64,000 nucleotides of DNA from a virus. Positions 1 to 64,000 of this stretch are shown in pieces (positions within the stretch are counted from its first letter, which is position 1; every line of letters starts with the position of its first letter). A program made the translations under genes and the position numbers. The stretch lies in the IMG/VR virus record IMGVR_UViG_3300010158_000028, positions 1 through 64,000 of that record; one strand, written 5' to 3'. The notes beneath the pieces are model-generated. The model did no database searches and was not told the origin of the DNA. It saw nothing but the letters and a program-made list of their open reading frames with translations.

Positions 1-17
1 ACAATAACTTTCTGCAT
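1..17 (-). CDS. Start of a gene running off the left edge
   Basis: An ATG at position 17 on the minus strand opens a frame beginning MQKVI that leaves the window after five codons. A GGA-type ribosome site sits just upstream and overlaps the 3' end of the DUF6433-like gene, as expected for the next gene of a compact leftward operon. Too little is visible to assign a product. Confidence 0.35.
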
Positions 18-19
18 AA

Positions 20-451
20 TTAATCCTGAATGTTTATATTTGGATATGCTTCTTTAACTAATTTTAAAGTTAAGAAAGGAACTTTTAAATCTTTCTTTAG
101 TAAATTAACAAGTAATTCCGCTTCATCTTTGAATAAAGATTCAAGCAACTGCATTAATAAATTACTTTGTTTTTTACCAACAAGTCCCGGTGGTCTTTGT
201 GGATGATCTTTAATAAATCGGTATAGTTTTCTCACTTCATTTTGTAGATACATGTAATTTAGACCTGCTGGATCTTTTGATGGTCTATAATCGGGTATCT
301 CTACATCAAATTGAATATCTTTCATAAATGCTAAAACTAAGAACTCACGAAATCTTTCGCTATCATTTTTTCGTAATACATCTAATCGTTCTGCTTTTGT
401 GGATGCCAACTTAAAATCATCCATAATCTCAGAAAATAATTTAGAATTCAT
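20..451 (-). CDS. DUF6433-like conserved T4-type phage protein
   Basis: A 143-residue soluble protein of unknown function. The pattern KLFSEI..., FDVEIPDYRP..., NYMYLQNEVRKLYRF, HPQRPPGL and a closing LTLKLVKEAYP matches what I recall of the DUF6433 family in T4-like cyanophages; no search was run. An upstream in-frame GTG at 463 is possible, but the ATG at 451 is preferred because the protein then begins MNSKLF, as relatives do. It is the last complete gene of the leftward run at this edge. No enzymatic motif is visible. Confidence 0.65.
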   Translation of the reverse strand: MNSKLFSEIMDDFKLASTKAERLDVLRKNDSERFREFLVLAFMKDIQFDVEIPDYRPSKDPAGLNYMYLQNEVRKLYRFIKDHPQRPPGLVGKKQSNLLMQLLESLFKDEAELLVNLLKKDLKVPFLTLKLVKEAYPNINIQD

Positions 452-470
452 TTTTTTTCTCACTTTTTTA

Positions 471-478
471 TATAAATA
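471..478 (+). promoter_or_regulatory. T4-type late promoter, rightward
   Basis: Perfect TATAAATA octamer. Using T4 spacing (-13 to -6), transcription would begin near 484, the first base of the hairpin leading into the endonuclease gene at 539. An identical octamer precedes the second endonuclease gene at 5766. Confidence 0.65.
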
Positions 479-483
479 AAGGT

Positions 484-513
484 GTAGATCGCCGAGCGGG
501 AACTCGCATCTAC
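484..513 (+). promoter_or_regulatory. 5' leader hairpin of homing-endonuclease gene (copy 1)
   Basis: GTAGATCGCCGAG (484-496) pairs with CTCGCATCTAC (503-513) around the loop CGGGAA, with two bulged C residues. The hairpin begins at the predicted late start site and ends 25 nt before the ATG; AAAGGA at 523-528 is the ribosome site. A second copy at 5711-5740 has the same bulges, loop size and 25-nt distance to its ATG. Between copies one stem pair changes from A-T to G-C with both bases changed, which supports a conserved RNA structure. Confidence 0.6.
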
Positions 514-538
514 TCTAACACGAAAGGACCGTATCAGC

Positions 539-964
539 ATGTATATATATACTCCACCAAAAGATGAAATATTTGTCGGACTAAAAGATGTTGACCTGAC
601 AGATTTATGTTCATTTGTACCTGGTAGTAATCAAAAAGATAAATTCAATAGTTTTTATGGTAAAAAACACACTTTAGAAACTAAAAAACTGATATCTAAG
701 AAATTAACTGGAACTAGACATCCATATAGTCCTAAACCTTGGGCTAAAGACAATTTAAAATTCATTAAATACAGAGCATATGGTCATTATGAAATAACTG
801 AACCCGATGGAAACAAAATAATAGTAATAGATTTGAAATCATACTGTAAAGAAAAAAATATAAGTTATACTTCTATGGCATCATTATCTAACGGAAAATA
901 CCCCAAAAATAAATACAAAGGATATCAGTCTAAAAAATTAGGTTATATCAAAATTCATCAATAA
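539..964 (+). CDS. NUMOD3-motif homing-endonuclease-type protein
   Basis: A 141-residue basic protein. Residues about 42-62 contain a NUMOD3-like DNA-binding motif (GKKHTLETKKLISKKLTG), and the C-terminal part resembles the NUMOD1-like segment of phage homing endonucleases (DLKSYCKEKNISYTSMASL, then an N/G/K-rich tail). No complete GIY-YIG or HNH core is visible, so it may be a DNA-binding remnant or a divergent nuclease. It is read rightward against leftward neighbours, from its own late promoter and structured leader, and its 3' end overlaps the RNase H gene tail to tail by 17 bp. This isolated, self-promoted arrangement is typical of mobile intergenic endonucleases. Confidence 0.6.
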   Translation: MYIYTPPKDEIFVGLKDVDLTDLCSFVPGSNQKDKFNSFYGKKHTLETKKLISKKLTGTRHPYSPKPWAKDNLKFIKYRAYGHYEITEPDGNKIIVIDLKSYCKEKNISYTSMASLSNGKYPKNKYKGYQSKKLGYIKIHQ

Positions 965-1790
965 CTTCAAGTAAATTTACCAACCTTTTTGCAATCATAT
1001 AATTCATAAACTGCTGTTTGGTTGCTGGTTTAACTTCTTCATATCTACTTATAATAGTTTTTACAAGAGATTGTGGAATTTCTGATAAATCAATCAATTG
1101 TTTATTACGTGCCCAATTACGTTTTAACTCATCGTTACCTTGAAGTGGAATAATCATGCTCATCATCTCATTCAATTTAACTTTGGTAATTGATTTCTGA
1201 CGAATACCATCTACAATAAAATTATCACCAGATAAGATATTAGGTACACCATCACCTTTATCACCGTTAATGATTAATTCTTTTAATTGATCGGCAGCAT
1301 TATCAGTCTTAATAAACTTCTTCATTGAAGGTGAATATTGTTGCACATTAGAATTAGTCTGTAACTGAACAAAATCTTTATCAGATGATAGAATGATTAC
1401 TTTTTCTTTTTCAGAATAATGTTGAACCAATACACCAATGATATCATCGGCTTCTGCACCTTCAATATCAATAACTTTATATGGTGCAAATTCTTTTAAT
1501 TCAGACCGAACTTTATTCATACATTCAAATATTGATGCCCAATCATGACCAGAACTATCTCTACTTTTCTTTCTATTACCTTTATAGAAAGGAAATACAT
1601 CACGGCGCCAATATTTTTTATTGTCGCAAGCAATAATCACTTCACCATAAGATTTGAATTTTTTAATATTACTTCTAATACTATTCAAAATCATATGACG
1701 AACAAGGTCTTCCTCAACTGGTTTCTTTGAGGATCCAATTTGTTCCATCAGATTGGAAATTACAATCTGGTTAAAGTCAAATAATATCAT
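948..1790 (-). CDS. rnh: T4-type RNase H / 5'-3' exonuclease
   Basis: A 280-residue FEN-1-like nuclease matching T4 RNase H, which removes RNA primers and adjacent DNA from lagging-strand fragments. The acidic metal-binding residues are visible: D5 in MILFDFN, IIACD near residue 55, the cluster EGAEADDIIG near 110, and SSDKDF near 135. GDKGDGVPN near 178 is the helix-hairpin-helix-like segment of the family. Length is close to the roughly 305 residues of the T4 protein. The start codon overlaps the stop of the upstream Api92-like gene in an ATGA, so the two are probably co-translated from the early promoter at 2491-2519. Confidence 0.85.
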   Translation of the reverse strand: MILFDFNQIVISNLMEQIGSSKKPVEEDLVRHMILNSIRSNIKKFKSYGEVIIACDNKKYWRRDVFPFYKGNRKKSRDSSGHDWASIFECMNKVRSELKEFAPYKVIDIEGAEADDIIGVLVQHYSEKEKVIILSSDKDFVQLQTNSNVQQYSPSMKKFIKTDNAADQLKELIINGDKGDGVPNILSGDNFIVDGIRQKSITKVKLNEMMSMIIPLQGNDELKRNWARNKQLIDLSEIPQSLVKTIISRYEEVKPATKQQFMNYMIAKRLVNLLEVIDEF

Positions 1791-2458
1791 TTTTTCTTTT
1801 TCTCTTTCTCAAGTGCTTCAACAAGTGCTTCATTCAATTCTTCAATTGTTTTTTCTAAATCTACATCTTTATATTCTTCTTGTAATTCAGCTAGTTTGGC
1901 CAAATCTTCCAATTCTTCTTCAGATTCTTCATCCAATTCTATATCTTCTTCATCTTCCAAATTTTCTTCAATTCGTTCCATTACATCATCACGAATACAC
2001 CAATATTCTAAAATATCTTCGGGTATATTATCCAATTCATCAATATCATCATATGCATCATTATATTCATATGAATCATCAATACCATCTGCATAACGAC
2101 CAACAAGACACATACCAGGTTCGTGATAGTTTGCCTCAGCAACTTTCCATTCTGTGTTGTTATCTAAGTATTCAAAGAAAGTGATTGGTGCTGACCATGC
2201 AGTATCAAACGATAATTGTATTGTCGTATCCGACAACCGAGATATGGAATCTTTATCTGGCATTACTTCCCATTTGGTACCCCAATTACTTACATTCCAG
2301 TTATACCAATCTTCTTCTTCACTCTCGGGTCGTGGACAAAAATATGAAAACAAACCATTAGAATCTGTTGATTTTGTTTCTAAAAATTCAACAAGTTTAT
2401 CAACTTCTTGTTTTGATTCGTTTTCCAACACTATAGTATTCATGCACCAGTTTGGCAT
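1787..2458 (-). CDS. Api92/YubB-like ferredoxin-fold protein with acidic tail
   Basis: A 223-residue protein of unknown function. The opening MPNWCMNTIVLEN is the hallmark of the Api92/YubB (DUF1281-type) ferredoxin-like domain found in phages and plasmids, and FDTAWSAPITFFEYL near residue 85 fits the same domain. From about residue 120 the protein becomes extremely acidic (long Glu/Asp runs) and ends in KEKKKK, suggesting a disordered or DNA-mimic-like tail. GGAGATTGTT precedes the ATG. It is first in a two-gene early operon with RNase H. Confidence 0.7.
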   Translation of the reverse strand: MPNWCMNTIVLENESKQEVDKLVEFLETKSTDSNGLFSYFCPRPESEEEDWYNWNVSNWGTKWEVMPDKDSISRLSDTTIQLSFDTAWSAPITFFEYLDNNTEWKVAEANYHEPGMCLVGRYADGIDDSYEYNDAYDDIDELDNIPEDILEYWCIRDDVMERIEENLEDEEDIELDEESEEELEDLAKLAELQEEYKDVDLEKTIEELNEALVEALEKEKKKK

Positions 2459-2468
2459 AACAATCTCC

Positions 2469-3551
2469 TTAATTAGTAATTTTCAACAATATTGTATCAG
2501 AATTTAAACGACCTGTCAAGCTTTTTTCTTTTGCTTTAATGGTAATCATTACATTTCGTAGGTAAACTTTGCCACCTTTAATAACATCCGGTAATATTGC
2601 TTCTGGTTTACGCAAGGTCTTACATATTGAATTGCGCTCACTAAAATTAATAATACTACTACCCTTTACTGATAATCCACTGGAATCGTCTGCAACATAA
2701 ACACCTAACTTTTTAGTCTTAATATTAAATACCCATAACTGATTAGCACCAATAATATCTTTTGCAGATACAGATTTAATCTTATATGTATCATCTTCAA
2801 TACAAATATTAACCTTCGCTACCAACTGTTCCGGACTCTTTGCCTTGCGCTTACGAGGTTTACGATTCTGTTTAGCAGTGCCAGTAATCTTTAAGGCATC
2901 ACTAATAATTAAATCGTGATAGGCAATAATTTTCTTAATCTCAGTCTTAGAATAATTACTATAACCTTCTACCAATTGTTCATCGGTACCATCCAATACC
3001 TGTAAGAATTCTTCTTTATCAGTCTTATAAATGGCAATGATTCTACTTGCATGAACTGATTTAATAGTATCTTGCATAATACCTAACGGAGATGGCATCT
3101 TCTTAAATCCACCTAAGATATATTCATCTAGTGATTCATCAATTAGACCAGCAATTTCCATAGTCTTTTCATGTATACGGTCTTGAATTGAGATAACATT
3201 AGACACTGGTTTATCAACTGGTTCTACTGATTCCGGTTTAACAGTATCTAAGTATTGCTTAAATTTAATCTCATGTTTATCAGATAAGACTGCACCACGC
3301 ATCTTCATTCGGCATAGAAAACCAAAAGTGGGTACCTGTTTATTCAAACCATCTGTATCATGTTTAATTTTATTCTTTTTAAGATAGTCGGCAATATACT
3401 TTGCTGCAGATTTACCATCTTTATTTTGTGAATACCAAGTAAGTGTATGCCCAACTTGTTCTTCAGTTAATATATCACTGGTGGTAAACTTAGGTTCACC
3501 GCCACTCATTGATTCTTGAATTTCCGCCATTGATTTGCGAACTTTAGCCAT
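2469..3551 (-). CDS. Unknown early protein, 360 aa
   Basis: Not recognised. The soluble protein starts MAKVRKSMAEIQESM and has a very basic central patch (NRKPRKRKAKSPEQ, about residues 230-243), suggesting nucleic-acid binding. The C-terminal 100 residues look like a small beta-rich domain. The 3' end overlaps the early promoter for the next operon. The start overlaps the previous stop by 8 bp, so translation is likely coupled. Confidence 0.6.
   Translation of the reverse strand: MAKVRKSMAEIQESMSGGEPKFTTSDILTEEQVGHTLTWYSQNKDGKSAAKYIADYLKKNKIKHDTDGLNKQVPTFGFLCRMKMRGAVLSDKHEIKFKQYLDTVKPESVEPVDKPVSNVISIQDRIHEKTMEIAGLIDESLDEYILGGFKKMPSPLGIMQDTIKSVHASRIIAIYKTDKEEFLQVLDGTDEQLVEGYSNYSKTEIKKIIAYHDLIISDALKITGTAKQNRKPRKRKAKSPEQLVAKVNICIEDDTYKIKSVSAKDIIGANQLWVFNIKTKKLGVYVADDSSGLSVKGSSIINFSERNSICKTLRKPEAILPDVIKGGKVYLRNVMITIKAKEKSLTGRLNSDTILLKITN
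2491..2519 (-). promoter_or_regulatory. Early sigma70-type promoter
   Basis: Read leftward: TTGACA, a 17-nt spacer, then TACAAT, followed by a short leader to the ATG at 2458. A member of the promoter family found throughout the early region; it lies in the last codons of the upstream gene. Confidence 0.65.
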
Positions 3552-3825
3552 TAGTTAATTCCTTAAATGTATAATTTTGATAATCTTTAATAAACATAAT
3601 TCCATCGTCCGTTTCATCGTATAAACTACTTATACGCATGGCAGCATTCAATGCAGTTAATTCTAATTCAAATGTATAACACAAACCAAATACTTCCTTA
3701 ATTGCAACTTTATTGGGTTCATATTTTATTGTATCATCATTAAAAGCACCGAAAAAATCATCATACCGATTAGAGTATACAACACGGTACCCATCAATTG
3801 TTTTTAATATATAAATGCCACTCAT
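3544..3825 (-). CDS. Small hypothetical protein, 93 aa
   Basis: Starts MSGIYILKT. Compact and mildly acidic with no transmembrane segment or known motif. The start shares bases with the stop of the upstream LPD29-like gene and the stop overlaps the downstream 360-residue gene, so it is the middle gene of a coupled early operon. Confidence 0.55.
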   Translation of the reverse strand: MSGIYILKTIDGYRVVYSNRYDDFFGAFNDDTIKYEPNKVAIKEVFGLCYTFELELTALNAAMRISSLYDETDDGIMFIKDYQNYTFKELTNG

Positions 3826-4241
3826 TACTTAACAACCTCAAATGGTTTATTCCAACGACCAACATTCAAGTGAACATAGTAGGCAGTATTAAAATAATCG
3901 GTCTGAGCATCGGAATGATCATAATAATCTGCACTATACAAACAACTTACAATCTTTTCCATAATCTCAAGTGCCTTACCAGAATAGTGATTTTTATAGT
4001 GGTATGTATTTACTTGTTCATAACCAGAGTCATTTGGTTTAAAACCTTGTGCCACTTGATAATAATCTTTTTGACAAGTTTCGTTACTGTTGGCAATAAA
4101 ATCTACAGGTGCAGATTTAATGGTGCAAACAATTGCTAAATGATTTGACACTGATAAACTGTATTTGACACCAGTTCCTTTTAGTGCTTTTTTCAAATTC
4201 TCGGCAATCTTCGCTTTTTTCTCTTGATTCATATAAGCCAT
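3825..4241 (-). CDS. LPD29-like conserved phage protein
   Basis: A 138-residue protein whose beginning, MAYMNQEKKAKIAENLKKAL followed by KYSLSVSNHLAIVCTIKSAPVDFI, matches what I recall of the LPD29 (large polyvalent protein associated) domain found in many phages. The function is unknown. A strong AAGGAG site precedes the start and the early promoter at 4275-4302 lies directly upstream, so this is the first gene of its operon. Confidence 0.6.
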   Translation of the reverse strand: MAYMNQEKKAKIAENLKKALKGTGVKYSLSVSNHLAIVCTIKSAPVDFIANSNETCQKDYYQVAQGFKPNDSGYEQVNTYHYKNHYSGKALEIMEKIVSCLYSADYYDHSDAQTDYFNTAYYVHLNVGRWNKPFEVVK

Positions 4242-4261
4242 TATTTACTACTCCTTATCAA

Positions 4262-4381
4262 TTATTCAGACTCTATTATACCACAACTGTACCGAATGTC
4301 AAGCGTTTTGTAACTCATTGATTTATAAAGGTTTTCTGTATTCTGTAACTTATTGATTTTATTGGACATTTCTTCACTCAT
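4262..4381 (-). CDS. Possible 39-aa early peptide overlapping a promoter
   Basis: A short frame begins MSEEMSNKINKLQ downstream of the promoter at 4392-4420. Its last codons read KTLDIRYSCGIIESE and coincide with the -35/-10 of the next promoter (4275-4302). There is no good ribosome site, so expression is uncertain. Other early genes also end inside a downstream promoter. Confidence 0.35.
   Translation of the reverse strand: MSEEMSNKINKLQNTENLYKSMSYKTLDIRYSCGIIESE
4275..4302 (-). promoter_or_regulatory. Early sigma70-type promoter
   Basis: TTGACA, a 16-nt spacer, then TATAAT preceded by TGG (extended -10). The family context is AACGCTTGACATTCGG upstream and AGAGTCTGAAT downstream, here followed by an AAGGAG site. 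It drives the LPD29-like gene operon. Confidence 0.75.
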
Positions 4382-4391
4382 TTCAATACTA

Positions 4392-4420
4392 ATTATACTA
4401 TAAATAGAAAGGAATGTCAA
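4392..4420 (-). promoter_or_regulatory. Early sigma70-type promoter
   Basis: TTGACA, 17 nt, TATAAT, read leftward toward the 39-aa frame. It physically overlaps a rightward late promoter (4399-4406), making this 29-bp stretch bidirectional. Confidence 0.6.
4399..4406 (+). promoter_or_regulatory. T4-type late promoter, rightward
   Basis: Perfect TATAAATA on the plus strand, 32 bp before the ATG at 4439, which has a GGAGG ribosome site. It would drive the rightward block at 4439-5688. It lies inside a leftward early promoter, so the two directions may be mutually exclusive. Confidence 0.6.
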
Positions 4421-4438
4421 GCACTATATGGAGGTAAA

Positions 4439-4717
4439 ATGGACTTTTTCAAACTTGTAGCAGAATTAGGATTTCCAATTGCCGCAGCAATGGCAGGCGG
4501 ATACTTTATTTTCTTAACTCTTAAATTTATATTGGCGGGTGTCATGGGTTCCATTAAAGGATTAACTGGGATTATTGGCGCACTAGATAATAGAGTAAAG
4601 ACGATGAACCATGATGTTATCCGTATTGATACGATTGTTTCAAATGCTTTAGGATTAAAACCAGATACAAACCGAATTGCAAGAGCAGACGGTAAAAATG
4701 ATGCTCGGCGTGACTAA
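4439..4717 (+). CDS. Small membrane protein, paralogue of 6377-6697
   Basis: A 92-residue protein with one hydrophobic segment (about residues 8-35, rich in Gly/Ala) followed by a helix with the pattern ALDNRVKTMNHDVIRID and a charged tail. The later gene at 6377-6697 has the same plan and order. Small late membrane proteins of this type are seen in marine and freshwater T4-like phages; a holin-like or envelope role is possible but unproven. It is first in a rightward late operon with a strong GGAGG site. Confidence 0.55.
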   Translation: MDFFKLVAELGFPIAAAMAGGYFIFLTLKFILAGVMGSIKGLTGIIGALDNRVKTMNHDVIRIDTIVSNALGLKPDTNRIARADGKNDARRD

Positions 4718-4729
4718 TAGGAGAATAAA

Positions 4730-4918
4730 ATGAGATTTGTAGACTATGACTTTGACTTGGGACCAGATGGTTCAATATTCATGGATGAAACATTAAGACC
4801 AGCAATGATTGAGGTTAAAGAAGGTGATATATTTGTTGCCACCGTATACAATGATAAGGTGTTATTAAGAAAAACAAAAGGGACATTATGTGCATGTCCA
4901 CCCGAGGAATCAAAATGA
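4730..4918 (+). CDS. Small conserved phage protein, 62 aa
   Basis: Starts MRFVDYDFDLGPDGSIF, probably a small beta-rich soluble protein of unknown function. AGGAGAATAAA precedes the start. The stop overlaps the start of the secreted nuclease gene in an ATGA at 4915-4918, indicating coupled translation and fixing the nuclease start. Confidence 0.6.
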   Translation: MRFVDYDFDLGPDGSIFMDETLRPAMIEVKEGDIFVATVYNDKVLLRKTKGTLCACPPEESK

Positions 4919-5688
4919 AAAAATTAATTTATGCTTTACTTTTTGTTTGCGTTAATGTATTAGCAAATCCTATTGACGATAACTGCCCACAATTCGTTCT
5001 ACGTGGTGCACCAGTGAGTAAATTAACTCAGAACACTACAAAATACCTATGTAAACAAAACTATGCTATTCATTACAGAAACGATACCAAAACTGCAGAA
5101 TATGTCGTTGAACATCTTACACTACCCGCAGTAACAGGTACAGTTAAACGCCAAGATGATTTTAGACCTGATCCAGATATCCCTAAACAAAATCAATCTT
5201 TACTATCAGACTATGCTGGCAACCCATATGATAGAGGTCATCTATCACCTGCAGGTAACAATACACAATCCGCAATTGTTATGAGTGAAAGTTTCTTTTT
5301 ATCTAATATGGTACCGCAAGTACCTAATCACAATCGTGGTATTTGGAAACAATTAGAAACCTATACTCGTAATTGGGCAATTGAAGGTGGTGATCTGTAT
5401 GTTATTACGGGAACATTTTATGCTCCTGGTTACTTAACTATTGGTACTAACAAAGTTGGTGTACCTACTCATTTATGGAAAGTAATTGTTGACCGTAAGA
5501 ATGTTAAATCAATTGCATTTTTCTTTCCTAATGAAGCATTACCAGTACCAGATTTACCAAAGTATGCAGTATCGATTGCAGATATTGAAGGTATAACACA
5601 AATTGATTTTATGCCTCAGTTACCACCTGAATTAAAAAGATTAGAAGCAAACAAACCAGACTTAACTAAGTGGAGTGGGTTGCACTAA
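4915..5688 (+). CDS. Secreted DNA/RNA non-specific endonuclease (NUC family)
   Basis: Residues 1-17 form a signal peptide (MKKLIYALLFVCVNVLA), followed by a Serratia-type beta-beta-alpha-metal nuclease domain. The catalytic motif is YDRGHLSPAGN (general-base His in DRGH), and NMVPQVPNHNRGIWKQLE supplies the metal-binding Asn. The ATG at 4915 is chosen over an upstream frame because it has a GAGGAA site, overlaps the previous stop and begins a proper signal peptide. A periplasmic nuclease made late could degrade incoming DNA, or host nucleic acid during lysis; the role is inference. It is last in the late block 4439-5688. Confidence 0.85.
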   Translation: MKKLIYALLFVCVNVLANPIDDNCPQFVLRGAPVSKLTQNTTKYLCKQNYAIHYRNDTKTAEYVVEHLTLPAVTGTVKRQDDFRPDPDIPKQNQSLLSDYAGNPYDRGHLSPAGNNTQSAIVMSESFFLSNMVPQVPNHNRGIWKQLETYTRNWAIEGGDLYVITGTFYAPGYLTIGTNKVGVPTHLWKVIVDRKNVKSIAFFFPNEALPVPDLPKYAVSIADIEGITQIDFMPQLPPELKRLEANKPDLTKWSGLH

Positions 5689-5699
5689 ATTGTTCTTTT

Positions 5700-5707
5700 T
5701 ATAAATA
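5700..5707 (+). promoter_or_regulatory. T4-type late promoter, rightward
   Basis: Perfect TATAAATA immediately upstream of the hairpin leader of the HNH endonuclease gene, as in the first endonuclease locus at 471-478. Confidence 0.65.
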
Positions 5708-5710
5708 GTT

Positions 5711-5740
5711 GTAGGTCGCCGAGTTACCGCTCGCACCTAC
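5711..5740 (+). promoter_or_regulatory. 5' leader hairpin of homing-endonuclease gene (copy 2)
   Basis: GTAGGTCGCCGAG (5711-5723) pairs with CTCGCACCTAC (5730-5740) around the loop TTACCG. It has the same bulges and the same 25-nt spacing to the ATG as copy 1; one base pair differs in a compensatory manner. The following AAAAGGA is the ribosome site. Confidence 0.6.
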
Positions 5741-5765
5741 TCTAACATAAAAGGACTATGCCAGC

Positions 5766-6377
5766 ATGACTATTTATCACAAACATCACATTGTTCCTAA
5801 GCATATGGGTGGAACTGATGATGAATCAAATTTAATTTTGTTGACAGTTGAACAACATGCAAAAGCTCATCGTGAGTTGTATGAATTACATGGACAATGG
5901 CAAGACAAACTTGCTTGGCAAGGATTATCGGGAATGATTAATCACCAAGAAGTTATTTCTTTAATTATGCATCGTCCACGTGGTCCACGAAGCGATGAAA
6001 CTATAGAAAAGATTAAATACACAAAAAAATTAAATCCATATAAACACAGTGATGAAATAAAGTTAAAAATAAGTTCTTCTAATTTAGGTAAAATTTTTTC
6101 AGAGGAACATAAAAATAGGATTTCTAAATCTCATGTAGGAATGAAAAAAGATTGGTTAAAAGGAAATAAACACGCTTCATCGCTTAAAGGGAAACAAAAA
6201 AGTATATCTCATCAAGAAGCGATAAATAAAGCGTTAGATAGTTTAGAAGTTAAACAAAAAATATCTTCAACTTGGGCTAATAAACCAACAGTAAAATGTC
6301 CATTTTGTGAGAAAGAAGGAAAAGAAGGACATAATATGAACAGATTTCATTTCAATAATTGTAAAAGGATATTATAA
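5766..6377 (+). CDS. HNH homing endonuclease with NUMOD3 repeats
   Basis: A 203-residue protein with three visible parts. Residues 5-35 form an HNH nuclease core (HKHHIVPKHMGG ... NLILLTVEQHAKAH). Residues about 85-165 hold NUMOD3-type DNA-binding repeats (EEHKNRISKSHVG, NKHASSLKGKQKSIS). The C-terminus has a zinc-finger-like CPFCEKEG ... HFNNC. It probably cuts a specific site in related phages and moves by homing. It has its own late promoter and hairpin leader, and its stop overlaps the start of the next gene in TAATG. Confidence 0.85.
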   Translation: MTIYHKHHIVPKHMGGTDDESNLILLTVEQHAKAHRELYELHGQWQDKLAWQGLSGMINHQEVISLIMHRPRGPRSDETIEKIKYTKKLNPYKHSDEIKLKISSSNLGKIFSEEHKNRISKSHVGMKKDWLKGNKHASSLKGKQKSISHQEAINKALDSLEVKQKISSTWANKPTVKCPFCEKEGKEGHNMNRFHFNNCKRIL

Positions 6378-6697
6378 TGGATGTTGTGGAACTTGTTAAT
6401 AAGTATGGTTTTCCTATTGTTGCAGCTTCGGGTTGCGGATATATGGTGTTTTATGTTTGGTCTTGGGCTACTAAAGAAGTTAAACCTGTTCTCAGTGAAG
6501 CAAATGCAACTCTAATTGGATTAATTGATAGAATCAGAATGTTAGATAATGATTTAATTAGATTGAATCAAAAGGTTGATGTTGTTCTACATCTCCGTGG
6601 TAAAACAATTGAACATGAACGGGTATTAGCAGAACAAAAAATTAACGCATTTGTGGATGATGAGGATAAGAAAACTGCATCAGCCGGTGAAGGTTAG
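6377..6697 (+). CDS. Small membrane protein, paralogue of 4439-4717
   Basis: A 106-residue protein with an N-terminal hydrophobic segment (about residues 11-31), then a helix with RIRMLDNDLIRLNQKVDVVL, matching the layout of the protein at 4439. AAAAGGA lies upstream. It sits directly behind the HNH gene, which appears to have inserted between the late block and this gene. Its 3' end overlaps the converging amidotransferase-like gene by 56 bp. Confidence 0.55.
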   Translation: MDVVELVNKYGFPIVAASGCGYMVFYVWSWATKEVKPVLSEANATLIGLIDRIRMLDNDLIRLNQKVDVVLHLRGKTIEHERVLAEQKINAFVDDEDKKTASAGEG

Positions 6698-7337
6698 GTT
6701 TATATAATCTATTCACAAAATTGAGTAACAATTCGTGATGGTCATTATTGTGCCAGTGTTTCTTCATCCAACTATAACTCTGATACCAATTATATTCACT
6801 TTCTGGATGACACCCAATTAATCCTATACGGTCTTGAATAATTGCCATTGGATCATTATTGGCATATGTTGCAACAACTTCAAATTTAGTTTCATCACCA
6901 ACTAAAGCACATCCATCATAGAAAAACATTTTTTCTGGTTTGTTTTCCCATGTTATATCTATTGCTTTTGCGTGTGGTCGTCTAGTATCTGTATTAGGTT
7001 GTCTAATATATTGAACTGCTTCAACACCATCTAAAATGTCAAAGTAATCTTTACCTGCCCAATATGCACCCATACAGATACCTAGATATGCGCCACCTTT
7101 TTCCACAAATTCTCTGATAACATTACGATTCTGTTTGAATAGATAATCAAAACTATCTGCATCTCCTATACCACCAGGAAACGCAACCATATCTACATCA
7201 TCAAAAAAATTATCATCTAATTCATGTCTAGTAAATATCTTAAAATTATATTCACTTTCTAATGATTTAATAATACCGTTACCTGACTGTATCGAACACT
7301 TAGGTTGATGCACGAATAACGCTATTACGGGTTTCAC
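6642..7337 (-). CDS. Biotin-protein-ligase N-terminal / GATase-like protein
   Basis: A 231-residue protein resembling the BPL_N family (class I glutamine amidotransferase-like fold). Visible: a nucleophile elbow GICMGAYWAG, the upstream FPGGIGDAD loop, and a C-terminal CHPESE supplying the His/Glu of the catalytic triad. The reaction is unknown. The GTG at 7337 is chosen because it overlaps the stop of the upstream small gene as GTGA; an earlier TTG at 7382 would only duplicate sequence coding for that small protein. It closes the curli-type cassette, though membership in it is uncertain. Confidence 0.65.
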   Translation of the reverse strand: MKPVIALFVHQPKCSIQSGNGIIKSLESEYNFKIFTRHELDDNFFDDVDMVAFPGGIGDADSFDYLFKQNRNVIREFVEKGGAYLGICMGAYWAGKDYFDILDGVEAVQYIRQPNTDTRRPHAKAIDITWENKPEKMFFYDGCALVGDETKFEVVATYANNDPMAIIQDRIGLIGCHPESEYNWYQSYSWMKKHWHNNDHHELLLNFVNRLYKPNLHRLMQFSYPHHPQMR

Positions 7338-7471
7338 CTGATATAGTTTCCAGTGACTACCACATAGATGAATAATACCCAACCAAATCTTAATGCAATA
7401 TCAAACCATCTTTCAAAATGATCTAACCATGATTTAGTATCACTGTTTTTGTTCTTGATCCCGTCTTCCAT
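7334..7471 (-). CDS. Small membrane protein, 45 aa
   Basis: Begins MEDGIKNKNSDTKSW and has one transmembrane segment (ALRFGWVLFIYVVVTG) near the C-terminus. Start and stop overlap the genes on both sides (the stop forms GTGA with the amidotransferase-like start), which supports it being real. Function unknown. Confidence 0.5.
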   Translation of the reverse strand: MEDGIKNKNSDTKSWLDHFERWFDIALRFGWVLFIYVVVTGNYIR

Positions 7472-7598
7472 TGTCAACCTTTCCTATTTGCACTTCATGA
7501 TAGGTATCTGGTTCAACATATTTGTCCCAGACTTTTTGTCCTGTGTTCCAACCAAATACAGTAATAAATCCAATTGCAATATAAGTTAATACAAACAT
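7440..7598 (-). CDS. Small membrane protein, 52 aa
   Basis: Starts MFVLTYIAIGFITVFGW, an N-terminal transmembrane helix followed by a charged tail. GGAGATA lies upstream. It begins 10 bp after the cyclase gene and overlaps the next small gene, so it belongs to the same transcript. Confidence 0.5.
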   Translation of the reverse strand: MFVLTYIAIGFITVFGWNTGQKVWDKYVEPDTYHEVQIGKVDNGRRDQEQKQ

Positions 7599-7608
7599 AA
7601 TATCTCCA

Positions 7609-9615
7609 TTATTTTGATGTTGCTTTATAAGTCCCTGCCCAATCTTCTGGTTTACCTTCTTCTAATCTATCTATCATTAATTTATAATACTCATACATCT
7701 CTTTATTCTGAATCATTTGCGTTCTTGCTGTAGTTAATGCTTCATCCCATTTACCTTCATAATACCAATACAGAAAAGCATTTTGTCCTTCTGTTTGCTT
7801 TGACAATGTATATATCTTCACGCCTTCCTTCTTACCTTTAACTGCAATACAATCCAATTCAAATACATCATATTCATCCTGAACTAATTTGGCAGTTTCT
7901 GGACCCAATATAATACGTACCCCATAATTCTTAGATTGACCTTCAAGGCGACTTGCGAGATTGACTCCATCACCAAGACAAGTATAATCAAAACGCTGAG
8001 AGGAACCCATATTACCGACAACAACAATGTCACTGTTAATACCCAAGCCCATACCAAAGGCGGGTATACCTTCTTTAATAACTTCTTCATTAAATCCATC
8101 TAGACTCTCCATCATTTCTAATGCGGTTTTAACTGCCATCTTTGCATGATTAGGTTCATCTAGTGGCGCATTCCAAAATGCCATCTGTGCATCACCAATA
8201 TACTTATCTAGTGTTCCATTGTTCTCTAAAATCTTTGCGGTCATTGCAGTCATGTACCGATTCATAATTTTAGTAAGACCTTGAACATCTTTACCATAAT
8301 GTTCACTGATACTTGTAAATCCTCTTACATCGGTAAACATAATTGATAATTGTCTTGATTCACCACCAAGTGTTAATAACTCTGGATTCTTTTGTAATTT
8401 TTCAACAAGTGCGGGTGATAGATATGTACCAAACTGTTTCTTGATTTGCATCTTTTGTAAGAATTCAGATACAAACTTTACGGCATAACAATGTAAACTA
8501 ACCAAAACAAAACATACAACCAAAGCAGTTGAGTCCAGTAAGGACAAAGCCGCATCATAATAAACAAGACTACCACCAACACCACCAGCAATAACCAATG
8601 CCGCAAATCCAATCCCCACATATGTCCACCTTGATAAAAGAATAATTAATATACTACCAAAAATCATTAATAATATTTCTGCGCCATCTGCCCAATCAGG
8701 TCTTTGAATATTGGTTTGACTAGTTAAAGTATCTAAAACTGCCGCTTGTAAATAATGTGGGTAGACTGCTCCAATAGAAGTAGCGACCGGGTTGTTAAAC
8801 CCTTTTGCTGTGAGACCAACAATGACGATTCCACCATCGAAGGATTTGGGTAACTTATTAAGAGAATGTTCTTTAGGTCTTGATTTCCAATCAACCCAAA
8901 TTCTACCGAACTCATCCGTTGTGATTTTGCCAAATTTAGGAATTCTGACTGCTTCAATTCCTGTCTCTGTAACTTTAACTTGAAAACTTGGATCTCCTGA
9001 AGCAACTCGCAATGTTTCAAGACTGATACTTGGATACAACTTTTCTTCAAATCTGACGACCATTGGAATTCTTCTGGTGACGCCATCAATCTCGGGAAGT
9101 GTATTAACAACACCAATGCCAGCAGCACTCTCATTTATTATCCTTGTGTTAGGTTGAATACTATTATATTCAATACCTACTGAACCAGAACCAATAACTG
9201 ATACACCAGGTCTGAATGGATCGTAATTTGCTTTAATTGGGTCATCACTTCCTGTATGTGGAAGAATGACTGAAAATTGTTTTAGTGTTTGTGCTAACTG
9301 ATTGTCTTGATTAAAGCGATCACGCTCAGGCATAAAGACATTAAACACAACAAGCCCAGCATTACGAGAATACAAATCAGCAATAATGGTTGCGTATTTA
9401 CTTCTTGGGAACGGAAATTGTCCTTCTTTTTGAATAAACTCATCGTCTATGTTTACTACATGTATCTGTTCGGATACAGTAGTCTCCTTATTAGTTATTA
9501 AAGTGTCGAAATACCGAAGTCTTACGGATTCAACAAATGAGGGATTAGCGATTCTAATGCATACTAATAATATTAATGTTAGTATTGCGGTCCACGGAGA
9601 TAATAATTTTTTCAT
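7609..9615 (-). CDS. CHASE2-domain class III adenylate/guanylate cyclase
   Basis: A 668-residue membrane signalling enzyme. Residues about 10-25 are a transmembrane segment, 30-305 a periplasmic CHASE2 sensor domain, about 312-378 three further transmembrane helices, and 420-600 a class III cyclase domain making cAMP (or cGMP) from the nucleotide triphosphate. Catalytic residues appear intact: metal-binding D429 (MFTDV) and D475 (KYIGD), adenine-side K471, and transition-state N552 and R556 (DGVNLASRLE). The start follows the previous stop by 2 bp. CHASE2 cyclases beside FecR-domain genes are common in bacterial chromosomes, so this pair was probably acquired together. A complete cyclase in a lytic-type phage genome is unusual. 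Confidence 0.88.
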   Translation of the reverse strand: MKKLLSPWTAILTLILLVCIRIANPSFVESVRLRYFDTLITNKETTVSEQIHVVNIDDEFIQKEGQFPFPRSKYATIIADLYSRNAGLVVFNVFMPERDRFNQDNQLAQTLKQFSVILPHTGSDDPIKANYDPFRPGVSVIGSGSVGIEYNSIQPNTRIINESAAGIGVVNTLPEIDGVTRRIPMVVRFEEKLYPSISLETLRVASGDPSFQVKVTETGIEAVRIPKFGKITTDEFGRIWVDWKSRPKEHSLNKLPKSFDGGIVIVGLTAKGFNNPVATSIGAVYPHYLQAAVLDTLTSQTNIQRPDWADGAEILLMIFGSILIILLSRWTYVGIGFAALVIAGGVGGSLVYYDAALSLLDSTALVVCFVLVSLHCYAVKFVSEFLQKMQIKKQFGTYLSPALVEKLQKNPELLTLGGESRQLSIMFTDVRGFTSISEHYGKDVQGLTKIMNRYMTAMTAKILENNGTLDKYIGDAQMAFWNAPLDEPNHAKMAVKTALEMMESLDGFNEEVIKEGIPAFGMGLGINSDIVVVGNMGSSQRFDYTCLGDGVNLASRLEGQSKNYGVRIILGPETAKLVQDEYDVFELDCIAVKGKKEGVKIYTLSKQTEGQNAFLYWYYEGKWDEALTTARTQMIQNKEMYEYYKLMIDRLEEGKPEDWAGTYKATSK

Positions 9616-9617
9616 AG

Positions 9618-9998
9618 TTATTTTTCCTCACATGGAGGCATATTGTAAAATGTTATACCACTAATTATTCCTACTACTATTGAAACTGGTGTTGCTGCGC
9701 CCGCTATTACAAATATATTATTTATTGCTCCACCCATCCAAATAGAACCCATAAAATTATCCATTTTTACTTGTGATTCTTTTGGTAAACCATCTTTGTA
9801 ATTTAATAAAAAAATCTTTCCTATCGTTGTTCCTATAAACCCCAGTGGATTGATTTCATAAACATTAGGCATATTCAATGCTATTGCTGTTGTTGCTGTA
9901 TCTGCAATAGCACCTTCTTTTGCTGTTGGTTTCAAACACATAGAAAAACAAGAAAAACTAGTAAACAATAACAATATCATTACGTAATATTTTTTCAT
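9618..9998 (-). CDS. Exported small membrane protein, 126 aa
   Basis: Has an N-terminal signal or anchor (MKKYYVMILLLFTSFSCFS) followed by two hydrophobic segments around residues 48-62 and 88-118 and a C-terminal NMPPCEEK. Cysteines at about 17 and 21 leave a lipoprotein possible, but no clear lipobox is seen. Family not recognised. It sits between FecR and the cyclase, with its start overlapping the FecR stop in ATGA, so it probably works with them in the envelope. Confidence 0.55.
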   Translation of the reverse strand: MKKYYVMILLLFTSFSCFSMCLKPTAKEGAIADTATTAIALNMPNVYEINPLGFIGTTIGKIFLLNYKDGLPKESQVKMDNFMGSIWMGGAINNIFVIAGAATPVSIVVGIISGITFYNMPPCEEK

Positions 9999-11098
9999 TT
10001 TTGTATAATAGTAATTGTTGTTGATCCTCCACTATTGATTCTTTGATATAGTGGAACATTACTCTGTGTAATATTTAGTATCAGATTTGCGTCTTTTCCT
10101 ACAATTACCTGTGCAAAATGTGTACCACCTTTTGTCAATACTAATCTATCATACTCATCTATACCATAGAGTAATCCTGATGCGGGATCATAACCAGGTA
10201 ACATTGATAACTCTGCAGTCAATACATCTTGACTGGCAAACAATGCAGCATTAACTTGATCCAATACATTAGGTAATAAATCAAAATCTAAAAAATTAAT
10301 ATCTAATGCATTATATCGTAATACATCTTGATCCAATACAGAGGTCTTTAATAAATCTTTATTCAAAAAATTTACATCAAGCGCATTTCTAGTTTCTGGT
10401 CCTCTTTGTTCACTTTGTTCTCTTTGAATCTCTCTTGGTGGATCAATAATCAACATATTGTTAATATTCATTTGATCCATATGAACAATAACTGGTCTTG
10501 TTGGTGGTGTGCTTAGTGATGTTACTAATGTTGCTTGATACGCAACATCCATGTGGACTGTACCTGAATCATTCGTAACTGATATTGCACCTGTAACACA
10601 TGCTTTTTCATCACATGACGGTAATAACATAACCATACTTCTACCTAATTCATCTACCGTCATTGAAAAATCTGTACCTCTTACTGCTATTGTTGCAGTG
10701 GGTGTTTGTATACTCACACTCTGAGGATTGCTTTTTGCTATTTGACCACTAGCATATCTAGCGGTACCTAATGCTACTTTCATTGCCAGTTTGCCTGTTC
10801 CTTTTGCAGGATCGTAGACAAAATCGTCAATGATTAAACGTGACTGCTCAGTAATCTTTACTGTTGTGGCATCATCAAATGTCAATTGTGCTTTGGACTT
10901 AGCAGTGGATATAGTATCATTCATTTCAATACCAGTATTTACCGCACTTGGTATTGATTTTTTATTTCTAATAATTTCGGTAGGACCGGTCTGTTCTGTT
11001 ACTTTACCAACACCACCGAAACTAGTTAGACTGATTGATAGTAATACTGTTGCTATTGCCAGTTGAACTGACGCTAACACTTTTTGCCAATGTACCAC
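9995..11098 (-). CDS. Exported FecR-domain protein
   Basis: With the GTG at 11098 (GGAG site, 9-nt spacing) the protein has 366 residues. A hydrophobic export signal (VLASVQLAIATVLLSISLTS) leads into a FecR domain: GGVGKVTEQTG, then an AQLTFDDATTVKI core and TIAVRGTDFSMTVD. The C-terminal half is extended with repeated LDVNFLNKDLL / LDINFLDFDLL elements and a beta-rich end. An upstream frame to 11215 exists but only mirrors the curlin repeats in another frame and is rejected. In bacteria such exported FecR proteins are often encoded beside CHASE2 cyclases and may act as envelope sensor or scaffold. It overlaps the curlin gene by about 77 bp. Confidence 0.75.
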   Translation of the reverse strand: MVHWQKVLASVQLAIATVLLSISLTSFGGVGKVTEQTGPTEIIRNKKSIPSAVNTGIEMNDTISTAKSKAQLTFDDATTVKITEQSRLIIDDFVYDPAKGTGKLAMKVALGTARYASGQIAKSNPQSVSIQTPTATIAVRGTDFSMTVDELGRSMVMLLPSCDEKACVTGAISVTNDSGTVHMDVAYQATLVTSLSTPPTRPVIVHMDQMNINNMLIIDPPREIQREQSEQRGPETRNALDVNFLNKDLLKTSVLDQDVLRYNALDINFLDFDLLPNVLDQVNAALFASQDVLTAELSMLPGYDPASGLLYGIDEYDRLVLTKGGTHFAQVIVGKDANLILNITQSNVPLYQRINSGGSTTITIIQK

Positions 11099-11618
11099 TT
11101 TGTGTAACTCCAATTGTATTTGTGTTTCCGGTTGCAGTAATATAGGCCGTTGTTGCACCTGTATTTGTTGATGAATGTGTAATTGTATTAGTGTCACCAA
11201 GAACTGTGATTTCACTTATATGATTACCACCGGTACCCAAATTCGTTGTTACTGTGTTATCATCACCAGTAATAATTTGTTTTATTGTTGATCCAGAACA
11301 ACTTGCTGTTCCTGTTGACCCACAAGTAATTGATTGTAGATTACCACTACCATGTGTTGTAACAGTCGTATTTGTTGATGCACCATTCACAATCATGGCT
11401 AATGTATTGTTGTCACCAATCTGTTCTATTGCAACTGTGTTAGAACCACCGCCCATAAAAGCGGAAACTAGTGAATCACCAATAGCATTACCTGTTCCAT
11501 CTTGTGTAATGGTAACTGTAGAACTGTCACCCACCTGCTCAACATATATCTCATTAGCAAATATATTATTAGCAAATAACAACAAAGCCATAATAATATA
11601 GCCTGTTATCTTTTTCAT
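11022..11618 (-). CDS. Curlin-repeat (CsgA/CsgB-like) amyloid subunit
   Basis: A 198-residue exported protein. Signal peptide MKKITGYIIMALLLFANNIFA, then about six imperfect repeats of the curlin type, such as YVEQVGDSSTVTITQDG, AIEQIGDNNTLAM, IKQIITGDDNTVTTN and TGNSNSITINQSN, where Gln/Asn and hydrophobic residues alternate around G-x-x-N turns. Such repeats fold as stacked beta-strands and polymerise as amyloid after export through CsgG. The ATG at 11618 overlaps the CsgG stop as ATGA and is preferred to an upstream frame. A Cys pair near residues 99-106 (TCGSTGTASC) is unusual for curlins. Confidence 0.78.
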   Translation of the reverse strand: MKKITGYIIMALLLFANNIFANEIYVEQVGDSSTVTITQDGTGNAIGDSLVSAFMGGGSNTVAIEQIGDNNTLAMIVNGASTNTTVTTHGSGNLQSITCGSTGTASCSGSTIKQIITGDDNTVTTNLGTGGNHISEITVLGDTNTITHSSTNTGATTAYITATGNTNTIGVTQSGTLAKSVSVSSTGNSNSITINQSN

Positions 11619-12400
11619 TTTGTTTCTTCCTTTTGTTTGAACTTCCATATTCCTTTCTGTTCACCATCTATAATCATTTGAGACACTGCATGTTCTATTG
11701 CTACACGAACAGCATATGTCGTTGGTTCATTTAATGCGTTTCCATTCTCTAATTCTAAAGCATGAGTACCCGCATCAATAAACTTCATCACACCTACATT
11801 ATGTGCAGTGCTATAAATTGTCTTAGATACAGAATTTGTTATTAATACTTCTCCACTTGTTACACTAACCAATCTCATAGAGATAACAACTTCATCAACT
11901 CTGTATTGCTGACTTGCACCGAGTCCTAAAAATCTTGCACCATTACCACCAGAACGAATATTACTATCATAACCAATAATACCACCTTCAATCATTACAC
12001 CTGCAACTGTCAATGGTTTTAATGGTTTTGCTTCTTTACCTTCATAAACTTCTCTTTGGTTCCTAATCAATTGCCGTTCTTTAACTAAATTCTCTAACCC
12101 AACTCTTTCAACAACTTTGAACCAATTCTTTGAATCTTGTAATGCTTTAATTAAAAATACTTCGGCGCCTTGTGTTACTGCTTTACTAAACAGAGCCATC
12201 TTATCACTTGATTTGTTCTGTCCCGTTCTATCTAAAAAACCATATACAGCAATTGCAATCGGAGGTCCATCTAATTCTGGCATTTTATCTAATAATGATT
12301 CTTTAACGGTTAACTTAACAGGATCTTCCTGCAACCGTTGCATTTCATTAGATGCACACCCCGATAACATAATAACAACCAAAATAACAAAATATCTCAT
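11615..12400 (-). CDS. csgG: CsgG-family outer-membrane secretion lipoprotein
   Basis: A 261-residue protein with a lipoprotein signal MRYFVILVVIMLSGC (lipid Cys at 15), then a CsgG/HfaB-type domain: IAIAVYGFLDRTGQ, FKVVERVGLENLVKERQLIR, and VAGVMIEGGIIGYDSN leading into the strands that form the nonameric barrel. CsgG forms the curli export pore in the outer membrane. Length matches E. coli CsgG (277 residues). The start overlaps the stop of the beta-barrel gene in TAATG, and the stop overlaps the curlin start, so pore and substrate are made from adjoining reading frames. Confidence 0.88.
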   Translation of the reverse strand: MRYFVILVVIMLSGCASNEMQRLQEDPVKLTVKESLLDKMPELDGPPIAIAVYGFLDRTGQNKSSDKMALFSKAVTQGAEVFLIKALQDSKNWFKVVERVGLENLVKERQLIRNQREVYEGKEAKPLKPLTVAGVMIEGGIIGYDSNIRSGGNGARFLGLGASQQYRVDEVVISMRLVSVTSGEVLITNSVSKTIYSTAHNVGVMKFIDAGTHALELENGNALNEPTTYAVRVAIEHAVSQMIIDGEQKGIWKFKQKEETK

Positions 12401-14445
12401 TAGAAATTCATTCTTACTTTAAAAATCATTGAATCAGTCTTGTTACCTTCTTTTTGTTGCTGTGCTACTTGTATACCAACATTACTATTCTTTTGTGGTG
12501 AGTAAAACGCACCAGCAGAGGCAGTTAAATAACCATCTGTTGTTGAACTTAACTGACCAGTGACACTAATCTTATTATCAAAATTCTTACGAATCATTGC
12601 ACCAAATTCAGCATAATCAAAACTTCTTGAATTGCTATCAACTGCTCTGGCACTTTGAATACTACCTTTTTCAGTGTAACTATTTACTTTTGTTGTTCCA
12701 AATGTGTATCCAGCAAATAGTCTAATCATTTGTGAAAGCTCAGGACTATAAACTTTATTAGATATCCAACTATCTGTTCCTTTTGTTGCATAATAGTTTC
12801 TAAACAATCCTTCAACATTTCTTATTGAACCAATATCATTACTTGCACTACCAATATTGGTTGATAAAATTAAATCTTTAGGCAACTTGTAAACACTATA
12901 AACACCAAAGTGTTGTTTTTCTTGTTTAGTAAGACTATCTACACCTGACATTCTTGTTGATACTAAACTGTATTGACCACCAATCTTTAAATCACTATTG
13001 ACATCTCTATCAAAAGCAATTGCGGATATATCACTCTTAGAACTATAACCATCAGCCATTGTAGTTTTTAAACTACCGATTGTGGTATAGAATGTTCCGT
13101 TGTCTGTCTTGTATCCATCTTGACGGAATGGATCCATATCTAAACCACGATTGATACCTTTATTCAAATCAGACAATTGTGCTTGTTGGTCAATGCGACC
13201 AGAGAAACTATCATTAGCAACTGAAGTAACTACATCATTAACTAAAGATGAGGCAGCACTTGTAGAACTATCCGATGTTGTTACAGAACCATCACTCCAT
13301 GTTGTTGTAGTGCGAACTAGAGTGGTAATTGTTCGTGTAAATGGTGTTGTAACATTAGTGGTTGTTTCTCTTGCAATAGTTTGCTTTGTTTTGTTTTCGG
13401 TTGCAACATGATGTGCAGTGCTGGCAGTGATTACAGGCAATCCAGTATTAACTACTGTATTATCTGAAACGGTAACTGTAGCAGTGCTTGTGCTAACAAC
13501 TGTAGGTGCGGCAGGTGCTACTGGTGTGACTCCAACCATATCGCAACTTGATGTGCAACCAGGAACAACACCTGGCGTTCCACCACCTGCACCAGAACTT
13601 ACTGCAGTAGCACCAGCGGTCAATGTGGATGGTCCAAAAATATATGCATATTGAAACTTAACAATATCACCAACTGCAACTGATGGAACAAGAAAACCTA
13701 AACCAATTGTATAGTCACCAGTGCCATTATTAACACCGTTGTAATATTGAATTGGATCGGTTGTCCATCCGCTACTGATACCAGCACCAACATTAGTTGC
13801 AGCAGAATATAAACCTAATGCATACTTTGATGATAATGCTTCAGAGAATACTACTTGTTTAATACCAATAGGACTGAATCCTAAAGTATTTGTTGTTGCT
13901 GAACTATCACCTGCTGCCGCTCTAGCATCTGGATCAGTGAAACGACCAAAGTAAAGATTAGTCATTGCTACCGATGATGTTAATGTTGTAGTGATATCAA
14001 CAAATTTTTGATTGTTATTAAAACGAACATCGTTGATTAAACTGTAACCATTACCGTTACCAGTCCAAACTGCACGATTATCAAATGTAGAACTTGCGTA
14101 AGCAATTCCACTGTAATTAGTTAAAATACCACCAGTGATAGAAGTAGCACCAGTGTTATTATTTGTTTGTGTTATAACTGTGCCAGCACCATTCGTATAC
14201 TTAACAGTGAAACCCTCAAACGGAGTTCCTGGAGTTAAATAATCGTATGATGTATTAAATGTTCTTGTACCGGTATTATCATAGAGAATACCAGGACTTG
14301 TGTTACCTTTACTTCCAATTGTACCATAATCACTCACACCAATTTTAATGTAGTCGCCTGTAAGCGCAAAAATCGATCCAGTTGTTTGAGCATATATCCA
14401 TGACGAAAAACATAACAATGATACTGTTATAATTTTTCTAAGCAT
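12400..14445 (-). CDS. Outer-membrane beta-barrel protein with Thr/Ser-rich linker
   Basis: A 681-residue exported protein with signal peptide MLRKIITVSLLCFSSWIYAQ. Residues about 20-285 form a beta-rich extracellular-type domain. Residues about 285-405 are a Pro/Thr/Ser/Val-rich linker containing CTSSCD. The last 260 residues show alternating amphipathic strands ending in SMIFKVRMNF, the terminal-Phe signature of outer-membrane barrels. It resembles an autotransporter or adhesin but I cannot name a family. Its place between CsgF and CsgG suggests a surface partner of the curli-type apparatus. AAGGAAAAAA lies before the start. Confidence 0.65.
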   Translation of the reverse strand: MLRKIITVSLLCFSSWIYAQTTGSIFALTGDYIKIGVSDYGTIGSKGNTSPGILYDNTGTRTFNTSYDYLTPGTPFEGFTVKYTNGAGTVITQTNNNTGATSITGGILTNYSGIAYASSTFDNRAVWTGNGNGYSLINDVRFNNNQKFVDITTTLTSSVAMTNLYFGRFTDPDARAAAGDSSATTNTLGFSPIGIKQVVFSEALSSKYALGLYSAATNVGAGISSGWTTDPIQYYNGVNNGTGDYTIGLGFLVPSVAVGDIVKFQYAYIFGPSTLTAGATAVSSGAGGGTPGVVPGCTSSCDMVGVTPVAPAAPTVVSTSTATVTVSDNTVVNTGLPVITASTAHHVATENKTKQTIARETTTNVTTPFTRTITTLVRTTTTWSDGSVTTSDSSTSAASSLVNDVVTSVANDSFSGRIDQQAQLSDLNKGINRGLDMDPFRQDGYKTDNGTFYTTIGSLKTTMADGYSSKSDISAIAFDRDVNSDLKIGGQYSLVSTRMSGVDSLTKQEKQHFGVYSVYKLPKDLILSTNIGSASNDIGSIRNVEGLFRNYYATKGTDSWISNKVYSPELSQMIRLFAGYTFGTTKVNSYTEKGSIQSARAVDSNSRSFDYAEFGAMIRKNFDNKISVTGQLSSTTDGYLTASAGAFYSPQKNSNVGIQVAQQQKEGNKTDSMIFKVRMNF

Positions 14446-14457
14446 TTTTTTCCTTTT

Positions 14458-14916
14458 TTAGAAACCAAATGTAGCAATAGGCACAGTGATATCTGTTCTA
14501 TTACCATTTGACTCCGTTATCGTTAGTGTTACCTCTGTGCTTGATTTAACCCATGATATATTGGTCCCCTGAAAATCCATTGTACCAGATGTTGCACCAT
14601 TATCAGTAAACATAGAATCTGCTAATTGTTTTGATAATTGTGCATAAATTCGTGATTCAACATTAACAAGAAATTTTGCTAAGTTGGTACTAGATGCAGC
14701 ACGATTAGCCGCATCATTGGCGGCTTTGGCATCATCTTTTAATTTTTGTCTGCGTTGTTGTTCAATCTGCTCAATAGTCAGGACATGCGAAGAATACCCT
14801 ATACCCGAAAATACAGGACTATTGAATTGATGGATTAACTCACCGGCACTTGCAGTAGAAACCGCAAAAAATGTATAATAACAAATAACACAAAGCAACT
14901 TGGTTATTGTTTTCAT
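14458..14916 (-). CDS. csgF: CsgF-like curli assembly factor
   Basis: A 152-residue exported protein with signal peptide about residues 1-24, followed by GELIHQFNSPVFSG, the conserved N-terminus that in CsgF plugs into the CsgG pore. A helical stretch (QIEQQRRQKLKDDAKAANDAAN) and a small C-terminal beta domain (TEVTLTITESNG ... ITVPIATFGF) also fit CsgF. The gene starts 6 bp after the upstream peptidase gene ends and is followed by the barrel gene 12 bp later. Confidence 0.82.
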   Translation of the reverse strand: MKTITKLLCVICYYTFFAVSTASAGELIHQFNSPVFSGIGYSSHVLTIEQIEQQRRQKLKDDAKAANDAANRAASSTNLAKFLVNVESRIYAQLSKQLADSMFTDNGATSGTMDFQGTNISWVKSSTEVTLTITESNGNRTDITVPIATFGF

Positions 14917-14921
14917 AAAGA

Positions 14922-15455
14922 CTATTTATGTTTTATTATTATAGTTTCGTGAGTATAGAGTTGGATTGTGTTTTTGCGTCTTTTTAATGAAAACTCATCA
15001 AAATTCATGTAGTTTTTGGCATCTGCAGAGTCAAAAAGATATATTTTCTCTGTTCGGCAATCAATTTTCGTTACTACAGACCAATGATGCCAAGGTGGTC
15101 CAAACGAAATAATTGCAACTTTCTTTTCATTTATATGTTCATTTAGACAAGCAAAGTATTCATAATGATCATCAAAGAATTCATCCTCAAAAATTACTTC
15201 AAATTTAAACTTTTTTTCTTTTTGAGTTACCTTTTGTAATATTTTTGTAACATTCTCTAAGTATGTACCTTCGGCATAATATTTGTGAAAGAGATTAGGA
15301 TTGATTGATAACATCTCTCGCATTAGTTTCTCTGCACGGTCTTGGCCATACTTTGAGTCTAGATAATGAAATGAATTGATAATAGAGTAGAATCCACAAA
15401 GACCATCAAGTAGTCCTTGTTTATATGGTTCTTTTTTAATTATCGGTTTAGTCAT
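14922..15455 (-). CDS. Papain-like cysteine peptidase-type protein
   Basis: A 177-residue protein with a likely Cys-His-Asp triad: C20 in LLDGLCGFYSIINS, H123/H124 in PPWHHWSVV, and D142 in LFDSADA. The order and spacing suit a papain-fold peptidase, or a related transferase such as transglutaminase. No signal peptide is visible, so it would act in the cytoplasm. The ATG at 15455 is used because the upstream extension runs into the tRNA-Arg gene; no ribosome site is evident. It lies directly upstream of csgF and shares the transcript, but a role in curli-type export is only inferred. Confidence 0.55.
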   Translation of the reverse strand: MTKPIIKKEPYKQGLLDGLCGFYSIINSFHYLDSKYGQDRAEKLMREMLSINPNLFHKYYAEGTYLENVTKILQKVTQKEKKFKFEVIFEDEFFDDHYEYFACLNEHINEKKVAIISFGPPWHHWSVVTKIDCRTEKIYLFDSADAKNYMNFDEFSLKRRKNTIQLYTHETIIIKHK

Positions 15456-15468
15456 AATATTATATATT

Positions 15469-15544
15469 TGGCCTGCTTGGCTGGAATCGAACCAGCGACC
15501 CACAGCTTAGAAGGCTGTTGTTCTATCCACTGAACTACAAGCAG
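15469..15544 (-). tRNA. tRNA-Arg (anticodon TCT)
   Basis: Full cloverleaf: acceptor CTGCTTG/CAAGCAG, anticodon stem ACAGC/GCTGT with loop CTTCTAA, T arm with GGTTCGATTCC. The 3' CCA is encoded. Last of five tandem tRNAs in transcription order. Confidence 0.9.
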
Positions 15545-15548
15545 AAAA

Positions 15549-15624
15549 TGGCTCCCCGACCTGGACTTGAACCAGGGACCTGCGGATTAACAGTCCGTCG
15601 CTCTACCGACTGAGCTATCGGGGA
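15549..15624 (-). tRNA. tRNA-Asn (anticodon GTT)
   Basis: Acceptor TCCCCGA/TCGGGGA, anticodon loop CTGTTAA within a CGGA/TCCG stem, T loop GGTTCAAGTCC, encoded CCA. Four bases separate it from the tRNA-Arg gene. Confidence 0.9.
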
Positions 15625-15630
15625 ATATTT

Positions 15631-15705
15631 TGGTGCCCGATGTCTGGATCAAACAGACGGCCTACGCATTACAAGTGCGTTGCTCTATCACTGAGCTAAT
15701 CGGGC
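15631..15705 (-). tRNA. tRNA-Thr (anticodon TGT)
   Basis: Acceptor GCCCGAT/ATCGGGC, anticodon stem ACGCA/TGCGT with loop CTTGTAA, encoded CCA. Confidence 0.9.
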
Positions 15706-15707
15706 GT

Positions 15708-15795
15708 TGGCGGAAGCTGTGAGATTCGAACTCACGGACCCTTTCAGATCGGCAGATTTCAAGTCTGCTGGTTTAAACCTCTCACCCAAACTTCC
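15708..15795 (-). tRNA. tRNA-Ser (anticodon TGA)
   Basis: 88 nt with the long variable arm expected of tRNA-Ser; anticodon stem GCAGA/TCTGC with loop CTTGAAA; acceptor GGAAGTT/AGCTTCC with one G-U pair; encoded CCA. Confidence 0.9.
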
Positions 15796-15803
15796 ATAAA
15801 ACT

Positions 15804-15887
15804 TGGTGGAGTATCCTGGGATCGAACCAGGCGTGGCAGAGCCGGCGGATTTACAGTCCACTGCATCACCGTTGATGCTTCTACTCC
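15804..15887 (-). tRNA. tRNA-Tyr (anticodon GTA)
   Basis: 84 nt with a type II variable arm; anticodon loop CTGTAAA (GTA); acceptor GGAGTAG/ATACTCC with a mismatch at the last pair; encoded CCA. First of the cluster in transcription order. Confidence 0.88.
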
Positions 15888-15893
15888 ATAAAA

Positions 15894-16346
15894 CTATTCT
15901 GTGTATGCTTTATGTATCTTAAAAATTAAATCTGATATTACATGAGGTTTCATATTAGTACCATTATTATCTTCAAATGGTATTACGTCCCACCTAGCGT
16001 CATCAGAACTATACCAAGCATAGATACAAACCTCTTCATCTGGTCTATGAATAATCCATGAACCGAATGATGTTGGAAATACTTCATGTTCAGGAAAATG
16101 TTTATTGCGTAATGATTCTTTATGAACAAATACTGTATATGATTCTGTCTTAAGATCGGGTTGTCCATCATCTAATTCAGCATAACCATCAAAGATAATC
16201 TTTACACCAGGAAATGTATCTCCTGAATTATCACCTTGAACTGAAATGCCATCACTTGGATCAGGATCCATTGTTGCTCTGAATTCTTCTAACCAAGATT
16301 GAATTACATTACTATAATCTCTTTTATCATCCATAAAAAATTCCAT
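15894..16346 (-). CDS. Unknown early protein, 150 aa
   Basis: The ATG at 16346 (GGAGTTAAT site) gives MEFFMDDKRDYSNVIQ; the longer frame upstream overlaps the preceding gene and is rejected. Acidic and soluble, with Trp-rich C-terminal half (SWIIHRPDE, YAWYSSDDARWDVIP). No recognised domain. It ends 6 bp before the tRNA cluster. Confidence 0.5.
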   Translation of the reverse strand: MEFFMDDKRDYSNVIQSWLEEFRATMDPDPSDGISVQGDNSGDTFPGVKIIFDGYAELDDGQPDLKTESYTVFVHKESLRNKHFPEHEVFPTSFGSWIIHRPDEEVCIYAWYSSDDARWDVIPFEDNNGTNMKPHVISDLIFKIHKAYTE

Positions 16347-16347
16347 A

Positions 16348-16698
16348 TTAACTCCATGTGCGATGCTTCTCAGCAACCCACTCTGTACCATCATACTCAC
16401 CAATTTCCCAATCAACATCATCAGGTACATCAACAACTTTTAATTCTGCATAATCACCGAATGATGCATTACCCAATTCTTCTACCGTTTGAACTAGATA
16501 AGGACAATTTCTTAATAAATCCATTGATGCCCAATAATTATCATTACTAACTTCATTTAAATAATAATGTTTTCTAACATAATCATCTTTTTCCGCATCA
16601 ACAGCAATTATATTAGTATTACTCAACTCGGCGTATCGCATAACACCCTCATGTGATAAACCAAATCCACCAAAACATTTATTAATCACGACTTTCAT
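16348..16698 (-). CDS. Conserved phage protein, MKVVINKCFGGFGLS type
   Basis: A 116-residue protein. MKVVINKCFGGFGLSHEG at the start and VPDDVDWEIGEYDGTEWVAE plus KHRTW at the end match a protein I have seen widely in phages, with no known function. The ATG at 16698 has a GGAG site at 7 nt, so the longer upstream frame is not used. Confidence 0.65.
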   Translation of the reverse strand: MKVVINKCFGGFGLSHEGVMRYAELSNTNIIAVDAEKDDYVRKHYYLNEVSNDNYWASMDLLRNCPYLVQTVEELGNASFGDYAELKVVDVPDDVDWEIGEYDGTEWVAEKHRTWS

Positions 16699-17071
16699 CT
16701 CTATACTCCAATTCTTTATCAAATAATTCTTTTAACCATGGTGTCAATTTACAATTATCTTGTGTAGCAAAAATATGATCTGTTGTCATATCTGTTAATG
16801 GTACCCAAGTTAATGGTTGTTTACCATCTTTGCCACGAGTGCCCCAATGAAATGATTCTCTAATCTCTACAAAAGAATCACTCATCATTAATGATAATTC
16901 TATATATGGTGCATCATCGTGAACATTTCTACGAAGATAATCTAGACCACCATCAACCATATATTCTTTACCATTCTTATCGGTATATTCTTTATAATCG
17001 TGTCTATGGTATGATTGTAGAATAGTACCATCTGGTGTTTTGATTCTATTTGCTACAATTTGATTATTCAT
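16682..17071 (-). CDS. Conserved phage protein, 129 aa
   Basis: ANRIKTPDGTILQSYHRHDYKEY followed by DKNGKEYMVDGGLDYLRRN is a recurring phage sequence of unknown function, usually found beside the MKVVINKC-type protein as here. Soluble and slightly acidic. The 3' end overlaps the next gene and the start overlaps the previous stop. Confidence 0.65.
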   Translation of the reverse strand: MNNQIVANRIKTPDGTILQSYHRHDYKEYTDKNGKEYMVDGGLDYLRRNVHDDAPYIELSLMMSDSFVEIRESFHWGTRGKDGKQPLTWVPLTDMTTDHIFATQDNCKLTPWLKELFDKELEYRDESRD

Positions 17072-17264
17072 TTCTCACATCTCTTATCCATTCAATCTTA
17101 TCACGCCATTCCCTATACAATATAGGATCATTATAATATATCTCTGCTAACTGTTTCTGCAATACGCCTAACTGATAAGAAAGAATTAAATTCTTATCTT
17201 TATACTTAGTAATACTATCTAAATCATAAGCGATTTCTCGTCTTATGAATTCTGCATCTTTCAT
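17064..17264 (-). CDS. Small hypothetical protein, 66 aa
   Basis: Begins MKDAEFIRREIAYDLDS; helical and charged. The start overlaps the stop of the upstream gene in ATGA. No recognised domain. Confidence 0.5.
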   Translation of the reverse strand: MKDAEFIRREIAYDLDSITKYKDKNLILSYQLGVLQKQLAEIYYNDPILYREWRDKIEWIRDVRNE

Positions 17265-17602
17265 TCATTCTCTTTGTTACTAATATGGTTTAATCTATCC
17301 TGCTCAATAAACTCGCTAAGTATGATCTCACACATTTCATTTAATGTGATATCTCTATCATGTGCCATTAACATTAAATTATGTAATTCATCTTTTTCTA
17401 AATCAAGAAGAATTTCTTCTTTTTGTTCTTTCTTTTGTTTCTGCATTTCTTCATACCTACTTAAATAATATTCTTTTGTTGCACTAATAAACAAATTCAT
17501 TCTATCATATGTTCTATAACTATCATATCCTTCAGGATCATTTAATGCACGGTCAATAACAATACCATACTTGATTGCTAAATTCTTAATTGCTTCATTC
17601 AT
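17261..17602 (-). CDS. Helical protein with RHH-like C-terminus, 113 aa
   Basis: The central segment is a Lys/Glu-rich helix (EEMQKQKKEQKEEILLDLE). The final part, DRDITLNEMCEIILSEFI, resembles the helix pair of ribbon-helix-helix-like small phage proteins. A DNA-binding role is possible but not shown. GGAGACTAAC precedes the start. Confidence 0.5.
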   Translation of the reverse strand: MNEAIKNLAIKYGIVIDRALNDPEGYDSYRTYDRMNLFISATKEYYLSRYEEMQKQKKEQKEEILLDLEKDELHNLMLMAHDRDITLNEMCEIILSEFIEQDRLNHISNKENE

Positions 17603-17611
17603 GTTAGTCTC

Positions 17612-18121
17612 CTAGTCCCATAATGCTCTGTAATATTTACCAAATAAATCTAAACCTTCTTGTATCTTTGGATCGTTAATAATTTTATCATCATCTTTTA
17701 TTATTTTTTCAAAAGACCAAATCATTTTATCCATAATTTTGTCCCATTCTTCTACTGCAGAATTGAATGCTGCATCATCTCCTTCCTTATAAAACTCAAA
17801 ACATGATTGGACACTATTACTATCATACTTTACCAAACCGCCAGGAATACCATGTTGAGTTGCTTTTAACTGTTTCAACATTGGTAAGATAATCATTGCT
17901 AAAGTATGATCCATACTCCAAGTATCCCACTTATCAATCTGAATTGATATTTTTCGTTTGTGTTTATTATGGATCCATTCACACAAATCTTTCACCCAAG
18001 TTTCACACAACCATTCACCAATCTTATAACATGTATCTTCAGACACACCAACCTTTTGAAATAAATCAGCAAATTGGTATGGACCCCACCAGTCTAAGTA
18101 TGGCCCAATTTTTACTTTCAT
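17612..18121 (-). CDS. Conserved phage protein, WDTWSMDHTLA type
   Basis: A 169-residue protein. KIGPYLDWWGPYQ, IDKWDTWSMDHTLAMIILP and a closing LFGKYYRALWD match a protein that recurs in many T4-like and jumbo phages. The function is unknown; conservation suggests a general early role. The start overlaps the stop of the upstream membrane protein (TAATG). Confidence 0.7.
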   Translation of the reverse strand: MKVKIGPYLDWWGPYQFADLFQKVGVSEDTCYKIGEWLCETWVKDLCEWIHNKHKRKISIQIDKWDTWSMDHTLAMIILPMLKQLKATQHGIPGGLVKYDSNSVQSCFEFYKEGDDAAFNSAVEEWDKIMDKMIWSFEKIIKDDDKIINDPKIQEGLDLFGKYYRALWD

Positions 18122-18321
18122 TATCTTGCTTTCAATATATTAAATGATAAAAATGACGTTAATAAAAATGCCGCACACCATGTGTCAAAGGTATACGGAA
18201 TTGCTAAAACAGGAAACAAAGTATTAAAACACCAAATAGATAAAAGTGGTGAAAAAACTATAATACTTGCTGCTATAACAACTATACTAATTCCTAATAA
18301 TATTTTCATAATCATATTCAT
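18121..18321 (-). CDS. Small membrane protein, 66 aa
   Basis: Two hydrophobic helices (ILLGISIVVIAASIIVFSPL and a C-terminal AAFLLTSFLSFNIL). Coupled to both neighbours by overlapping start and stop codons. Function unknown. Confidence 0.5.
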   Translation of the reverse strand: MNMIMKILLGISIVVIAASIIVFSPLLSIWCFNTLFPVLAIPYTFDTWCAAFLLTSFLSFNILKAR

Positions 18322-18602
18322 TTAACACCTCCTAAAACAACCTCAACTTGTTTAATAGAGTCATATCTAAAACTCCGCCAACCTTGATTCTCTAAATCAA
18401 ATACCGCAATAACTTCATCATTTACTTTTCTGTTATCTTCAGATTTTGGCGCAAACTCTTGTGGAATAACATTCTCATTTAATGTTGCTTTCATTACACG
18501 CTCAGTACCATCTTTTTTGGTAAATGTAACAATAGCACCTTCTTTACTTAGTAACTTCTTCAACCATGTCTTACTTTTTTTATCTGTAAATAATAGTTCC
18601 AT
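18318..18602 (-). CDS. SH3-fold DUF2693-like protein
   Basis: A 94-residue protein with the pattern VTFTKKDGTERVMKATL, then VFDLENQGWRSFRYDSI, seen in phage proteins annotated as SH3 beta-barrel or DUF2693. Likely a small nucleic-acid- or protein-binding barrel. GGAGATTATT precedes the start. Confidence 0.65.
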   Translation of the reverse strand: MELLFTDKKSKTWLKKLLSKEGAIVTFTKKDGTERVMKATLNENVIPQEFAPKSEDNRKVNDEVIAVFDLENQGWRSFRYDSIKQVEVVLGGVK

Positions 18603-18611
18603 AATAATCTC

Positions 18612-19007
18612 CTAATTGTTAGCAATACTTTCTGCCATCTCTTTCACATTCTTTTGTTGTTCTAAAACTTTTATCAATACTTCTTGTAAAAAACTTTCAA
18701 ACCATTCTACTGTCTTATCTGTCTTTTTTATAAACATACCGTAAAATTTAGGTAATAAACTTGTTGCATAGTAAACTGGATCTCTGAATATTGCTTCAAA
18801 AGTATCATCAAAATCCATTTCAGCCACATTTTCTTTATTAGATTTAAACAATATTACATGATATTTGTCACCTACTTTGGTACCTTCTATAGGATTACCA
18901 CGACTATATTTGTCTTTCAATTCAAAGAAAGATATATCAACATTCCCATCATCATCTGGTGAAACCATAAAACCATCATAGAATTCATCTTTTAAATTAT
19001 CATCCAT
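18612..19007 (-). CDS. Unknown acidic protein, 131 aa
   Basis: The ATG at 19007 follows a GGAG site and gives MDDNLKDEFYDGFMVSPDD. No domain recognised; the C-terminus is a predicted amphipathic helix (WFESFLQEVLIKVLEQQ). It slightly overlaps a possible 32-residue membrane peptide upstream. Confidence 0.5.
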   Translation of the reverse strand: MDDNLKDEFYDGFMVSPDDDGNVDISFFELKDKYSRGNPIEGTKVGDKYHVILFKSNKENVAEMDFDDTFEAIFRDPVYYATSLLPKFYGMFIKKTDKTVEWFESFLQEVLIKVLEQQKNVKEMAESIANN

Positions 19008-19090
19008 AATACTACTCCTATCACTAACCATTCAGTAAATGTAAATTGATAACACCAATTTGGTAATTGGTAACTTATATAATGCCACAT
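18992..19090 (-). CDS. Possible small membrane peptide, 32 aa
   Basis: MWHYISYQLPNWCYQF then FTEWLVIGVVLWMII, a single transmembrane helix. The start is coupled to the previous stop as TAATG. Very short, so only tentatively called. Confidence 0.35.
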   Translation of the reverse strand: MWHYISYQLPNWCYQFTFTEWLVIGVVLWMII

Positions 19091-19341
19091 TAGTTAATGA
19101 ATTCTCCTAGACCTCTTCGTGCTGCAGTAACAGAGGTATATTTTTCTTTGTTTATTAATATATATCTTTGACTATAAACTTTTACAATTCCATACTTGAA
19201 TGGAATCTTGTAAAATACTTTTTTATCGTTTATTTTTTCTCTTAATCTTGTTAAAAGAGGGGCATCGGTAAGTCCGGCATATTGAATAGTCTCTTCAATC
19301 TCTTGTGCCGCTTGACTACGAGCAAATGCAATAGGAATCAT
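19090..19341 (-). CDS. Small hypothetical protein, 83 aa
   Basis: Begins MIPIAFARSQAAQEIEE. The ATG at 19341 is chosen because the -10 of the early promoter at 19369-19397 lies over the start of the longer frame. Basic, beta-rich in the second half (KIPFKYGIVKVYSQRYIL). Unknown function. Confidence 0.5.
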   Translation of the reverse strand: MIPIAFARSQAAQEIEETIQYAGLTDAPLLTRLREKINDKKVFYKIPFKYGIVKVYSQRYILINKEKYTSVTAARRGLGEFIN

Positions 19342-19368
19342 AATATAAACTTTCTCAATTAAAAACAT

Positions 19369-19397
19369 ATTATATAACAACTAAACCTGAATGTCAA
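19369..19397 (-). promoter_or_regulatory. Early sigma70-type promoter
   Basis: TTGACA, 17 nt, TATAAT. The TGA stop codon of the upstream HAD-family gene lies inside the -35 element. Confidence 0.65.
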
Positions 19398-19999
19398 CTA
19401 TATCTTGTAATATTACCGTTTTCATGGACAAAGAATGCTTCAAAATTAATATTGTCAAATTCTTTTTTCAATCCTAAAAATGCATCTAGATTACCTGCAT
19501 GGTCATCAAACATTCTGGCAATAGTATAATTACCTTTTTTTAACTTGGTTCGAGCAATCTCTGCCTTTGCTGCTGGACCAGGCATTGATAAATTACCGGC
19601 ACGATGCACATGCACCCGCTTAATATCAAAACCATATTTGTCAAAGGTCTTTAAGAATAAATTCTTATCATCCAAATCAACCCGAGCAGTGATTATGATA
19701 ATCTCTTTTTGAGGTGTATTTCTAAACTTATCAAGCATCCGCTTTGCAGTTTTAAATACTGTATCAACTGGTTTAGCAGTCTTATTAAATATTGCCGAGG
19801 ATCTGAATTCAGAAAAATCAAATACTTCACCATCTTTTTTATCATATACATTGTATTCTGCAGGTGTAAGTGATCCAACCTTCTTACCATCCTTCATTAC
19901 ATGAACCGAAGTTTTGGTGCGGAATAAAGTATCATCAATATCAAATATTGATAAACTTGACTCAATATCCTCTTTAATAAATTCTTTGAATGATATCAT
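19394..19999 (-). CDS. HAD-superfamily phosphatase-like protein with CTS-like N-terminus
   Basis: A 201-residue protein. The HAD motif I is SIFDIDDTLF, motif II is IIIITARV, and MFDDHAGNL near residue 165 supplies the acidic motif IV, so it is probably a polynucleotide or small-molecule phosphatase. It begins MISFKEFIKED, like several virion-region proteins here and like T4 capsid-targeting sequences (MKTYQEFI-type), hinting that it is packaged in the head. The ATG at 19999 is preferred to a TTG upstream. GATAAATA at 20005-20012 could act as a weak late promoter. Confidence 0.7.
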   Translation of the reverse strand: MISFKEFIKEDIESSLSIFDIDDTLFRTKTSVHVMKDGKKVGSLTPAEYNVYDKKDGEVFDFSEFRSSAIFNKTAKPVDTVFKTAKRMLDKFRNTPQKEIIIITARVDLDDKNLFLKTFDKYGFDIKRVHVHRAGNLSMPGPAAKAEIARTKLKKGNYTIARMFDDHAGNLDAFLGLKKEFDNINFEAFFVHENGNITRYS

Positions 20000-20010
20000 A
20001 CTATTATTTA

Positions 20011-20166
20011 TCAATTAAAACCTTTGAAAACATCATACACAAAATCAAAACATGATACTTTAAAAGTCTGGGTAAAATTACCAGATTTTATACGATATCC
20101 ACCACTGTCCAATTGATATAGAGTAACTTTTCTTTTATTAACAACCCGTGATAAAATAAATTTCAT
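20011..20166 (-). CDS. Small hypothetical protein, 51 aa
   Basis: MKFILSRVVNKRKVTLYQ onward; basic and beta-rich. The start overlaps the stop of the upstream membrane gene (ATGA), supporting translation. Confidence 0.5.
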   Translation of the reverse strand: MKFILSRVVNKRKVTLYQLDSGGYRIKSGNFTQTFKVSCFDFVYDVFKGFN

Positions 20167-20369
20167 TTGATTATCCCTATAAAGTAAATTAGTAAAAGAC
20201 CAGAATTAACAGCGATCATTGCCGAATCCTTAATACGAATACTCCATATAAGGAATACAATAGAACCCATGTTAAGTAAGTATATATTCAACGGATCAAT
20301 ACGAAAACTGGTACATAAAGCACCTGCCAAAGTAATTGCCGTTGCAAACCATTTCAAGTAGTTATTCAT
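20163..20369 (-). CDS. DUF6552-like small membrane protein
   Basis: MNNYLKWFATAITLAGAL ... FLIWSIRIKDSAMIAVNSGLL resembles a small phage membrane family I recall as DUF6552: three hydrophobic stretches in about 68 residues. Three ATGs in a row (20375, 20372, 20369) are possible starts. The early promoter's predicted start site is only 1-7 bp upstream, so the message may be leaderless. Confidence 0.55.
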   Translation of the reverse strand: MNNYLKWFATAITLAGALCTSFRIDPLNIYLLNMGSIVFLIWSIRIKDSAMIAVNSGLLLIYFIGIIK

Positions 20370-20382
20370 CATCATGTATACC

Positions 20383-20410
20383 ATTATACACGATTATATC
20401 CAAATGTCAA
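20383..20410 (-). promoter_or_regulatory. Early sigma70-type promoter
   Basis: TTGACA, 16 nt, TATAAT, preceded by ACGC as in other family members. Drives the membrane protein at 20163. Confidence 0.65.
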
Positions 20411-20432
20411 GCGTAATCGTAACTTATTGATT

Positions 20433-20630
20433 TTATTGACTTTTTTCTAACTCAAAATGTTCCTTTAAAATCAGTCTGGCAGAGTTGGAATTGCGTACCT
20501 CCCGTTCATGCAATATCTTAATACATTCCTCTACTGTTAACCGCATAAACTGTTCCAGAGTATCACCACCCACTAATGGATAATGACTGCCACCCGCCAT
20601 CAATGCTAATTCTTTACATTTAGGACTCAT
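20433..20630 (-). CDS. Small hypothetical protein, 65 aa
   Basis: MSPKCKELALMAGGSHYPLV then TVEECIKILHER and a closing LILKEHFELEK, the pattern of small early phage proteins containing a C-terminal ILKEHF motif. The ATG at 20630 follows AAGGA. The start lies inside the 3' end of the upstream membrane peptide. Confidence 0.5.
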   Translation of the reverse strand: MSPKCKELALMAGGSHYPLVGGDTLEQFMRLTVEECIKILHEREVRNSNSARLILKEHFELEKSQ

Positions 20631-20739
20631 CTTTTTTCCTTGTTCGTTCAATATCTCTACCAACATAATAACCGAGAAAAAATACAATACTGATCAAAAT
20701 GAATAAAGCCATTACCTGATCATTATTTAAAGGCATCAT
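20620..20739 (-). CDS. Small membrane protein, 39 aa
   Basis: MMPLNNDQVMALFILISIVF and a charged tail DIERTRKKDES: one transmembrane helix. Coupled to the upstream gene by ATGA and overlapping the downstream start. Confidence 0.5.
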   Translation of the reverse strand: MMPLNNDQVMALFILISIVFFLGYYVGRDIERTRKKDES

Positions 20740-20915
20740 ACACTGTTCCCCATAACATAATACCAAAATGCAATTGAAGCGAAATATACAATAATATATT
20801 TGCCTATATTTTTACCAAATAAACCTTGATTAAAAAAAGCAAACGTCATGCCTAACATAAAAGAAAATAAATTAAGTCGGGCAAACGATATATCAAATAT
20901 ACTCAAAGTTTCCAT
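20736..20915 (-). CDS. Small membrane protein, 59 aa
   Basis: METLSIFDISFARLNLFSFM with two hydrophobic segments. A start at 20924 is equally possible. It overlaps the preceding gene by about 20 bp. Confidence 0.45.
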   Translation of the reverse strand: METLSIFDISFARLNLFSFMLGMTFAFFNQGLFGKNIGKYIIVYFASIAFWYYVMGNSV

Positions 20916-21123
20916 AATCCTCATCCATGCCAAAACCTGCAGAAGTCATGGCACTATCAAAGTCACCATCCATACTATCATCATAATCATCATTCAAATA
21001 ATTTTGAATAACATAATTAACATCGGAAAAATCTACCTTCAACATCTTTGCAACTTCTAACGGAGTCCAACCATCCTCAAAAGCATCAATAATTTGTTCT
21101 TGCATATTAGAAAAATAACCCAT
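20893..21123 (-). CDS. Small HTH-like protein with acidic tail, 76 aa
   Basis: AFEDGWTPLEVAKMLKVDFSD (about residues 14-34) reads as a helix-turn-helix, followed by an Asp-rich tail (NDDYDDSMDGDFDS). Possibly a transcription modifier. The start is coupled by TAATG to the upstream 51-residue gene. Confidence 0.5.
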   Translation of the reverse strand: MGYFSNMQEQIIDAFEDGWTPLEVAKMLKVDFSDVNYVIQNYLNDDYDDSMDGDFDSAMTSAGFGMDEDYGNFEYI

Positions 21124-21278
21124 TATACATTCTCCCCATAAAATTGTGCATCATCATCATAAGAATTTGCCGCATATTGCAGTGATTCATACTCCATTGC
21201 CATCTCTACAATTTCCTGCTCGGATGGTTGCCAATTTGTTTCATTCAACAATTCATATAAACTGGTAATAGGCTTCAT
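21123..21278 (-). CDS. Small acidic protein, 51 aa
   Basis: MKPITSLYELLNETNWQPSE, acidic and helical. GGAGATTATT ribosome site and the early promoter at 21301-21329 directly upstream make it the first gene of its operon. Confidence 0.5.
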   Translation of the reverse strand: MKPITSLYELLNETNWQPSEQEIVEMAMEYESLQYAANSYDDDAQFYGENV

Positions 21279-21300
21279 AATAATCTCCATCAAAGAATAC

Positions 21301-21329
21301 ATTATATAACAGAATCACTACAATGTCAA
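21301..21329 (-). promoter_or_regulatory. Early sigma70-type promoter
   Basis: TTGACA, 17 nt, TATAAT; the -35 overlaps the last codons of the gp88-like gene. Confidence 0.65.
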
Positions 21330-21970
21330 GCGGCAATTTTCAACATAATAACTTTTTTCATTGCCCGACCATGTTGAGGATAACCAATCACATCTACCGA
21401 CTTATCATAACATGCACGGCAACCAGAACATTTTCCACCATTCTGATATGCGGTACACAATGTAACACCTTCTGGTACATTATCAGTAGGCAATATTGTT
21501 GAACCGTGAATACCTTTTGTGAATTCACCCATAACAGAATCACTTGAAAAGCGAACCTTAACATTAGGTAAAGAATCCATCTCTTTCAAGATTGGTTGAA
21601 ATTTTACAAATTTAAACATGCGAGTTGGTAACCAATGCTTCACATGAGGAGTAGCTTTCATTACCTCAAGCATTTTATTTGCCAACTTTAGTGAATACAT
21701 ATCACCAGAATCAAACCAACGGAAATATTTTTGTTTCTTTAATGCTTCAACCATATCGGCAACCCAACCATCTCGTTCCCAATCCTCTTGATTCTCAGCA
21801 CGGACTAATTTAACGCCAGGAAAATGATATGTACCTTGAGTAGCATAGCAACCTTTACATGCATCAACCAACCCACCATCTTTTGCTTTACTTCCAGGAC
21901 ATGTAGTTAATGCCTGTAAAGACCAAGATTTAATATTGTCTAACTTGCTGGTTTTAGAAATATGTAACAT
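21326..21970 (-). CDS. Gp88-like cysteine-rich phage protein
   Basis: A 214-residue protein with SWSLQALTTCPGSKAKDGGLVDACKGCYATQG near the start, FRWFDSGDMYSLKLA centrally, and GGKCSGCRACYDKSVDVI near the end. This matches the gene-product-88 family of mycobacteriophages and other phages. The conserved cysteines suggest a metal centre, possibly iron-sulphur; the activity is unknown. Preceded by the early promoter at 22001-22028. Confidence 0.75.
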   Translation of the reverse strand: MLHISKTSKLDNIKSWSLQALTTCPGSKAKDGGLVDACKGCYATQGTYHFPGVKLVRAENQEDWERDGWVADMVEALKKQKYFRWFDSGDMYSLKLANKMLEVMKATPHVKHWLPTRMFKFVKFQPILKEMDSLPNVKVRFSSDSVMGEFTKGIHGSTILPTDNVPEGVTLCTAYQNGGKCSGCRACYDKSVDVIGYPQHGRAMKKVIMLKIAA

Positions 21971-22000
21971 TTACTGCTCCAAATCAATTAATCAGACTAC

Positions 22001-22028
22001 ATTATACCATAGTTGGAACAAATGTCAA
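22001..22028 (-). promoter_or_regulatory. Early sigma70-type promoter
   Basis: TTGACA, 16 nt, TATAAT (extended TGG), flanked by AACGC upstream and GTAGTCTGAT downstream, as in the family consensus. Confidence 0.72.
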
Positions 22029-22035
22029 GCGTTTT

Positions 22036-22215
22036 CTAAGTTGTTGTTTTTAAAGGGTTTTTTCTACACTCTTCTTTTGCTTGGACTGGCATATCTGGAC
22101 TAATCTCCGCCCACCTACAGTCAATTACCTTTTGATCTTCGATATTCAGACTAATGCTAACCAACAATAAAGAAAAAAGTATGATAATAATTAATATCTC
22201 GGTTATTATTTTCAC
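22036..22215 (-). CDS. Small membrane/exported protein, CRWAEISPD type
   Basis: The GTG start at 22215 overlaps the previous stop (GTGA) and has a GGAG site, giving a 59-residue protein with an N-terminal hydrophobic helix (ILIIIILFSLLLVSI) and the motif DCRWAEISPDMPVQAKEECRK, which recurs in small phage proteins with one helix or signal peptide. Unknown function. Confidence 0.6.
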   Translation of the reverse strand: MKIITEILIIIILFSLLLVSISLNIEDQKVIDCRWAEISPDMPVQAKEECRKNPLKTTT

Positions 22216-22787
22216 TTCTTTACTCCATACAGAATCATCATTACATCCAAGATACAATCATCAACAGGATTATGTTTGGTAACATGTAAAAAAGAATCAA
22301 AACCTGGATATTCAATCTTACAATAACCGTTCTCTGTATTATAAAGAAAATCAACTGCTGTCCTAACATCTCTCCATCTATGGTATTCAAATACAGGTTC
22401 TATTTCAACATCATCACATAACGAATCCAATACAGACTGATCTAGATTACCTCTAGCCCATACCCATTTCTTTTTATCATTACCATAAGTATTAGCCCAC
22501 TTTGCTAATTGTTCTAAACCATTCTTTGCAGATACATCAATATCAGATGGTTTAAATGATTTGATTCTAGCATTCTCACACTGCTTTGCCCACCAATCAA
22601 TAGTGCTTTTAGATACACTTCTTTTATATTGTTTAATCTGTTCTTGTGCATCAAATTTTATAAAGATAGAATCTTTTCTTAATGTCTCTGGTGATGGTTT
22701 TGCATCAGGATCAAAATGAACACAAGCCATTGATAGTATTACCGAACTTGAATTTTTATTTAGAGTCTCTACATCAAACATGAACAT
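22212..22787 (-). CDS. dexA: DexA-like DEDDh 3'-5' exonuclease
   Basis: A 191-residue protein. DVETL at residues 5-9 gives the first Asp/Glu pair, GNLDQSVLDSL near 116 the second Asp, and HNPVDDCILDV near 176 the His/Asp of a DEDDh exonuclease. The family includes T4 DexA, which degrades single-stranded DNA. The T4 protein is about 227 residues, so the size is compatible. The ATG at 22787 overlaps the preceding TAA. Confidence 0.72.
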   Translation of the reverse strand: MFMFDVETLNKNSSSVILSMACVHFDPDAKPSPETLRKDSIFIKFDAQEQIKQYKRSVSKSTIDWWAKQCENARIKSFKPSDIDVSAKNGLEQLAKWANTYGNDKKKWVWARGNLDQSVLDSLCDDVEIEPVFEYHRWRDVRTAVDFLYNTENGYCKIEYPGFDSFLHVTKHNPVDDCILDVMMILYGVKK

Positions 22788-23035
22788 TATTCGTCTAACT
22801 CCCAATGTGATTTAATCAAGTCTGCAGTATTAGGTAAAATGAGTCCAGCTAAACTCTCTCCATACTTTACACAATTCTCATGGTTATCATTAGCAATTGC
22901 CGCACACTCTCTAACGATATCCCTTACAAATTCTTCTAATTGTTGTTCAGTGAATTCATAGTAAGTATCTATGCGACTCTTAACGGGTACTCTAGAGAAC
23001 ATTGTAGTTTTAGATTTAAATAATTCTTCGTTCAT
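22787..23035 (-). CDS. Small conserved early protein, 82 aa
   Basis: FTEQQLEEFVRDIVRECAAIA resembles the LIVREC-type segment in many small early phage proteins. No enzymatic motif. Coupled to its neighbours by ATGA and TAATG. Confidence 0.5.
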   Translation of the reverse strand: MNEELFKSKTTMFSRVPVKSRIDTYYEFTEQQLEEFVRDIVRECAAIANDNHENCVKYGESLAGLILPNTADLIKSHWELDE

Positions 23036-23193
23036 ACCTTAACATCCACATTTTGACCTAATTGTTTAACTTTATTTTCTTCTCTTAGTCTTTCTTCTTG
23101 TATTTCCATTACCCGTCTTTGTTGCTTAATATCATCTATTTTCCTCTCATAGATTCTATTCTCAACCATTCTTCGGTATTGTTCTACATTCAT
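23032..23193 (-). CDS. Small coiled-coil protein, 53 aa
   Basis: MNVEQYRRMVENRIYERKID onward; highly charged and almost entirely helical (RRVMEIQEERLREENKVK). The stop overlaps the next start in ATGA. Confidence 0.5.
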   Translation of the reverse strand: MNVEQYRRMVENRIYERKIDDIKQQRRVMEIQEERLREENKVKQLGQNVDVKV

Positions 23194-23197
23194 AGTT

Positions 23198-23692
23198 TTA
23201 AGCCTCTGCTACATGAATATTACATTTACGTAAAAAAGATAATCCTTCTATACTTCTATATTCTTTATTATAATAAAATGCTTTAATACCAGATTGATAG
23301 ATTAACTTTGCACAATCTAAACAAGGTGCATGGGTGCATACCATTATTGCACCATCACCTGATTCAGTAGACCTTGCTAACTTAGATATCGCATTAGACT
23401 CAGCATGAATTACTTCTGGTTTAGTTTTTAAACGATACCAACCTTTACCAGTGCCGGTAAATCCTAATCGCTTCATTTCATCTGGAGAGGGGATTTGTTC
23501 GTTATTACCAACGTATTCGGTATTCTCACAAGTATTATCCCATCCAGAAGGCATACCATTATAACCAATACTTATAATCCGATTATCTTTAATAATCAAT
23601 GCACCGACCTTTAATCGCACTGCACTACTCAACTTCGCATACACATGTGCTACTTCCATATGTGCTTGAAGATGCTTTGGATTAATTTCCAT
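23198..23692 (-). CDS. cd: dCMP deaminase
   Basis: A 164-residue enzyme converting dCMP to dUMP, feeding the phage thymidylate pathway with the ThyX encoded at 44332. Zinc and catalytic motif: HAESNAISKLA (zinc His, catalytic Glu) and CTHAPCLDCAK (two zinc Cys). The N-terminal GYNGMPSG loop and an inserted region before the HAE motif, likely the allosteric/second metal region, fit the T4 family. The start overlaps the stop of the small gene upstream. Confidence 0.88.
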   Translation of the reverse strand: MEINPKHLQAHMEVAHVYAKLSSAVRLKVGALIIKDNRIISIGYNGMPSGWDNTCENTEYVGNNEQIPSPDEMKRLGFTGTGKGWYRLKTKPEVIHAESNAISKLARSTESGDGAIMVCTHAPCLDCAKLIYQSGIKAFYYNKEYRSIEGLSFLRKCNIHVAEA

Positions 23693-23846
23693 GCTTTGCT
23701 TCTAATACTCTTAAATCATTTGCCGCATCAGATACTCCATGCCAATCACTCTCTTGTACCTTCATTAACAAGTAATCAATATATGCTTGTCTTTGTTCTC
23801 CATACTTCTTTTCATCTTCAGTATATACTACTTTCCAGTTATTCAT
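23682..23846 (-). CDS. Small conserved protein, 54 aa
   Basis: MNNWKVVYTEDEKKYGEQR ... DWHGVSDAANDLRVLEAKHG, a helical small protein that I believe recurs in phages. TAATG coupling to the upstream gene. Unknown function. Confidence 0.55.
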   Translation of the reverse strand: MNNWKVVYTEDEKKYGEQRQAYIDYLLMKVQESDWHGVSDAANDLRVLEAKHGN

Positions 23847-24007
23847 TATTTGCCTTTAGTTGGTATCTTAATACAAACACAGTTAATCTTTTTATCAGAT
23901 AAAGTATTCTTTGCTTCTATGCAATCTTCTTTCAAATCATACTTTGCCCATATCTCCATATTTGGGTTCATTGCTCCAATAGTAATAATTATTAATGCCC
24001 AGGTCAT
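23846..24007 (-). CDS. Small exported or membrane-anchored protein, 53 aa
   Basis: MTWALIIITIGAMNPNMEIW begins with a hydrophobic helix; three cysteines follow (DCIEAKN ... INCVCIKIP). The stop overlaps the next start. Confidence 0.5.
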   Translation of the reverse strand: MTWALIIITIGAMNPNMEIWAKYDLKEDCIEAKNTLSDKKINCVCIKIPTKGK

Positions 24008-24306
24008 GAATATTCAATATCCATTACTTTAACATTATCAGGCATAATTTCCATTGGATACTTCTTCATAAACCCACTTAACACGCCAGCACCGTATCCT
24101 GTTGTTCCATATGAACCTTTTCTACATTCATATACAGAACCACTATGGCCGTGGAAGTAATAATAGTCATCATCCTCTGTAACACTCTTAACACCAGAAT
24201 TTAATTGCCAACTATCACCATCAGTATATCCACCACTCCATGTAGCAAATATCTTATAGATTGTATCAATCTTTACCATTAACCATCTATTTGGTGTGTA
24301 TGTCAT
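24004..24306 (-). CDS. Conserved phage protein, YTPNRW type
   Basis: A 100-residue protein. MTYTPNRWLMVKI, KIFATWSGGYTDGDSWQLNSG and FHGHSGSVYECRKGSYG match a protein common in T4-like and other phages, function unknown. GGAGTGGAAAG precedes the ATG at 24306. Confidence 0.65.
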   Translation of the reverse strand: MTYTPNRWLMVKIDTIYKIFATWSGGYTDGDSWQLNSGVKSVTEDDDYYYFHGHSGSVYECRKGSYGTTGYGAGVLSGFMKKYPMEIMPDNVKVMDIEYS

Positions 24307-24336
24307 CTTTCCACTCCTATCCAAGTAATACTATCA

Positions 24337-25023
24337 TTAGACATTATACTTCTTCTCAATCAATTTAATTGCTTTAGCCATTGCTGCATCTATTACATCT
24401 CTAGTAAATGTAGTCATACCATGATGCCTGATAGAATCATCATTCTTTAGTATATCTATAATCTCAGATGGAATTCTTGCCGCTTCTTCTAGTAAATCAG
24501 CAATACGATCATTAGAACCTTCTTGAACACTTTTACGACCAGGAATCTGTCTGCGAATCTCTGCCCGTTTCTGTAACCGAAATACTAGACTCTGTTCCTC
24601 AACTGGTAAATGACTTTCGTCTTTTGTCATTTTATTTTCCTTTAGTTTGTTCTCAACAATCACTGCCGGTAATAACAGAACAGCCGCATGATTACCTGCT
24701 CTAGCTAATCCTTTAACTTCTTCAACTGACTTATCTAACAAATTGCTTGAGTCATCCCAAGCAACAAGTGCGGCAATAGCTCCCCACGCAGCATCCCACG
24801 CAGCATCCCACGCAGCAGCCAACGCAGCATCCCTCGCAGCAACCAACGCAGAATTCAACGTAGCCGCACTCGCAGCATCCCACGCAGCTCTCCACGCAGC
24901 AGCCCACGCAGCAGCCAACGCAGCATCTTCCGCAGCATCCCACACGTCTGGGTTTTCTTCTAGCGTCTTTATGACCCAGTCGATGTGATTGGCATTGGGT
25001 AAGTGGCTCCATTTTTCAGTCAT
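24337..25023 (-). CDS. Ala/Trp-repeat protein fused to a second small-protein domain
   Basis: A 228-residue protein in two parts. Residues 1-130 start MTEKWSHLPNANHIDWVI and contain a run of five-residue repeats of the form AAWDA, then ALVAWDDSSNLLDKS. Residues 131-228 begin MTKDESHLPVEEQ and include RLQKRAEIRRQIPGRKSVQEG and RIADLLEEAARIP, a pattern usually found as an independent small phage protein. The frame is open through the junction, so this is a fusion or a read-through pair. A shorter paralogue lies at 25294-25731. The repeats suggest a long Trp-studded helix or solenoid. Function unknown. Confidence 0.6.
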   Translation of the reverse strand: MTEKWSHLPNANHIDWVIKTLEENPDVWDAAEDAALAAAWAAAWRAAWDAASAATLNSALVAARDAALAAAWDAAWDAAWGAIAALVAWDDSSNLLDKSVEEVKGLARAGNHAAVLLLPAVIVENKLKENKMTKDESHLPVEEQSLVFRLQKRAEIRRQIPGRKSVQEGSNDRIADLLEEAARIPSEIIDILKNDDSIRHHGMTTFTRDVIDAAMAKAIKLIEKKYNV

Positions 25024-25310
25024 GCTTGTCCCCTCGCTCGAATCGCTTGCGCTAATGGCTGACGCACTTTGTCAGGCCACTCAGGCAATTCAAGAGTTTC
25101 ACAAATAGTTGCACACGCTTCACGCTCTGCTTCTATTGCTTTTTGTATTTCTTCTATACTATTGTCTACATAATTAATAATGTCTTGGTTGCTCATTTTC
25201 TCTATTCTTTCCCTTTCTATTTTCCTATTGAGTTCCAAACCTTCCACCTCCATGATTCCGTTCCAATATAGTATTCCATGGGTTTTATTTGGCTCAAACA
25301 TATCGTTCAT
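25020..25310 (-). CDS. Small protein with EREACA motif, 96 aa
   Basis: MNDMFEPNKTHGILYWNG at the start, then IEAEREACATICETLELPEW and the ending AIRARGQA, a tail common in small phage proteins of unknown function. GGAG precedes the start. The stop overlaps the start of the Ala/Trp-repeat gene. Confidence 0.55.
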   Translation of the reverse strand: MNDMFEPNKTHGILYWNGIMEVEGLELNRKIERERIEKMSNQDIINYVDNSIEEIQKAIEAEREACATICETLELPEWPDKVRQPLAQAIRARGQA

Positions 25311-25731
25311 TCTTTAACTCCTTTAGTTTATATTTGACAACGACAGCTGGCAACATAAGAACAGCAGAATGGTTACCTTCACTACCTAACTTAGCAACTT
25401 CTTCAATTGACATATTCAGCAACTTGTTTGAGTCATCCCAAGCGATAAGTGCAAAAATTGCATCCAACGCATCATTCCTCGCAGCATCCAACGCAGCAGC
25501 CCACGCAGCATCCAACGCAGCATTCTTTATTGAAGCATCCCGCACAACACCCCACCCAGCATACCTCGCAGCAATCCACGCATCACTCCACGCAGCAGCC
25601 CTAGAAGCATCCCACGCAACACGCCAAGCAGCATCTGTTGCAGCGCTCCACACCTCTGGATTTTCTTTTAGTGTGTCCAAAACCCAATTAATATGCTCTG
25701 CGTTAGGTAAGTGACTCCATTCTGTAGTCAT
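25294..25731 (-). CDS. Ala/Trp-repeat protein, paralogue of 24337-25023
   Basis: A 145-residue protein beginning MTTEWSHLPNAEHINWVLDT, nearly the same N-terminus as the neighbour, followed by degenerate Ala/Trp repeats (AAWRVAWDASRAAAWSDA) and the shared ending IAWDDSNKLLNMSIEEV ... NHSAVLMLPAVVV. The ATG at 25731 has a GGGGACAAGC leader identical to that of the other copy, so gene and leader duplicated together. This copy lacks the second domain. Coupled to the 25020-25310 gene. Confidence 0.6.
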   Translation of the reverse strand: MTTEWSHLPNAEHINWVLDTLKENPEVWSAATDAAWRVAWDASRAAAWSDAWIAARYAGWGVVRDASIKNAALDAAWAAALDAARNDALDAIFALIAWDDSNKLLNMSIEEVAKLGSEGNHSAVLMLPAVVVKYKLKELKNERYV

Positions 25732-25806
25732 GCTTGTCCCCTTGCACAAATGATGTATATCTTGTTCATTCTTCAATCCCAATCAAAAAAATGATCTAAC
25801 AACAAC

Positions 25807-25965
25807 TCACCAAGCTCCGTGGCGGAGATAATCTCGTTCTACTACATTAATACATTCCCGAACAATCAACTCGGCAAACTTCTCCATATCATATGGATTA
25901 TCACCGTCTCGATTGATAATGCTAATATAACACTGATCTTTCAACTCCTTGATTCGTTCGTTCAT
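25807..25965 (-). CDS. Small early protein, 52 aa
   Basis: MNERIKELKDQCYISIINRD then AELIVRECINVVERDYL, the LIVREC pattern of small early phage proteins. Too short for the usual C-terminal HFG segment, so possibly truncated. Confidence 0.5.
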   Translation of the reverse strand: MNERIKELKDQCYISIINRDGDNPYDMEKFAELIVRECINVVERDYLRHGAW

Positions 25966-25983
25966 TATTTCATCTCCAACATA

Positions 25984-26157
25984 TTAGGTAAATGATTTTG
26001 CCGCTTGAATAGCATCATCAATTGAATTATAAGTCTGGTAATACCGTTCATTACCACCATACTGCGGGATTTCATATACCTCATACAATCCCATTCCATT
26101 TTGATAAACTATTCCATATGATTCTTCACCATATGAATAAGAAAACACCTGTTTCAT
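25984..26157 (-). CDS. Small hypothetical protein, 57 aa
   Basis: MKQVFSYSYGEESYGIVYQN onward, Tyr/Gly-rich and probably beta-rich, ending DDAIQAAKSFT. ATGA coupling with the upstream gene. Confidence 0.5.
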   Translation of the reverse strand: MKQVFSYSYGEESYGIVYQNGMGLYEVYEIPQYGGNERYYQTYNSIDDAIQAAKSFT

Positions 26158-26363
26158 TCCTCAATCCTCCATCCAATCAGTTCATATTTCCACGCATCTG
26201 GCATTTTGGTATTCAACTCATCTATGCGTGTTTTCGCTTTGATATTCAGCCTCTCAAATGGAGTTTTATCCCAATCTAAACAATTCTTTGAAGATATCTT
26301 ATCTTCAAAGACTATACCAGTTTCCAAATTAGTTTTGCTAAACCATAGTTGTGGTTTATTCAT
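26154..26363 (-). CDS. Small hypothetical protein, 69 aa
   Basis: MNKPQLWFSKTNLETGIVFE onward; mixed alpha/beta, no motif. It overlaps the upstream membrane protein by 8 bp and the downstream gene by ATGA. Confidence 0.45.
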   Translation of the reverse strand: MNKPQLWFSKTNLETGIVFEDKISSKNCLDWDKTPFERLNIKAKTRIDELNTKMPDAWKYELIGWRIEE

Positions 26364-26553
26364 TTTTCTGTCCAGCGTATGTTAAACAAATCGTAGGATT
26401 AGCACTTGTAGCACATGCATAAGCTAACGGATCATCAGCCTTTGATATCTTATCATTAGTATATACTGTGCAAACACCTAATGTAACAATTAAAATACAT
26501 ACAGTAATTGTAATTAACTTATATACTGCTAACCAAAATTTATCCTCTTCCAC
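26356..26553 (-). CDS. Small membrane protein, 65 aa
   Basis: GTG start with a GAGG site. MEEDKFWLAVYKLITITVCI is a transmembrane anchor followed by ADDPLAYACATSANPTIC, a combination seen in small phage inner-membrane proteins. Two or three cysteines after the helix may form disulphides in the periplasm. Confidence 0.55.
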   Translation of the reverse strand: MEEDKFWLAVYKLITITVCILIVTLGVCTVYTNDKISKADDPLAYACATSANPTICLTYAGQKNE

Positions 26554-26629
26554 GATTAACCTCTCTTTTCAAGAGTATATACTTATGAAAATGTATATAC
26601 TTATTAATAACTACAGACGGAATCATAAG

Positions 26630-27067
26630 TTACCAACTACTCGTATAACTAAAAGACCATTGTTTATCTAACTCTAGTGTATTATCTATAATAGTTATAG
26701 TATCTCTTAGATCACCCATATAACTCTCATCGTAATCTACACCACCGAAAAAGAAACCGCCAAGAGATGGTAACATACTAGAAGCCAAAGAAGCATTTCC
26801 CAATACTATCTTACACTGCTGGCGCAATTGTTCCAACTGCTCTCTACTTACATCATACTCTTCGCAATCATCTTTTCCATCCTGAACATTAGTCACAAAC
26901 CAGTTATGGATAGCATTAGCTTTGCGCCAGTAACCAACTTCAGCATCAATACCATATACTAATAAATTCTTAGGAAGTAATGCATTAATATCACTGCATA
27001 ACTGTTTATCTTCAGATTTATACTCACGTACCTGCCGATTACCTCTCAAATACATATCTAGACCCAT
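26630..27067 (-). CDS. Conserved phage protein, MGLDMYL type
   Basis: A 145-residue protein with the widespread pattern MGLDMYLRG, VGYWRKANAIHNWFV, NVQDGKDDCEEYDVSREQL and GFFFGGVDYDESY. Found in phages and bacteria with no established function. Coupled by TAATG to the upstream gene. Confidence 0.7.
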   Translation of the reverse strand: MGLDMYLRGNRQVREYKSEDKQLCSDINALLPKNLLVYGIDAEVGYWRKANAIHNWFVTNVQDGKDDCEEYDVSREQLEQLRQQCKIVLGNASLASSMLPSLGGFFFGGVDYDESYMGDLRDTITIIDNTLELDKQWSFSYTSSW

Positions 27068-27288
27068 TATGCTGCTTCCTTTCTCATTAATGATGAATTC
27101 CTCATCCGCAATTCTATCGCTTCACGAACCTCTGGAATCTCTTTGGCCAACATATTCAGAAAACCATTTAGGTAACCTACTGTAAATGCTTTAATCTCAT
27201 AATCACCAGCACCAGATATCATATCCTTAGCACCATCTTGGATCATATCAGTAAAATCATCAACCACAGTGCGCTTAAATTCAGTCAT
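27067..27288 (-). CDS. Small hypothetical protein, 73 aa
   Basis: The ATG at 27288 follows AGGAAT; MTEFKRTVVDDFTDMIQDGA then helical segments (LNGFLNMLAKEIPEV). No domain recognised. Confidence 0.5.
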   Translation of the reverse strand: MTEFKRTVVDDFTDMIQDGAKDMISGAGDYEIKAFTVGYLNGFLNMLAKEIPEVREAIELRMRNSSLMRKEAA

Positions 27289-27298
27289 AATAAAATTC

Positions 27299-27382
27299 CT
27301 AGTAGAGACCAAAGACAATAACAACTACAGCAGCCATAATACACACATACCCAACCATCGCATCAGCATCAAAATTCTTCAT
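27299..27382 (-). CDS. Small membrane peptide, 27 aa
   Basis: MKNFDADAMVGYVCIMAAVV then VIVFGLY: one transmembrane helix. AAGGAATACTGAG precedes the ATG, and the early promoter at 27414-27441 lies directly upstream, so it is the first gene of an operon despite its size. Confidence 0.45.
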   Translation of the reverse strand: MKNFDADAMVGYVCIMAAVVVIVFGLY

Positions 27383-27413
27383 CTCAGTATTCCTTATCAA
27401 TTAATCAGACTCT

Positions 27414-27441
27414 ATTATACCAGATTCCAACCAAATGTCAA
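27414..27441 (-). promoter_or_regulatory. Early sigma70-type promoter
   Basis: TTGACA, 16 nt, TATAAT, followed by AGAGTCTGATTAATTGATAA. Full match to the family consensus; it lies just after the stop of the upstream gene. Confidence 0.72.
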
Positions 27442-27447
27442 GCGTTT

Positions 27448-27723
27448 TTATAAGTCATTGATTCCAAAGTGTTTTTTGAGCTTCTCCTCTAGTAGAACCT
27501 CCAAGGTATAACTCGTAAGATCGTTAAAAATCTTCAATATTTCCTGTCTCAATATTTCCTGTCTTACCAACCAAGCGCACTCTTTTACAATCAATTGGCC
27601 ATACATCTGTTTATCAAATACTGGGTTAAAATCAGTATCATAGTAACACAGTATCGCCAACTCGTCTAGTCTATTCATAGCATCCTCTGCAACTTTATTA
27701 GCAATCCTTGTTTTCTTCATCAT
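27448..27723 (-). CDS. Small early protein with KHFGI tail, 91 aa
   Basis: MMKKTRIANKVAEDAMNRLD then YGQLIVKECAWLVRQEI and a closing LKKHFGINDL, the LIVKEC...KHFG layout shared by several small early phage proteins here. Contains a tandem repeat RQEILRQEILK. Function unknown. Confidence 0.55.
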   Translation of the reverse strand: MMKKTRIANKVAEDAMNRLDELAILCYYDTDFNPVFDKQMYGQLIVKECAWLVRQEILRQEILKIFNDLTSYTLEVLLEEKLKKHFGINDL

Positions 27724-27895
27724 TTAAGTATTCCTCTACATGCTTATATGCTTCTTCTAAAGTATCAAAGAAACCACCACCAATCTCTTCTTTATTATAG
27801 AATTCAGTAACCATAATCTGACCATGATTAGTGGTACTGAATACCTCCACACCAACCTTTAAAATATCAATTCTAACTGATTTATTAGGATTCAT
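27698..27895 (-). CDS. Small hypothetical protein, 65 aa
   Basis: The ATG at 27895 has a GAGG site; MNPNKSVRIDILKVGVEVFS then FYNKEEIGGGFFDTLEEA. A small alpha/beta protein without known motif. Confidence 0.5.
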   Translation of the reverse strand: MNPNKSVRIDILKVGVEVFSTTNHGQIMVTEFYNKEEIGGGFFDTLEEAYKHVEEYLNDEENKDC

Positions 27896-27899
27896 AATA

Positions 27900-28235
27900 T
27901 TACCTCTTATATAAGTAAGAACCAGCCCAATCGGCATTATCCTTGATATACTCTAAATCTTTGAATAGATTATATCGGACACCATTCTTTGCGGGTGCTT
28001 TGTAACTGGATGCCATTAACACATTACCCGTCTTTTTCTCTACGAAGGCATGAACTGAAGCACTACTACTCCATTCATCAGTTTCCTTGTATTTTTGCTT
28101 CATAATAATCTTAAAATACTTATTACCAGAGTCAATCAAGTAATATTGAGTAAAAAAAGAATTAGAAGCGGTTTTCTCATAAATTCCATGTAAAATATCG
28201 CAATACTCACATACCAACTGTTCAACTGTTTTCAT
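27900..28235 (-). CDS. Conserved phage protein, HAFVEKKTGNV type
   Basis: A 111-residue protein with KYFKIIMKQ, SASVHAFVEKKTGNVLMAS, KAPAKNGVRYNL and WAGSYLYKR, a frequently conserved phage pattern with unknown function. It lies between two small genes in one operon. Confidence 0.65.
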   Translation of the reverse strand: MKTVEQLVCEYCDILHGIYEKTASNSFFTQYYLIDSGNKYFKIIMKQKYKETDEWSSSASVHAFVEKKTGNVLMASSYKAPAKNGVRYNLFKDLEYIKDNADWAGSYLYKR

Positions 28236-28236
28236 C

Positions 28237-28449
28237 TTAGGCCCTCGTCAATTGAATATCAAATTTAAACTGGTTCATTTTCTCATCGTATAGAGTAACC
28301 GTCTTACCAATACCACGGTCTTTACCCATACAATCCAAAGCAAAGAACATAGCAGTATTCTGTAAACTAAAATCCGATACAGTGCGCCTCTTAATTGCAG
28401 TGGTACTAGTATAAAAACAAACATTATTTACAATTGCTCTAATTTTCAT
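28237..28449 (-). CDS. Small hypothetical protein, 70 aa
   Basis: MKIRAIVNNVCFYTSTTAIK onward; beta-rich, basic. AGGAGTTGTT ribosome site identical to that of 28958-29170. First gene after the early promoter at 28479-28506. Confidence 0.5.
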   Translation of the reverse strand: MKIRAIVNNVCFYTSTTAIKRRTVSDFSLQNTAMFFALDCMGKDRGIGKTVTLYDEKMNQFKFDIQLTRA

Positions 28450-28478
28450 AACAACTCCTAATCAACTATTCAGACTAC

Positions 28479-28506
28479 ATTATAACAGAACTGTACCCAA
28501 TGTCAA
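28479..28506 (-). promoter_or_regulatory. Early sigma70-type promoter
   Basis: TTGACA, 16 nt, TATAAT, in the usual AACGC...GTAGTCTGAAT context, placed just downstream of the tRNA-Met gene. Confidence 0.72.
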
Positions 28507-28517
28507 GCGTTTCACTG

Positions 28518-28592
28518 TGGTGGGCCTACTAAGAATTGAACTTAGACTCGTTCGATTATGAGTCGAATGCTTTACCATTAAGCTATAGGCCC
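28518..28592 (-). tRNA. tRNA with CAT anticodon (Met, or lysidine-type Ile)
   Basis: Acceptor GGGCCTA/TAGGCCC, anticodon stem TTCGA/TCGAA with loop CTCATAA, T loop GTTCAATTC, encoded CCA. The sequence alone does not separate elongator Met from Ile-2. It lies 13 kb from the other tRNAs, beside the structured element at 28603-28890. Confidence 0.88.
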
Positions 28593-28602
28593 AAAAATAA
28601 TC

Positions 28603-28890
28603 ATTGTAAAGTGCTATGTGCCGATTTGTCAACAAAGGTGCTTCCTCTGACAAGCGAATAGCGGTTATATCAGGACCTGTTCCTCGCACAGTTAGGCCCG
28701 CATAGTGGCTGATCAATTCCACGATACCCTATAGCACTTTACAATAACTACTCTAAGAGTATTATAAGGGTGAACACTATCCGTTGACTCTTCTTAACAA
28801 CCTAGGCTAACGCCACATGGTTTTTCTAAAGATTTTACTCTTCCCGGTCAGAAACAGGACTGGCAACAGCATTCACTCTTATAATACTCT
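28603..28890. ncRNA. Structured RNA candidate: two tandem long-stem domains
   Basis: No convincing protein frame. Domain 1 is closed by a perfect 15-bp stem (28603-28617 with 28731-28745); domain 2 by a 19-bp stem with one wobble (28756-28774 with 28872-28890). Smaller internal hairpins include TTTGTCA/TGACAAG, ATCAG/CTGAT and CCGGTC/GACTGG. The strand is unresolved. A leftward early promoter (28927-28954) and a boxA-like TGTTCTTTAAAAA (28907-28895) point to minus-strand transcription into tRNA-Met. However, the wobble positions are G-U only in the plus-strand RNA and would be A-C mismatches in the minus-strand RNA. Confidence 0.5.
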
Positions 28891-28894
28891 CAAA

Positions 28895-28907
28895 TTTTTA
28901 AAGAACA
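28895..28907 (-). promoter_or_regulatory. boxA-like sequence
   Basis: Leftward TGTTCTTTAAAAA resembles the boxA antitermination element of bacterial rRNA leaders. It lies about 13 nt after the predicted start of the early promoter at 28927-28954 and directly before the long-stem element, as in a pre-rRNA leader. Known motif; function here is inference. Confidence 0.4.
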
Positions 28908-28926
28908 ATCAATCAATTCAGACTAC

Positions 28927-28954
28927 ATTATAACACAACTATACCAAATGTCAA
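28927..28954 (-). promoter_or_regulatory. Early sigma70-type promoter
   Basis: TTGACA, 16 nt, TATAAT. The only family member followed by the structured element and a tRNA instead of a protein gene. Confidence 0.7.
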
Positions 28955-28957
28955 GCA

Positions 28958-29170
28958 TTAATTATTATTTTCCAATTCAGATACCAGACACAAAACCTTA
29001 TCCATATTAACATATTCCACCTTGGATTGCCAGTCCAACCTAACTTCATACTGAATAACTGCATCAGCACCGAACTTAACACGACTATCCAACACGGTAC
29101 CCCAGCACTCAGCACCCTCAGAGGTTATAATAACAACATGGGCACCTTCTTCGTATCTTTCAATAATCAT
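28958..29170 (-). CDS. Small hypothetical protein, 70 aa
   Basis: MIIERYEEGAHVVIITSEGA then ECWGTVLDSRVKFGADAV and IQYEVRLDWQSKVEYV, probably a small beta-barrel. AGGAGTTGTT precedes the start. It ends just before the next promoter. Confidence 0.5.
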   Translation of the reverse strand: MIIERYEEGAHVVIITSEGAECWGTVLDSRVKFGADAVIQYEVRLDWQSKVEYVNMDKVLCLVSELENNN

Positions 29171-29200
29171 AACAACTCCTAATCAATCAATTCAGACTAC

Positions 29201-29228
29201 ATTATACCATAATGGTACCGAATGTCAA
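29201..29228 (-). promoter_or_regulatory. Early sigma70-type promoter
   Basis: TTGACA, 16 nt, TATAAT (extended TGG), with AACGC upstream and GTAGTCTGAATTGATTGATT downstream. Confidence 0.72.
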
Positions 29229-29249
29229 GCGTTTTGTAAGTCATTGATT

Positions 29250-29387
29250 CTAATGCAATATTATCTGGTCAATATTCCTTAGATAATCCTCATAAGCGTC
29301 CAGAACTAGTAAAACACTCATTAATTCATTCTCGGGTAACTTCTTCAACTCGGTCCGAACTACCTCAGGTTCTGCAGTAATTAACAT
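29250..29387 (-). CDS. Small acidic helical protein, 45 aa
   Basis: MLITAEPEVVRTELKKLPEN onward, Leu/Glu-rich helices. It starts 16 bp after the DUF262-HNH gene and lacks a clear ribosome site, so moderately supported. Confidence 0.42.
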   Translation of the reverse strand: MLITAEPEVVRTELKKLPENELMSVLLVLDAYEDYLRNIDQIILH

Positions 29388-29402
29388 ATTATAATCAATC
29401 AC

Positions 29403-30827
29403 TTATGCCGCCTTTCTAACAACTTTTAAAGATACTTTTTTGCGACCATTTAATACTCCTTTCAACTCTTGGTGAGTCATTTGGCCTTGTAATGAATGGC
29501 AATCTTTACAGAGAACTACGCCATCCTCAACTAGTCCACCCTCAGAATATGGAGTATCGTGTGCCCATTCTGTATTTTCCAATTTTACGGATTTCTCACA
29601 AGCCCAGCATTTACAGTCTTGATGATTAAAAACTTGACGGCGTTGAGTTAAACTATAACTTCGTTTGGATTGAAGGAGAGTAACACCCAATTTAGACAGA
29701 TTACCTTTCTTTTTCATATACTGCAATATAATCTTACCAACTTCCTCTTGAACATCTGGTTCTGAATACGCACCATCATTAACACGGACAAAATGCTTAA
29801 TAGAATGTATTTCATTTTTAAATGATATCGGCACATTATCAAGAGTCTTATCTACAGTACCAGTCAAAGCGGAACGAACTTGATCGAATGGTTTTACAAA
29901 TTTCTCCATATCAATCTTAAATGCTTTATTTTGTGCATACAGATGAAACCACACACATTGGAATGCGCCAAAATCACTATCCCGCAACTTTTTTCCATAA
30001 ACTTTACCAAAATTCATAAAATCATCAAAAAATCGTGCCATATCTGACCGATGCTTCTTAGTGATTACAACACTATCTTCCTTTTCAATCATTCGGATAG
30101 TCTTTTTCTCACCCGCATCCACATGACCGCCACTTAATATCTTATGAAGGATTACCCAAACCCAGGTATGCCAGATGGCTCGTTCATTAATTGAACTGAA
30201 ATAAACAGACTCTGGTTGTCCTTGGTCACTGGTACGGATTTCAAAGATTGGATGACACTTATTAAAATTATACTCTGGATAAGATTTTGTTATTTTCCGC
30301 ACCTCTTCACAAAGAACAGAGGAATCATTATTCATAATCAACTCATAACCATTGGCAGAAGTCGTTTGATTTACAATCTTAAAAGCATCAATTGCCGCTA
30401 ATGAGGTACAGGTTATATAATCTAATGTAACTTGAAAATTATCAAAATGTTTTCTTTCTGCATCCGTAAATTCACGATAATACTTCTCTACGCCACACAC
30501 GGTAACTGTAAACTTATTATCTCTAAAATTATTAATTGCACGGCATCGGTGTCCACCATCAATAACTAGTGAATCATATCCCACATACATTTTCTTAACT
30601 TTTTCTTCGGTTGTTTTTGTGATATCCCGAAGCGTCAAAGAACCAATACCAAGACCTATCATAATAGCACTAATAATGCCTCGATCCTTTTTACTACCTA
30701 TTATAGTGAATAGAGGAGGGCGCTGGCCAACAGGATCAGGATTCAATTCCTTTTTATTAATCATATCCGAGAGCTCTTTTACTGTCTTAATAACTCTCCA
30801 ACATCCATAAGTAGGGCTAAAACTCAT
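29403..30827 (-). CDS. DUF262/ParB-like domain fused to HNH nuclease
   Basis: A 474-residue protein. The N-terminal half has DGGHRCRAINNF near residue 92, the D-G-x-H/Q-R motif of ParB/DUF262-type nucleotide-hydrolysing domains. The C-terminal 80 residues are an HNH domain with CKCWACEKSV, EWAHDTPYSEGG and LCKDCHSLQ, giving two CxxC zinc pairs and the catalytic His. This order matches GmrSD-like and other DUF262-HNH proteins, many of which act in restriction or phage defence. Here it is phage-encoded in the early region, so host attack, exclusion of other phages or a self-targeting repair role are possible. The ATG at 30827 has a GGAGATAATT leader. Confidence 0.72.
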   Translation of the reverse strand: MSFSPTYGCWRVIKTVKELSDMINKKELNPDPVGQRPPLFTIIGSKKDRGIISAIMIGLGIGSLTLRDITKTTEEKVKKMYVGYDSLVIDGGHRCRAINNFRDNKFTVTVCGVEKYYREFTDAERKHFDNFQVTLDYITCTSLAAIDAFKIVNQTTSANGYELIMNNDSSVLCEEVRKITKSYPEYNFNKCHPIFEIRTSDQGQPESVYFSSINERAIWHTWVWVILHKILSGGHVDAGEKKTIRMIEKEDSVVITKKHRSDMARFFDDFMNFGKVYGKKLRDSDFGAFQCVWFHLYAQNKAFKIDMEKFVKPFDQVRSALTGTVDKTLDNVPISFKNEIHSIKHFVRVNDGAYSEPDVQEEVGKIILQYMKKKGNLSKLGVTLLQSKRSYSLTQRRQVFNHQDCKCWACEKSVKLENTEWAHDTPYSEGGLVEDGVVLCKDCHSLQGQMTHQELKGVLNGRKKVSLKVVRKAA

Positions 30828-30838
30828 AATTATCTCCA

Positions 30839-31096
30839 TTATTTTCTATATGAATTACCATATCGGTCTAAAACTACTTGTAACTGAGGTTCTACGGTAA
30901 ACCATCTTTTTACATTGAGAATCCCTGGTAAATTAGGCAACTCATATAGTGCTTTCTTTGGCATCCACACAAATCGCTTGGTGGATAACACTCTGAACTT
31001 AACTGCAGTCAACCGGTCCTCGACAACTTCGCAAGGAAGCGCTTGGTTGAAAGCCACATGAGAAAACCACAAGGATTTAGTATCACCAATGTTCAT
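30839..31096 (-). CDS. Small hypothetical protein, 85 aa
   Basis: MNIGDTKSLWFSHVAFNQAL then EVVEDRLTAVKFRVL and FVWMPKKALYELP, a small beta-rich fold. The ATG at 31096 follows the previous stop directly. Function unknown. Confidence 0.5.
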   Translation of the reverse strand: MNIGDTKSLWFSHVAFNQALPCEVVEDRLTAVKFRVLSTKRFVWMPKKALYELPNLPGILNVKRWFTVEPQLQVVLDRYGNSYRK

Positions 31097-31097
31097 A

Positions 31098-31304
31098 TTA
31101 AGCAAATTCTTTAGTGTAAATATATGCTAAATCAGCACATCCAATGGAAAACAGAAAGTCCTTAAACAAGTATCCCATCTCCATCGCTTTTACAAGAGAA
31201 TCACCGTTATAAATCGCAATTTCACCCATATATCCTTGGTCCATAATGAAATCTGCATAGGCATCACTGTATTGCAACTCATAAATTTTATCTTCTAGAC
31301 TCAT
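31098..31304 (-). CDS. Small hypothetical protein, 68 aa
   Basis: MSLEDKIYELQYSDAYADFI onward; acidic and helical. First gene after the early promoter at 31334-31361, with an AAGGAATTATT leader. Confidence 0.5.
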   Translation of the reverse strand: MSLEDKIYELQYSDAYADFIMDQGYMGEIAIYNGDSLVKAMEMGYLFKDFLFSIGCADLAYIYTKEFA

Positions 31305-31333
31305 AATAATTCCTTTTTCTCAATTCAGACTCT

Positions 31334-31361
31334 ATTATACCACAACTATACCGAAAGTCAA
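31334..31361 (-). promoter_or_regulatory. Early sigma70-type promoter
   Basis: TTGACT (one change from TTGACA), 16 nt, TATAAT, in the usual flanking context. Confidence 0.68.
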
Positions 31362-31366
31362 GCGTT

Positions 31367-31495
31367 TTATATCATAGTAACAGTAATTACAGCATCCTCG
31401 GCGCCAAATTGCTGAATAACCTCTTGCATAATCTCATAAACTTGAATCCAGTCGTTGGCAATCAAAGTCTCATCAGGGCATTTTACTAGGTACAT
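31367..31495 (-). CDS. Small acidic protein, 42 aa
   Basis: MYLVKCPDETLIANDWIQVY then EIMQEVIQQFGAEDAVITV, alpha/beta. GAAGGAATCCCT precedes the ATG, directly below the promoter at 31529-31556. Confidence 0.48.
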   Translation of the reverse strand: MYLVKCPDETLIANDWIQVYEIMQEVIQQFGAEDAVITVTMI

Positions 31496-31528
31496 AGGGA
31501 TTCCTTCGTATCAATCAATTCAGACTCT

Positions 31529-31556
31529 ATTATACCAGGTCGGTACCGAATGTCAA
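31529..31556 (-). promoter_or_regulatory. Early sigma70-type promoter
   Basis: TTGACA, 16 nt, TATAAT with the AGAGTCTGAATTGATTGAT downstream box. Confidence 0.7.
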
Positions 31557-31586
31557 GCATTATTTCCGTTATTATCTAGAGGATTT

Positions 31587-31721
31587 CTATGATCCCGCCC
31601 TGTCCACCCTGTTATTATACCATAAACGGCACTGGATGTCAAGCATTTTCTGAGGATCCTTTGATAGGATCCCTAAGTCATTGATTGGATTGACCTTTTC
31701 TGAGGATTCTTGACGGTCCAT
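31587..31721 (-). CDS. Possible 44-aa peptide containing a promoter
   Basis: MDRQESSEKVNPINDLGILS onward. The codons for KMLDIQCRLWYN coincide with the promoter at 31614-31642. A palindromic GGATCC pair (31657-31672) also lies within it. Coding status uncertain. Confidence 0.35.
   Translation of the reverse strand: MDRQESSEKVNPINDLGILSKDPQKMLDIQCRLWYNNRVDRAGS
31614..31642 (-). promoter_or_regulatory. Early sigma70-type promoter
   Basis: TTGACA, 17 nt, TATAAT, tandem with 31529-31556 and 31334-31361. No coding frame starts between it and the next promoter, so it may boost the downstream operons. Confidence 0.6.
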
Positions 31722-31770
31722 CTCTCAGATTACGTAAACGTGAGGTGTTTTGGATTATATTCCTGGTGTT

Positions 31771-31778
31771 TATTTATA
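31771..31778 (-). promoter_or_regulatory. T4-type late promoter, leftward
   Basis: Perfect TATAAATA read leftward, 50 bp before the possible 44-aa peptide. It stands alone in the 140-bp gap 31722-31861, where no other feature is seen. Confidence 0.45.
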
Positions 31779-31861
31779 TGTCGGTTAGTGACCACTTACT
31801 TCGAAAATTACGAATGACCGGTTGCAGGACACTTATACACATATTATACATGAATTATACA

Positions 31862-32437
31862 TTACCGAATGAACTCAAAATTTAGTCCTATTGACCTTCT
31901 ACGGAATGTAGGATTTAGATTGATTTCAACTGTATGCATCATATACGCAGGAAATACTACGAACTTATCTGGCTCTGGTGATATCCTATACATTCTTTTA
32001 CCACCAGATTCTAATCTTTTATCTGAGGTTGTTATATTCAAATTATTATATTCTTTTGTTTCAGGCCAAGTGGTGCCTCCTCTTGGATCTAAAAGAATTA
32101 AGTCACCACATAGAGGTGCTGAATTGATATAGTATATACCATTGACTACACATGACATATGATTATGTGTGCCCATTCCTTCTAGAAAGTTATTAGAGGT
32201 TACCCAGCATGCTTTTATATTGACTGAACTAAATTCATAGTATGGTTTAAAGTATTCGGTAACACATTCAAAGATCATTTTTTTAAATGTTATTAGAACC
32301 GTATCATCTGTATGAAAATTTCTAACTCTTTTTTGTGGATCTAAAGTATCAATAAATGATTGAACTTCATCCAAAACTCCTAGATTATGAAAGACCATAA
32401 TAGGTGTTGGGAATATATCAAATCTCTGTGAATTCAC
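31862..32437 (-). CDS. 2-oxoglutarate/Fe(II) dioxygenase-like protein
   Basis: A 191-residue protein of the TIGR02466-like putative 2OG-Fe(II) oxygenase group. Iron ligands are probably H91/H93 (GTHNHMSCVVNGIYYI) and H168 (FPAYMMHTV), with the 2-oxoglutarate Arg at 179-181 (FRRRSIGLNF). Phages use such enzymes in nucleic-acid or protein modification; the substrate here is unknown. The GTG start with a GGAG site is well placed. It diverges from the Bug-type gene at 32476. Confidence 0.75.
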   Translation of the reverse strand: MNSQRFDIFPTPIMVFHNLGVLDEVQSFIDTLDPQKRVRNFHTDDTVLITFKKMIFECVTEYFKPYYEFSSVNIKACWVTSNNFLEGMGTHNHMSCVVNGIYYINSAPLCGDLILLDPRGGTTWPETKEYNNLNITTSDKRLESGGKRMYRISPEPDKFVVFPAYMMHTVEINLNPTFRRRSIGLNFEFIR

Positions 32438-32475
32438 TATAATTAACTCCTTGGCATAAAATTATATATATTGTC

Positions 32476-33327
32476 ATGATTATACTATTAATATTGATAT
32501 TGATCGGCAGTAACACATATGCACAAACACTAGTCACTAGATCAAGTCCGGGTGGTACTGTTGATACTATCTCTAGAGAATTGATTAAAAATACTCCTAT
32601 TGTTATAGAAAATAGACCTGGTGCTGATGGTGATATTGCTTTAGAAAATGTAATTAATTCTAAAGGAAATACATATTACATCGGTCAACTCAATGCATAT
32701 CTAAAGTATTATATGAATATTGATGATGGTAATAAGAGTATTAATGTCCAAAAAGAATTTGATTATGTTGCCCATGTTGGAAATGTATTAAGTGTGATAA
32801 TTATCCATCCAAATGTTCCAGTTAAAACTATTAACCAATTAATTCAAATTGCAAATACTAATCCAAATACTATAAATTTTGGCACTACAGGCAAAGGAAG
32901 TACCTCAGATATTGTCTATAGATTACTAGGTAATAAATTCTATAACATACCATATAAATCTTCTATAGGTTCACATATTGATCTTATCAGTGGTCAAATA
33001 GATGTTACATCATCAACTGTATTATTATCAAGACCACTACATAAAATAGGTAAAATTAGAATAATACTCAAATTATTTGATGAACCTCTTGATGATATTA
33101 AAGGATCAAAGAATTTAATTGTCCATACCAATGTAATGATACTAAGTAAAAAAGGTAGGATTGATAATAAATTTAAAGATAATATCGTTAGTATAATAGA
33201 ATCTGATAAATTTAAATTAAAAATGCAAGAGAATGGAATATCAGTAAAATCATTGAATAATATTGAATATGATATGCTCCTGACTAATCAAATAAATCAG
33301 TGGAAATCTCTACGGTTGATTAGATAA
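32476..33327 (+). CDS. Bug/TctC-family periplasmic binding protein (copy 1)
   Basis: A 283-residue exported protein with a short signal peptide (MIILLILILIGSNTYA) and the Bug-type fold: SSPGGTVDTISRELI, VIENRPGADGDIALENV and NTINFGTTGKGSTSD at the usual ligand-loop positions. Bug proteins bind carboxylates for tripartite transporters in Betaproteobacteria. It is more diverged and AT-rich than the copy at 36562, and reads rightward against its neighbours. The 3' end overlaps the converging PP-loop gene by 18 bp. No transporter membrane partners are encoded nearby, so its use by the phage is unclear. Confidence 0.78.
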   Translation: MIILLILILIGSNTYAQTLVTRSSPGGTVDTISRELIKNTPIVIENRPGADGDIALENVINSKGNTYYIGQLNAYLKYYMNIDDGNKSINVQKEFDYVAHVGNVLSVIIIHPNVPVKTINQLIQIANTNPNTINFGTTGKGSTSDIVYRLLGNKFYNIPYKSSIGSHIDLISGQIDVTSSTVLLSRPLHKIGKIRIILKLFDEPLDDIKGSKNLIVHTNVMILSKKGRIDNKFKDNIVSIIESDKFKLKMQENGISVKSLNNIEYDMLLTNQINQWKSLRLIR

Positions 33328-34359
33328 TACAGACCGCACTTGGTCTATAGTTGGAGATATTGATTCAGGTACCATTTGGCCATCACTATCTGCCCAACAT
33401 ATTTTCCAAGTAACATTGTTGGAATAATATCTCACAACATTAGATGATTTTAATTCAATATCCTGACCAATAAAATCAGAAAATACTTTTCTTGATTTTG
33501 TATAATGATTGGCTATTGACCAAGATTGAAAATCTGGTGTATCAAAGAAAGATTCAGTATTAACAAAATTGCCAGTTATACCTATAAACCGATATCTTAT
33601 AGAATACCATTTCATTACAAAAGATATCCACCAATAAAAATCATACTTAGTTTTTATCTCTATTGGTGATCTACTCATTAAACCCTGTAGATATTCTTCT
33701 ATATTTCTAAATGCAACCTTTTTATCAGAATAATATTTTGCCATGGCACTACTCTTAAATCTATTTTTATACCAAATGCCCATATTCATTGCATTAAAAA
33801 CTATTACCGATAAATTAAAAGGAATAACATTTTTACCCATATCAATACCTGGAAAATTGGATAACCAATAATTGTTTGATACATTATAAAGATATTTTCC
33901 ACCACTTCCGGTAATAACTTTAGTTTTTAATATATTACCATTCATTAACTCACTTAAAGGTACAATATCATGAGACAGATGTTTTATTCTCTCATATACT
34001 TCGGGTAAAGTCTGTATATCATTATCTGTTATTATAACATGAGGTCTTGCACCAACATCCTCTAATGCTTTAACAACAACTAATGATGATAGACCGGATA
34101 CCAATACATCTTGATAACCTTGGTTCTTTAAGTCTGTTGCCCTCTCATATACGATATCAGAGAAACTCTTTGTTGTTAAATAACTAGGTATAGGACATGG
34201 TGTTAGATTGAAAATACTTGGCACTGTTCTATCAATACCCATACCTGTGTTGCCTAAAAATCCTATTTGATATGCGGTTAGTGTGTCTGTGTAATCAATA
34301 CCCAATTCATCTAACCGATCAAATGTAGATGGATTCTTATATATTAATAAATTACTCAC
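33310..34359 (-). CDS. Degenerate PP-loop / asparagine-synthase-like protein
   Basis: A 349-residue protein similar in plan to its two upstream neighbours, but the ATP-binding PP-loop SGGIDS is replaced by VLVSGLSSLVVV. The C-terminal part (WSIANHYTKSRKVFSDF) matches the neighbours' SNLDVKLGDTWNTYKQPAKDF region. Probably a catalytically altered or inactive third paralogue. The GTG start overlaps the previous stop as GTGA. Confidence 0.6.
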   Translation of the reverse strand: MSNLLIYKNPSTFDRLDELGIDYTDTLTAYQIGFLGNTGMGIDRTVPSIFNLTPCPIPSYLTTKSFSDIVYERATDLKNQGYQDVLVSGLSSLVVVKALEDVGARPHVIITDNDIQTLPEVYERIKHLSHDIVPLSELMNGNILKTKVITGSGGKYLYNVSNNYWLSNFPGIDMGKNVIPFNLSVIVFNAMNMGIWYKNRFKSSAMAKYYSDKKVAFRNIEEYLQGLMSRSPIEIKTKYDFYWWISFVMKWYSIRYRFIGITGNFVNTESFFDTPDFQSWSIANHYTKSRKVFSDFIGQDIELKSSNVVRYYSNNVTWKICWADSDGQMVPESISPTIDQVRSVLSNQP

Positions 34360-35468
34360 TTCAGTAACTTTTCAATAGTATCTTTTGGTATTGTTTCAGA
34401 ACTTTTAAATACATTACCAACATCATCAATTAATCTAAAATACTGAGGAGGATTAGACGCACCACCAGATGCGGATGTTGATGCCAATGGCTCTTTATTC
34501 AAATAATAATCTTCATCATTGGTATAATCATAAATTATTTTCTTAATTGGTCCTTTTATTTCTTGTGTCTTTAATACACCATTATATGTAAGAGCATAAT
34601 TGATAAAATCTTCAGTATCGTAAAATCCTTTTATTGTATCAAATATATTTGGATTTTCTCCTCTTGTTACACATACGTTATATGCTTTACCCCAGCGTGA
34701 AAGCCAAATAAACCACTGCAGATCCAATAAATTATTAATTTCAACAGGACATTTATTCTTATACTGATTAAGTTGATCAATAACAGCATCTTTATTAAAA
34801 AATAAACTTAATGCATTAATTTCACCACGATCAATTGTAATTTTATCTTTAATTGTATTGAAAGACATAGTACCATCATCATCAAGCATTGAATAGATTT
34901 TAATTCTTTTTCTCCATGTATCACTTGTATGCCGAGGAAATGGACTACCATGTATACCCAATAAATTATATCTATCAGTATTTGCCATAAAAATAGAATA
35001 AACGTCACATATATCTTTTACTAATATATTCTTATCTTTAAGGTGTGTTTCATAGAACAATGGATATTCTTTTGTGATTGATGCTCGTGTAGTTATAATT
35101 TGTATTTTTTCATGCCACTTAGAATCTGCCTTCATAAAACTAATTAACATTCCAGTAGAGTCAATACCACCAGACCAAAATATTCTAAGTGGCGTTTTGG
35201 TTTCTAATAATTCATTAGCTCTTTTATCGCATAATTCTTCAAAAACTTTATTGCAATCACCTGTCATTTCATTGACATTAAGGGATAACGTGGGTAAATA
35301 ATTTTGTATAGGTAAATTTACAGAACCTGTTCTATCCAATGTATTATGACAGGAAAATATTCTATTAATATATTCATTTGATGCTAAATTAATGTTATCA
35401 TCTTTATTTTTTAATATAGGTAATAATTGATGTAATAAATCATCATTAAAAATTTTAATTTTGTTCAT
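34356..35468 (-). CDS. PP-loop ATPase, asparagine-synthase-like
   Basis: A 370-residue protein with the intact PP-loop motif LRIFWSGGIDSTGMLISFM near residue 103, which binds ATP for adenylation of a carboxylate or carbonyl substrate. The C-terminal half is specific to this trio and unknown. The ATG at 35468 overlaps the previous stop. The glutaminase domain of true asparagine synthetase is missing, so the amine or acyl acceptor is not evident. Confidence 0.7.
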   Translation of the reverse strand: MNKIKIFNDDLLHQLLPILKNKDDNINLASNEYINRIFSCHNTLDRTGSVNLPIQNYLPTLSLNVNEMTGDCNKVFEELCDKRANELLETKTPLRIFWSGGIDSTGMLISFMKADSKWHEKIQIITTRASITKEYPLFYETHLKDKNILVKDICDVYSIFMANTDRYNLLGIHGSPFPRHTSDTWRKRIKIYSMLDDDGTMSFNTIKDKITIDRGEINALSLFFNKDAVIDQLNQYKNKCPVEINNLLDLQWFIWLSRWGKAYNVCVTRGENPNIFDTIKGFYDTEDFINYALTYNGVLKTQEIKGPIKKIIYDYTNDEDYYLNKEPLASTSASGGASNPPQYFRLIDDVGNVFKSSETIPKDTIEKLLK

Positions 35469-36562
35469 TTGGTGTAACACTCCCTTAGTAATTGTTCACA
35501 TTTAGATTCATCCATATTAATTAAATGTCCGTTGGTTGTAACTAACCGCATACCTCTGATTAAATGCTTAACTGGTTCAACTGATCTACCCATTGACTCA
35601 TGTTGTAACTTGTTCACTCTATACTCATTATCACCAGTGAATTCATAGATAAAATCTTTTGCTGGTTGTTTATATGTGTTCCATGTATCACCCAACTTAA
35701 CATCTAAATTGGACATTGCCCATCGTTGGTAATATAAACTATTAAAGAAACTTATCTTGTTATCAAATATAGTTATATCATTGACTGCTGCTATGGCACG
35801 ACTCTTAACATGATCCCATTTGTGTGTGAAGGTTAACATCCAATATAAATCTGCAACTGTTTTAATAGGCACAGGAAACTTCTCTATCTGTTGTTCAATA
35901 TAATCTATTGTAATATACAACCGTTTATGTTTTTCGGTATGCAAATAGAATTCATTATGATTATATAACTTAGAGTAGTGTTGTTTCCTCATCTCACCCA
36001 TATCTCTCATAATGTTACACCCCCATATCTGATCACCACATGTACCATCAATAGGTAACACATCAAGATCAAATAGCTTCTTATCAAAGAATTCTAGATT
36101 CTTTAACATGACCACATCGGCATTCTTTAAGTAAGTATCATAGAATAGTGGATACTCTTCTTTGATGGCATACTCTGAGGTATAGATTCTAACTCTATTC
36201 AACCAATCACTATTTGTCATCATTAGAGCAACCAATGCAACTGTTGAATCAATACCACCTGACCAGAATACGCAAACTTTTCTATTACCTGCAACTGACC
36301 ATATATCTTCTGCAGTCTTTAATGATGTTTCAGTGAATGTATCTGAAGTATTAAACTCTGTAGGTATAGGTGTGCCATCAAAATTAAATACAAACTCATG
36401 GTTTCTATTAATTGGTCCTGATATGTTTAATAGATTACCAACACAGAACAATGCCATTAAATCAAAGACTCTTTCTTTTTGTGTGAGGTAATAGTCTTTG
36501 ATTGCTATTTGTATTATTTGTTCTCTGACTACATCATCAATATAATATTTTATCTTATGCAT
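35465..36562 (-). CDS. PP-loop ATPase, asparagine-synthase-like
   Basis: A 365-residue paralogue of the preceding protein with the motif VCVFWSGGIDSTVALVALM near residue 96. A middle HKRLYITIDYIEQQIEKFP segment and a C-terminal PAKDFIYEFTGDNEYRVNKL are shared with the next protein. Start coupled to the Bug-type gene's stop (TAATG), so both are made together. Confidence 0.7.
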   Translation of the reverse strand: MHKIKYYIDDVVREQIIQIAIKDYYLTQKERVFDLMALFCVGNLLNISGPINRNHEFVFNFDGTPIPTEFNTSDTFTETSLKTAEDIWSVAGNRKVCVFWSGGIDSTVALVALMMTNSDWLNRVRIYTSEYAIKEEYPLFYDTYLKNADVVMLKNLEFFDKKLFDLDVLPIDGTCGDQIWGCNIMRDMGEMRKQHYSKLYNHNEFYLHTEKHKRLYITIDYIEQQIEKFPVPIKTVADLYWMLTFTHKWDHVKSRAIAAVNDITIFDNKISFFNSLYYQRWAMSNLDVKLGDTWNTYKQPAKDFIYEFTGDNEYRVNKLQHESMGRSVEPVKHLIRGMRLVTTNGHLINMDESKCEQLLRECYTK

Positions 36563-37467
36563 TACTTCTTCATTATTGCTTTAGACCATTGTTTATCATC
36601 AATAACCAAAAACTCATGGAATTCTTTTGGTCCGTATGCCCATATGGTCACATTCTCTTGTTTAACTTTATCTTTCACATCCTGTTTATCTAATGCCGAT
36701 AATACTGCACTGGTTACTTCATCGGCAATTTTTCTATCATAATTCTTTGGTGCAACAATACCAAACCAACCAGGATAATTGAATGATTGTTTAGTCATCT
36801 CTTGAACTGTAGGTATAGTATTCATTAAAATATCACGATGGGTTGTTGTAATAGCAACTGCTCGCAACTTACCAGAATCAATATGTGCTTTTGTTCCTTG
36901 AATACCACTGACTAATAGAGGTGTTGAACCAGACATTACAGTCAGCAGTCCATCACTAGTGCCTCTATGTGGAATAGCCTCAACTTTAAAATTGAATTTG
37001 ATACCTAACTGTTCAATGATTAGATTATTGGCACCTGCAGTACCAGCAGAGGCAATATTAATAATACCATATTTCTTTGATAGAGTGGGCAACTCTAATA
37101 GATTCTTCATTACAAAATTAGGATGTGCAGATATCAAATAAGGATATGCACCAACACCAACAACTGCTTTGAATTCTTCTAGAGGTATGTAACTCAGGTT
37201 GTTTAGATATGCGGTGATCAATAAACTATTTGGTGTGAACAACAATACATTATCTCTGATTGCTTTTTGACGACCAACATCACCACCTGCGCCGCCAACA
37301 TTTTCAATAATAATAGTTTTATTTAAAGTCTTTGATGCTTCTTTGGCTAGAATTCTAGCAACTAAATCTGTACCACCACCGGGTGGAAATGGTACAATCA
37401 TTTTTATATCTGCGGCACTAACATTTAATGATAAAATCATGCCAATTAAAATACTAAACCAATTCAT
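36562..37467 (-). CDS. Bug/TctC-family periplasmic binding protein (copy 2)
   Basis: A 301-residue exported protein with signal peptide MNWFSILIGMILSLNVSAA, then the classic IKMIVPFPPGGGTDLVARIL, IIIENVGGAGGDVGRQKAI and GIINIASAGTAGANNLI motifs. It looks intact and is closer to chromosomal bacterial homologues than copy 1. GGAAG precedes the ATG at 37467. Neighbours are the PP-loop trio and virion-type genes, not transporter subunits. Possible uses: a captured auxiliary uptake component, or a decoy or adhesin in the periplasm. Confidence 0.82.
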   Translation of the reverse strand: MNWFSILIGMILSLNVSAADIKMIVPFPPGGGTDLVARILAKEASKTLNKTIIIENVGGAGGDVGRQKAIRDNVLLFTPNSLLITAYLNNLSYIPLEEFKAVVGVGAYPYLISAHPNFVMKNLLELPTLSKKYGIINIASAGTAGANNLIIEQLGIKFNFKVEAIPHRGTSDGLLTVMSGSTPLLVSGIQGTKAHIDSGKLRAVAITTTHRDILMNTIPTVQEMTKQSFNYPGWFGIVAPKNYDRKIADEVTSAVLSALDKQDVKDKVKQENVTIWAYGPKEFHEFLVIDDKQWSKAIMKK

Positions 37468-37478
37468 AATACTTCCTT

Positions 37479-37976
37479 TCAATTCAATAATGTGTTTAGA
37501 ACTACAACCTGTTCATTTACCTCTTCTGTTGTTGTTGCTGATTGTATATTGTTTGCAACATTTAATATATTTTGTTTTAGTGTTACATTATCTATAAGAG
37601 TAACAATGTTTTGAATGACCAAATGATTATTACCTATTGTATCAAGTGCATCAATAAAATGTTCCGTAATTAATTGTTCTTTTATAACAACTATTTTGGA
37701 TTGATCAAATGACCATTTATTCTTTTCAATATCAAATACAACATCGTTGATTTCTGGCTTTTCTCTAGTAACAATACTATATTCTGTAGTTGAACCTTTC
37801 TCAATTGGTTTACCATCCTCATCAATATAGTATGCACGAATCCATGTTTCTAATTCATCGGACCAAATAGAATCATATGGTAAATCAACATGATAAGGTA
37901 CATACTTATGGATTCTTACATCATTATCTTCAACTACACCTAAGTATTCACCCTTTGAATTTATAGCATAACTCAT
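37479..37976 (-). CDS. Virion-associated or fibre-chaperone-like protein, 165 aa
   Basis: SYAINSKGEYLGVVEDNDV ... VPYHVDLPYDSIWSDELETW resembles the N-terminal layout of tail-fibre assembly-type proteins, followed by a helical C-terminal half. Assignment rests mainly on position next to fibre-type genes. Start coupled by ATGA. Confidence 0.45.
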   Translation of the reverse strand: MSYAINSKGEYLGVVEDNDVRIHKYVPYHVDLPYDSIWSDELETWIRAYYIDEDGKPIEKGSTTEYSIVTREKPEINDVVFDIEKNKWSFDQSKIVVIKEQLITEHFIDALDTIGNNHLVIQNIVTLIDNVTLKQNILNVANNIQSATTTEEVNEQVVVLNTLLN

Positions 37977-38356
37977 TCTATTTTACCTATCAATTCGTTT
38001 TTGAGATTGTTAATGGTTTCAATTTCAGTAACATTGGTACTATCATTGATTACTGTAATACCAGTGGTTAATACTTGAACTTTAAAATCACTATTCACTG
38101 TAGTTAGAATTTTATTAATCTCACTGTAGTTATTAATCTTTTTAGAAACATCAACAATTAGATTCTTTAAAGCAGTTTGTTTATAATCTTCAAATACATT
38201 AAATGTTGATGTTGAACCATCTTCATATACTATTGATACACCATCTTCTTCAAAGGTTACTTTCTCACCATCATAGATAAATGTACCAATATTATATGTA
38301 TTGGCATTTTTATACATGTTGTATATAACTTTTGCTTCGTTTTGTATTTTAGCCAT
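37973..38356 (-). CDS. Unknown virion-region protein, 127 aa
   Basis: MAKIQNEAKVIYNMYKNANT then TFEEDGVSIVYEDGSTSTF, a small beta hairpin and helical C-terminus. No family recognised. It lies between the fibre-type gene and the putative chaperone. Confidence 0.45.
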   Translation of the reverse strand: MAKIQNEAKVIYNMYKNANTYNIGTFIYDGEKVTFEEDGVSIVYEDGSTSTFNVFEDYKQTALKNLIVDVSKKINNYSEINKILTTVNSDFKVQVLTTGITVINDSTNVTEIETINNLKNELIGKIE

Positions 38357-38362
38357 TTGTTA

Positions 38363-39106
38363 TTACCATGTTAATGTAAACCAACCAAGATATCCATTTG
38401 CTTCTGTGTTGTTACCTGTTGCGTTATTGAAACCACTCCACCAATTTGATACAGTAACATTATTACCTGCATCACCAGTATTCCAAGCACTAGGATATGT
38501 TCTCAATTCAACTGAATTTGTTGATATCTTAGTAATTCGATAGGTGTAAGCGACATTTCCTTGAGCATAAAAACCACCTTCACCACCACTAGAAGCACCA
38601 ACATCAGTGTTAGTACTAACACCCAATGCAACAACATCTATACTTTGCCACCAATGGAATCTTGTATATGTATTAGTTGTATCATACCTATATTTTTGTC
38701 CATCAGCATTACCATTGTATCCTGCCGTGTTATCTGCTCCTCTTGCACGATATTGTAACCATACAGCACGAAGATCCGAACTTGGAGCTTGTTGATTTAT
38801 TTCTGGTCTACCACCCATTGCGGCAACTGTAAGCCAAACACTACCATCTACCCGATCTAATGAATATGCACTAGCAGCAAAATACTGTCCAACAGAAATA
38901 AGAGACTGAGAAATTCCAGATGGTTTTGATGTGCCATAAAAATTACTAAATGCAATTGCGCCTGATCCAGGTATATTGGTATTTGATGAATCATTAGCCA
39001 CATATGAACCACCTCTATAGTATTCACTCATACTAACAGGATTGGTTCCACCAAATTCCGTTTGTATTTCAGTTAATGCTAATGCACCAGAACTTTGAAT
39101 AGTCAT
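38363..39106 (-). CDS. Phage tail/virion structural protein, 247 aa
   Basis: The N-terminus MTIQSSGALALTEIQTEFGG then NPVSMSEYYRGG and SGAIAFSNFYGTS is a common phage tail/fibre adaptor motif. The C-terminal 170 residues are Tyr/Trp/Ser-rich and beta-structured, probably a receptor-contacting or decoration domain. No catalytic residues. It heads the fibre-type operon. Confidence 0.6.
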   Translation of the reverse strand: MTIQSSGALALTEIQTEFGGTNPVSMSEYYRGGSYVANDSSNTNIPGSGAIAFSNFYGTSKPSGISQSLISVGQYFAASAYSLDRVDGSVWLTVAAMGGRPEINQQAPSSDLRAVWLQYRARGADNTAGYNGNADGQKYRYDTTNTYTRFHWWQSIDVVALGVSTNTDVGASSGGEGGFYAQGNVAYTYRITKISTNSVELRTYPSAWNTGDAGNNVTVSNWWSGFNNATGNNTEANGYLGWFTLTW

Positions 39107-39115
39107 TTAATGCCT

Positions 39116-39403
39116 TTACCAATTAATTTTTTCTTCTTCATCATCGTCTAATGATGGTATATTTATCGCAAAATCTTCAGGCTTTAACATATACTCGCCT
39201 GCTCTTCTGCGATTAAGGTTTTCTATAGCATATTTATTCATCCTGGAAGTGGCAATTCCTTCAGGTGTTCTATAGTATTCAGTCAATTTAAGACTGCGTT
39301 TTAGTTTGCCCTCTTGACTGTGTTTTCGAGCATTACCACAACTTTGACTACAATATGGTCCTCGTTTGTTGTGTTCTTTGCCACATCTTGGGCACTCTTT
39401 CAT
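39116..39403 (-). CDS. Zinc-finger protein, CPRCGKEHNK type
   Basis: A 95-residue protein beginning MKECPRCGKEHNKRGPYCSQ with a CxxC...CxxxC zinc ribbon, followed by a basic segment and an acidic C-terminus. Similar small zinc proteins occur in T4-like phages; function unknown. The start overlaps the stop of the upstream gene. Confidence 0.6.
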   Translation of the reverse strand: MKECPRCGKEHNKRGPYCSQSCGNARKHSQEGKLKRSLKLTEYYRTPEGIATSRMNKYAIENLNRRRAGEYMLKPEDFAINIPSLDDDEEEKINW

Positions 39404-39621
39404 GCCAATAAATTATTGATATAATAAACTGCTTCAGCCTCGCTAGTGAAATATCGTATTAGAACTTCATCACTAGCAATAGACTGAAACAGTATCAATA
39501 CATTATCACCACATATTGAGAACTTAATGATCCATCCATTCCTAATAACAGGAATAAAACTTTTTGTATTACTTCTTATTGCCTGAAAAGGCGTAATTTC
39601 CTTGGATGATTTGTTTTGCAT
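39400..39621 (-). CDS. Small hypothetical protein, 73 aa
   Basis: VIRNGWIIKFSICGDNVLIL then VLIRYFTSEAEAVYYINNL suggests a small alpha/beta domain. The first 18 residues overlap the upstream gene, so the true start may lie later. Unknown function. Confidence 0.45.
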   Translation of the reverse strand: MQNKSSKEITPFQAIRSNTKSFIPVIRNGWIIKFSICGDNVLILFQSIASDEVLIRYFTSEAEAVYYINNLLA

Positions 39622-39781
39622 TTTCTGTACCAGTTTCCATAAATTTTACCATACTATCTAAGTATGTATTCTTTTCAGAACCTGTGAATTTACTAAATGC
39701 ATCTACATATGATTTAACTGCACCAACCTGAACATCAATCAAATCTACTGCCAACTCTTGTGTTTTCTTTGTATCAAACAT
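39569..39781 (-). CDS. Small phasin-like helical protein, 70 aa
   Basis: MFDTKKTQELAVDLIDVQVG then VDAFSKFTGSEKNTYLDSM and MVKFMETGTENAKQIIQG gives two amphipathic helices, reminiscent of phasin-type proteins. No function known in phages. Overlaps the 28-residue gene upstream. Confidence 0.5.
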   Translation of the reverse strand: MFDTKKTQELAVDLIDVQVGAVKSYVDAFSKFTGSEKNTYLDSMVKFMETGTENAKQIIQGNYAFSGNKK

Positions 39782-39860
39782 GATTCTTTTTCCTTAATGA
39801 ACGTGCTTCAATTAATGTTTCTACCATAATTTTAATGAAATTTTTAATCTTTTCTAACAT
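39774..39860 (-). CDS. Small basic peptide, 28 aa
   Basis: MLEKIKNFIKIMVETLIEAR ends SLRKKNHV. GAGGACAAAA site; overlaps the next start. Lies below the promoter at 39903-39931. Confidence 0.38.
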   Translation of the reverse strand: MLEKIKNFIKIMVETLIEARSLRKKNHV

Positions 39861-39878
39861 TTTTGTCCTCTTTAGTAA

Positions 39879-39897
39879 AGGCCTCACAATGAAGCCT
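39879..39897 (-). promoter_or_regulatory. Leader hairpin at predicted transcript start
   Basis: AGGCTTCA/TGAGGCCT (8 bp with one U-G pair, 3-nt loop), read leftward, begins at the predicted start of the promoter at 39903-39931. Like the endonuclease leaders, it puts a hairpin at the 5' end of the message. It is followed by TTTAC, too weak for a terminator. Confidence 0.4.
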
Positions 39898-39902
39898 CTA
39901 CT

Positions 39903-39931
39903 ATTATATATCAAAAAATGACACAATGCAA
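39903..39931 (-). promoter_or_regulatory. Sigma70-type promoter, non-family
   Basis: TTGCAT, 17 nt, TATAAT read leftward. It lacks the AACGC and AGTCTGAAT flanks of the main early family, so it may be regulated differently. Confidence 0.5.
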
Positions 39932-39938
39932 CAATAAT

Positions 39939-40718
39939 TTAAGATGATATATTTACAACCTTCGCATTAGATATTTTCACTTGGGCATCTTCTTGTTGTA
40001 TCCGTGCTAAGATATAATCTTTTACCAATGATGACCTAACTATATCTTCAACGGTAAATTCAATCCGTGTAAATGCTGCCATATGCATAGCAATATCAAA
40101 GAACTTTAATATGCCACTCATATCATTCTTACGTTTGGTTAAATCTGTTTGCCTATAATCACCGCACCATATAATTTTAGACCTATAACCTACCCGTGTC
40201 ATAACAGTATCAATCTCTTCAAAATTTAAATTCTGCATCTCATCCACAATAATGATTGCATCATCAAAAGACATCCCACGGATAAATGAGGTTGATATGA
40301 ACTGAACATAACCTTGTTCTTCTAATCGGTCCCATGCATCTTTCCGATCAAATAAGGTATGACAGATTTGTTTGTATGGTTGCTGGTAAATATCCATCTT
40401 TTCATCTACATCACCAGGCAAGTGTCCCATCTCTCTTGACTGAACTGCAGACCTAACTACAATGATTTTCTTGAATGGATTTGATTTGTCTAAAACTTCT
40501 TCTAGTGCTTTGTATAATGCACAGAATGTTTTACCTGTACCTGCAACACCGTGTAATGCTATAAAATAATCACCGTGTCTATATGCTTCAAAGAATGACT
40601 TTTGGTTCTCTGTTAATGGTTGAAATGTTTTTAGGTCATCAATTCTGATTTTAAGTGTTTGATGAGTCTTGGTTGTTTGTCTTTCAACGACATTATTTGC
40701 AGATTGTTTTCTGGACAT
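39939..40718 (-). CDS. phoH: PhoH-like ATPase
   Basis: A 259-residue P-loop ATPase: Walker A GVAGTGKTF near residue 56, Walker B IIIVDEMQN near 158, and WCGDYRQTDL (sensor region). PhoH homologues are frequent in marine and freshwater T4-like phages; a role in RNA metabolism or phosphate stress is proposed but not settled. AAAGGGAATAAT precedes the start. The upstream gene's 3' end overlaps this start by 88 bp. Confidence 0.88.
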   Translation of the reverse strand: MSRKQSANNVVERQTTKTHQTLKIRIDDLKTFQPLTENQKSFFEAYRHGDYFIALHGVAGTGKTFCALYKALEEVLDKSNPFKKIIVVRSAVQSREMGHLPGDVDEKMDIYQQPYKQICHTLFDRKDAWDRLEEQGYVQFISTSFIRGMSFDDAIIIVDEMQNLNFEEIDTVMTRVGYRSKIIWCGDYRQTDLTKRKNDMSGILKFFDIAMHMAAFTRIEFTVEDIVRSSLVKDYILARIQQEDAQVKISNAKVVNISS

Positions 40719-41119
40719 ATTATTCCCTTTAAATGGGCTCTGTGTATTTTACACGATACCCAACTGTTATAGTATTCTTCAGATAACAAAGCATTTCTTG
40801 TAAATATTTCATATGTTTCCCAATAAGAACAAGGTGCTCTTGTTTTGCATAAATGTAATATTGTGCGTTTGAAATTCTCCTTTCCGTATTGTTGAACATC
40901 TTTCTTTACTTCATCAGAGGAAGACCAATAGGTCAACCAATCAGATTGTTTTCTGATTTTCTTTTTCTTACCTTTGATTTGTTGTGTACCAGATTTGGTA
41001 AAGAACTTACGACCGATATACTTTTTACCAGTCGTAAGATTCTCTATGAGATAAACGAAACCGTAATAGGTTTCTACATCTTCTTGTGTGAATTCAATAT
41101 TATTATAAAACCATGTCAT
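40631..41119 (-). CDS. GIY-YIG-like endonuclease domain protein
   Basis: A 162-residue protein with YGFVYLIENLTTGKKYIGRKFF (GIY-YIG-like: GFVYL...KYIGRK), then basic KGKKKKIRKQSDWL and LHLCKTRAPCSYWETYEIF. The same arrangement occurs in an uncharacterised T4-like phage endonuclease family. The 88-bp tail over the phoH start may be non-essential. Confidence 0.65.
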   Translation of the reverse strand: MTWFYNNIEFTQEDVETYYGFVYLIENLTTGKKYIGRKFFTKSGTQQIKGKKKKIRKQSDWLTYWSSSDEVKKDVQQYGKENFKRTILHLCKTRAPCSYWETYEIFTRNALLSEEYYNSWVSCKIHRAHLKGIICPENNLQIMSLKDKQPRLIKHLKSELMT

Positions 41120-41135
41120 AATAATATATAGTCAA

Positions 41136-41282
41136 TTAGATATCTTCGTTTTGATATTCTTTATTTACTATCAGATATTCAGCACAGAACGGACAATATG
41201 TGGGACTATCTTCACAATCATCCTCATCGTAAATTATTTTATACTTTGAGTCACAATTGTCACAGTGATGTTTTAAAATCAT
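41136..41282 (-). CDS. Small zinc-ribbon protein, 48 aa
   Basis: MILKHHCDNCDSKYKIIYDE ... YCPFCAEYLIV: two CxxC knuckles forming a rubredoxin-like zinc ribbon with an acidic bridge (DEDDCED). Typical of T4-like phages; possibly a transcription or redox cofactor. Confidence 0.6.
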   Translation of the reverse strand: MILKHHCDNCDSKYKIIYDEDDCEDSPTYCPFCAEYLIVNKEYQNEDI

Positions 41283-41292
41283 TTTCTATTCC

Positions 41293-42288
41293 TTATGATG
41301 CTTTCCCCCATACATCTCCCCATGAACCTCCTAATGCACCCTTTGCGTAATCTGTAGCACGATTCTCAAAAAAGTTTGTATGAACTGGTGCATTGATCAT
41401 CTCTTCAACCCATGGTAAGGGATTGCGTTTAACTTTATAAATGCCTTTAAGACCCAATGATATCAGTCTACGATCAGCAATATATCTTATATATGTTTTA
41501 ACATCTTTGGGTGTTAAACCTTCAATTGCACCTAGATTGAAACACAAATCGATGAACTTATCTTCCAACTCAACCATTCTCTCTGCAATACTATAGATTC
41601 TTTCTTTCAAATCATCATTCCATATCTCTTTGTTCTCTTCAATAAAGGTTCTAAACAACTTAATCATAGACTCAGCGTGCATTGTTTCATCTACAATAGA
41701 CCATGTAATAATCTGTCCCATACCCCTCATCTTACCATGTCGAGGAAAGTTTAATAACATAATGAATGAACTAAACAACTGCATACCTTCAGTAAATGCA
41801 CTGAATACAGCGATATGCGTAGCAGTATTATCTATTGTAGAATTCTGTCCTGATATATCTGTTACATAATCATGTTTCTCTACCATCTCTTTGTATTTCA
41901 TGAATTCATTATAGGTAGACTCTGGCATACCTAATGTTTCAATAAGATGACTATATGCTGCAATGTGTAATGCTTCTCTTGCTGCAAATCCCATCAACAT
42001 CATACGAACTTCTGGTTGAGGAAAATGGGGTAGATAGTTATTAACATAACCACCTGCAACATCAATATCACCTTGAGTAAAGAATCTAAAAATGTTTGTA
42101 AGAAATTTCTTTTCTTCGTCTGTTAGTTTCTTTTTCCAATCTTTAACATCTTCTAGCATTGGTACTTCACTATGAATCCAATGAGATTGTTCATGTTTCA
42201 ACCATGCATCATAGGCCCATGGATAGTTAAACGGTTTGAATGATACTCTCGTGTCTGTCAGTTTTGATTTTGTTTTTGCGGCGTTCAT
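41293..42288 (-). CDS. nrdB: Class I ribonucleotide reductase beta subunit (NrdB)
   Basis: A 331-residue protein that houses the di-iron/tyrosyl radical for dNTP synthesis. Metal ligands are in AAREALHIAAYSHLIE (ExxH followed by the radical Tyr) and DETMHAES, with a first acidic ligand near ... SHWIHSE. The ATG at 42288 follows GGAG with 9-nt spacing. It forms one operon with a small gene, nrdA and thyX, so reduced nucleotides and dTMP are made together. Confidence 0.88.
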   Translation of the reverse strand: MNAAKTKSKLTDTRVSFKPFNYPWAYDAWLKHEQSHWIHSEVPMLEDVKDWKKKLTDEEKKFLTNIFRFFTQGDIDVAGGYVNNYLPHFPQPEVRMMLMGFAAREALHIAAYSHLIETLGMPESTYNEFMKYKEMVEKHDYVTDISGQNSTIDNTATHIAVFSAFTEGMQLFSSFIMLLNFPRHGKMRGMGQIITWSIVDETMHAESMIKLFRTFIEENKEIWNDDLKERIYSIAERMVELEDKFIDLCFNLGAIEGLTPKDVKTYIRYIADRRLISLGLKGIYKVKRNPLPWVEEMINAPVHTNFFENRATDYAKGALGGSWGDVWGKAS

Positions 42289-42517
42289 ATTTCTTTGCTC
42301 CAATAATTGTTACATTGCTTTCTGTTTCTATCCATACTCTTGCACCACAAGATAATGGTTTATCTGGACTATACACTATTTTTGAAGGACCGTCAATAGA
42401 TACTTCATGACCATAAGTGTTTGTCTTTCCTTGTTTAACTGTAAGAACTGGTTCATTTTCTTTGTGTATTCTGTTACTCTTTATTATGTGTTGATTAACA
42501 TGAATAATAGTTTTCAT
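42227..42517 (-). CDS. Conserved phage protein, MKTIIHVNQHII type
   Basis: A 96-residue protein. MKTIIHVNQHIIKSNRIHKE, SIDGPSKIVYSPDKPLSCGARVWIETE is a strongly conserved small phage protein of unknown function, often in nucleotide-metabolism regions as here between nrdA and nrdB. The C-terminus overlaps the nrdB start by 62 bp. Confidence 0.65.
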   Translation of the reverse strand: MKTIIHVNQHIIKSNRIHKENEPVLTVKQGKTNTYGHEVSIDGPSKIVYSPDKPLSCGARVWIETESNVTIIGAKKYERRKNKIKTDRHESIIQTV

Positions 42518-42520
42518 TTT

Positions 42521-44317
42521 TTATCCTTCGCAAGCTAGACACTCGTTACCCTGAGCAATGGCAGTCATGTCTAATTCTTTAATTATGTTTCGTTCAATTC
42601 GTTTTGATATCTTATCTGCTTTACCAATCTTTTCACTACGGCAATAGTATAGTGTTTTCAGTCCACGTTTCCATGCTAAGAAGTGACAAGCATGTATGTA
42701 TTTGATATTTGCATCTGGTCTAAAGAATAGATTTAATGATTGTGATTGGTCAATATACAATTGTCTATCTGCAGCATGTTCAATTACCCACCGTTGATCT
42801 ATCTCCATTGATGTTTTGAATATATCTTTTTGATATGCATCTAAAATATCTAAATGTTGAACTGAACCATCATTAGCAATAATACTAGACCAGATATCAT
42901 TATAATCATTTTGATTAACTAAACCAGAATCATCTGCTAATTTAGTTTGAATGAATCTATCTAACCATTTGTTCTTTGCTAATGACGATCCAGATAATGT
43001 ATCCTGACGATAAGCATTAGCACGATAAGGCTCAATAGAAGGACTAGTGTTTCCCATAATGATAGAACTGGAAGCATTTGGTGCAATAGCCATAAGATGG
43101 GAGAAACGCAAACCACTGCCAACAGCATCTGGAGCTTCTCCTCTAAGTTGCCCCAACTCTTTATTGGCTTCATCTAGTTTACTCCTTATATTTTTAAACA
43201 TTCTAATGTTAGCTGATTTAGCAGAGGCACTTTCAAATGCAATTAGGTTCTTTTGTAGATACGCATGAAAACCGAGAGCGCCAACACCAATAGACCGTTC
43301 ACGCATAGCAGAATATCGTGCCCTTGATATGCTGTCAGGAGCATTATCAATGAAATACTGAAGAACATTATCGAGCATCTCTGCGGTGTCTCTAAGAAAT
43401 AATTTATCATCTTTCCAATCATCATAATACTCCAAGTTAAGTGAAGATAAACAACATACTGCTGTTCTATCTTTATTAGTCGGTAGAATAATCTCACTAC
43501 ACAAATTGCTTTGTTGAATCTTTAATCCTAATTTCTTTTGAAACTCTGGCATCTTAGCATTACTTGTATCAATATAATGAACATATGGTTCACCAGTCAA
43601 CATTCTATTCTCTAATAGTTTTTGCCATAACTCTCTTGCAGATACAACTTCACGAACAACACCTGAATTAGGATCTTTTAATTCCCATGAATCATCTGCT
43701 TGTGTATCATACATTGACTTCTCAACTAATCGCATGAAGTCATCTGTTACATTAACACCATGATGGAGATTCAATGCACGAAGATTTTGATCACCAGTAG
43801 GTTTTCTCATATCAAGAAACAATAAAATATCTGGATGTGATATATCTAAGTATGCTGCATAACTACCTCTACGTGTTCTGCCTTGACGATATGCTAAACA
43901 ACTTGCATCATATGTTTTTAGATGTGGCATGATGCCTACTGATTTATCATCTGAACTACGAATACCTAGACCAATACCTACACCACCACCTAACATTGAT
44001 AACCAGTTAACCTCCGATAAGCAATCGACCAGACCTTCAGCACTATCATGCAGATAAGGTAGAAAACAAGAAATAGGCAACCCACGCCTACTCCTCCCAA
44101 AAGAAAGAATAGGAGTAGAATATGACAACCAATGCTTACTGGAATAATCATAAAGACGTTGACCATGAGCTGAATCAGTTGCGAACATTTTTGATACATA
44201 AGCAAATCTCTCTTGTGGTAAAACTTCATCATCTTTCATGTAACTTTCTTTTAGTCTTTTCAAACCTAACTCATCAAACAAACTATCTCTACTGTAATCT
44301 ATTACTATCTCCGACAT
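42521..44317 (-). CDS. nrdA: Class I ribonucleotide reductase alpha subunit (NrdA)
   Basis: A 598-residue catalytic subunit. Visible: STPILSF and PISCFLPYL (active-site Cys region), NLCSEIILPTNKDRTAVCCLSSLNL (NLCxEI radical-site loop and second Cys), SMRERSIGVGALGF, and the C-terminal redox pair ECLACEG. No N-terminal ATP cone is present, so dATP inhibition may be absent. Shorter than E. coli NrdA (761), as usual for cyanophage-type enzymes. The ATG at 44317 follows GGAG. Confidence 0.9.
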   Translation of the reverse strand: MSEIVIDYSRDSLFDELGLKRLKESYMKDDEVLPQERFAYVSKMFATDSAHGQRLYDYSSKHWLSYSTPILSFGRSRRGLPISCFLPYLHDSAEGLVDCLSEVNWLSMLGGGVGIGLGIRSSDDKSVGIMPHLKTYDASCLAYRQGRTRRGSYAAYLDISHPDILLFLDMRKPTGDQNLRALNLHHGVNVTDDFMRLVEKSMYDTQADDSWELKDPNSGVVREVVSARELWQKLLENRMLTGEPYVHYIDTSNAKMPEFQKKLGLKIQQSNLCSEIILPTNKDRTAVCCLSSLNLEYYDDWKDDKLFLRDTAEMLDNVLQYFIDNAPDSISRARYSAMRERSIGVGALGFHAYLQKNLIAFESASAKSANIRMFKNIRSKLDEANKELGQLRGEAPDAVGSGLRFSHLMAIAPNASSSIIMGNTSPSIEPYRANAYRQDTLSGSSLAKNKWLDRFIQTKLADDSGLVNQNDYNDIWSSIIANDGSVQHLDILDAYQKDIFKTSMEIDQRWVIEHAADRQLYIDQSQSLNLFFRPDANIKYIHACHFLAWKRGLKTLYYCRSEKIGKADKISKRIERNIIKELDMTAIAQGNECLACEG

Positions 44318-44331
44318 TTCATACTCCATTT

Positions 44332-44982
44332 TTATTGTTCTATAAATTCTTTTATCATAGGAAAAATTGGTTCAATTATATTTGCACATTCTATTGCAAT
44401 CTCTCTGTGTTCTTTTTGTGTACCGTTGCCACTTCGTAATTGTATATAATGTATCCAACTTCTCACTGTGCCATTCATGTATAACTTAGACATGGTCATA
44501 CCTTCTGGCATTACTGCTCTTGCTTGTTCTTTCGCAATACCATTATCTATTGCCCATTGATAAGCATTCATTGCATGATTAGATACTACTACTTGTTGCA
44601 TACGCCATTGATTCTCTAATTCTTCATTATCAGTTTCAATACTATTTTGACGATTCTTTGTATCTTGGAGTCTTGCTTCTTTGTATTCAACACCTAATAT
44701 TGTTGCATTAGCATATCGTTGACTAAACTCTTGAAAACTAAAACTACGGTGTCTTAAAATCTGTCGTGCAATATCTCTTGTTGTTGATATCTCTAAACAA
44801 ATATTGACAACCTCAAATGGTGACCAATGATTGTTTTTAATCAAATATTGAATTAACTTTTGAGAATTCAACATATTGTTTTGATTATCAGGATTGGATA
44901 CTCTTGCACAGTGCGCCACTTGTGTTTCTATATCACCGTCTAATTCATGAAACTTACTATAACTGATTAACTTTACTTGCAT
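44332..44982 (-). CDS. thyX: Flavin-dependent thymidylate synthase ThyX
   Basis: A 216-residue enzyme making dTMP from dUMP using FAD. ThyX motif RHRSFSFQEFSQRY (RHRxxSxxxxSxR) near residue 78, plus AREQARAVMPEGM-like KEQARAVMPEGMTM and the RSWIHYIQLRS segment. Works downstream of the dCMP deaminase at 23198. Start overlaps the stop region of the primase gene. Confidence 0.92.
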   Translation of the reverse strand: MQVKLISYSKFHELDGDIETQVAHCARVSNPDNQNNMLNSQKLIQYLIKNNHWSPFEVVNICLEISTTRDIARQILRHRSFSFQEFSQRYANATILGVEYKEARLQDTKNRQNSIETDNEELENQWRMQQVVVSNHAMNAYQWAIDNGIAKEQARAVMPEGMTMSKLYMNGTVRSWIHYIQLRSGNGTQKEHREIAIECANIIEPIFPMIKEFIEQ

Positions 44983-44985
44983 AAT

Positions 44986-46017
44986 CTATACTTTCTTCCA
45001 AAATGTAAATTTAGTCTGTGCCCTGAGTCCCTCAAATGTATTACTACTTATAATATCCTGTAACTCACTTTGTGACATTCCATTCATAATCATCTCATTA
45101 ATATCCTTACCTTTGATTGTATCTGGCCAAATTACTACATTATGACCTAACTTGATTGCATTTTGCATTAACTTCATCACTTCTTTATTACGTGGTTCAT
45201 TATCATAAATCAAAATTATTTTTTTTGCATCAACATTTTTTGATGTCAATGCAAGATTGGAATCACCTGATGCTAGGCAGTTATTTAGAAACAAAGAATC
45301 AATCGGACCTTCCACAATATATACTGGTTCGTCTAGATTAACTCTATCCATACCATACACTAGTTTTTCTTTACTCTCATTTGTTCGTAGAGTAACATAC
45401 CTTAACTTCTCACTGGCATTTTCTAATGCACGACCAGATATTGCAATTAAACTGTTGTTTTTATCATAGAAGGGTATGACTAGTCGTTTATCTGCGGTTA
45501 TCTCTTTTCCATGCGATGGATATATTTCATCACAGAACTTCTTGTAATTATCAGTATAATACAACATACCAAGAATATCTTTAGTCATCTTACGTGATTC
45601 ACAATACTTAATACAGAAATGTTCTTTTGATAGTTTATCACATCTTTCTGCATTTTCATATTGCACATCGGTCTTTAATTTACCAAATGTAAATGATGGT
45701 ATATCTACTGCAATCTTAATCTTTTTATCTTTGAATACTTCACCAGATTTGTATCGTTCCATTAAATATTCTTTGAATAGACTACCATCTAATGTTTTAA
45801 TAAGATTGCCAATACTCATACTCTGTCCACAATTGTGACAGCGATAGAATAGATTGTTTACTTTACGGTAGATATAACCCCGCATCTTGTTGGGATTCTT
45901 TTTAGAATCACCACACAAAGGACAACGGCAAGAAAATAGGTAATCTTGCTTGCGTTGAAACTTTTCAAACCGTGGAGTTAATAGGAGAGTATACTTAAGA
46001 TCAATTGACAATGACAT
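44986..46017 (-). CDS. DNA primase, T4 gp61-like
   Basis: A 343-residue primase: N-terminal CHC2-type zinc finger (CRCPLCGDSKK ... YRCHNCGQSM, residues 30-65) and a TOPRIM domain (PVYIVEGPIDSLFL, then LIYDNEPRNKEV, giving the Glu/Asp metal residues). It makes RNA primers with the replicative helicase, and pairs with the RNase H encoded at 948. GGTGAATC precedes the ATG; a promoter-like element lies at 46039-46067. Confidence 0.85.
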   Translation of the reverse strand: MSLSIDLKYTLLLTPRFEKFQRKQDYLFSCRCPLCGDSKKNPNKMRGYIYRKVNNLFYRCHNCGQSMSIGNLIKTLDGSLFKEYLMERYKSGEVFKDKKIKIAVDIPSFTFGKLKTDVQYENAERCDKLSKEHFCIKYCESRKMTKDILGMLYYTDNYKKFCDEIYPSHGKEITADKRLVIPFYDKNNSLIAISGRALENASEKLRYVTLRTNESKEKLVYGMDRVNLDEPVYIVEGPIDSLFLNNCLASGDSNLALTSKNVDAKKIILIYDNEPRNKEVMKLMQNAIKLGHNVVIWPDTIKGKDINEMIMNGMSQSELQDIISSNTFEGLRAQTKFTFWKKV

Positions 46018-46038
46018 GATTCACCATAATAAAGAAAC

Positions 46039-46067
46039 ATTATAACACAAACTACTCAATACAACAA
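46039..46067 (-). promoter_or_regulatory. Possible sigma70-type promoter before primase
   Basis: TTGTTG, 17 nt, TATAAT with TGTGT upstream of the -10. A weak -35 match, but it is 22 bp from the primase ATG. Confidence 0.4.
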
Positions 46068-46086
46068 GGTTAAATTAGATGATTAC

Positions 46087-46326
46087 CTAAAATAACTTAT
46101 CTAGTTTAATGTGCGCCAATATATACCCAATAACAACTGCACCACCAAATATCATGAACCGCCACTTCTCAAGGATAGAAATTCTATCTGAGACAGAATC
46201 AAACTTTTCCATTAAACACCGGTGTTGTTCTTTTTGTTCTGCTCTAATCTCTTTTAATTCATCAACAACGAATTGAACTTTATTTTCCAAGACGGCTATC
46301 CTTGATTGAGTGTCTATCATTTCCAT
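46087..46326 (-). CDS. XhlA-like small membrane protein
   Basis: A 79-residue protein with a coiled-coil (VLENKVQFVVDELKEIRAEQ) followed by a C-terminal transmembrane helix (MIFGGAVVIGYILAHI). This plan matches haemolysin XhlA-type and other lysis-associated phage proteins. First gene after the lysis module. Confidence 0.6.
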   Translation of the reverse strand: MEMIDTQSRIAVLENKVQFVVDELKEIRAEQKEQHRCLMEKFDSVSDRISILEKWRFMIFGGAVVIGYILAHIKLDKLF

Positions 46327-46327
46327 T

Positions 46328-46537
46328 TTATTTCTTAGATGCCTTCTCTGGTACTTTGGTGCCTTCTAACTTTTTATGCACTTTGATTTTCTTGCAGTCT
46401 TGTGCAGTCTTACCAGTTTTCTTATCTACAACGGGTTTACCATCTTTACCTACACGGTCATGGCATACTTCTTTTACTTCTGCAGCATTAACATTATACA
46501 CGAATAACATCAAAAGTGTGGCAATTATGTTTTTCAT
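46328..46537 (-). CDS. Small secreted Cys/Lys protein, 69 aa
   Basis: Signal peptide MKNIIATLLMLFVYNVNAA then CHDRVGKDGKPVVDKKTGK ... DCKKIKVHKK. A small periplasmic protein of a kind common in T4-like phages; function unknown. Confidence 0.55.
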   Translation of the reverse strand: MKNIIATLLMLFVYNVNAAEVKEVCHDRVGKDGKPVVDKKTGKTAQDCKKIKVHKKLEGTKVPEKASKK

Positions 46538-46545
46538 GATAGTCC

Positions 46546-46980
46546 TTATAGTGGTGGTTCTGCGGCAGGCGCAGGTGCAAGTTTACCTGTTGATGAATAT
46601 GATACTGGTGCTGATGTTGGAACAACTGCAGGTGCGGGTGTATATGTTGGAACTGGTGTTGGAGTAGGTGTTACAACTGGTGTAACTGGCGGTGGATTTA
46701 CTGCTGCACCAGCAACCTTCTCTTGTGTTCTACCATAAGCAGATACACCTAATACTGCACCCATTGCAACATGAAACAATCCACCACCTTGCAGTGTAAT
46801 TGGTACCCATTGTCTAAATGCATCATTAGCTGCTTGAACTTCCCAGAACTGAACGATAGTAAACATTATTGGAAACAATGCAAAGTCACACAAACAACAA
46901 AACATATACATAAATGCCATCATGGGACGCCACTTCTTTTGCATCCAATCTTCTTCTTTTTTCTCTACGATATCAGCCAT
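46546..46980 (-). CDS. Holin, three-TM type
   Basis: A 144-residue protein. Residues about 18-95 have the KWRPMMAFMYMFCCLCDFAL, LFPIMFTIVQFW and TLQGGGLFHVAMGAVLG pattern of the 3TM holin family; these form the membrane lesion that times endolysin release. The last 50 residues are an unusual Pro/Thr/Val tail (VTPVVTPTPTPVPTYTPAPA). It lies beside the endolysin and spanin genes. Confidence 0.75.
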   Translation of the reverse strand: MADIVEKKEEDWMQKKWRPMMAFMYMFCCLCDFALFPIMFTIVQFWEVQAANDAFRQWVPITLQGGGLFHVAMGAVLGVSAYGRTQEKVAGAAVNPPPVTPVVTPTPTPVPTYTPAPAVVPTSAPVSYSSTGKLAPAPAAEPPL

Positions 46981-46991
46981 ATTATTTTCCT

Positions 46992-47297
46992 TTAATTACT
47001 TACTAAAACTGTTCTATAACAATTACAATTTGCATCTAAAATTTGTTCGTAATGATAACCTATTGGTGCACCTGGTTGAATATATGTAACGGGTGGTGGA
47101 TTATATATCATTGGAGGTTGATTATATATCACAGTTGGTCGTGACATAATATATCCTGCAGTAGCACCAAGTAACAATGGTGCTACCCATGAACTGCGAT
47201 TTGGTTCTCTGTAGTATCCACCGTGATGACCGTGATGATGTTGTGCTAATACATTACTTGATACCAATAATGTAATAACTAACAATATCTTTTTCAT
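46992..47297 (-). CDS. Secreted His/Pro/Tyr-rich small protein
   Basis: A 101-residue protein with signal peptide MKKILLVITLLVSSNVLA and HHHGHHGGYYREPNRSSWVA. A hydrophobic GATAGYIMSRP and Pro/Tyr-rich C-terminus follow. Possibly metal-binding in the periplasm. GGAGGGTAAC precedes the ATG at 47297. Function unknown. Confidence 0.55.
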   Translation of the reverse strand: MKKILLVITLLVSSNVLAQHHHGHHGGYYREPNRSSWVAPLLLGATAGYIMSRPTVIYNQPPMIYNPPPVTYIQPGAPIGYHYEQILDANCNCYRTVLVSN

Positions 47298-47298
47298 G

Positions 47299-47934
47299 TT
47301 ACCCTCCAAATACGTGAAGTGCATGATCGTAATGTTTTTGTCTATCTGCTAAACCTAATGTACCACCATTGATTCGTTTAGTCATTGTTAAGATATCACC
47401 CTTATCAGCAAAGGTATTTAAATTGTTTGTTTCCCAAAACCAACATGCAGATTGTGCAGCACCTTCAAATGTTCCAAGATACTCTGGCACATCATCAATT
47501 GACATTTCTAAACTATCTGCGAATGCCTGATAGTTATTCTTACCTGTTAATTGAATTAGTCCACGACCACAATACTTCCAACCATCACCAGATGCTTCAT
47601 CACCATTACCCATACGACTACCATAGGCACGATTAGCAATCTTTGGTTGATTGTGTGCGTATTGTGCTGCGATTGATGGCATATCAGGTGGAAACAATCT
47701 TGGCCATACTCTTGATAGTGATGCAGCTGTGTAGTTTAAATTCTCTTTCAATGCTCTAAAGTTACCACTCTCGTGAGCACACTGAGCAATAAATGCTGCG
47801 GCACGTTTAGGTGTGTTAATCTCATAATCAGGTAATAGAATGTTTAATGCATCAAACCAATGGTCAACATATGGATTACCCTGAATACATTGTCCTAGTT
47901 TTTGTGCTGTAAAATCAAATGTAAATTCACTCAT
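47299..47934 (-). CDS. GH19-family endolysin
   Basis: A 211-residue chitinase/lysozyme-fold enzyme that cleaves peptidoglycan. The first catalytic Glu is in AQCAHESGNFRALKEN; YGSRMGNGDEASGDGWKYCGRGLIQLTGKNNY is the GH19 core with the second acidic residue. No signal peptide, so it needs the holin. AGGAGATTTT precedes the ATG. Confidence 0.88.
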   Translation of the reverse strand: MSEFTFDFTAQKLGQCIQGNPYVDHWFDALNILLPDYEINTPKRAAAFIAQCAHESGNFRALKENLNYTAASLSRVWPRLFPPDMPSIAAQYAHNQPKIANRAYGSRMGNGDEASGDGWKYCGRGLIQLTGKNNYQAFADSLEMSIDDVPEYLGTFEGAAQSACWFWETNNLNTFADKGDILTMTKRINGGTLGLADRQKHYDHALHVFGG

Positions 47935-47942
47935 AAAATCTC

Positions 47943-48149
47943 CTAGGCAACTGCCCTTGCAATGTTAATAATATTTACCAGTATTTCTCTATACATAATG
48001 TTTTCATCTAGATATGCAGTTTGATCTTCTATTGATTGCATAACATTCATACTTTCAATTAACTCTTTAAATTCATCTGCAGAGATAGTACCTGCAGAGT
48101 ATGCTTCTTTAATATCTGATGCTTGTTGTGCTAGTGCTTGTAAACTCAT
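47943..48149 (-). CDS. Small helical protein, 68 aa
   Basis: MSLQALAQQASDIKEAYSAG then DEFKELIESMNVMQSI, predicted alpha-helical. Common next to lysis genes in T4-like phages; unknown role. Confidence 0.5.
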   Translation of the reverse strand: MSLQALAQQASDIKEAYSAGTISADEFKELIESMNVMQSIEDQTAYLDENIMYREILVNIINIARAVA

Positions 48150-48571
48150 GATCGTGGCCTCTTAGCAATTACTTTCTGAATTTCTTCTGCGGATGATGCT
48201 ATAGATTTTAATTTTAACTCACAATATGTTTTATTAATTTCTTTTGATGTGTTATATCGTTTCTGTAAATCTGTAGTAAGCACATGAAGTAAATCTACAG
48301 GTTTAAATGTTTGTTCGTTTCTTGGTAGATACTGACTGTAATTCTTTAATTCATGTGCCATATCGTTTAGATTTTCTGATATAACTTTGATTGTGGCACT
48401 ATCATTACAGTATGGTTGTGCTAATTCTGCAGTTGATCTTACTTTATTGATTAAATTATATTCGCCTGGATCATATTGTGCAATCATGAATCTATCAATA
48501 GAAGAACATCCTGACAAGTATACTAAAGGCAAACCAGATACAAATAATAACACACATAATAGGTTTTTCAT
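48146..48571 (-). CDS. Lipoprotein, 141 aa
   Basis: Lipobox signal MKNLLCVLLFVSGLPLVYLSGC then a helical periplasmic domain with Cys54 and another Cys near residue 116. Unknown function, adjacent to the spanin pair. Confidence 0.6.
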   Translation of the reverse strand: MKNLLCVLLFVSGLPLVYLSGCSSIDRFMIAQYDPGEYNLINKVRSTAELAQPYCNDSATIKVISENLNDMAHELKNYSQYLPRNEQTFKPVDLLHVLTTDLQKRYNTSKEINKTYCELKLKSIASSAEEIQKVIAKRPRS

Positions 48572-49158
48572 TTCAATTTTTCCTCATATATTTTCTTTTG
48601 TTCTTTATACCACTGTTGCCAACCTATTACTTGTTCTCTGGTTTGGTAGTAGGTTGCGTAGTTGTCTGTGACAGTTCGTAGGACATCACTAATTTTAACT
48701 TTGGAGGTTCCTTCAACAGTGCTTCCGGTACTTGGGGAAACGGTATTTTGACTGGCACTGTCGTGGAGCACGATTGCAGCATTAGACAACTCACACTTAT
48801 TGTCATACTTAGTAACAATGGTTTCAATAACTTTAACATTTTCATTGGCATTCTCTCTTACTATTTTAACTCTATCAACATATTTAGTCTGAATAACAGT
48901 ATTAACTTTTTCAGATTCTACTTTAACTTCTTCTACTTTTGTTTCTATCTCTGCAATTCTGGCACGATAATCTTTTGTGCCGTAATAATTACCTTCATAG
49001 AATACACCAAATAGAATAATTACTAATGCAAATGGTATTACTAATATCTTATATGGTCCTGCAAAATAACTACCAATGAATACTACAAAACCAAACAATA
49101 CAATACCATGAATTGCCCATAGTAATGATTCAGTTGGTATTAGACTCATCAAAAACAT
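48568..49158 (-). CDS. Inner-membrane spanin-like protein (i-spanin)
   Basis: A 196-residue protein with N-terminal transmembrane segments (VLFGFVVFIGSYFAGPYKIL) and a periplasmic coiled-coil (RIAEIETKVEEVKVESEKVN). A second gene in another frame inside it encodes a small lipoprotein, the classic Rz/Rz1 nested layout. TAATG start coupling. Confidence 0.65.
   Translation of the reverse strand: MFLMSLIPTESLLWAIHGIVLFGFVVFIGSYFAGPYKILVIPFALVIILFGVFYEGNYYGTKDYRARIAEIETKVEEVKVESEKVNTVIQTKYVDRVKIVRENANENVKVIETIVTKYDNKCELSNAAIVLHDSASQNTVSPSTGSTVEGTSKVKISDVLRTVTDNYATYYQTREQVIGWQQWYKEQKKIYEEKLK
48627..48851 (-). CDS. Outer-membrane spanin-like lipoprotein nested in i-spanin gene
   Basis: A 74-residue protein with lipobox signal LLLSMTISVSCLMLQSC, mature form starting C-STTVPVKIPFPQVPEALL, Pro-rich as in Rz1-type outer spanins. 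It lies wholly within the i-spanin gene in another frame, as expected for a Rz/Rz1 pair that fuses the two membranes at lysis. Confidence 0.65.
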   Translation of the reverse strand: MPMKMLKLLKPLLLSMTISVSCLMLQSCSTTVPVKIPFPQVPEALLKEPPKLKLVMSYELSQTTTQPTTKPENK

Positions 49159-49622
49159 TAGTTACCTTTACCATATCTCAGATACATCATTGCACCAGTT
49201 TGTTCATCTTCAAGAACAATACCTTCTTTCCAATTTCTATTTGCAAATTCAGCAATCTCTTTACTTATCTCTGCATCACCTAGATATGCTTCAAATCTCA
49301 TACCTTTACGTTTTAACATTCGTGCCATTACAAAATTCTTTGTTGGAACTTTAAATACTTGTGAACCAGCAAACTTCTTTCTCTTTTCTATACCAGGTTC
49401 TGCAAATCTACCTGTACCTAGACCCGCAATCTGACCACCACCAACATTATTGGTGATTGCGCCTTCTCCATCTTCACCTAGATGTTTGAAGTATTGAACT
49501 TGACGTTCTCTTTTTTCTGCACCTTCTTTAGAAGGATAAGTACCTAGATTCTTACCTGTTTTCTTTGAAACAAGTCTATAACCACCATCTACTTTTACAA
49601 TATGTTCTTTGAATGATATCAT
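49158..49622 (-). CDS. Virion-region protein with MISFKEHI N-terminus
   Basis: A 154-residue protein. MISFKEHIVKVDGGYRLVSK resembles the packaged-protein leader motif shared by 19394 and 55152. YPSKEGAEKRERQVQYFK and a C-terminal MMYLRYGKG follow. Probably a packaged or head-associated protein; no enzymatic motif. Confidence 0.5.
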   Translation of the reverse strand: MISFKEHIVKVDGGYRLVSKKTGKNLGTYPSKEGAEKRERQVQYFKHLGEDGEGAITNNVGGGQIAGLGTGRFAEPGIEKRKKFAGSQVFKVPTKNFVMARMLKRKGMRFEAYLGDAEISKEIAEFANRNWKEGIVLEDEQTGAMMYLRYGKGN

Positions 49623-50011
49623 TTAATTTGCCTTAATACTTCTGCAATTTCCATATCAACAGGAATATCTGCAGAGATAATATTCTTGTCTCTAATACCT
49701 TTTACAACTGATGGCATATAATTCAAATATAACAAATACGTTTTCAATGCAGGGTAATCATCAAGAGTCATCTTATAAAATAGAATTCTCGTTGATGCTT
49801 CTACACCAAAAACATTATATATTACTACTAGATGATTAATAACTAATCGTTCTCTTAACTCACCATACTTGCGATACCGAAGCAATAGTCTCTTAATGTA
49901 ATTAAACTTTTTCATGTCTTGAGTAAATTCACTCATAATGCAGTTAGGTTTGTCATAGGCCTTTGCTGCATACAATAATATATTGTTACTGTTTAACGAA
50001 TCAAAAGTCAT
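49619..50011 (-). CDS. Conserved T4-like phage protein, 130 aa
   Basis: KPNCIMSEFTQDMKKFNYIKRLLLRYRKYGELRERLVINHLVVIYNVFGVEA matches a protein widespread in cyanophages and related T4-like phages. Function unknown, usually near head or virion genes. ATGA coupling. Confidence 0.6.
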   Translation of the reverse strand: MTFDSLNSNNILLYAAKAYDKPNCIMSEFTQDMKKFNYIKRLLLRYRKYGELRERLVINHLVVIYNVFGVEASTRILFYKMTLDDYPALKTYLLYLNYMPSVVKGIRDKNIISADIPVDMEIAEVLRQIK

Positions 50012-50331
50012 TAAGTTTCTTCGGTATCTTCCTCATCTGATAGTAATTCTTCTATACGTTCACTGTTACCCATCTCAGCATAGAATTCATAATAACCATC
50101 ATCTGTTTTGCCATATATTACATATACAAGTCCTGCAACTTCTTCAGTTTCAATCTTCTTTGCACTTAATACAAATTCATCATCATCTGGATTTAACCCA
50201 TAGATTACAGGCATATCCAGACGATGATTGTATAAAATGCTTCTGATTCTTTGTATGCCAGATTCTGGTGTTAAGATATTCTTATCCAGATTTTCAGACA
50301 AAGAATCATTTACTTCATCAAAATTATCCAT
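50011..50331 (-). CDS. Acidic hypothetical protein, 106 aa
   Basis: MDNFDEVNDSLSENLDKNIL ... LDMPVIYGLNPDDDEFVLSA ... LLSDEEDTEET. Highly acidic with a short beta domain in the middle. No family recognised. Confidence 0.48.
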   Translation of the reverse strand: MDNFDEVNDSLSENLDKNILTPESGIQRIRSILYNHRLDMPVIYGLNPDDDEFVLSAKKIETEEVAGLVYVIYGKTDDGYYEFYAEMGNSERIEELLSDEEDTEET

Positions 50332-50888
50332 TAAGTATCAGGGAAGATTGTATCTTCATCATCAGCAACACTATTACTCATAGAACCCATTGCAACTAAA
50401 GTTTCTACCTGAGCCCGACCAGCACGACCGCCTACGGTAACTGTAAATGCTGCATTACCTGATGGAGGAACTGCAGTAGGTGCAGATGTGAAAGAACCAG
50501 GATTAGTGATTGCAAAACTATTAACTGATCCATTGGCATTAACTATTACAGTTGCAACCGCTGGTGTAGCACCTGTGCCACCGCCCGAAAATGTAACAGA
50601 ACCATTTGTTGTATAAGCATTTGTATTAGCAGTAATAGAAATAATACCACCTGTACCAGCTTTACGTAAATTCCATCCAGCATGTTGTGGATGTGATGCT
50701 GATGATTCTGATACTTTTTGTTCGGTAGGATCTACACCAAAAACACCTAATGCTTGACCAGTCCGAAATTGTCCAATTTTTGTGTTACTTAAAGTTGTTG
50801 TAGTAGTTACTGCATTTGCAGTAGACCGAGCAAAACCTGGAAATTTCAGGTTACCCGCTGCATTGTCTGTGTTTCCCCATAAAGCCAT
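50331..50888 (-). CDS. Cyanophage-type virion structural protein
   Basis: A 185-residue protein beginning MALWGNTDNAAGNLKFPGF with VFGVDPTEQKVSESSASHPQHAGWNLRKAG and ending ETLVAMGSMSNSVADDEDTIFPDT, the layout of a conserved structural protein in cyanophages. A Gly/Thr/Ala-rich insert fills the middle. A near-consensus late promoter (AATAAATA) lies just upstream. Confidence 0.65.
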   Translation of the reverse strand: MALWGNTDNAAGNLKFPGFARSTANAVTTTTTLSNTKIGQFRTGQALGVFGVDPTEQKVSESSASHPQHAGWNLRKAGTGGIISITANTNAYTTNGSVTFSGGGTGATPAVATVIVNANGSVNSFAITNPGSFTSAPTAVPPSGNAAFTVTVGGRAGRAQVETLVAMGSMSNSVADDEDTIFPDT

Positions 50889-50910
50889 TTGAATCTCCTT
50901 TGTTATTTGT

Positions 50911-50918
50911 TATTTATT
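50911..50918 (-). promoter_or_regulatory. T4-type late promoter (7 of 8), leftward
   Basis: AATAAATA, one base from consensus, 23 bp upstream of the structural-protein ATG, with GGAG between. Confidence 0.5.
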
Positions 50919-52740
50919 AGAAATTATTACGAATAATTTGTGTTGACAACTCTGGTTCCGGTTCAAATTTATCTTTTGATGCCTTTTGGTCTTTTGATTT
51001 TTTAGCAATATCTTTGACCATCATTGTTGTTTTACTCACTGTTCTTTTTGCTGGTGTATTTGTTCTTTCAACATCCATCTCACTATCTTCTTTCATTTGT
51101 TTCTTTATTGCCTGTTTAGCTAGATGTTTAACTCTTGACATTGGAGAATGAACTGCACCAGATTTATCTATTTTCCCATGTGGACCATTGAATGGAATCT
51201 TTGGATCATCTTTCTTCCATCCTGTATCTTTTGACCATGAACCTTCCGCTTCATCAATTTGCACATCTTCTTTCATGTGACCATATTTCTTTTTGTACCA
51301 AGTAGGCATTCCACTTGTCTTACGGAAATGTCTAACTGTTGCTGAATCATTTGCTTGGTCACGGTATTTGTTTTCTGCATCTGTATTATGACTCTTCATT
51401 GCTTCTGCGGCAGCATGTGCATCTTTAGCAATATGAATCAGTGCTTCATCAGATTTTTTATGATACTCATGACCTTCTAAAGGATGTCTTTGTGATGGAC
51501 GACCTTCTTCAAGTGTATCTTCTTTTACTGGACCATGTTCTGATTTGGTTGTTGGTTGTTTCTTTTTTAATAGAGAACTAAGAGAATCGTAATTCTTATC
51601 AGTTTTTACATTATATTCTTTGTTACCAGGACCAATATCAGCAACTCTAGTACCAATAGGTGCTTTGTGACTGATAACAACTGCTTCATTAATCTCTTCA
51701 TCCATACGACCATTGGAAGAAAGTCTCTCTTTGCGTCTTTGAGCAGCAAAGTCAGAACCCTGTGGTTGTTTCTTCTTTTCTCTACTCAACATAGAAACAA
51801 TTGAGGACAACTTAGATTTATCTGCACCACTAATATTACTCATCTTACGTTTTTCTTCTTTTGCTCTAAGAGAAGCACCATATGCAGCATCAGATTCAGT
51901 TACATTAGATTCAACTTCTTCTTTGGCATATTTTTTCTTCAAGTATTTGTCAACCCTGCGTTCATAATCACTTTTTGGTTCTCTTGGTTGTTTTTCAACC
52001 CATGCCTTATTGGTTTTTACATTATATTCTTTATTACCAGGACCAATATCAGCAACTCTAGTACCAATAGGTGCTTTGTGACTGATAACAACTGCTTCTT
52101 GAACTGGTTTCACTGGACCATGTTGAGGAATAGTTGTTGGTGATGATCCATCTCTACGTTCTTGTGGAGTAGGAATCTTAGGTGGATTCTTAATCAACTG
52201 TTTGCTTTTCAACATAGTCATCAATCTACTACTGGCAGATTCTTTAACTGTTTTTACAATACCATTACCACCTTTAGATTTTACTGAATCTAAAAATTTA
52301 TGTGCAGTTTCTTTTGAATCATAGTGTGCTACTGATATTTTTGGTTCTGATTTATTTGTTTTGAAAAGAACTGAATGTTTTTCTTCATCAATTTTTTCTA
52401 CTGACTCATCAACTTCACTCATCAAGTAATTTGAAACGGTAGAGATATAATCTTCTGCAAGAGTAATCTTAGATTGTACCCACTCAGGAAGATTATCATT
52501 ATCTTCTAACATATCATGAACTCTTTGAGCATTGTTGATAATACTCTGTAATTGTCCACGTGCCATATCACCTTCATAATCGTATTCTGTTTTTTCTTTT
52601 GCTTCTGAAACAGGTACACAATTAGGAACCTTCTTACCATTTTTCATTTTCATACCAACTGCAGTATAACCTGTCCAACAAGCATCTTTTAACTGACCTG
52701 TTGGTTCTTTAATTTCTCTTAACTTAGAGAATCTTTTCAT
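50917..52740 (-). CDS. Large virion/prohead-type protein with internal duplication
   Basis: A 607-residue protein, Lys/Glu-rich and mostly helical or disordered. The first 50 residues contain CWTGYTAVGMKMKNGKKVPN, a motif also seen in virion proteins of related phages. A 28-residue segment with ISHKAPIGTRVADIGPGN occurs twice (see repeats at 51602 and 52013). Many [IL]-x-E sequences (QIDEAE, EEINEAV) match the T4 prohead-protease cleavage preference, so it may be cut during maturation. Confidence 0.55.
   Translation of the reverse strand: MKRFSKLREIKEPTGQLKDACWTGYTAVGMKMKNGKKVPNCVPVSEAKEKTEYDYEGDMARGQLQSIINNAQRVHDMLEDNDNLPEWVQSKITLAEDYISTVSNYLMSEVDESVEKIDEEKHSVLFKTNKSEPKISVAHYDSKETAHKFLDSVKSKGGNGIVKTVKESASSRLMTMLKSKQLIKNPPKIPTPQERRDGSSPTTIPQHGPVKPVQEAVVISHKAPIGTRVADIGPGNKEYNVKTNKAWVEKQPREPKSDYERRVDKYLKKKYAKEEVESNVTESDAAYGASLRAKEEKRKMSNISGADKSKLSSIVSMLSREKKKQPQGSDFAAQRRKERLSSNGRMDEEINEAVVISHKAPIGTRVADIGPGNKEYNVKTDKNYDSLSSLLKKKQPTTKSEHGPVKEDTLEEGRPSQRHPLEGHEYHKKSDEALIHIAKDAHAAAEAMKSHNTDAENKYRDQANDSATVRHFRKTSGMPTWYKKKYGHMKEDVQIDEAEGSWSKDTGWKKDDPKIPFNGPHGKIDKSGAVHSPMSRVKHLAKQAIKKQMKEDSEMDVERTNTPAKRTVSKTTMMVKDIAKKSKDQKASKDKFEPEPELSTQIIRNNF
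51602..51687. repeat. Intragenic repeat, copy A
   Basis: 86-bp sequence encoding the ISHKAPIGTRVADIGPGN segment, with one base different from copy B. The near-identity at DNA level points to a recent duplication or ongoing gene conversion. Confidence 0.8.
52013..52098. repeat. Intragenic repeat, copy B
   Basis: Second copy, about 410 bp from copy A in the same frame of the same gene, one base different. Confidence 0.8.
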
Positions 52741-52742
52741 GA

Positions 52743-53693
52743 TCAGTCCTTTTTTGCTTGTTTGGTTGCTGTTGCATACATTACTTCTTTTGCACGATCA
52801 CCATAACGCTCTTTGAAACCGGCTAAACCTTTTTTCATTGATTTAACAATTTCTTCTTTCTTATCTGTTTCAGCACCAGTTAATGTGCGCTCTTCAATCT
52901 GTTCAACTTCCACTTCAACTGATTCACTCTTTACTGCTTGAACAGAACCTTTTGATAAATCTGGTTGTGTTTTTTTACCTTCAGATTTTGCTTGTGCATC
53001 ATCTAATTGTTTTTTAACTTCTTCAGTTGAATCTTCTTCAATTTTTTCAAGACTCTCAAACAAACCTTTGATACCATTTTCTTGATAACTATTCAATAAA
53101 TTAGTAAATGATTCTCCACGCATTGCCAATTTAGCATCTCTTTTAGCTTTAGAAGCGGGTGTTTCAAAACCTCTTGTTGCTCGTGAAGCATATGTACCTT
53201 TAGATACTTTTTTCTTGGATTTCATGTCAGCTGCATCATCTGCACCTTCTGGATCAACATAGTTTTTACCATATGATTTACCTTCAATCTTACGAACAGG
53301 CAAATCTGCTAACTTAACTTCATTTAATTGTTGAACTTCTTCTTTAACTACTTCTTCTTTATTAAATGCTTTCTTTAATATTTCAGAGGTATCCTTCTTT
53401 ACTTTATTTGAAGTGATTGGTTTAACCATGTTTACATCTTTATTTTTAAGACCCAAAGGATAATCACCGCCTCGTTCCTGTGATTTTTGACTTTTATCCA
53501 TTTCATTTACTTCAACTTCTTTCTTTTGACCTTTAAGAATCTTAAAATCTTGTGCATCAATTTTATTATTGTGATTCTTATCAATATTCTTTTGAGCACC
53601 AATTAGTGCTTCTTCAACTTTTTTCTGTGCATCTGCTTCCATAATCTTTTTTACTGCATCTGCTACTGACTGCGTAGTTTTATCTGTAAACAT
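52743..53693 (-). CDS. Virion-associated protein with EF-hand-like segment
   Basis: A 316-residue Lys/Glu-rich protein. KNIDKNHNNKIDAQDFKILK near residue 40 reads as an EF-hand-like Ca loop, and the C-terminus MKKGLAGFKERYGDRAKEVM is a motif shared by virion proteins of related phages. GGGAGAATCAAAG precedes the ATG. Possibly a core/scaffold or packaged protein. Confidence 0.55.
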   Translation of the reverse strand: MFTDKTTQSVADAVKKIMEADAQKKVEEALIGAQKNIDKNHNNKIDAQDFKILKGQKKEVEVNEMDKSQKSQERGGDYPLGLKNKDVNMVKPITSNKVKKDTSEILKKAFNKEEVVKEEVQQLNEVKLADLPVRKIEGKSYGKNYVDPEGADDAADMKSKKKVSKGTYASRATRGFETPASKAKRDAKLAMRGESFTNLLNSYQENGIKGLFESLEKIEEDSTEEVKKQLDDAQAKSEGKKTQPDLSKGSVQAVKSESVEVEVEQIEERTLTGAETDKKEEIVKSMKKGLAGFKERYGDRAKEVMYATATKQAKKD

Positions 53694-53736
53694 CTTTGAT
53701 TCTCCCTTTTGTTTTTATTAATTATGATTCATTTAG

Positions 53737-54852
53737 TTAAGTGTTAGACACTAACAGTATCTCGTAATTTACAGCAGTTTTTCCTGCTCCAACTTCTATT
53801 ACAGTATACATATCGGTTTTTTGTGGTAATACTAATGGAAACGGAAAGTCATATATGTAAGTGCTGTTGTCTACAATAGCTACGTGAAGAACCATAAACG
53901 CTTTACCAAAATATCTACCCATAAAATTTACCACTGTGGCACCTGTTGATGAAGCATCACCTTTAAACAAGTAACCAGTATAACCTGCGGGCACAGTATA
54001 AATGCCTGCTTTTGCTGCGCCTCTGCCTGATGTTATTTTAGATACTATAGTACCAGTGCCAGATGTAACATGTGTAGTAATGTCACCATCATTAGTATTT
54101 GCTCCATAACACATGACCTTATGAATACGTAAAAAATGGTTAGATGTAGCTACGGGGGTTCTTGAATCTGCCGCATCTAGAGTTATTACTTCACTTTGAT
54201 TAACATAATTGGCATCTAGCCCATCAATAAGAATTGGCATACTTCTATCAGTAGCATTATTAGTTGAACTCTTTACATATAATGTCTGTGCTGTGGCAAA
54301 ACTACTCCACGGATATGATGTGCCGCCTGACCATACAGCATCACCAGCTGAAGTAGAGGGATTGTATCCTGTAATTTGTTCTGTAGTGTGTCCTGCAATT
54401 AATCCCTGTGTTATCTGCATAGTCCACAACTTGCCCTGAGCGCTACCGCCAATGGTTGATACATTCCATGTACCACTCTGTGTAACTGCAACTGTTGAAT
54501 TTGAAATACTAACAGAACCATTAACTGTTTGTGTTGATGGAAAATTATTCACACTCACTGTACCGTTAGCAGTTACATTACCCTGTATAGGAACAAATGT
54601 AGTTAAATTGCCATATGTACCAACTTCAGTTAAATGAATATGAACTGGATTGGAAGGTGAACTTGTGACATTCACAGTTGTTCCAACATTAACATCACCA
54701 GTAATAGTGATGTTATTTGATCCTAATGTAACAGGTAATGGATTACCTATAGTAACCAAATTACCAGCAGCACCATTAGCCAGATATATCACTTCATACC
54801 GTGACGATATCTTTGGGTCTAACGATGTTGTTTCAGTATTATATTGCGCCAT
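53737..54852 (-). CDS. Virion structural / fibre-like protein, 371 aa
   Basis: Thr/Val/Asn-rich beta protein (VTLGSNNITITGDVNVGTTV, GTVSVNNFPSTQTV) with repeat turns typical of fibres, collars or head decoration, followed by a compact C-terminal domain (VVNFMGRYFGKAFMVLHVAI). Similar proteins occur in virion regions of marine and freshwater T4-like phages. Likely a host-contacting or capsid-surface component. Confidence 0.58.
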   Translation of the reverse strand: MAQYNTETTSLDPKISSRYEVIYLANGAAGNLVTIGNPLPVTLGSNNITITGDVNVGTTVNVTSSPSNPVHIHLTEVGTYGNLTTFVPIQGNVTANGTVSVNNFPSTQTVNGSVSISNSTVAVTQSGTWNVSTIGGSAQGKLWTMQITQGLIAGHTTEQITGYNPSTSAGDAVWSGGTSYPWSSFATAQTLYVKSSTNNATDRSMPILIDGLDANYVNQSEVITLDAADSRTPVATSNHFLRIHKVMCYGANTNDGDITTHVTSGTGTIVSKITSGRGAAKAGIYTVPAGYTGYLFKGDASSTGATVVNFMGRYFGKAFMVLHVAIVDNSTYIYDFPFPLVLPQKTDMYTVIEVGAGKTAVNYEILLVSNT

Positions 54853-55155
54853 CTAGCAGTTCCACTTCCTCAATGATTTATTAATACGACTATCTGGATC
54901 TCGTGCAGTCTTAGCAGATGTTAATTTTGCTTTCATACCAGACATTCTAGCACAAAATGATTTTCTACGATTTGCAGATTTACTACCTGCCTTCAATTTA
55001 CTAGGTTTAGTAGTAACGGCTAATGATAAATGTGAACCAGGATGTTCTCTACGATAAGATTCAATACCTTTACGATTGAGACCACCCTCAGGGTTCTTAC
55101 CTTCTTTTCTCTGCCATGCTGCAACTTCAGCAATAAATTCTTTAAGTGTTATCAT
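54853..55155 (-). CDS. DUF6321-like protein with CTS-like N-terminus
   Basis: A 100-residue basic protein: MITLKEFIAEVAAWQRKEGK ... GLNRKGIESYRREHPGS ... GSKSANRRKSFCARMSGMK ... DPDSRINKSLRKWNC. This matches what I recall of DUF6321, a small DNA-binding-like phage family. The first ten residues resemble the T4 capsid-targeting sequence, suggesting it is packaged with the DNA. Confidence 0.68.
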   Translation of the reverse strand: MITLKEFIAEVAAWQRKEGKNPEGGLNRKGIESYRREHPGSHLSLAVTTKPSKLKAGSKSANRRKSFCARMSGMKAKLTSAKTARDPDSRINKSLRKWNC

Positions 55156-57566
55156 AGATAGTTTTTCTTTTTAAATGAAGCAAGACTAATGCCTTGTTTT
55201 TTTAATTCATCTTCTTTTTGATCCCCGATAGATGCAGTAGTTTCATCACCAGTTAATTCACTTAATTTATCTTTCATCTTTGGTTTTGCTTTACCGTCTT
55301 TACCAATAATCTCTTGGTTCCAACCAGACATGGCCATACCAGGTTCTATGCCCATGTCAATCTCATTTATTTTTTCTTTGAGCTTCTTCTTCGCTTGGGT
55401 GAAGGAGATTTTTGTTCTTGGACTGGTGCTGGTGCTTCCACAACCGCAGTCACAACTGGCGCCACCTCCACAACTACTTCCTTCGGTGACTCTACTGGTA
55501 CTGATACTTCTACTTTGACTTCTTCCTTCTTCTTGAATATATTCTTTATGAAATTCAACATCATTACTCTCCTTAAGTTTAACTACATAAAAATTGCCTT
55601 GTTTTTCAACTTCACCATTTTTGAGATGTGCATCTTTGGCAGCGGCACGCCTCATCATGTATTTTCTAGTGTTACCTTTACCATCTTTAAGATAATTCTT
55701 TTTCTCTACACTTTCTATAAGCATTGGTGTTCCCAATGTCAATGCATTAAAGGCACTTCTATCTGAAAATTGATAATGCTCTTCAACTTCTTCTTCTGGT
55801 TCTTCATCAGATTTTAATAGTTTGATTGCCTTTGCAACTTCTTCTGGTGTATCTCCACTGAATGTAACTGTAACTGTTTCATTTATAAATTCTAAGAACT
55901 GTTCATTAACAGATTCTTTTTTTAATTTAGCAATTTTTGATGTCTCTTTAGTTTTCTGAATAGTTTCTTTTGTTTTTGCTGGTATCTGTGTATTTGATGC
56001 ACCACCTCTTGGTGTTCCAGAGGACATTGATGAACTTGATGTAGGAATATCAGGTGTTTTCAATTTAATCTTACCAACAGCAACTAACTTATCGTTGATG
56101 GAGTGATGTGTTGTTGTTCCGTTTTTACCATATCTACCAAAACCATAGTATTGTAAACCAAGTTTCATTGCTTCTTTATATGCACCAGACTCGGTAGGCG
56201 GTGTTTGATTCAAACCTTTTTCACTTGGTTTTGTTGTATCTTTCTTATTTAATTCTGTTGCCATCCATTGTTGTGCTTGTTCATGATCTGGTTGTTTTGA
56301 TGTAAATTCTTTTACTTTCTTAAAAATCTGCATCATCTCTTCTTTTTTTGCTTTCACTACTTCTGGATCTGCAGAGCGTAAATCTTCAGAGTTATCAAAT
56401 TCAATATAGTTTTGTCCAAATAGTTTAGCAAACTCGGCTCTATTCTTTTGAACTGCATCCCATTTCTCTTTACGAATATTCTCTGGTACTGTTCTACCAC
56501 CACGTTGACCACGTTCAATGTTTCTTTGTTGTGATACTTCATCTTTAGTTTGAACTGCAACCATAGATGTTGCATAACCAATCTCTTCTAACTTCTCTTT
56601 AATCTTCTTAATCTTTTCAAAATCATCACCCGTACCATTAATGATTAAACCATTGCGACCAGACAATGCCAATCTTTGGCGCAACTCAGTGACATTCTTT
56701 GCACGACCACGAACTAAATCTCTTTTGCTTTGTTCACCAGCAGGCATCTTCATATCAAGATTTTCTTTGTCCATCAAGTATTCAAATGCTTTATCTGAAT
56801 TCAATTCTGTTAATCCATGACCTGCAAGTGTATTATCTAATACATAATCTTTACCTGAACCTGGACCGCCAGATAAGAATACTGCTTTGAAGATACTCTT
56901 ATCATGCACACCTTCATCTAACTGTTGTTCAAATAAAAAATCTAATGATAGATTGAATCCTTCTTTAACACCCATACCTTTTCTTACATCATGATATAAT
57001 TCTTTGGCATGTTTATCTTGCACACGACCAGGAATGCCTTGTTTGAATTCTTTATAGTTACCAGATGTTGCATGACCTCTCATCTTAGATGCAGACATAC
57101 CTTCTGCACCCTCTGCATCAGGATCACGTTGACCAGCAGAATGAACTGTAATCTTCTTAAAATTGAAGTGTCCATGCGGTCCTTTTACATTATTGTATTT
57201 GTGTAACAACTTATGATATTCGTCTGTGCGGTCTGAACCAGCAACCATATGCAGATGTGTTGCACCTGCTTTATGTAACTTTGCCGCTTGACTTAGAAAA
57301 TTAGGATGTTCTTTATCTGATACTGTTAGATTAGTATCTGGAAAGAATCGTTTAGCATGTTTTAGTTTTTGTTGAGAAGTGAGAGGATTCTTACCTGGGT
57401 CTTGACTATGTGAGAGAACAACATGGTGTGTTCCACCAACATTTTTAGCAATCTCTTTGACTTTATTGACTAGTTTTTCGTGACCTACTGTAGGTGGATT
57501 GACTCTACCAAATGCCAAAACGGCATGCTTTTCTTTTTCTTCTTTAATAAAATCTTTAAATTTCAT
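55152..57566 (-). CDS. Nucleotidyltransferase-kinase fusion, probably packaged
   Basis: An 804-residue protein. Residues 1-12, MKFKDFIKEEKE, resemble a T4 capsid-targeting sequence. Residues about 15-190 are a cytidylyltransferase-like domain (AFGRVNPPTVGHEKLV with the H-x-G-H nucleotide motif, later AEGMSASKMR). Residues about 225-420 hold a P-loop kinase-like domain (VFLSGGPGSGKDYVLDNTL). The remaining 380 residues are low-complexity and include a Cys/Gly cluster. It may act on NAD-type or RNA/nucleotide substrates after injection; the substrate is unknown. A second frame is nested at 55367-55564. Confidence 0.68.
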   Translation of the reverse strand: MKFKDFIKEEKEKHAVLAFGRVNPPTVGHEKLVNKVKEIAKNVGGTHHVVLSHSQDPGKNPLTSQQKLKHAKRFFPDTNLTVSDKEHPNFLSQAAKLHKAGATHLHMVAGSDRTDEYHKLLHKYNNVKGPHGHFNFKKITVHSAGQRDPDAEGAEGMSASKMRGHATSGNYKEFKQGIPGRVQDKHAKELYHDVRKGMGVKEGFNLSLDFLFEQQLDEGVHDKSIFKAVFLSGGPGSGKDYVLDNTLAGHGLTELNSDKAFEYLMDKENLDMKMPAGEQSKRDLVRGRAKNVTELRQRLALSGRNGLIINGTGDDFEKIKKIKEKLEEIGYATSMVAVQTKDEVSQQRNIERGQRGGRTVPENIRKEKWDAVQKNRAEFAKLFGQNYIEFDNSEDLRSADPEVVKAKKEEMMQIFKKVKEFTSKQPDHEQAQQWMATELNKKDTTKPSEKGLNQTPPTESGAYKEAMKLGLQYYGFGRYGKNGTTTHHSINDKLVAVGKIKLKTPDIPTSSSSMSSGTPRGGASNTQIPAKTKETIQKTKETSKIAKLKKESVNEQFLEFINETVTVTFSGDTPEEVAKAIKLLKSDEEPEEEVEEHYQFSDRSAFNALTLGTPMLIESVEKKNYLKDGKGNTRKYMMRRAAAKDAHLKNGEVEKQGNFYVVKLKESNDVEFHKEYIQEEGRSQSRSISTSRVTEGSSCGGGASCDCGCGSTSTSPRTKISFTQAKKKLKEKINEIDMGIEPGMAMSGWNQEIIGKDGKAKPKMKDKLSELTGDETTASIGDQKEDELKKQGISLASFKKKNYL
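55367..55564 (-). CDS. Nested reading frame inside the nucleotidyltransferase gene
   Basis: A 65-residue frame in a different register: MMLNFIKNIFKKKEEVKVEV, then Val/Pro/Glu-rich repeats and a basic RRRSSKKK end. It has an excellent AAGGAG site just before the start. The protein looks like a small helix with an extended tail. If translated, this is a genuine overlapping gene; the outer frame here is low-complexity (Ser/Thr/Gly/Cys), which is also odd. Confidence 0.42.
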   Translation of the reverse strand: MMLNFIKNIFKKKEEVKVEVSVPVESPKEVVVEVAPVVTAVVEAPAPVQEQKSPSPKRRRSSKKK

Positions 57567-57596
57567 GTTCTCCCGCCTCTATAGCAAGTTATACTG

Positions 57597-57604
57597 TATT
57601 TATA
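57597..57604 (-). promoter_or_regulatory. T4-type late promoter, leftward
   Basis: Perfect TATAAATA 31 bp upstream of the nucleotidyltransferase-kinase gene, consistent with late expression of a packaged protein. Confidence 0.62.
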
Positions 57605-58052
57605 CTTTTAACATCTTCACATAATCAGAACAAACACCTATTGGGTTAATTTGTTTAATTTCTTCATAGTTCCAATGTTTTTCTGGCATTACCATAATCG
57701 TCATATCATTAACAACTTCTTTACCCGGATATGCCCATGTATACCCAAAATTAGTCATTGTATAGTCATCATTTTCATGCCAAAAATAATGTAGTTTTGG
57801 ATGATTAAAACAATATGCCATTGCACGAACATCTTTACAATGAATCCATAGATGGTCCACTCTATCAATTAAGTAATTCTCTTTTACTTTGTATTGTTCA
57901 CAATCATGGCCAAAGTATAAATCATTCTTAATCATTCGTAAATCTACTTCAACACAATAACCACGTTCTATGGCATCATCCAAATAATAAGGATTGTTTT
58001 CTTCTGCAATATTAGGTCCGTTAATATTACCTCTGTGTGCAATCAGTATCAT
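57600..58052 (-). CDS. Glycerophosphodiester phosphodiesterase-like protein, short
   Basis: A 150-residue protein with MILIAHRGNINGPN and CVEVDLRM near residue 36, matching the HRG and E-x-D motifs of GDPD enzymes, and FGHD near 48. About half the usual length, so it may be a truncated or minimal form. It is last in the surface-glycan gene run in transcription order, next to a methyltransferase. Confidence 0.6.
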   Translation of the reverse strand: MILIAHRGNINGPNIAEENNPYYLDDAIERGYCVEVDLRMIKNDLYFGHDCEQYKVKENYLIDRVDHLWIHCKDVRAMAYCFNHPKLHYFWHENDDYTMTNFGYTWAYPGKEVVNDMTIMVMPEKHWNYEEIKQINPIGVCSDYVKMLKV

Positions 58053-58729
58053 AGGTTTATAACAACTCCTAAGTTTTCTCCACGACCAGAAGGAATCATA
58101 ATCTCAACTTTTTTACCTATCTTCTCAAATAAATGATCATGTACCTTTTGTGTAAAACTCCATTCATATACATCGTGAAATGCTAATACATACTTATCTG
58201 CCAATAATGGTAAAAATGCATCAATATCTTTAATCATTTGTTCTTCAAAATGACCAGCATCAATAAAGACAAAATCTAATTTCTCACGAAAATGATTCTT
58301 AATGCATCTAAACGTATCATCTGGACTCCAACCAATCTCAGGAAATAACGTATTCTGTAATTCAAACTTCTCAATAAGATATTTTACAGATTTATAACCA
58401 TCAGATGTTTCATATACTGTTCTTTCAAAATCTTTGTATGCACCAGGATTCTGACATTTCTCTTCAATGTATGCATCCATAGTAACTATCTTACCACCAG
58501 TTTGTTTGAAACCTAATCCAATTGCACAACTACTCACACCAAATGCAGTAGCACATTCATATCCTCTCTGCAAATTATGTTCAATAATCAAATCTCTAAG
58601 AAAATTAAATTCTTCTTCTTTTATAGAATATGGATATGGATGTTGTTTCATCTTAATATGACCACTACCCGTATTCTCATACTGAACTGGTCCATCTTCA
58701 AACTTTACTATTTCTTCAAATTGACTCAT
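58049..58729 (-). CDS. Class I SAM methyltransferase-like protein
   Basis: A 226-residue protein with GYECATAFGVSSCAIG (SAM-binding loop), KIVTMDAY, and DFVFIDAGHFEEQMIKDID typical of methyltransferase family 24-like enzymes. Probably methylates a sugar or small molecule made by the neighbouring glycosyltransferases. Confidence 0.7.
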   Translation of the reverse strand: MSQFEEIVKFEDGPVQYENTGSGHIKMKQHPYPYSIKEEEFNFLRDLIIEHNLQRGYECATAFGVSSCAIGLGFKQTGGKIVTMDAYIEEKCQNPGAYKDFERTVYETSDGYKSVKYLIEKFELQNTLFPEIGWSPDDTFRCIKNHFREKLDFVFIDAGHFEEQMIKDIDAFLPLLADKYVLAFHDVYEWSFTQKVHDHLFEKIGKKVEIMIPSGRGENLGVVINL

Positions 58730-59442
58730 TTATCCATCTCCACGTATTCACCTTTAGGTGTATGTTGTAATGTTTTATGTATGCTAAATTCTTTCCATGG
58801 TAATCTCATATCAGATATCCATTGTGTAGATAAAACATGTGGACACAATAAATCAGTTTTCATATACAAATGCGTTAAGAAACATGATGCCTTAGAAAAC
58901 AACATCATATTAAACATATTACCCGCTTGAATCATATCACCTGTACCTTGACCGAGATGATTACGATGTGCCATAGTATAGAACTTATCAGTTTCAAATT
59001 CTGGCAAATCTTCATGTAGAATCATATCTGGTCTCATACGTATAACTAAATCATAAAACATACCAGTATGTGATACAAAGTTTTCTACTAAACTAATACC
59101 CGCATGTAACTTATGAAACATTGATAAGATATTCTTTGGTCTATGTGCAAAATTCTTATAAAGATTGCCACGATACTCAAACAACTCATTGTAATTATTC
59201 CAATCTTCAATTACTAATGATGTTGGTTTGTATGCCTCAATAATCTCTTCTCTATCAATCTTTGGGGTATCTTCAAAATACCCTTTCTCATTTTGTTTAT
59301 CCCCAGGTATCCACCATCCCTCTTCATTCCATGTATGAATAAAAATATCAGGATTGTATCTATCAATTACCTTCTCTTTAAAATTAGGTAATACATCACG
59401 CCAACACCTAAGATGTCCAGTTAATACTATAGCAACTTTCAT
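58726..59442 (-). CDS. Glycosyltransferase-like protein, 238 aa
   Basis: MKVAIVLTGHLRCWRDVLPN, FIHTWNEEGWW and VIRMRPDMIL resemble a class of phage and bacterial surface glycan transferases (often annotated as fucosyl/alpha-glycosyltransferase-like). Coupled by ATGA to neighbours. Confidence 0.6.
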   Translation of the reverse strand: MKVAIVLTGHLRCWRDVLPNFKEKVIDRYNPDIFIHTWNEEGWWIPGDKQNEKGYFEDTPKIDREEIIEAYKPTSLVIEDWNNYNELFEYRGNLYKNFAHRPKNILSMFHKLHAGISLVENFVSHTGMFYDLVIRMRPDMILHEDLPEFETDKFYTMAHRNHLGQGTGDMIQAGNMFNMMLFSKASCFLTHLYMKTDLLCPHVLSTQWISDMRLPWKEFSIHKTLQHTPKGEYVEMDK

Positions 59443-60269
59443 CTGTCTGTATGCACTTTCAAAAAAGTATTATTCATTGTGTTTATTTCATTTTTAATCC
59501 ACATAGGATTATATGAAGAATAAACATGTTGAAAAATATGTTCATCAATCAATTCCTGACTTTCTATAAAACTTGTTTTACAATAAATTGCATCGTCATT
59601 AAAATTTAATATTTTTAATTTAGCAGATTTGTGCAATAGTAAATAAAACCCATATATGATGTAATCAAAATCTTGTGAATTAACTTTAATCCAATTCTCT
59701 TCATAGTTTATATATTCTAAAAAATCTGTGAAGTTTAATTTGCTATAAACCGGTATATCATTAAACCAAAAGAAAACATTCATTGTAGTGCCATTAACTT
59801 CAGAATTAAACATACCATATGAAAGAATATCACTTAACTTCTGTTTTTCAAAATCTGTAAAAAACTTCAATGGTTCAGTTTGATAATAATACTTTTGTTG
59901 TATTAAATTTGAATATAATGTATTCTCTTTTATTTTATGGTAAAATAGTGTATCATAATCCATATTTTTAAGAAATAACGTATCAACATCAATTACCCCA
60001 ACTTTATCAAATTCATCTTGTGTAAAAATCTCAATCAATCCACTGTATTTTTTTTGAGTAATAACACCATAATTTACGGGTCTTTGATTAACAATTGAAC
60101 GATATTTTAACTTTTTGTTTTTTGTTTTGAATTCTTTTGCATCTTCTTCAGATGAAAATATTAAGTAAATATGATCATCATTAAAGTGTTTATTATAACT
60201 CTCTATTAATTTACTACCTTCATCAAATTTTGGTGGATGTATTGGTGCAAGAAAACAAGATTTGTTCAC
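59439..60269 (-). CDS. Glycosyltransferase-like protein, 276 aa
   Basis: MNKSCFLAPIHPPKFDEGSK with VGVIDVDTLFLKNMDYDTLF, the D-x-D-containing segment of GT-A transferases (VDVD/IDVDT). GTG start overlapping the previous stop. More AT-rich than its neighbours, which may indicate separate acquisition. Confidence 0.58.
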   Translation of the reverse strand: MNKSCFLAPIHPPKFDEGSKLIESYNKHFNDDHIYLIFSSEEDAKEFKTKNKKLKYRSIVNQRPVNYGVITQKKYSGLIEIFTQDEFDKVGVIDVDTLFLKNMDYDTLFYHKIKENTLYSNLIQQKYYYQTEPLKFFTDFEKQKLSDILSYGMFNSEVNGTTMNVFFWFNDIPVYSKLNFTDFLEYINYEENWIKVNSQDFDYIIYGFYLLLHKSAKLKILNFNDDAIYCKTSFIESQELIDEHIFQHVYSSYNPMWIKNEINTMNNTFLKVHTDR

Positions 60270-61636
60270 TTGTAATTCTCTAAAAAGTAATTCAAATCTT
60301 CAGGTGTACCTAATCCCCACATCTTGTCAATGTTCTTTACACGAATCTTTTTACCATCACCAATTGCTTCATTGAATACTGGACAAACATAAAACTCATT
60401 GTTTGTTCTGATATTCTTCTCAATCATCTGTTCTGTATACTTAACATAATCAGAACCTTTCTTCCAGTAATAGATACCTACAGTAGCAATATTTGAAATA
60501 GGATTCTTCTCTGCAACTTCAGATACAAACCCATCATCACCTAACTTAGCAAATGACCACTTAGGATGTGTTGCTTCAAATGTAACAATACCACCATCTA
60601 CTGTATCTGCAGTAAATGCATAGAGACATTCATTTGAATTCCATTCTGCAAACTGATCTGAGTTTGCCATCAATAATGGTTGATCATTATCAATAAATTC
60701 TTTTGCAAGTAATGTAGTGCAAGCCGCACCTTCTGTAATACCATCTACTTGAACAATATCACAACCTGGTGCAATTAGATTCAATAACTGCTTTAGATTG
60801 TATTTCTCGTAGTGATCTTTTTGTACCAAGAAGATAAAGTGTGCATCAACATTTAAGTTTTCAACAACAACTTGAATCATTGGTTTGCCATTAACTTCAA
60901 TTAATGGTTTAGGAAATGTGTATCCTGCTTGAGCAAATCTACTACCAGCACCTGCCATTGGTATTAATACATTCATCTTATTATCTCTCCATGGTATCTT
61001 TTTTCTCGTCACGCCATCAAGTATATCTTTTGCTTCATCAATCTTTTCTTTGGTCAAATCTGTTGTATCTTTTACGGGTACTAGATGAGCACCAGAATTC
61101 AATGCACCTTCACGACCAATATGACTATCTTCAATGATTACTGTATTCTTAGGCAATACATCTAACTCAGTCATACATTTCCAATACATTTCGGGAAATG
61201 GTTTTGTTCTCTTTACATCTTCATTACTGATATAGTAATCAACAAACTCTAACACACCAATACTTAGTAATGCAATCTTTACAGTTTCACGAATTGAATT
61301 ACTAGCAACTGCAATCTTAATACCTTGTAACTTAAGTAACTGAAATGTATCAATTAGAAATTGATTCTTTGGAAACTGTTTGATAAGTGTAAAAGTAATC
61401 TCTTGTTTATCGGACCATACTTTAGTATAATGACTTGGACTCAAACCTTTATCATCTGTCAACATCTTAAGTTTCTTTGTAGTATTTAATCCATCATACT
61501 TACTTAAGTGTTCTTCACGACTGATTACGTATTGTTCACCAAATTGACTTAATGCAACATTCAGTGCTTCATAGTGTAATTCACGACTATCAATCAATAC
61601 ACCATCAAGATCAAAAATAATTAACTTATTGTGCAT
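60266..61636 (-). CDS. HAD phosphatase fused to sugar nucleotidyltransferase
   Basis: A 456-residue bifunctional protein. Residues 1-210 are a HAD phosphatase: IIFDLDGVLIDSRELHYEAL (motif I), IAVASNS (motif II), IEDSHIGREGA (motif IV). Residues about 220-456 are a nucleotidyltransferase: LIPMAGAGSRFAQAGYTFPK (sugar-nucleotide pyrophosphorylase signature), MIQVVVEN, LLMANSDQF and a C-terminal MWGLGTPEDL. A plausible single-protein route to an activated sugar. The ATG at 61636 overlaps the previous stop. Confidence 0.8.
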   Translation of the reverse strand: MHNKLIIFDLDGVLIDSRELHYEALNVALSQFGEQYVISREEHLSKYDGLNTTKKLKMLTDDKGLSPSHYTKVWSDKQEITFTLIKQFPKNQFLIDTFQLLKLQGIKIAVASNSIRETVKIALLSIGVLEFVDYYISNEDVKRTKPFPEMYWKCMTELDVLPKNTVIIEDSHIGREGALNSGAHLVPVKDTTDLTKEKIDEAKDILDGVTRKKIPWRDNKMNVLIPMAGAGSRFAQAGYTFPKPLIEVNGKPMIQVVVENLNVDAHFIFLVQKDHYEKYNLKQLLNLIAPGCDIVQVDGITEGAACTTLLAKEFIDNDQPLLMANSDQFAEWNSNECLYAFTADTVDGGIVTFEATHPKWSFAKLGDDGFVSEVAEKNPISNIATVGIYYWKKGSDYVKYTEQMIEKNIRTNNEFYVCPVFNEAIGDGKKIRVKNIDKMWGLGTPEDLNYFLENYK

Positions 61637-62249
61637 CACGATGTACCTTGTTGTGACGAACAATACTCTTGCCATTACATACCCATTTGCATTGTGTTCT
61701 CATGCGTAATGACCATTCTACATCTTCTGCTTGATGATGAACTAATTCTTCATTGAAAGGTATTTTAGTTGCTAACTCTTTCTTAACAATCATAAACCCA
61801 CCAGATTGATACATGCATAATGTCTGTGACCAATCATCATATGGTAATGATGCATACTGTGGAAAGAATGGTGAATCCCAGATAACCCAATCAGTGAAAT
61901 GTCTTTTACCATTAATCAATAACTGTTGGCACGATGCAACATCCCAATCATCACCAAACTCAAGAAAGTTTGTATACCAATCTTTATCAAATACATAATA
62001 ATCATGCATCAATACTACATTCTCATACTTTGCAGATTGAACTAATGTATTTTTCTTTCGTGTGATCCAACCTTCTTTTTCAGATTCATCAAAGTAAATG
62101 TATTTTACAGTATCAGTATCTTCATGTTTGGTTGGTCCAATACATAAAATTTCATAGTTAGGTATGTTTAGTGCTTCAATAGATTGAAAAACTTCATTCA
62201 ACTGATCCATATTTTTATAGGTAGTTGTTATTCCAAATGTAAAATTCAT
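61626..62249 (-). CDS. GT2-like glycosyltransferase, 207 aa
   Basis: MNFTFGITTTYKNMDQLNEV, ILCIGPTKHEDT and VVLMHDYYVF give the GT-A layout; EELVHHQAEDVEWSLRMR near the C-terminus fits family 2 (E-D-x-E-W base motif). Coupled to both neighbours. Confidence 0.7.
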   Translation of the reverse strand: MNFTFGITTTYKNMDQLNEVFQSIEALNIPNYEILCIGPTKHEDTDTVKYIYFDESEKEGWITRKKNTLVQSAKYENVVLMHDYYVFDKDWYTNFLEFGDDWDVASCQQLLINGKRHFTDWVIWDSPFFPQYASLPYDDWSQTLCMYQSGGFMIVKKELATKIPFNEELVHHQAEDVEWSLRMRTQCKWVCNGKSIVRHNKVHRDAQ

Positions 62250-63202
62250 ACAAGCCTCATTATATCGTCAACGGTGTTTTTAATTAAATGGTTTAGCGTT
62301 ACAAACTCGTGTGCATCATCTATCTGTTTCTTTCTGACACCTTTAAACTTCTGCATATACTCTACCAACTCATCATCATTGGTATAAGTAAATCCAAATT
62401 CTTTTAATACCTTTGCACCAGCAATCTCTCTTGATGCCCATGGTGTTCTATTCAACATAGATTCCAATAACACAAGACCAAACCCTTCTTTGTGTGAGTG
62501 CATAATATATAGATCGGCTTCACTGAGTGCAGATAATACTTCATTTCTATCTTCAATCATTAATGCCTTAACATTATCAGTATCATTAGGTTTGATTTGA
62601 TGTCTATTATCATAACCTGTTAATACTAATGTTACATCTTTTCTATCTACTTTACCAAATGCTTCTACTAACTCATTCATTGCTTTGTTGGGCCAGTATC
62701 CACCACATGACAGAAACATATACTTAGTAGTGATTTCATACTTCTCACGAAAACCTTTTTGTCCTACTGATACTTTATCATCTATGCCATGTCTAATCTG
62801 AACTGATTTTCTCATTACAGATTTACGTTTAACATACTCCCAATCTTCTTGTGTTGAACAACCAAGATACTTAACATTTTGAATTGCTCTTTGATATACA
62901 TTACTTTCAGATGGAACAATAAGCATAAACACAATTGGTGATGGTATCTTATTACAATTATTCAATACAAAATCTTGTAATCCAACATCACCACCATGAA
63001 CAACAATTAAGTCCCACTTTTCTAATAGTATAGATGCTTCATTAGATACACGAACACCATTTAAATTACCTTGATGTTCACCTGCAAATACTGCAACTTC
63101 ATGTCCACGACTTAATGTTTCATCTGCCATATCACGAACATAGTTTTCAGAACCACCAGGATATGGTGCATATCTATGAACAACATATAAAATCTTACTC
63201 AT
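62246..63202 (-). CDS. GT4 glycosyltransferase, 318 aa
   Basis: MSKILYVVHRYAPYPGGSEN is the donor/acceptor N-terminus of GT4 enzymes; SHKEGFGLVLLESMLNRTPW is the E-x7-E nucleotide-sugar motif. Transfers an activated sugar to a surface polymer or DNA-linked glycan; the acceptor is unknown. Confidence 0.8.
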   Translation of the reverse strand: MSKILYVVHRYAPYPGGSENYVRDMADETLSRGHEVAVFAGEHQGNLNGVRVSNEASILLEKWDLIVVHGGDVGLQDFVLNNCNKIPSPIVFMLIVPSESNVYQRAIQNVKYLGCSTQEDWEYVKRKSVMRKSVQIRHGIDDKVSVGQKGFREKYEITTKYMFLSCGGYWPNKAMNELVEAFGKVDRKDVTLVLTGYDNRHQIKPNDTDNVKALMIEDRNEVLSALSEADLYIMHSHKEGFGLVLLESMLNRTPWASREIAGAKVLKEFGFTYTNDDELVEYMQKFKGVRKKQIDDAHEFVTLNHLIKNTVDDIMRLV

Positions 63203-64000
63203 ACTGTGCCTCTATTTCTCTACGCCATTCTGTTCTATCATATTGATGAACAATACAGAATTCTTTACCTGTGCTAGTTAAAACTTTACCGTTCTCAAAC
63301 TTAGGACTTGGTTCTAATAGTTTAGGTCTAAATTCATCAATCTTTGATGGGTCTGCAGTAGTACCTAATTGACATGCCCATCCATCTTCAGATTTCATAT
63401 AACGACTATATGAATTATCTTTGTATGGTAATTGTGATATCATAAAATTGAATGTTGATTGGTCACAAATAGGAATAGGTCTATTGATTGCGGCAGTAAA
63501 GATATTGATTGCAAGTGATTTCATTGCTTCATGTCTACCACCCAATACACCTACATTATAGATTTCATTATCTCTAAACTTCTCATGGATATATGGTCCA
63601 TAAGTTTCTAATAGATTGTTATCGCCCCAAGGTTCATCTTTATACAAAATACTTTCAGATGCAAACAATAGATGTTGGCGTTGACCTAATTGTTCTTCTA
63701 AGAACTTTGATGGATTGGTTTGAAATATAACATCTTTAACATCGGTAGTAATTACATACCGATATTCATGTGTAGATAGATGTTCGTAGATGTGTAGGAA
63801 TCGTTCTACATGAACAGGTAATTTTGATTGGTAAACTAGATTACCATCTTTATCTTGATTGAATCCTATGATGTTTACACCACAACTTGCAACTTGATAT
63901 GCGGTTTTTGAATCACAATTCATTAAGATAAGGGCAATATCACCTTCAAATCCTGATCGTCTAATTGAAAGAACCCAATATTTAATTGTGTCCCATGTGT
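63195..64000 (-). CDS. Glycosyltransferase-like protein, 5' end beyond the window
   Basis: The frame continues to the last base (in-frame codons before the ATG at 63923 read TWDTIKYWVLSIRRSGFEG), so the true start lies outside. Visible: ITTDVKDVIFQTNPS with the D-x-x-D metal site and IYNVGVLGGRHEAMKSLA. Begins the surface-glycan run in transcription order. Confidence 0.65.
   Translation of the reverse strand, partial: TWDTIKYWVLSIRRSGFEGDIALILMNCDSKTAYQVASCGVNIIGFNQDKDGNLVYQSKLPVHVERFLHIYEHLSTHEYRYVITTDVKDVIFQTNPSKFLEEQLGQRQHLLFASESILYKDEPWGDNNLLETYGPYIHEKFRDNEIYNVGVLGGRHEAMKSLAINIFTAAINRPIPICDQSTFNFMISQLPYKDNSYSRYMKSEDGWACQLGTTADPSKIDEFRPKLLEPSPKFENGKVLTSTGKEFCIVHQYDRTEWRREIEAQYE

Follow-up and report, generated by a model that had tools for sequence, protein, structure and literature searches.

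What does a bacteriophage do with a curli-type export apparatus, and why should its genes stand in one block with a CHASE2 sensor cyclase? The role of such genes in phages has been a standing question since 2020, and CsgF and CsgG were reported from pelagimyophages in that year (Zaragoza-Solas 2020, PMC7029224). We approached the question through a stretch of 64,000 nucleotides, here called the window, which makes up bases 1-64000 of a viral record of 161,182 bases. The same record encodes gp23, the T4-type major capsid protein (E = 7e-139), and its source is a T4-like aquatic phage; at the DNA level this gp23 gene gave zero matches in 50,697 records.

Layout and integrity of the block

The block occupies positions 7609-15455 on the minus strand. 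Read along that strand, five tRNA genes are followed by genes for a 177-aa protein, CsgF, an outer-membrane barrel protein, CsgG, a curlin-repeat protein, a FecR-domain protein, a 126-aa membrane protein, and a CHASE2 cyclase. These features and the two open reading frames beyond the cyclase gene are as follows.

15469..15887, minus strand: five phage tRNA genes adjoining the block on its upstream side (ARAGORN, Rfam)
14922..15455, minus strand: 177-aa protein with Cys, His, and Asp motifs; accessory
14458..14916, minus strand: CsgF-like pore partner (Pfam CsgF, 1.2e-16)
12400..14445, minus strand: predicted type V autotransporter of 681 aa, with signal peptide, variable passenger, linker helix (residues 420-435), and barrel (451-680)
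11615..12400, minus strand: CsgG outer-membrane lipoprotein pore (Pfam CsgG, 1.3e-51)
11022..11618, minus strand: curlin-repeat substrate, CsgA/B-like (Curlin_rpt, 2.5e-10, three stretches)
9995..11098, minus strand: FecR-domain exported protein with a C-terminal curlin-like tail (FecR, 1.3e-11; GTG start)
9618..9998, minus strand: 126-aa small membrane protein, occupying the slot of a second curlin or an autotransporter in other loci; accessory
7609..9615, minus strand: CHASE2 sensor with class III nucleotidyl cyclase (CHASE2, 1.1e-38; Guanylate_cyc, 1.9e-19)
7440..7598, minus strand: 52-aa small membrane open reading frame directly after the cyclase gene, in a region kept in the sister phage
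6642..7382, minus strand: class-I glutamine amidotransferase-like protein (BPL_N, 3.9e-11; GATase, 4.6e-6)

A preliminary description of this DNA had named an intact curli-type cassette in a phage genome, and its account of gene content, order, intactness, and phage setting was right: every one of the CsgF, CsgG, Curlin_rpt, FecR, and CHASE2 profiles found its match, and the overlaps, substitution ratios, and independent contigs given below agree. A TAATG overlap joins the genes for the predicted autotransporter and csgG, ATGA overlaps join csgG to csgA and fecR to the gene for the 126-aa membrane protein, csgA and fecR overlap by 77 nt given the FecR start at 11098, and the remaining intergenic gaps in the block measure 2-12 nt. 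A second contig of 44 kb is 99.99% identical across the block. From another data set comes a sister contig (L005) in which gene order and flanking genes agree at 80-96% nucleotide identity. All seven genes tested against this sister phage are under purifying selection, with dN/dS values of 0.09-0.16 (177-aa papain-like protein, 0.105; CsgF, 0.163; barrel protein, 0.133; CsgG, 0.161; curlin, 0.149; FecR, 0.107; and cyclase, the lowest, 0.093). In a tree of 55 CsgG sequences, the phage proteins form one clade relative to those of the 14 bacteria sampled, with a support of 99. The ancestry of CsgG is of an alphaproteobacterial type, as might be seen if a bacterial contig had been misassembled or the segment were a decaying passenger, but the recurrence of the same junctions and flanks in independent contigs, the single phage clade, and the strong purifying selection leave that explanation with next to no likelihood, and misassembly, which the preliminary description had named as a possible refutation, was rejected.

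No copy of the T4-type late promoter TATAAATA was seen on the minus strand within or close to the block, and its count in the window was below chance expectation. A search with Rfam upstream of the block returned the tRNAs only and no riboswitch of the kind present in the phage Melnitz.

The edges of the block are more variable. The preliminary description called the 177-aa protein a papain-like peptidase. It possibly has a papain-like cysteine peptidase fold, judging from its motifs, but the name is unproven: the protein had no match in Pfam or PHROG, its AlphaFold model (pLDDT 37) is too poor for use, and a homologue was found in only one sister phage. At the other end, the amidotransferase-like and small membrane genes of the preliminary description are indeed present. 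They are not part of the core, however, since the amidotransferase region (window positions 6733-7428) and the 126-aa membrane gene are both missing from the sister phage. Just past the cyclase gene, on the plus strand at 4888-5688, lies a gene for a secreted-type DNA/RNA non-specific endonuclease (PF01223, 2e-49); homologues of it stand between fecR and the cyclase gene in L114, L116-L123, and L129.

The predicted export proteins and the sensor cyclase

In the pore-insertion motif of CsgF, FxxPxFxG, the two phenylalanines and the proline are kept in 88 of 88 phage sequences and the glycine in 87. (When the PDB was searched by sequence, CsgF gave chance matches only, which were discarded.) CsgG aligns over its full length with the E. 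coli CsgG structures in the PDB (9e-49), from which its fold is assigned by homology, and the Gly-Cys of its lipobox is present in all 94 phage sequences. The constriction differs from that of E. coli: Tyr51 is replaced by Asn or Ser in nearly all phage CsgGs. Six relatives (L007, L012, L024, L025, L033, and L094), giant phages among them, carry a C-terminal bacterial SH3 domain behind a proline-rich linker on CsgG (best match E = 3e-10, that of L024 being weak). This extension, which the window CsgG lacks, may tether the pore to the cell wall.

The gene for the curlin substrate starts at the methionine of MKK, and its product has a Sec signal that we read by eye as ANNIFA^NE. No second curlin was found above the cut-off in the record; an 18-bit, subthreshold curlin-repeat-like match lies at window positions 54406-54501 on the minus strand, in a 371-aa protein without assignment. 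CsgE, the plug of bacterial curli systems, was likewise not found in the record of 161 kb, itself possibly incomplete.

The FecR signal peptide, read from the GTG at 11098, is encoded in an alternative frame across the last curlin repeat. Without an ATG of its own, fecR might be reached from csgA through a -1 or +1 frameshift. This is disfavored, as all 52 distinct phage fecR genes have a start codon of their own before the signal peptide (ATG in 33, GTG in 18, and TTG in 1). Almost all phage FecRs end in the pattern LNITQDG...Q.VN.GG.T.ITIIQ. When a profile of 71 such tails was aligned with the last repeat of the phage CsgAs by hhalign, the match ran end to end at an E value of 1.2e-4 and a probability of 54.5; the probability did not exceed 6.1 in any of 40 column shuffles, or 1.0 with the CsgF, CsgG, and cyclase profiles. 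This one moderate statistic suggests that the FecR tail contacts or nucleates the curlin fiber. No tail of this kind was seen in the sampled bacterial FecRs, for which the fetched stretches were short and many ended soon after the FecR domain, and in the open-access PMC literature the curlin-like FecR tail appears new. It offers a concrete and cheap handle on how export could be coupled to cAMP.

Five of the six catalytic positions of the cyclase, comprising the metal-binding, adenine-specifying, and arginine residues, are intact in 65 of 65 phage sequences. The sixth, the catalytic Asn, is Ser in 35 of these 65 relatives and Asn in the window, where the class III set is complete (two metal-binding Asp, Lys and Asp for adenine, and Asn and Arg), and the enzyme is predicted to be an adenylate cyclase. 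The 161-kb record, though possibly incomplete, yielded no cAMP receptor or cNMP-binding domain, so that the cAMP signal would have to be read out by the host. The cAMP-type control proposed in the preliminary description is accordingly plausible on the side of synthesis, these five positions being kept throughout, and has no receiving domain in the record. In L043, L046, and L089 the cyclase gene lies on the opposite strand, outside the operon.

The barrel protein had no match of its own in Pfam (including PF03797) or PHROG. Its AlphaFold model (overall pLDDT 73.9, the barrel mostly 85-95) has 12 strands at residues 451-680 after a helix at 420-435, and its C-terminal residue is the aromatic Phe. 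The best solved structure found by Foldseek was NalP (1uyn; E = 2e-10, TM score of 0.81 on the target), with further matches to EstA, Hbp, and EspP, and a homologue in L009 matches PF03797 at 1.2e-14. By its predicted fold the protein is a type V autotransporter, which bears out the outer-membrane barrel of the preliminary description. Like NalP, EstA, and EspP, it is predicted to end in a 12-strand barrel with a helix before it; it differs from them in lying within the curli operon of a phage.

Relatives in other phages and in bacteria

A CsgG scan of IMG/VR returned about 130 loci. In the survey of related phages that the preliminary description had suggested, 68 of 127 counted loci had the core complete, in a single order and on a single strand; many of the others were short or truncated by contig ends. 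Seven of the 68 are in contigs of 278-364 kb, and gp23 was present in 7 of 16 long records tested. These large contigs and T4-type capsid genes extend the range of the module beyond marine phages of small-genome hosts. The CsgG of the window belongs to a subclade that includes the giant phages of 278-364 kb, whereas those of the pelagiphages HTVC008M and Melnitz lie elsewhere in the tree. A 3-kb contig from a "Candidatus Pelagibacter" MAG (L135), carrying CsgF-CsgG-CsgA-FecR, also falls within the phage clade and, on this grouping, is probably phage DNA binned with its host.

The predicted autotransporter is found between csgF and csgG in the window and 8 other complete loci; in 10 complete loci it stands between fecR and the cyclase gene, the position of the second curlin elsewhere. 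The N-terminal domains vary from phage to phage, F5/8 type C domains among them, and the barrel is common to them. Four loci have proteins of 1,100-1,450 residues in the fecR-cyclase slot; two were tested, with an F5/8 type C domain found in one and no Pfam match in the other. Exchangeable passengers on a shared barrel fit the pattern of adhesins, and the carbohydrate-binding type of the F5/8 type C passengers would fit a role in adhesion. Other relatives have an adjacent calcineurin-like phosphoesterase and GT4 glycosyltransferase in this slot (L095, 15266-17182; L108, 12438-15476; L120-L126 and L129), accompanied in L108 by a phosphate-binding, PstS-like protein. The pair recalls PlcP and Agt, which remodel lipids in phosphate-starved bacteria.

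The preliminary description held that a pore, plug, amyloid-type substrate, barrel, and sensor cyclase in one operon went well beyond earlier reports. For the core this claim fails, because the pore, plug, curlin, FecR, and cyclase are already together in print: an order of CsgF-CsgG-CsgA/B-FecR-CsgA/B-adenylate cyclase was described in pelagipodophages and pelagimyophages, the module being traced to alphaproteobacteria (Wittmers 2022, PMC9599517). The deposited genomes of HTVC008M and Melnitz show all six of these genes in this order. The window matches this pelagiphage module in the order and orientation CsgF-CsgG-CsgA-FecR-slot-cyclase, with a CHASE2 cyclase likewise at the end of the block, and its CsgG and cyclase are 37-50% identical to those of the two phages. 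It differs in having the predicted autotransporter between csgF and csgG and in lacking a second curlin, which is frequent, not universal, in the pelagiphages; the slot is filled by the 126-aa membrane protein. The histidine kinase that precedes CsgF in the pelagipodophage form was not found either, there being no HATPase_c match in the 161-kb, possibly incomplete record. The open-access PMC literature held no report of curli genes in giant phages or of an autotransporter in such a module, and both appear new on that basis. Neither the SH3 extension of some giant-phage CsgGs nor the recurrent pairing of FecR and CHASE2-cyclase genes in bacteria was met in the papers searched.

Homologues of CsgG, of CsgF with its pore-binding motif, and of curlin are shared with the curli systems of E. 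coli and alphaproteobacteria (csgBAC/csgDEFG). Unlike these, the phage operon adds FecR and a cyclase. Neither was detected by our models near csgG in 14 bacterial loci, and bacterial curli operons have been described as lacking both (PMC9599517). In about 20 bacterial genomes, matches to the phage-type FecR and CHASE2 cyclase are separated by no more than 10 kb, often by less than 1 kb, a count taken from match lists for a sample of 398 genomes of Pseudomonadota (the phylum of a Rhizobium genome). Accordingly, the phage module looks like a fusion of two units, curli having been joined to a preexisting FecR-CHASE2-cyclase sensor pair. Comparable sensors are known to act on the cell surface. 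In Burkholderia, the BiofilmReg operon likewise sets a FecR gene beside a CHASE2 sensor gene, although there the sensor is a histidine kinase and the FecR a LysM-FecR, and its disruption abolished biofilm (PMC5192318). In Sinorhizobium meliloti, the CHASE2 cyclase CyaD1 governs surface polysaccharide; removal of CHASE2 makes cAMP production constitutive, and the polysaccharide output requires the receptor Clr (PMC5498481). Neither system has a linked curli pore, and a curlin-like tail is unreported for both (PMC5192318, PMC5498481).

Possible function, and other genes of the window

The explanation that we favor, to which we give a probability of about one-half, is that the block is a phage-borne envelope-remodeling module in which FecR and the CHASE2 cyclase link fiber export to cAMP. 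After infection, the Sec pathway would export all parts; CsgG and CsgF would conduct curlin to the cell surface, and the autotransporter would display a second, fast-changing surface domain. The periplasmic FecR would touch or nucleate the fiber through its curlin-like tail, and its FecR domain would signal to CHASE2 and so release the cyclase, whose signal would be read by host cAMP receptors. The payoff may be an altered surface that promotes adhesion or aggregation of infected cells or excludes competing phages. This explanation is supported by the profile matches, the purifying selection, the conserved motifs, the order of the core at 68 of 127 loci, the predicted autotransporter fold, the tail match, the FecR/cyclase neighbors in bacteria, and the precedents of BiofilmReg and CyaD1. 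Counting against it are the lack of CsgE, a cAMP receptor, and a histidine kinase in the record, the replacement of Tyr51, the change of Asn to Ser in 35 of 65 cyclases, and the modest tail statistic. Moreover, neither cytograms nor electron micrographs of Melnitz-infected cultures revealed clumping (PMC9004378).

It is possible, though we would put it at distinctly lower odds, that the machine monitors itself: the curlin repeat of FecR would join or nucleate the fiber, assembly would be passed through CHASE2 to cAMP, and the autotransporter would serve as a second adhesin. If so, the infected cell, including that of giant phages, would contain an amyloid-coupled cAMP sensor of a type not known in bacteria.

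Two further explanations seem unlikely to us, and about equally so. The first, suggested previously (PMC7029224, PMC9599517), is that CsgG without CsgE is an open pore through which nutrients or cofactors enter the infected cell's periplasm. In line with this, CsgE was not found in the record, and the block of some relatives encodes a PstS-like protein or the phosphoesterase together with the glycosyltransferase. The CsgF motif and the curlin substrate are conserved, however, and the predicted autotransporters and second curlins of the variable slot would be products of export. In the second, the cyclase is the main point, raising host cAMP to redirect metabolism, with the surface proteins acting as sensor input only. 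The conservation of five catalytic positions in 65 of 65 sequences and the lowest dN/dS of the block, 0.093, agree with this, but the order of CsgF, CsgG, and curlin is equally conserved, and in some copies the cyclase gene lies outside the operon.

A role in the timing of lysis is more doubtful still. For Melnitz, in which csgA and csgB were stated to be missing, CsgG and CsgF were proposed, with modeling of the pore, to form a gated outer-membrane hole (a secretin or pinholin) that triggers lysis (Buchholz 2022, PMC9004378), and constriction residues unlike those of E. coli could accord with such a use. That proposal relied on the absence of csgA and csgB, whereas the Melnitz record annotates two curlin-repeat proteins, curlin genes have been identified in myophages (PMC9599517), and the curlin of the window is present and under selection. 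The phage has, moreover, a separate endolysin (8e-78) and a weakly supported spanin candidate (6e-4), 30 kb from the block, and FecR, the cyclase, and the predicted autotransporter would be left unexplained. Of the roles named in the preliminary description, aggregation and exclusion are plausible and release is less likely. The replacement or supplementation of the second curlin by the predicted autotransporter, together with the exchange of its surface domains between phages, favors a role in display at the cell surface over one in lysis or uptake.

Several genes outside the block were also noted. Two TctC/Bug tripartite tricarboxylate receptors (32476-33327, plus strand; 36562-37482, minus strand), which presumably hint at a betaproteobacterial link, surround three proteins without assignment; the two of these at 34356-36562 share the motif FWSGGIDST and look ATP-pyrophosphatase-like by eye. 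In an 804-aa protein (55152-57566, minus strand), the N-terminal part resembles a cytidyltransferase and is joined to one resembling a zeta-toxin/AAA kinase. At a local GC peak of 0.417, positions 24337-25782 on the minus strand encode two paralogous alanine- and tryptophan-rich proteins with AAWDAAWDAA repeats.
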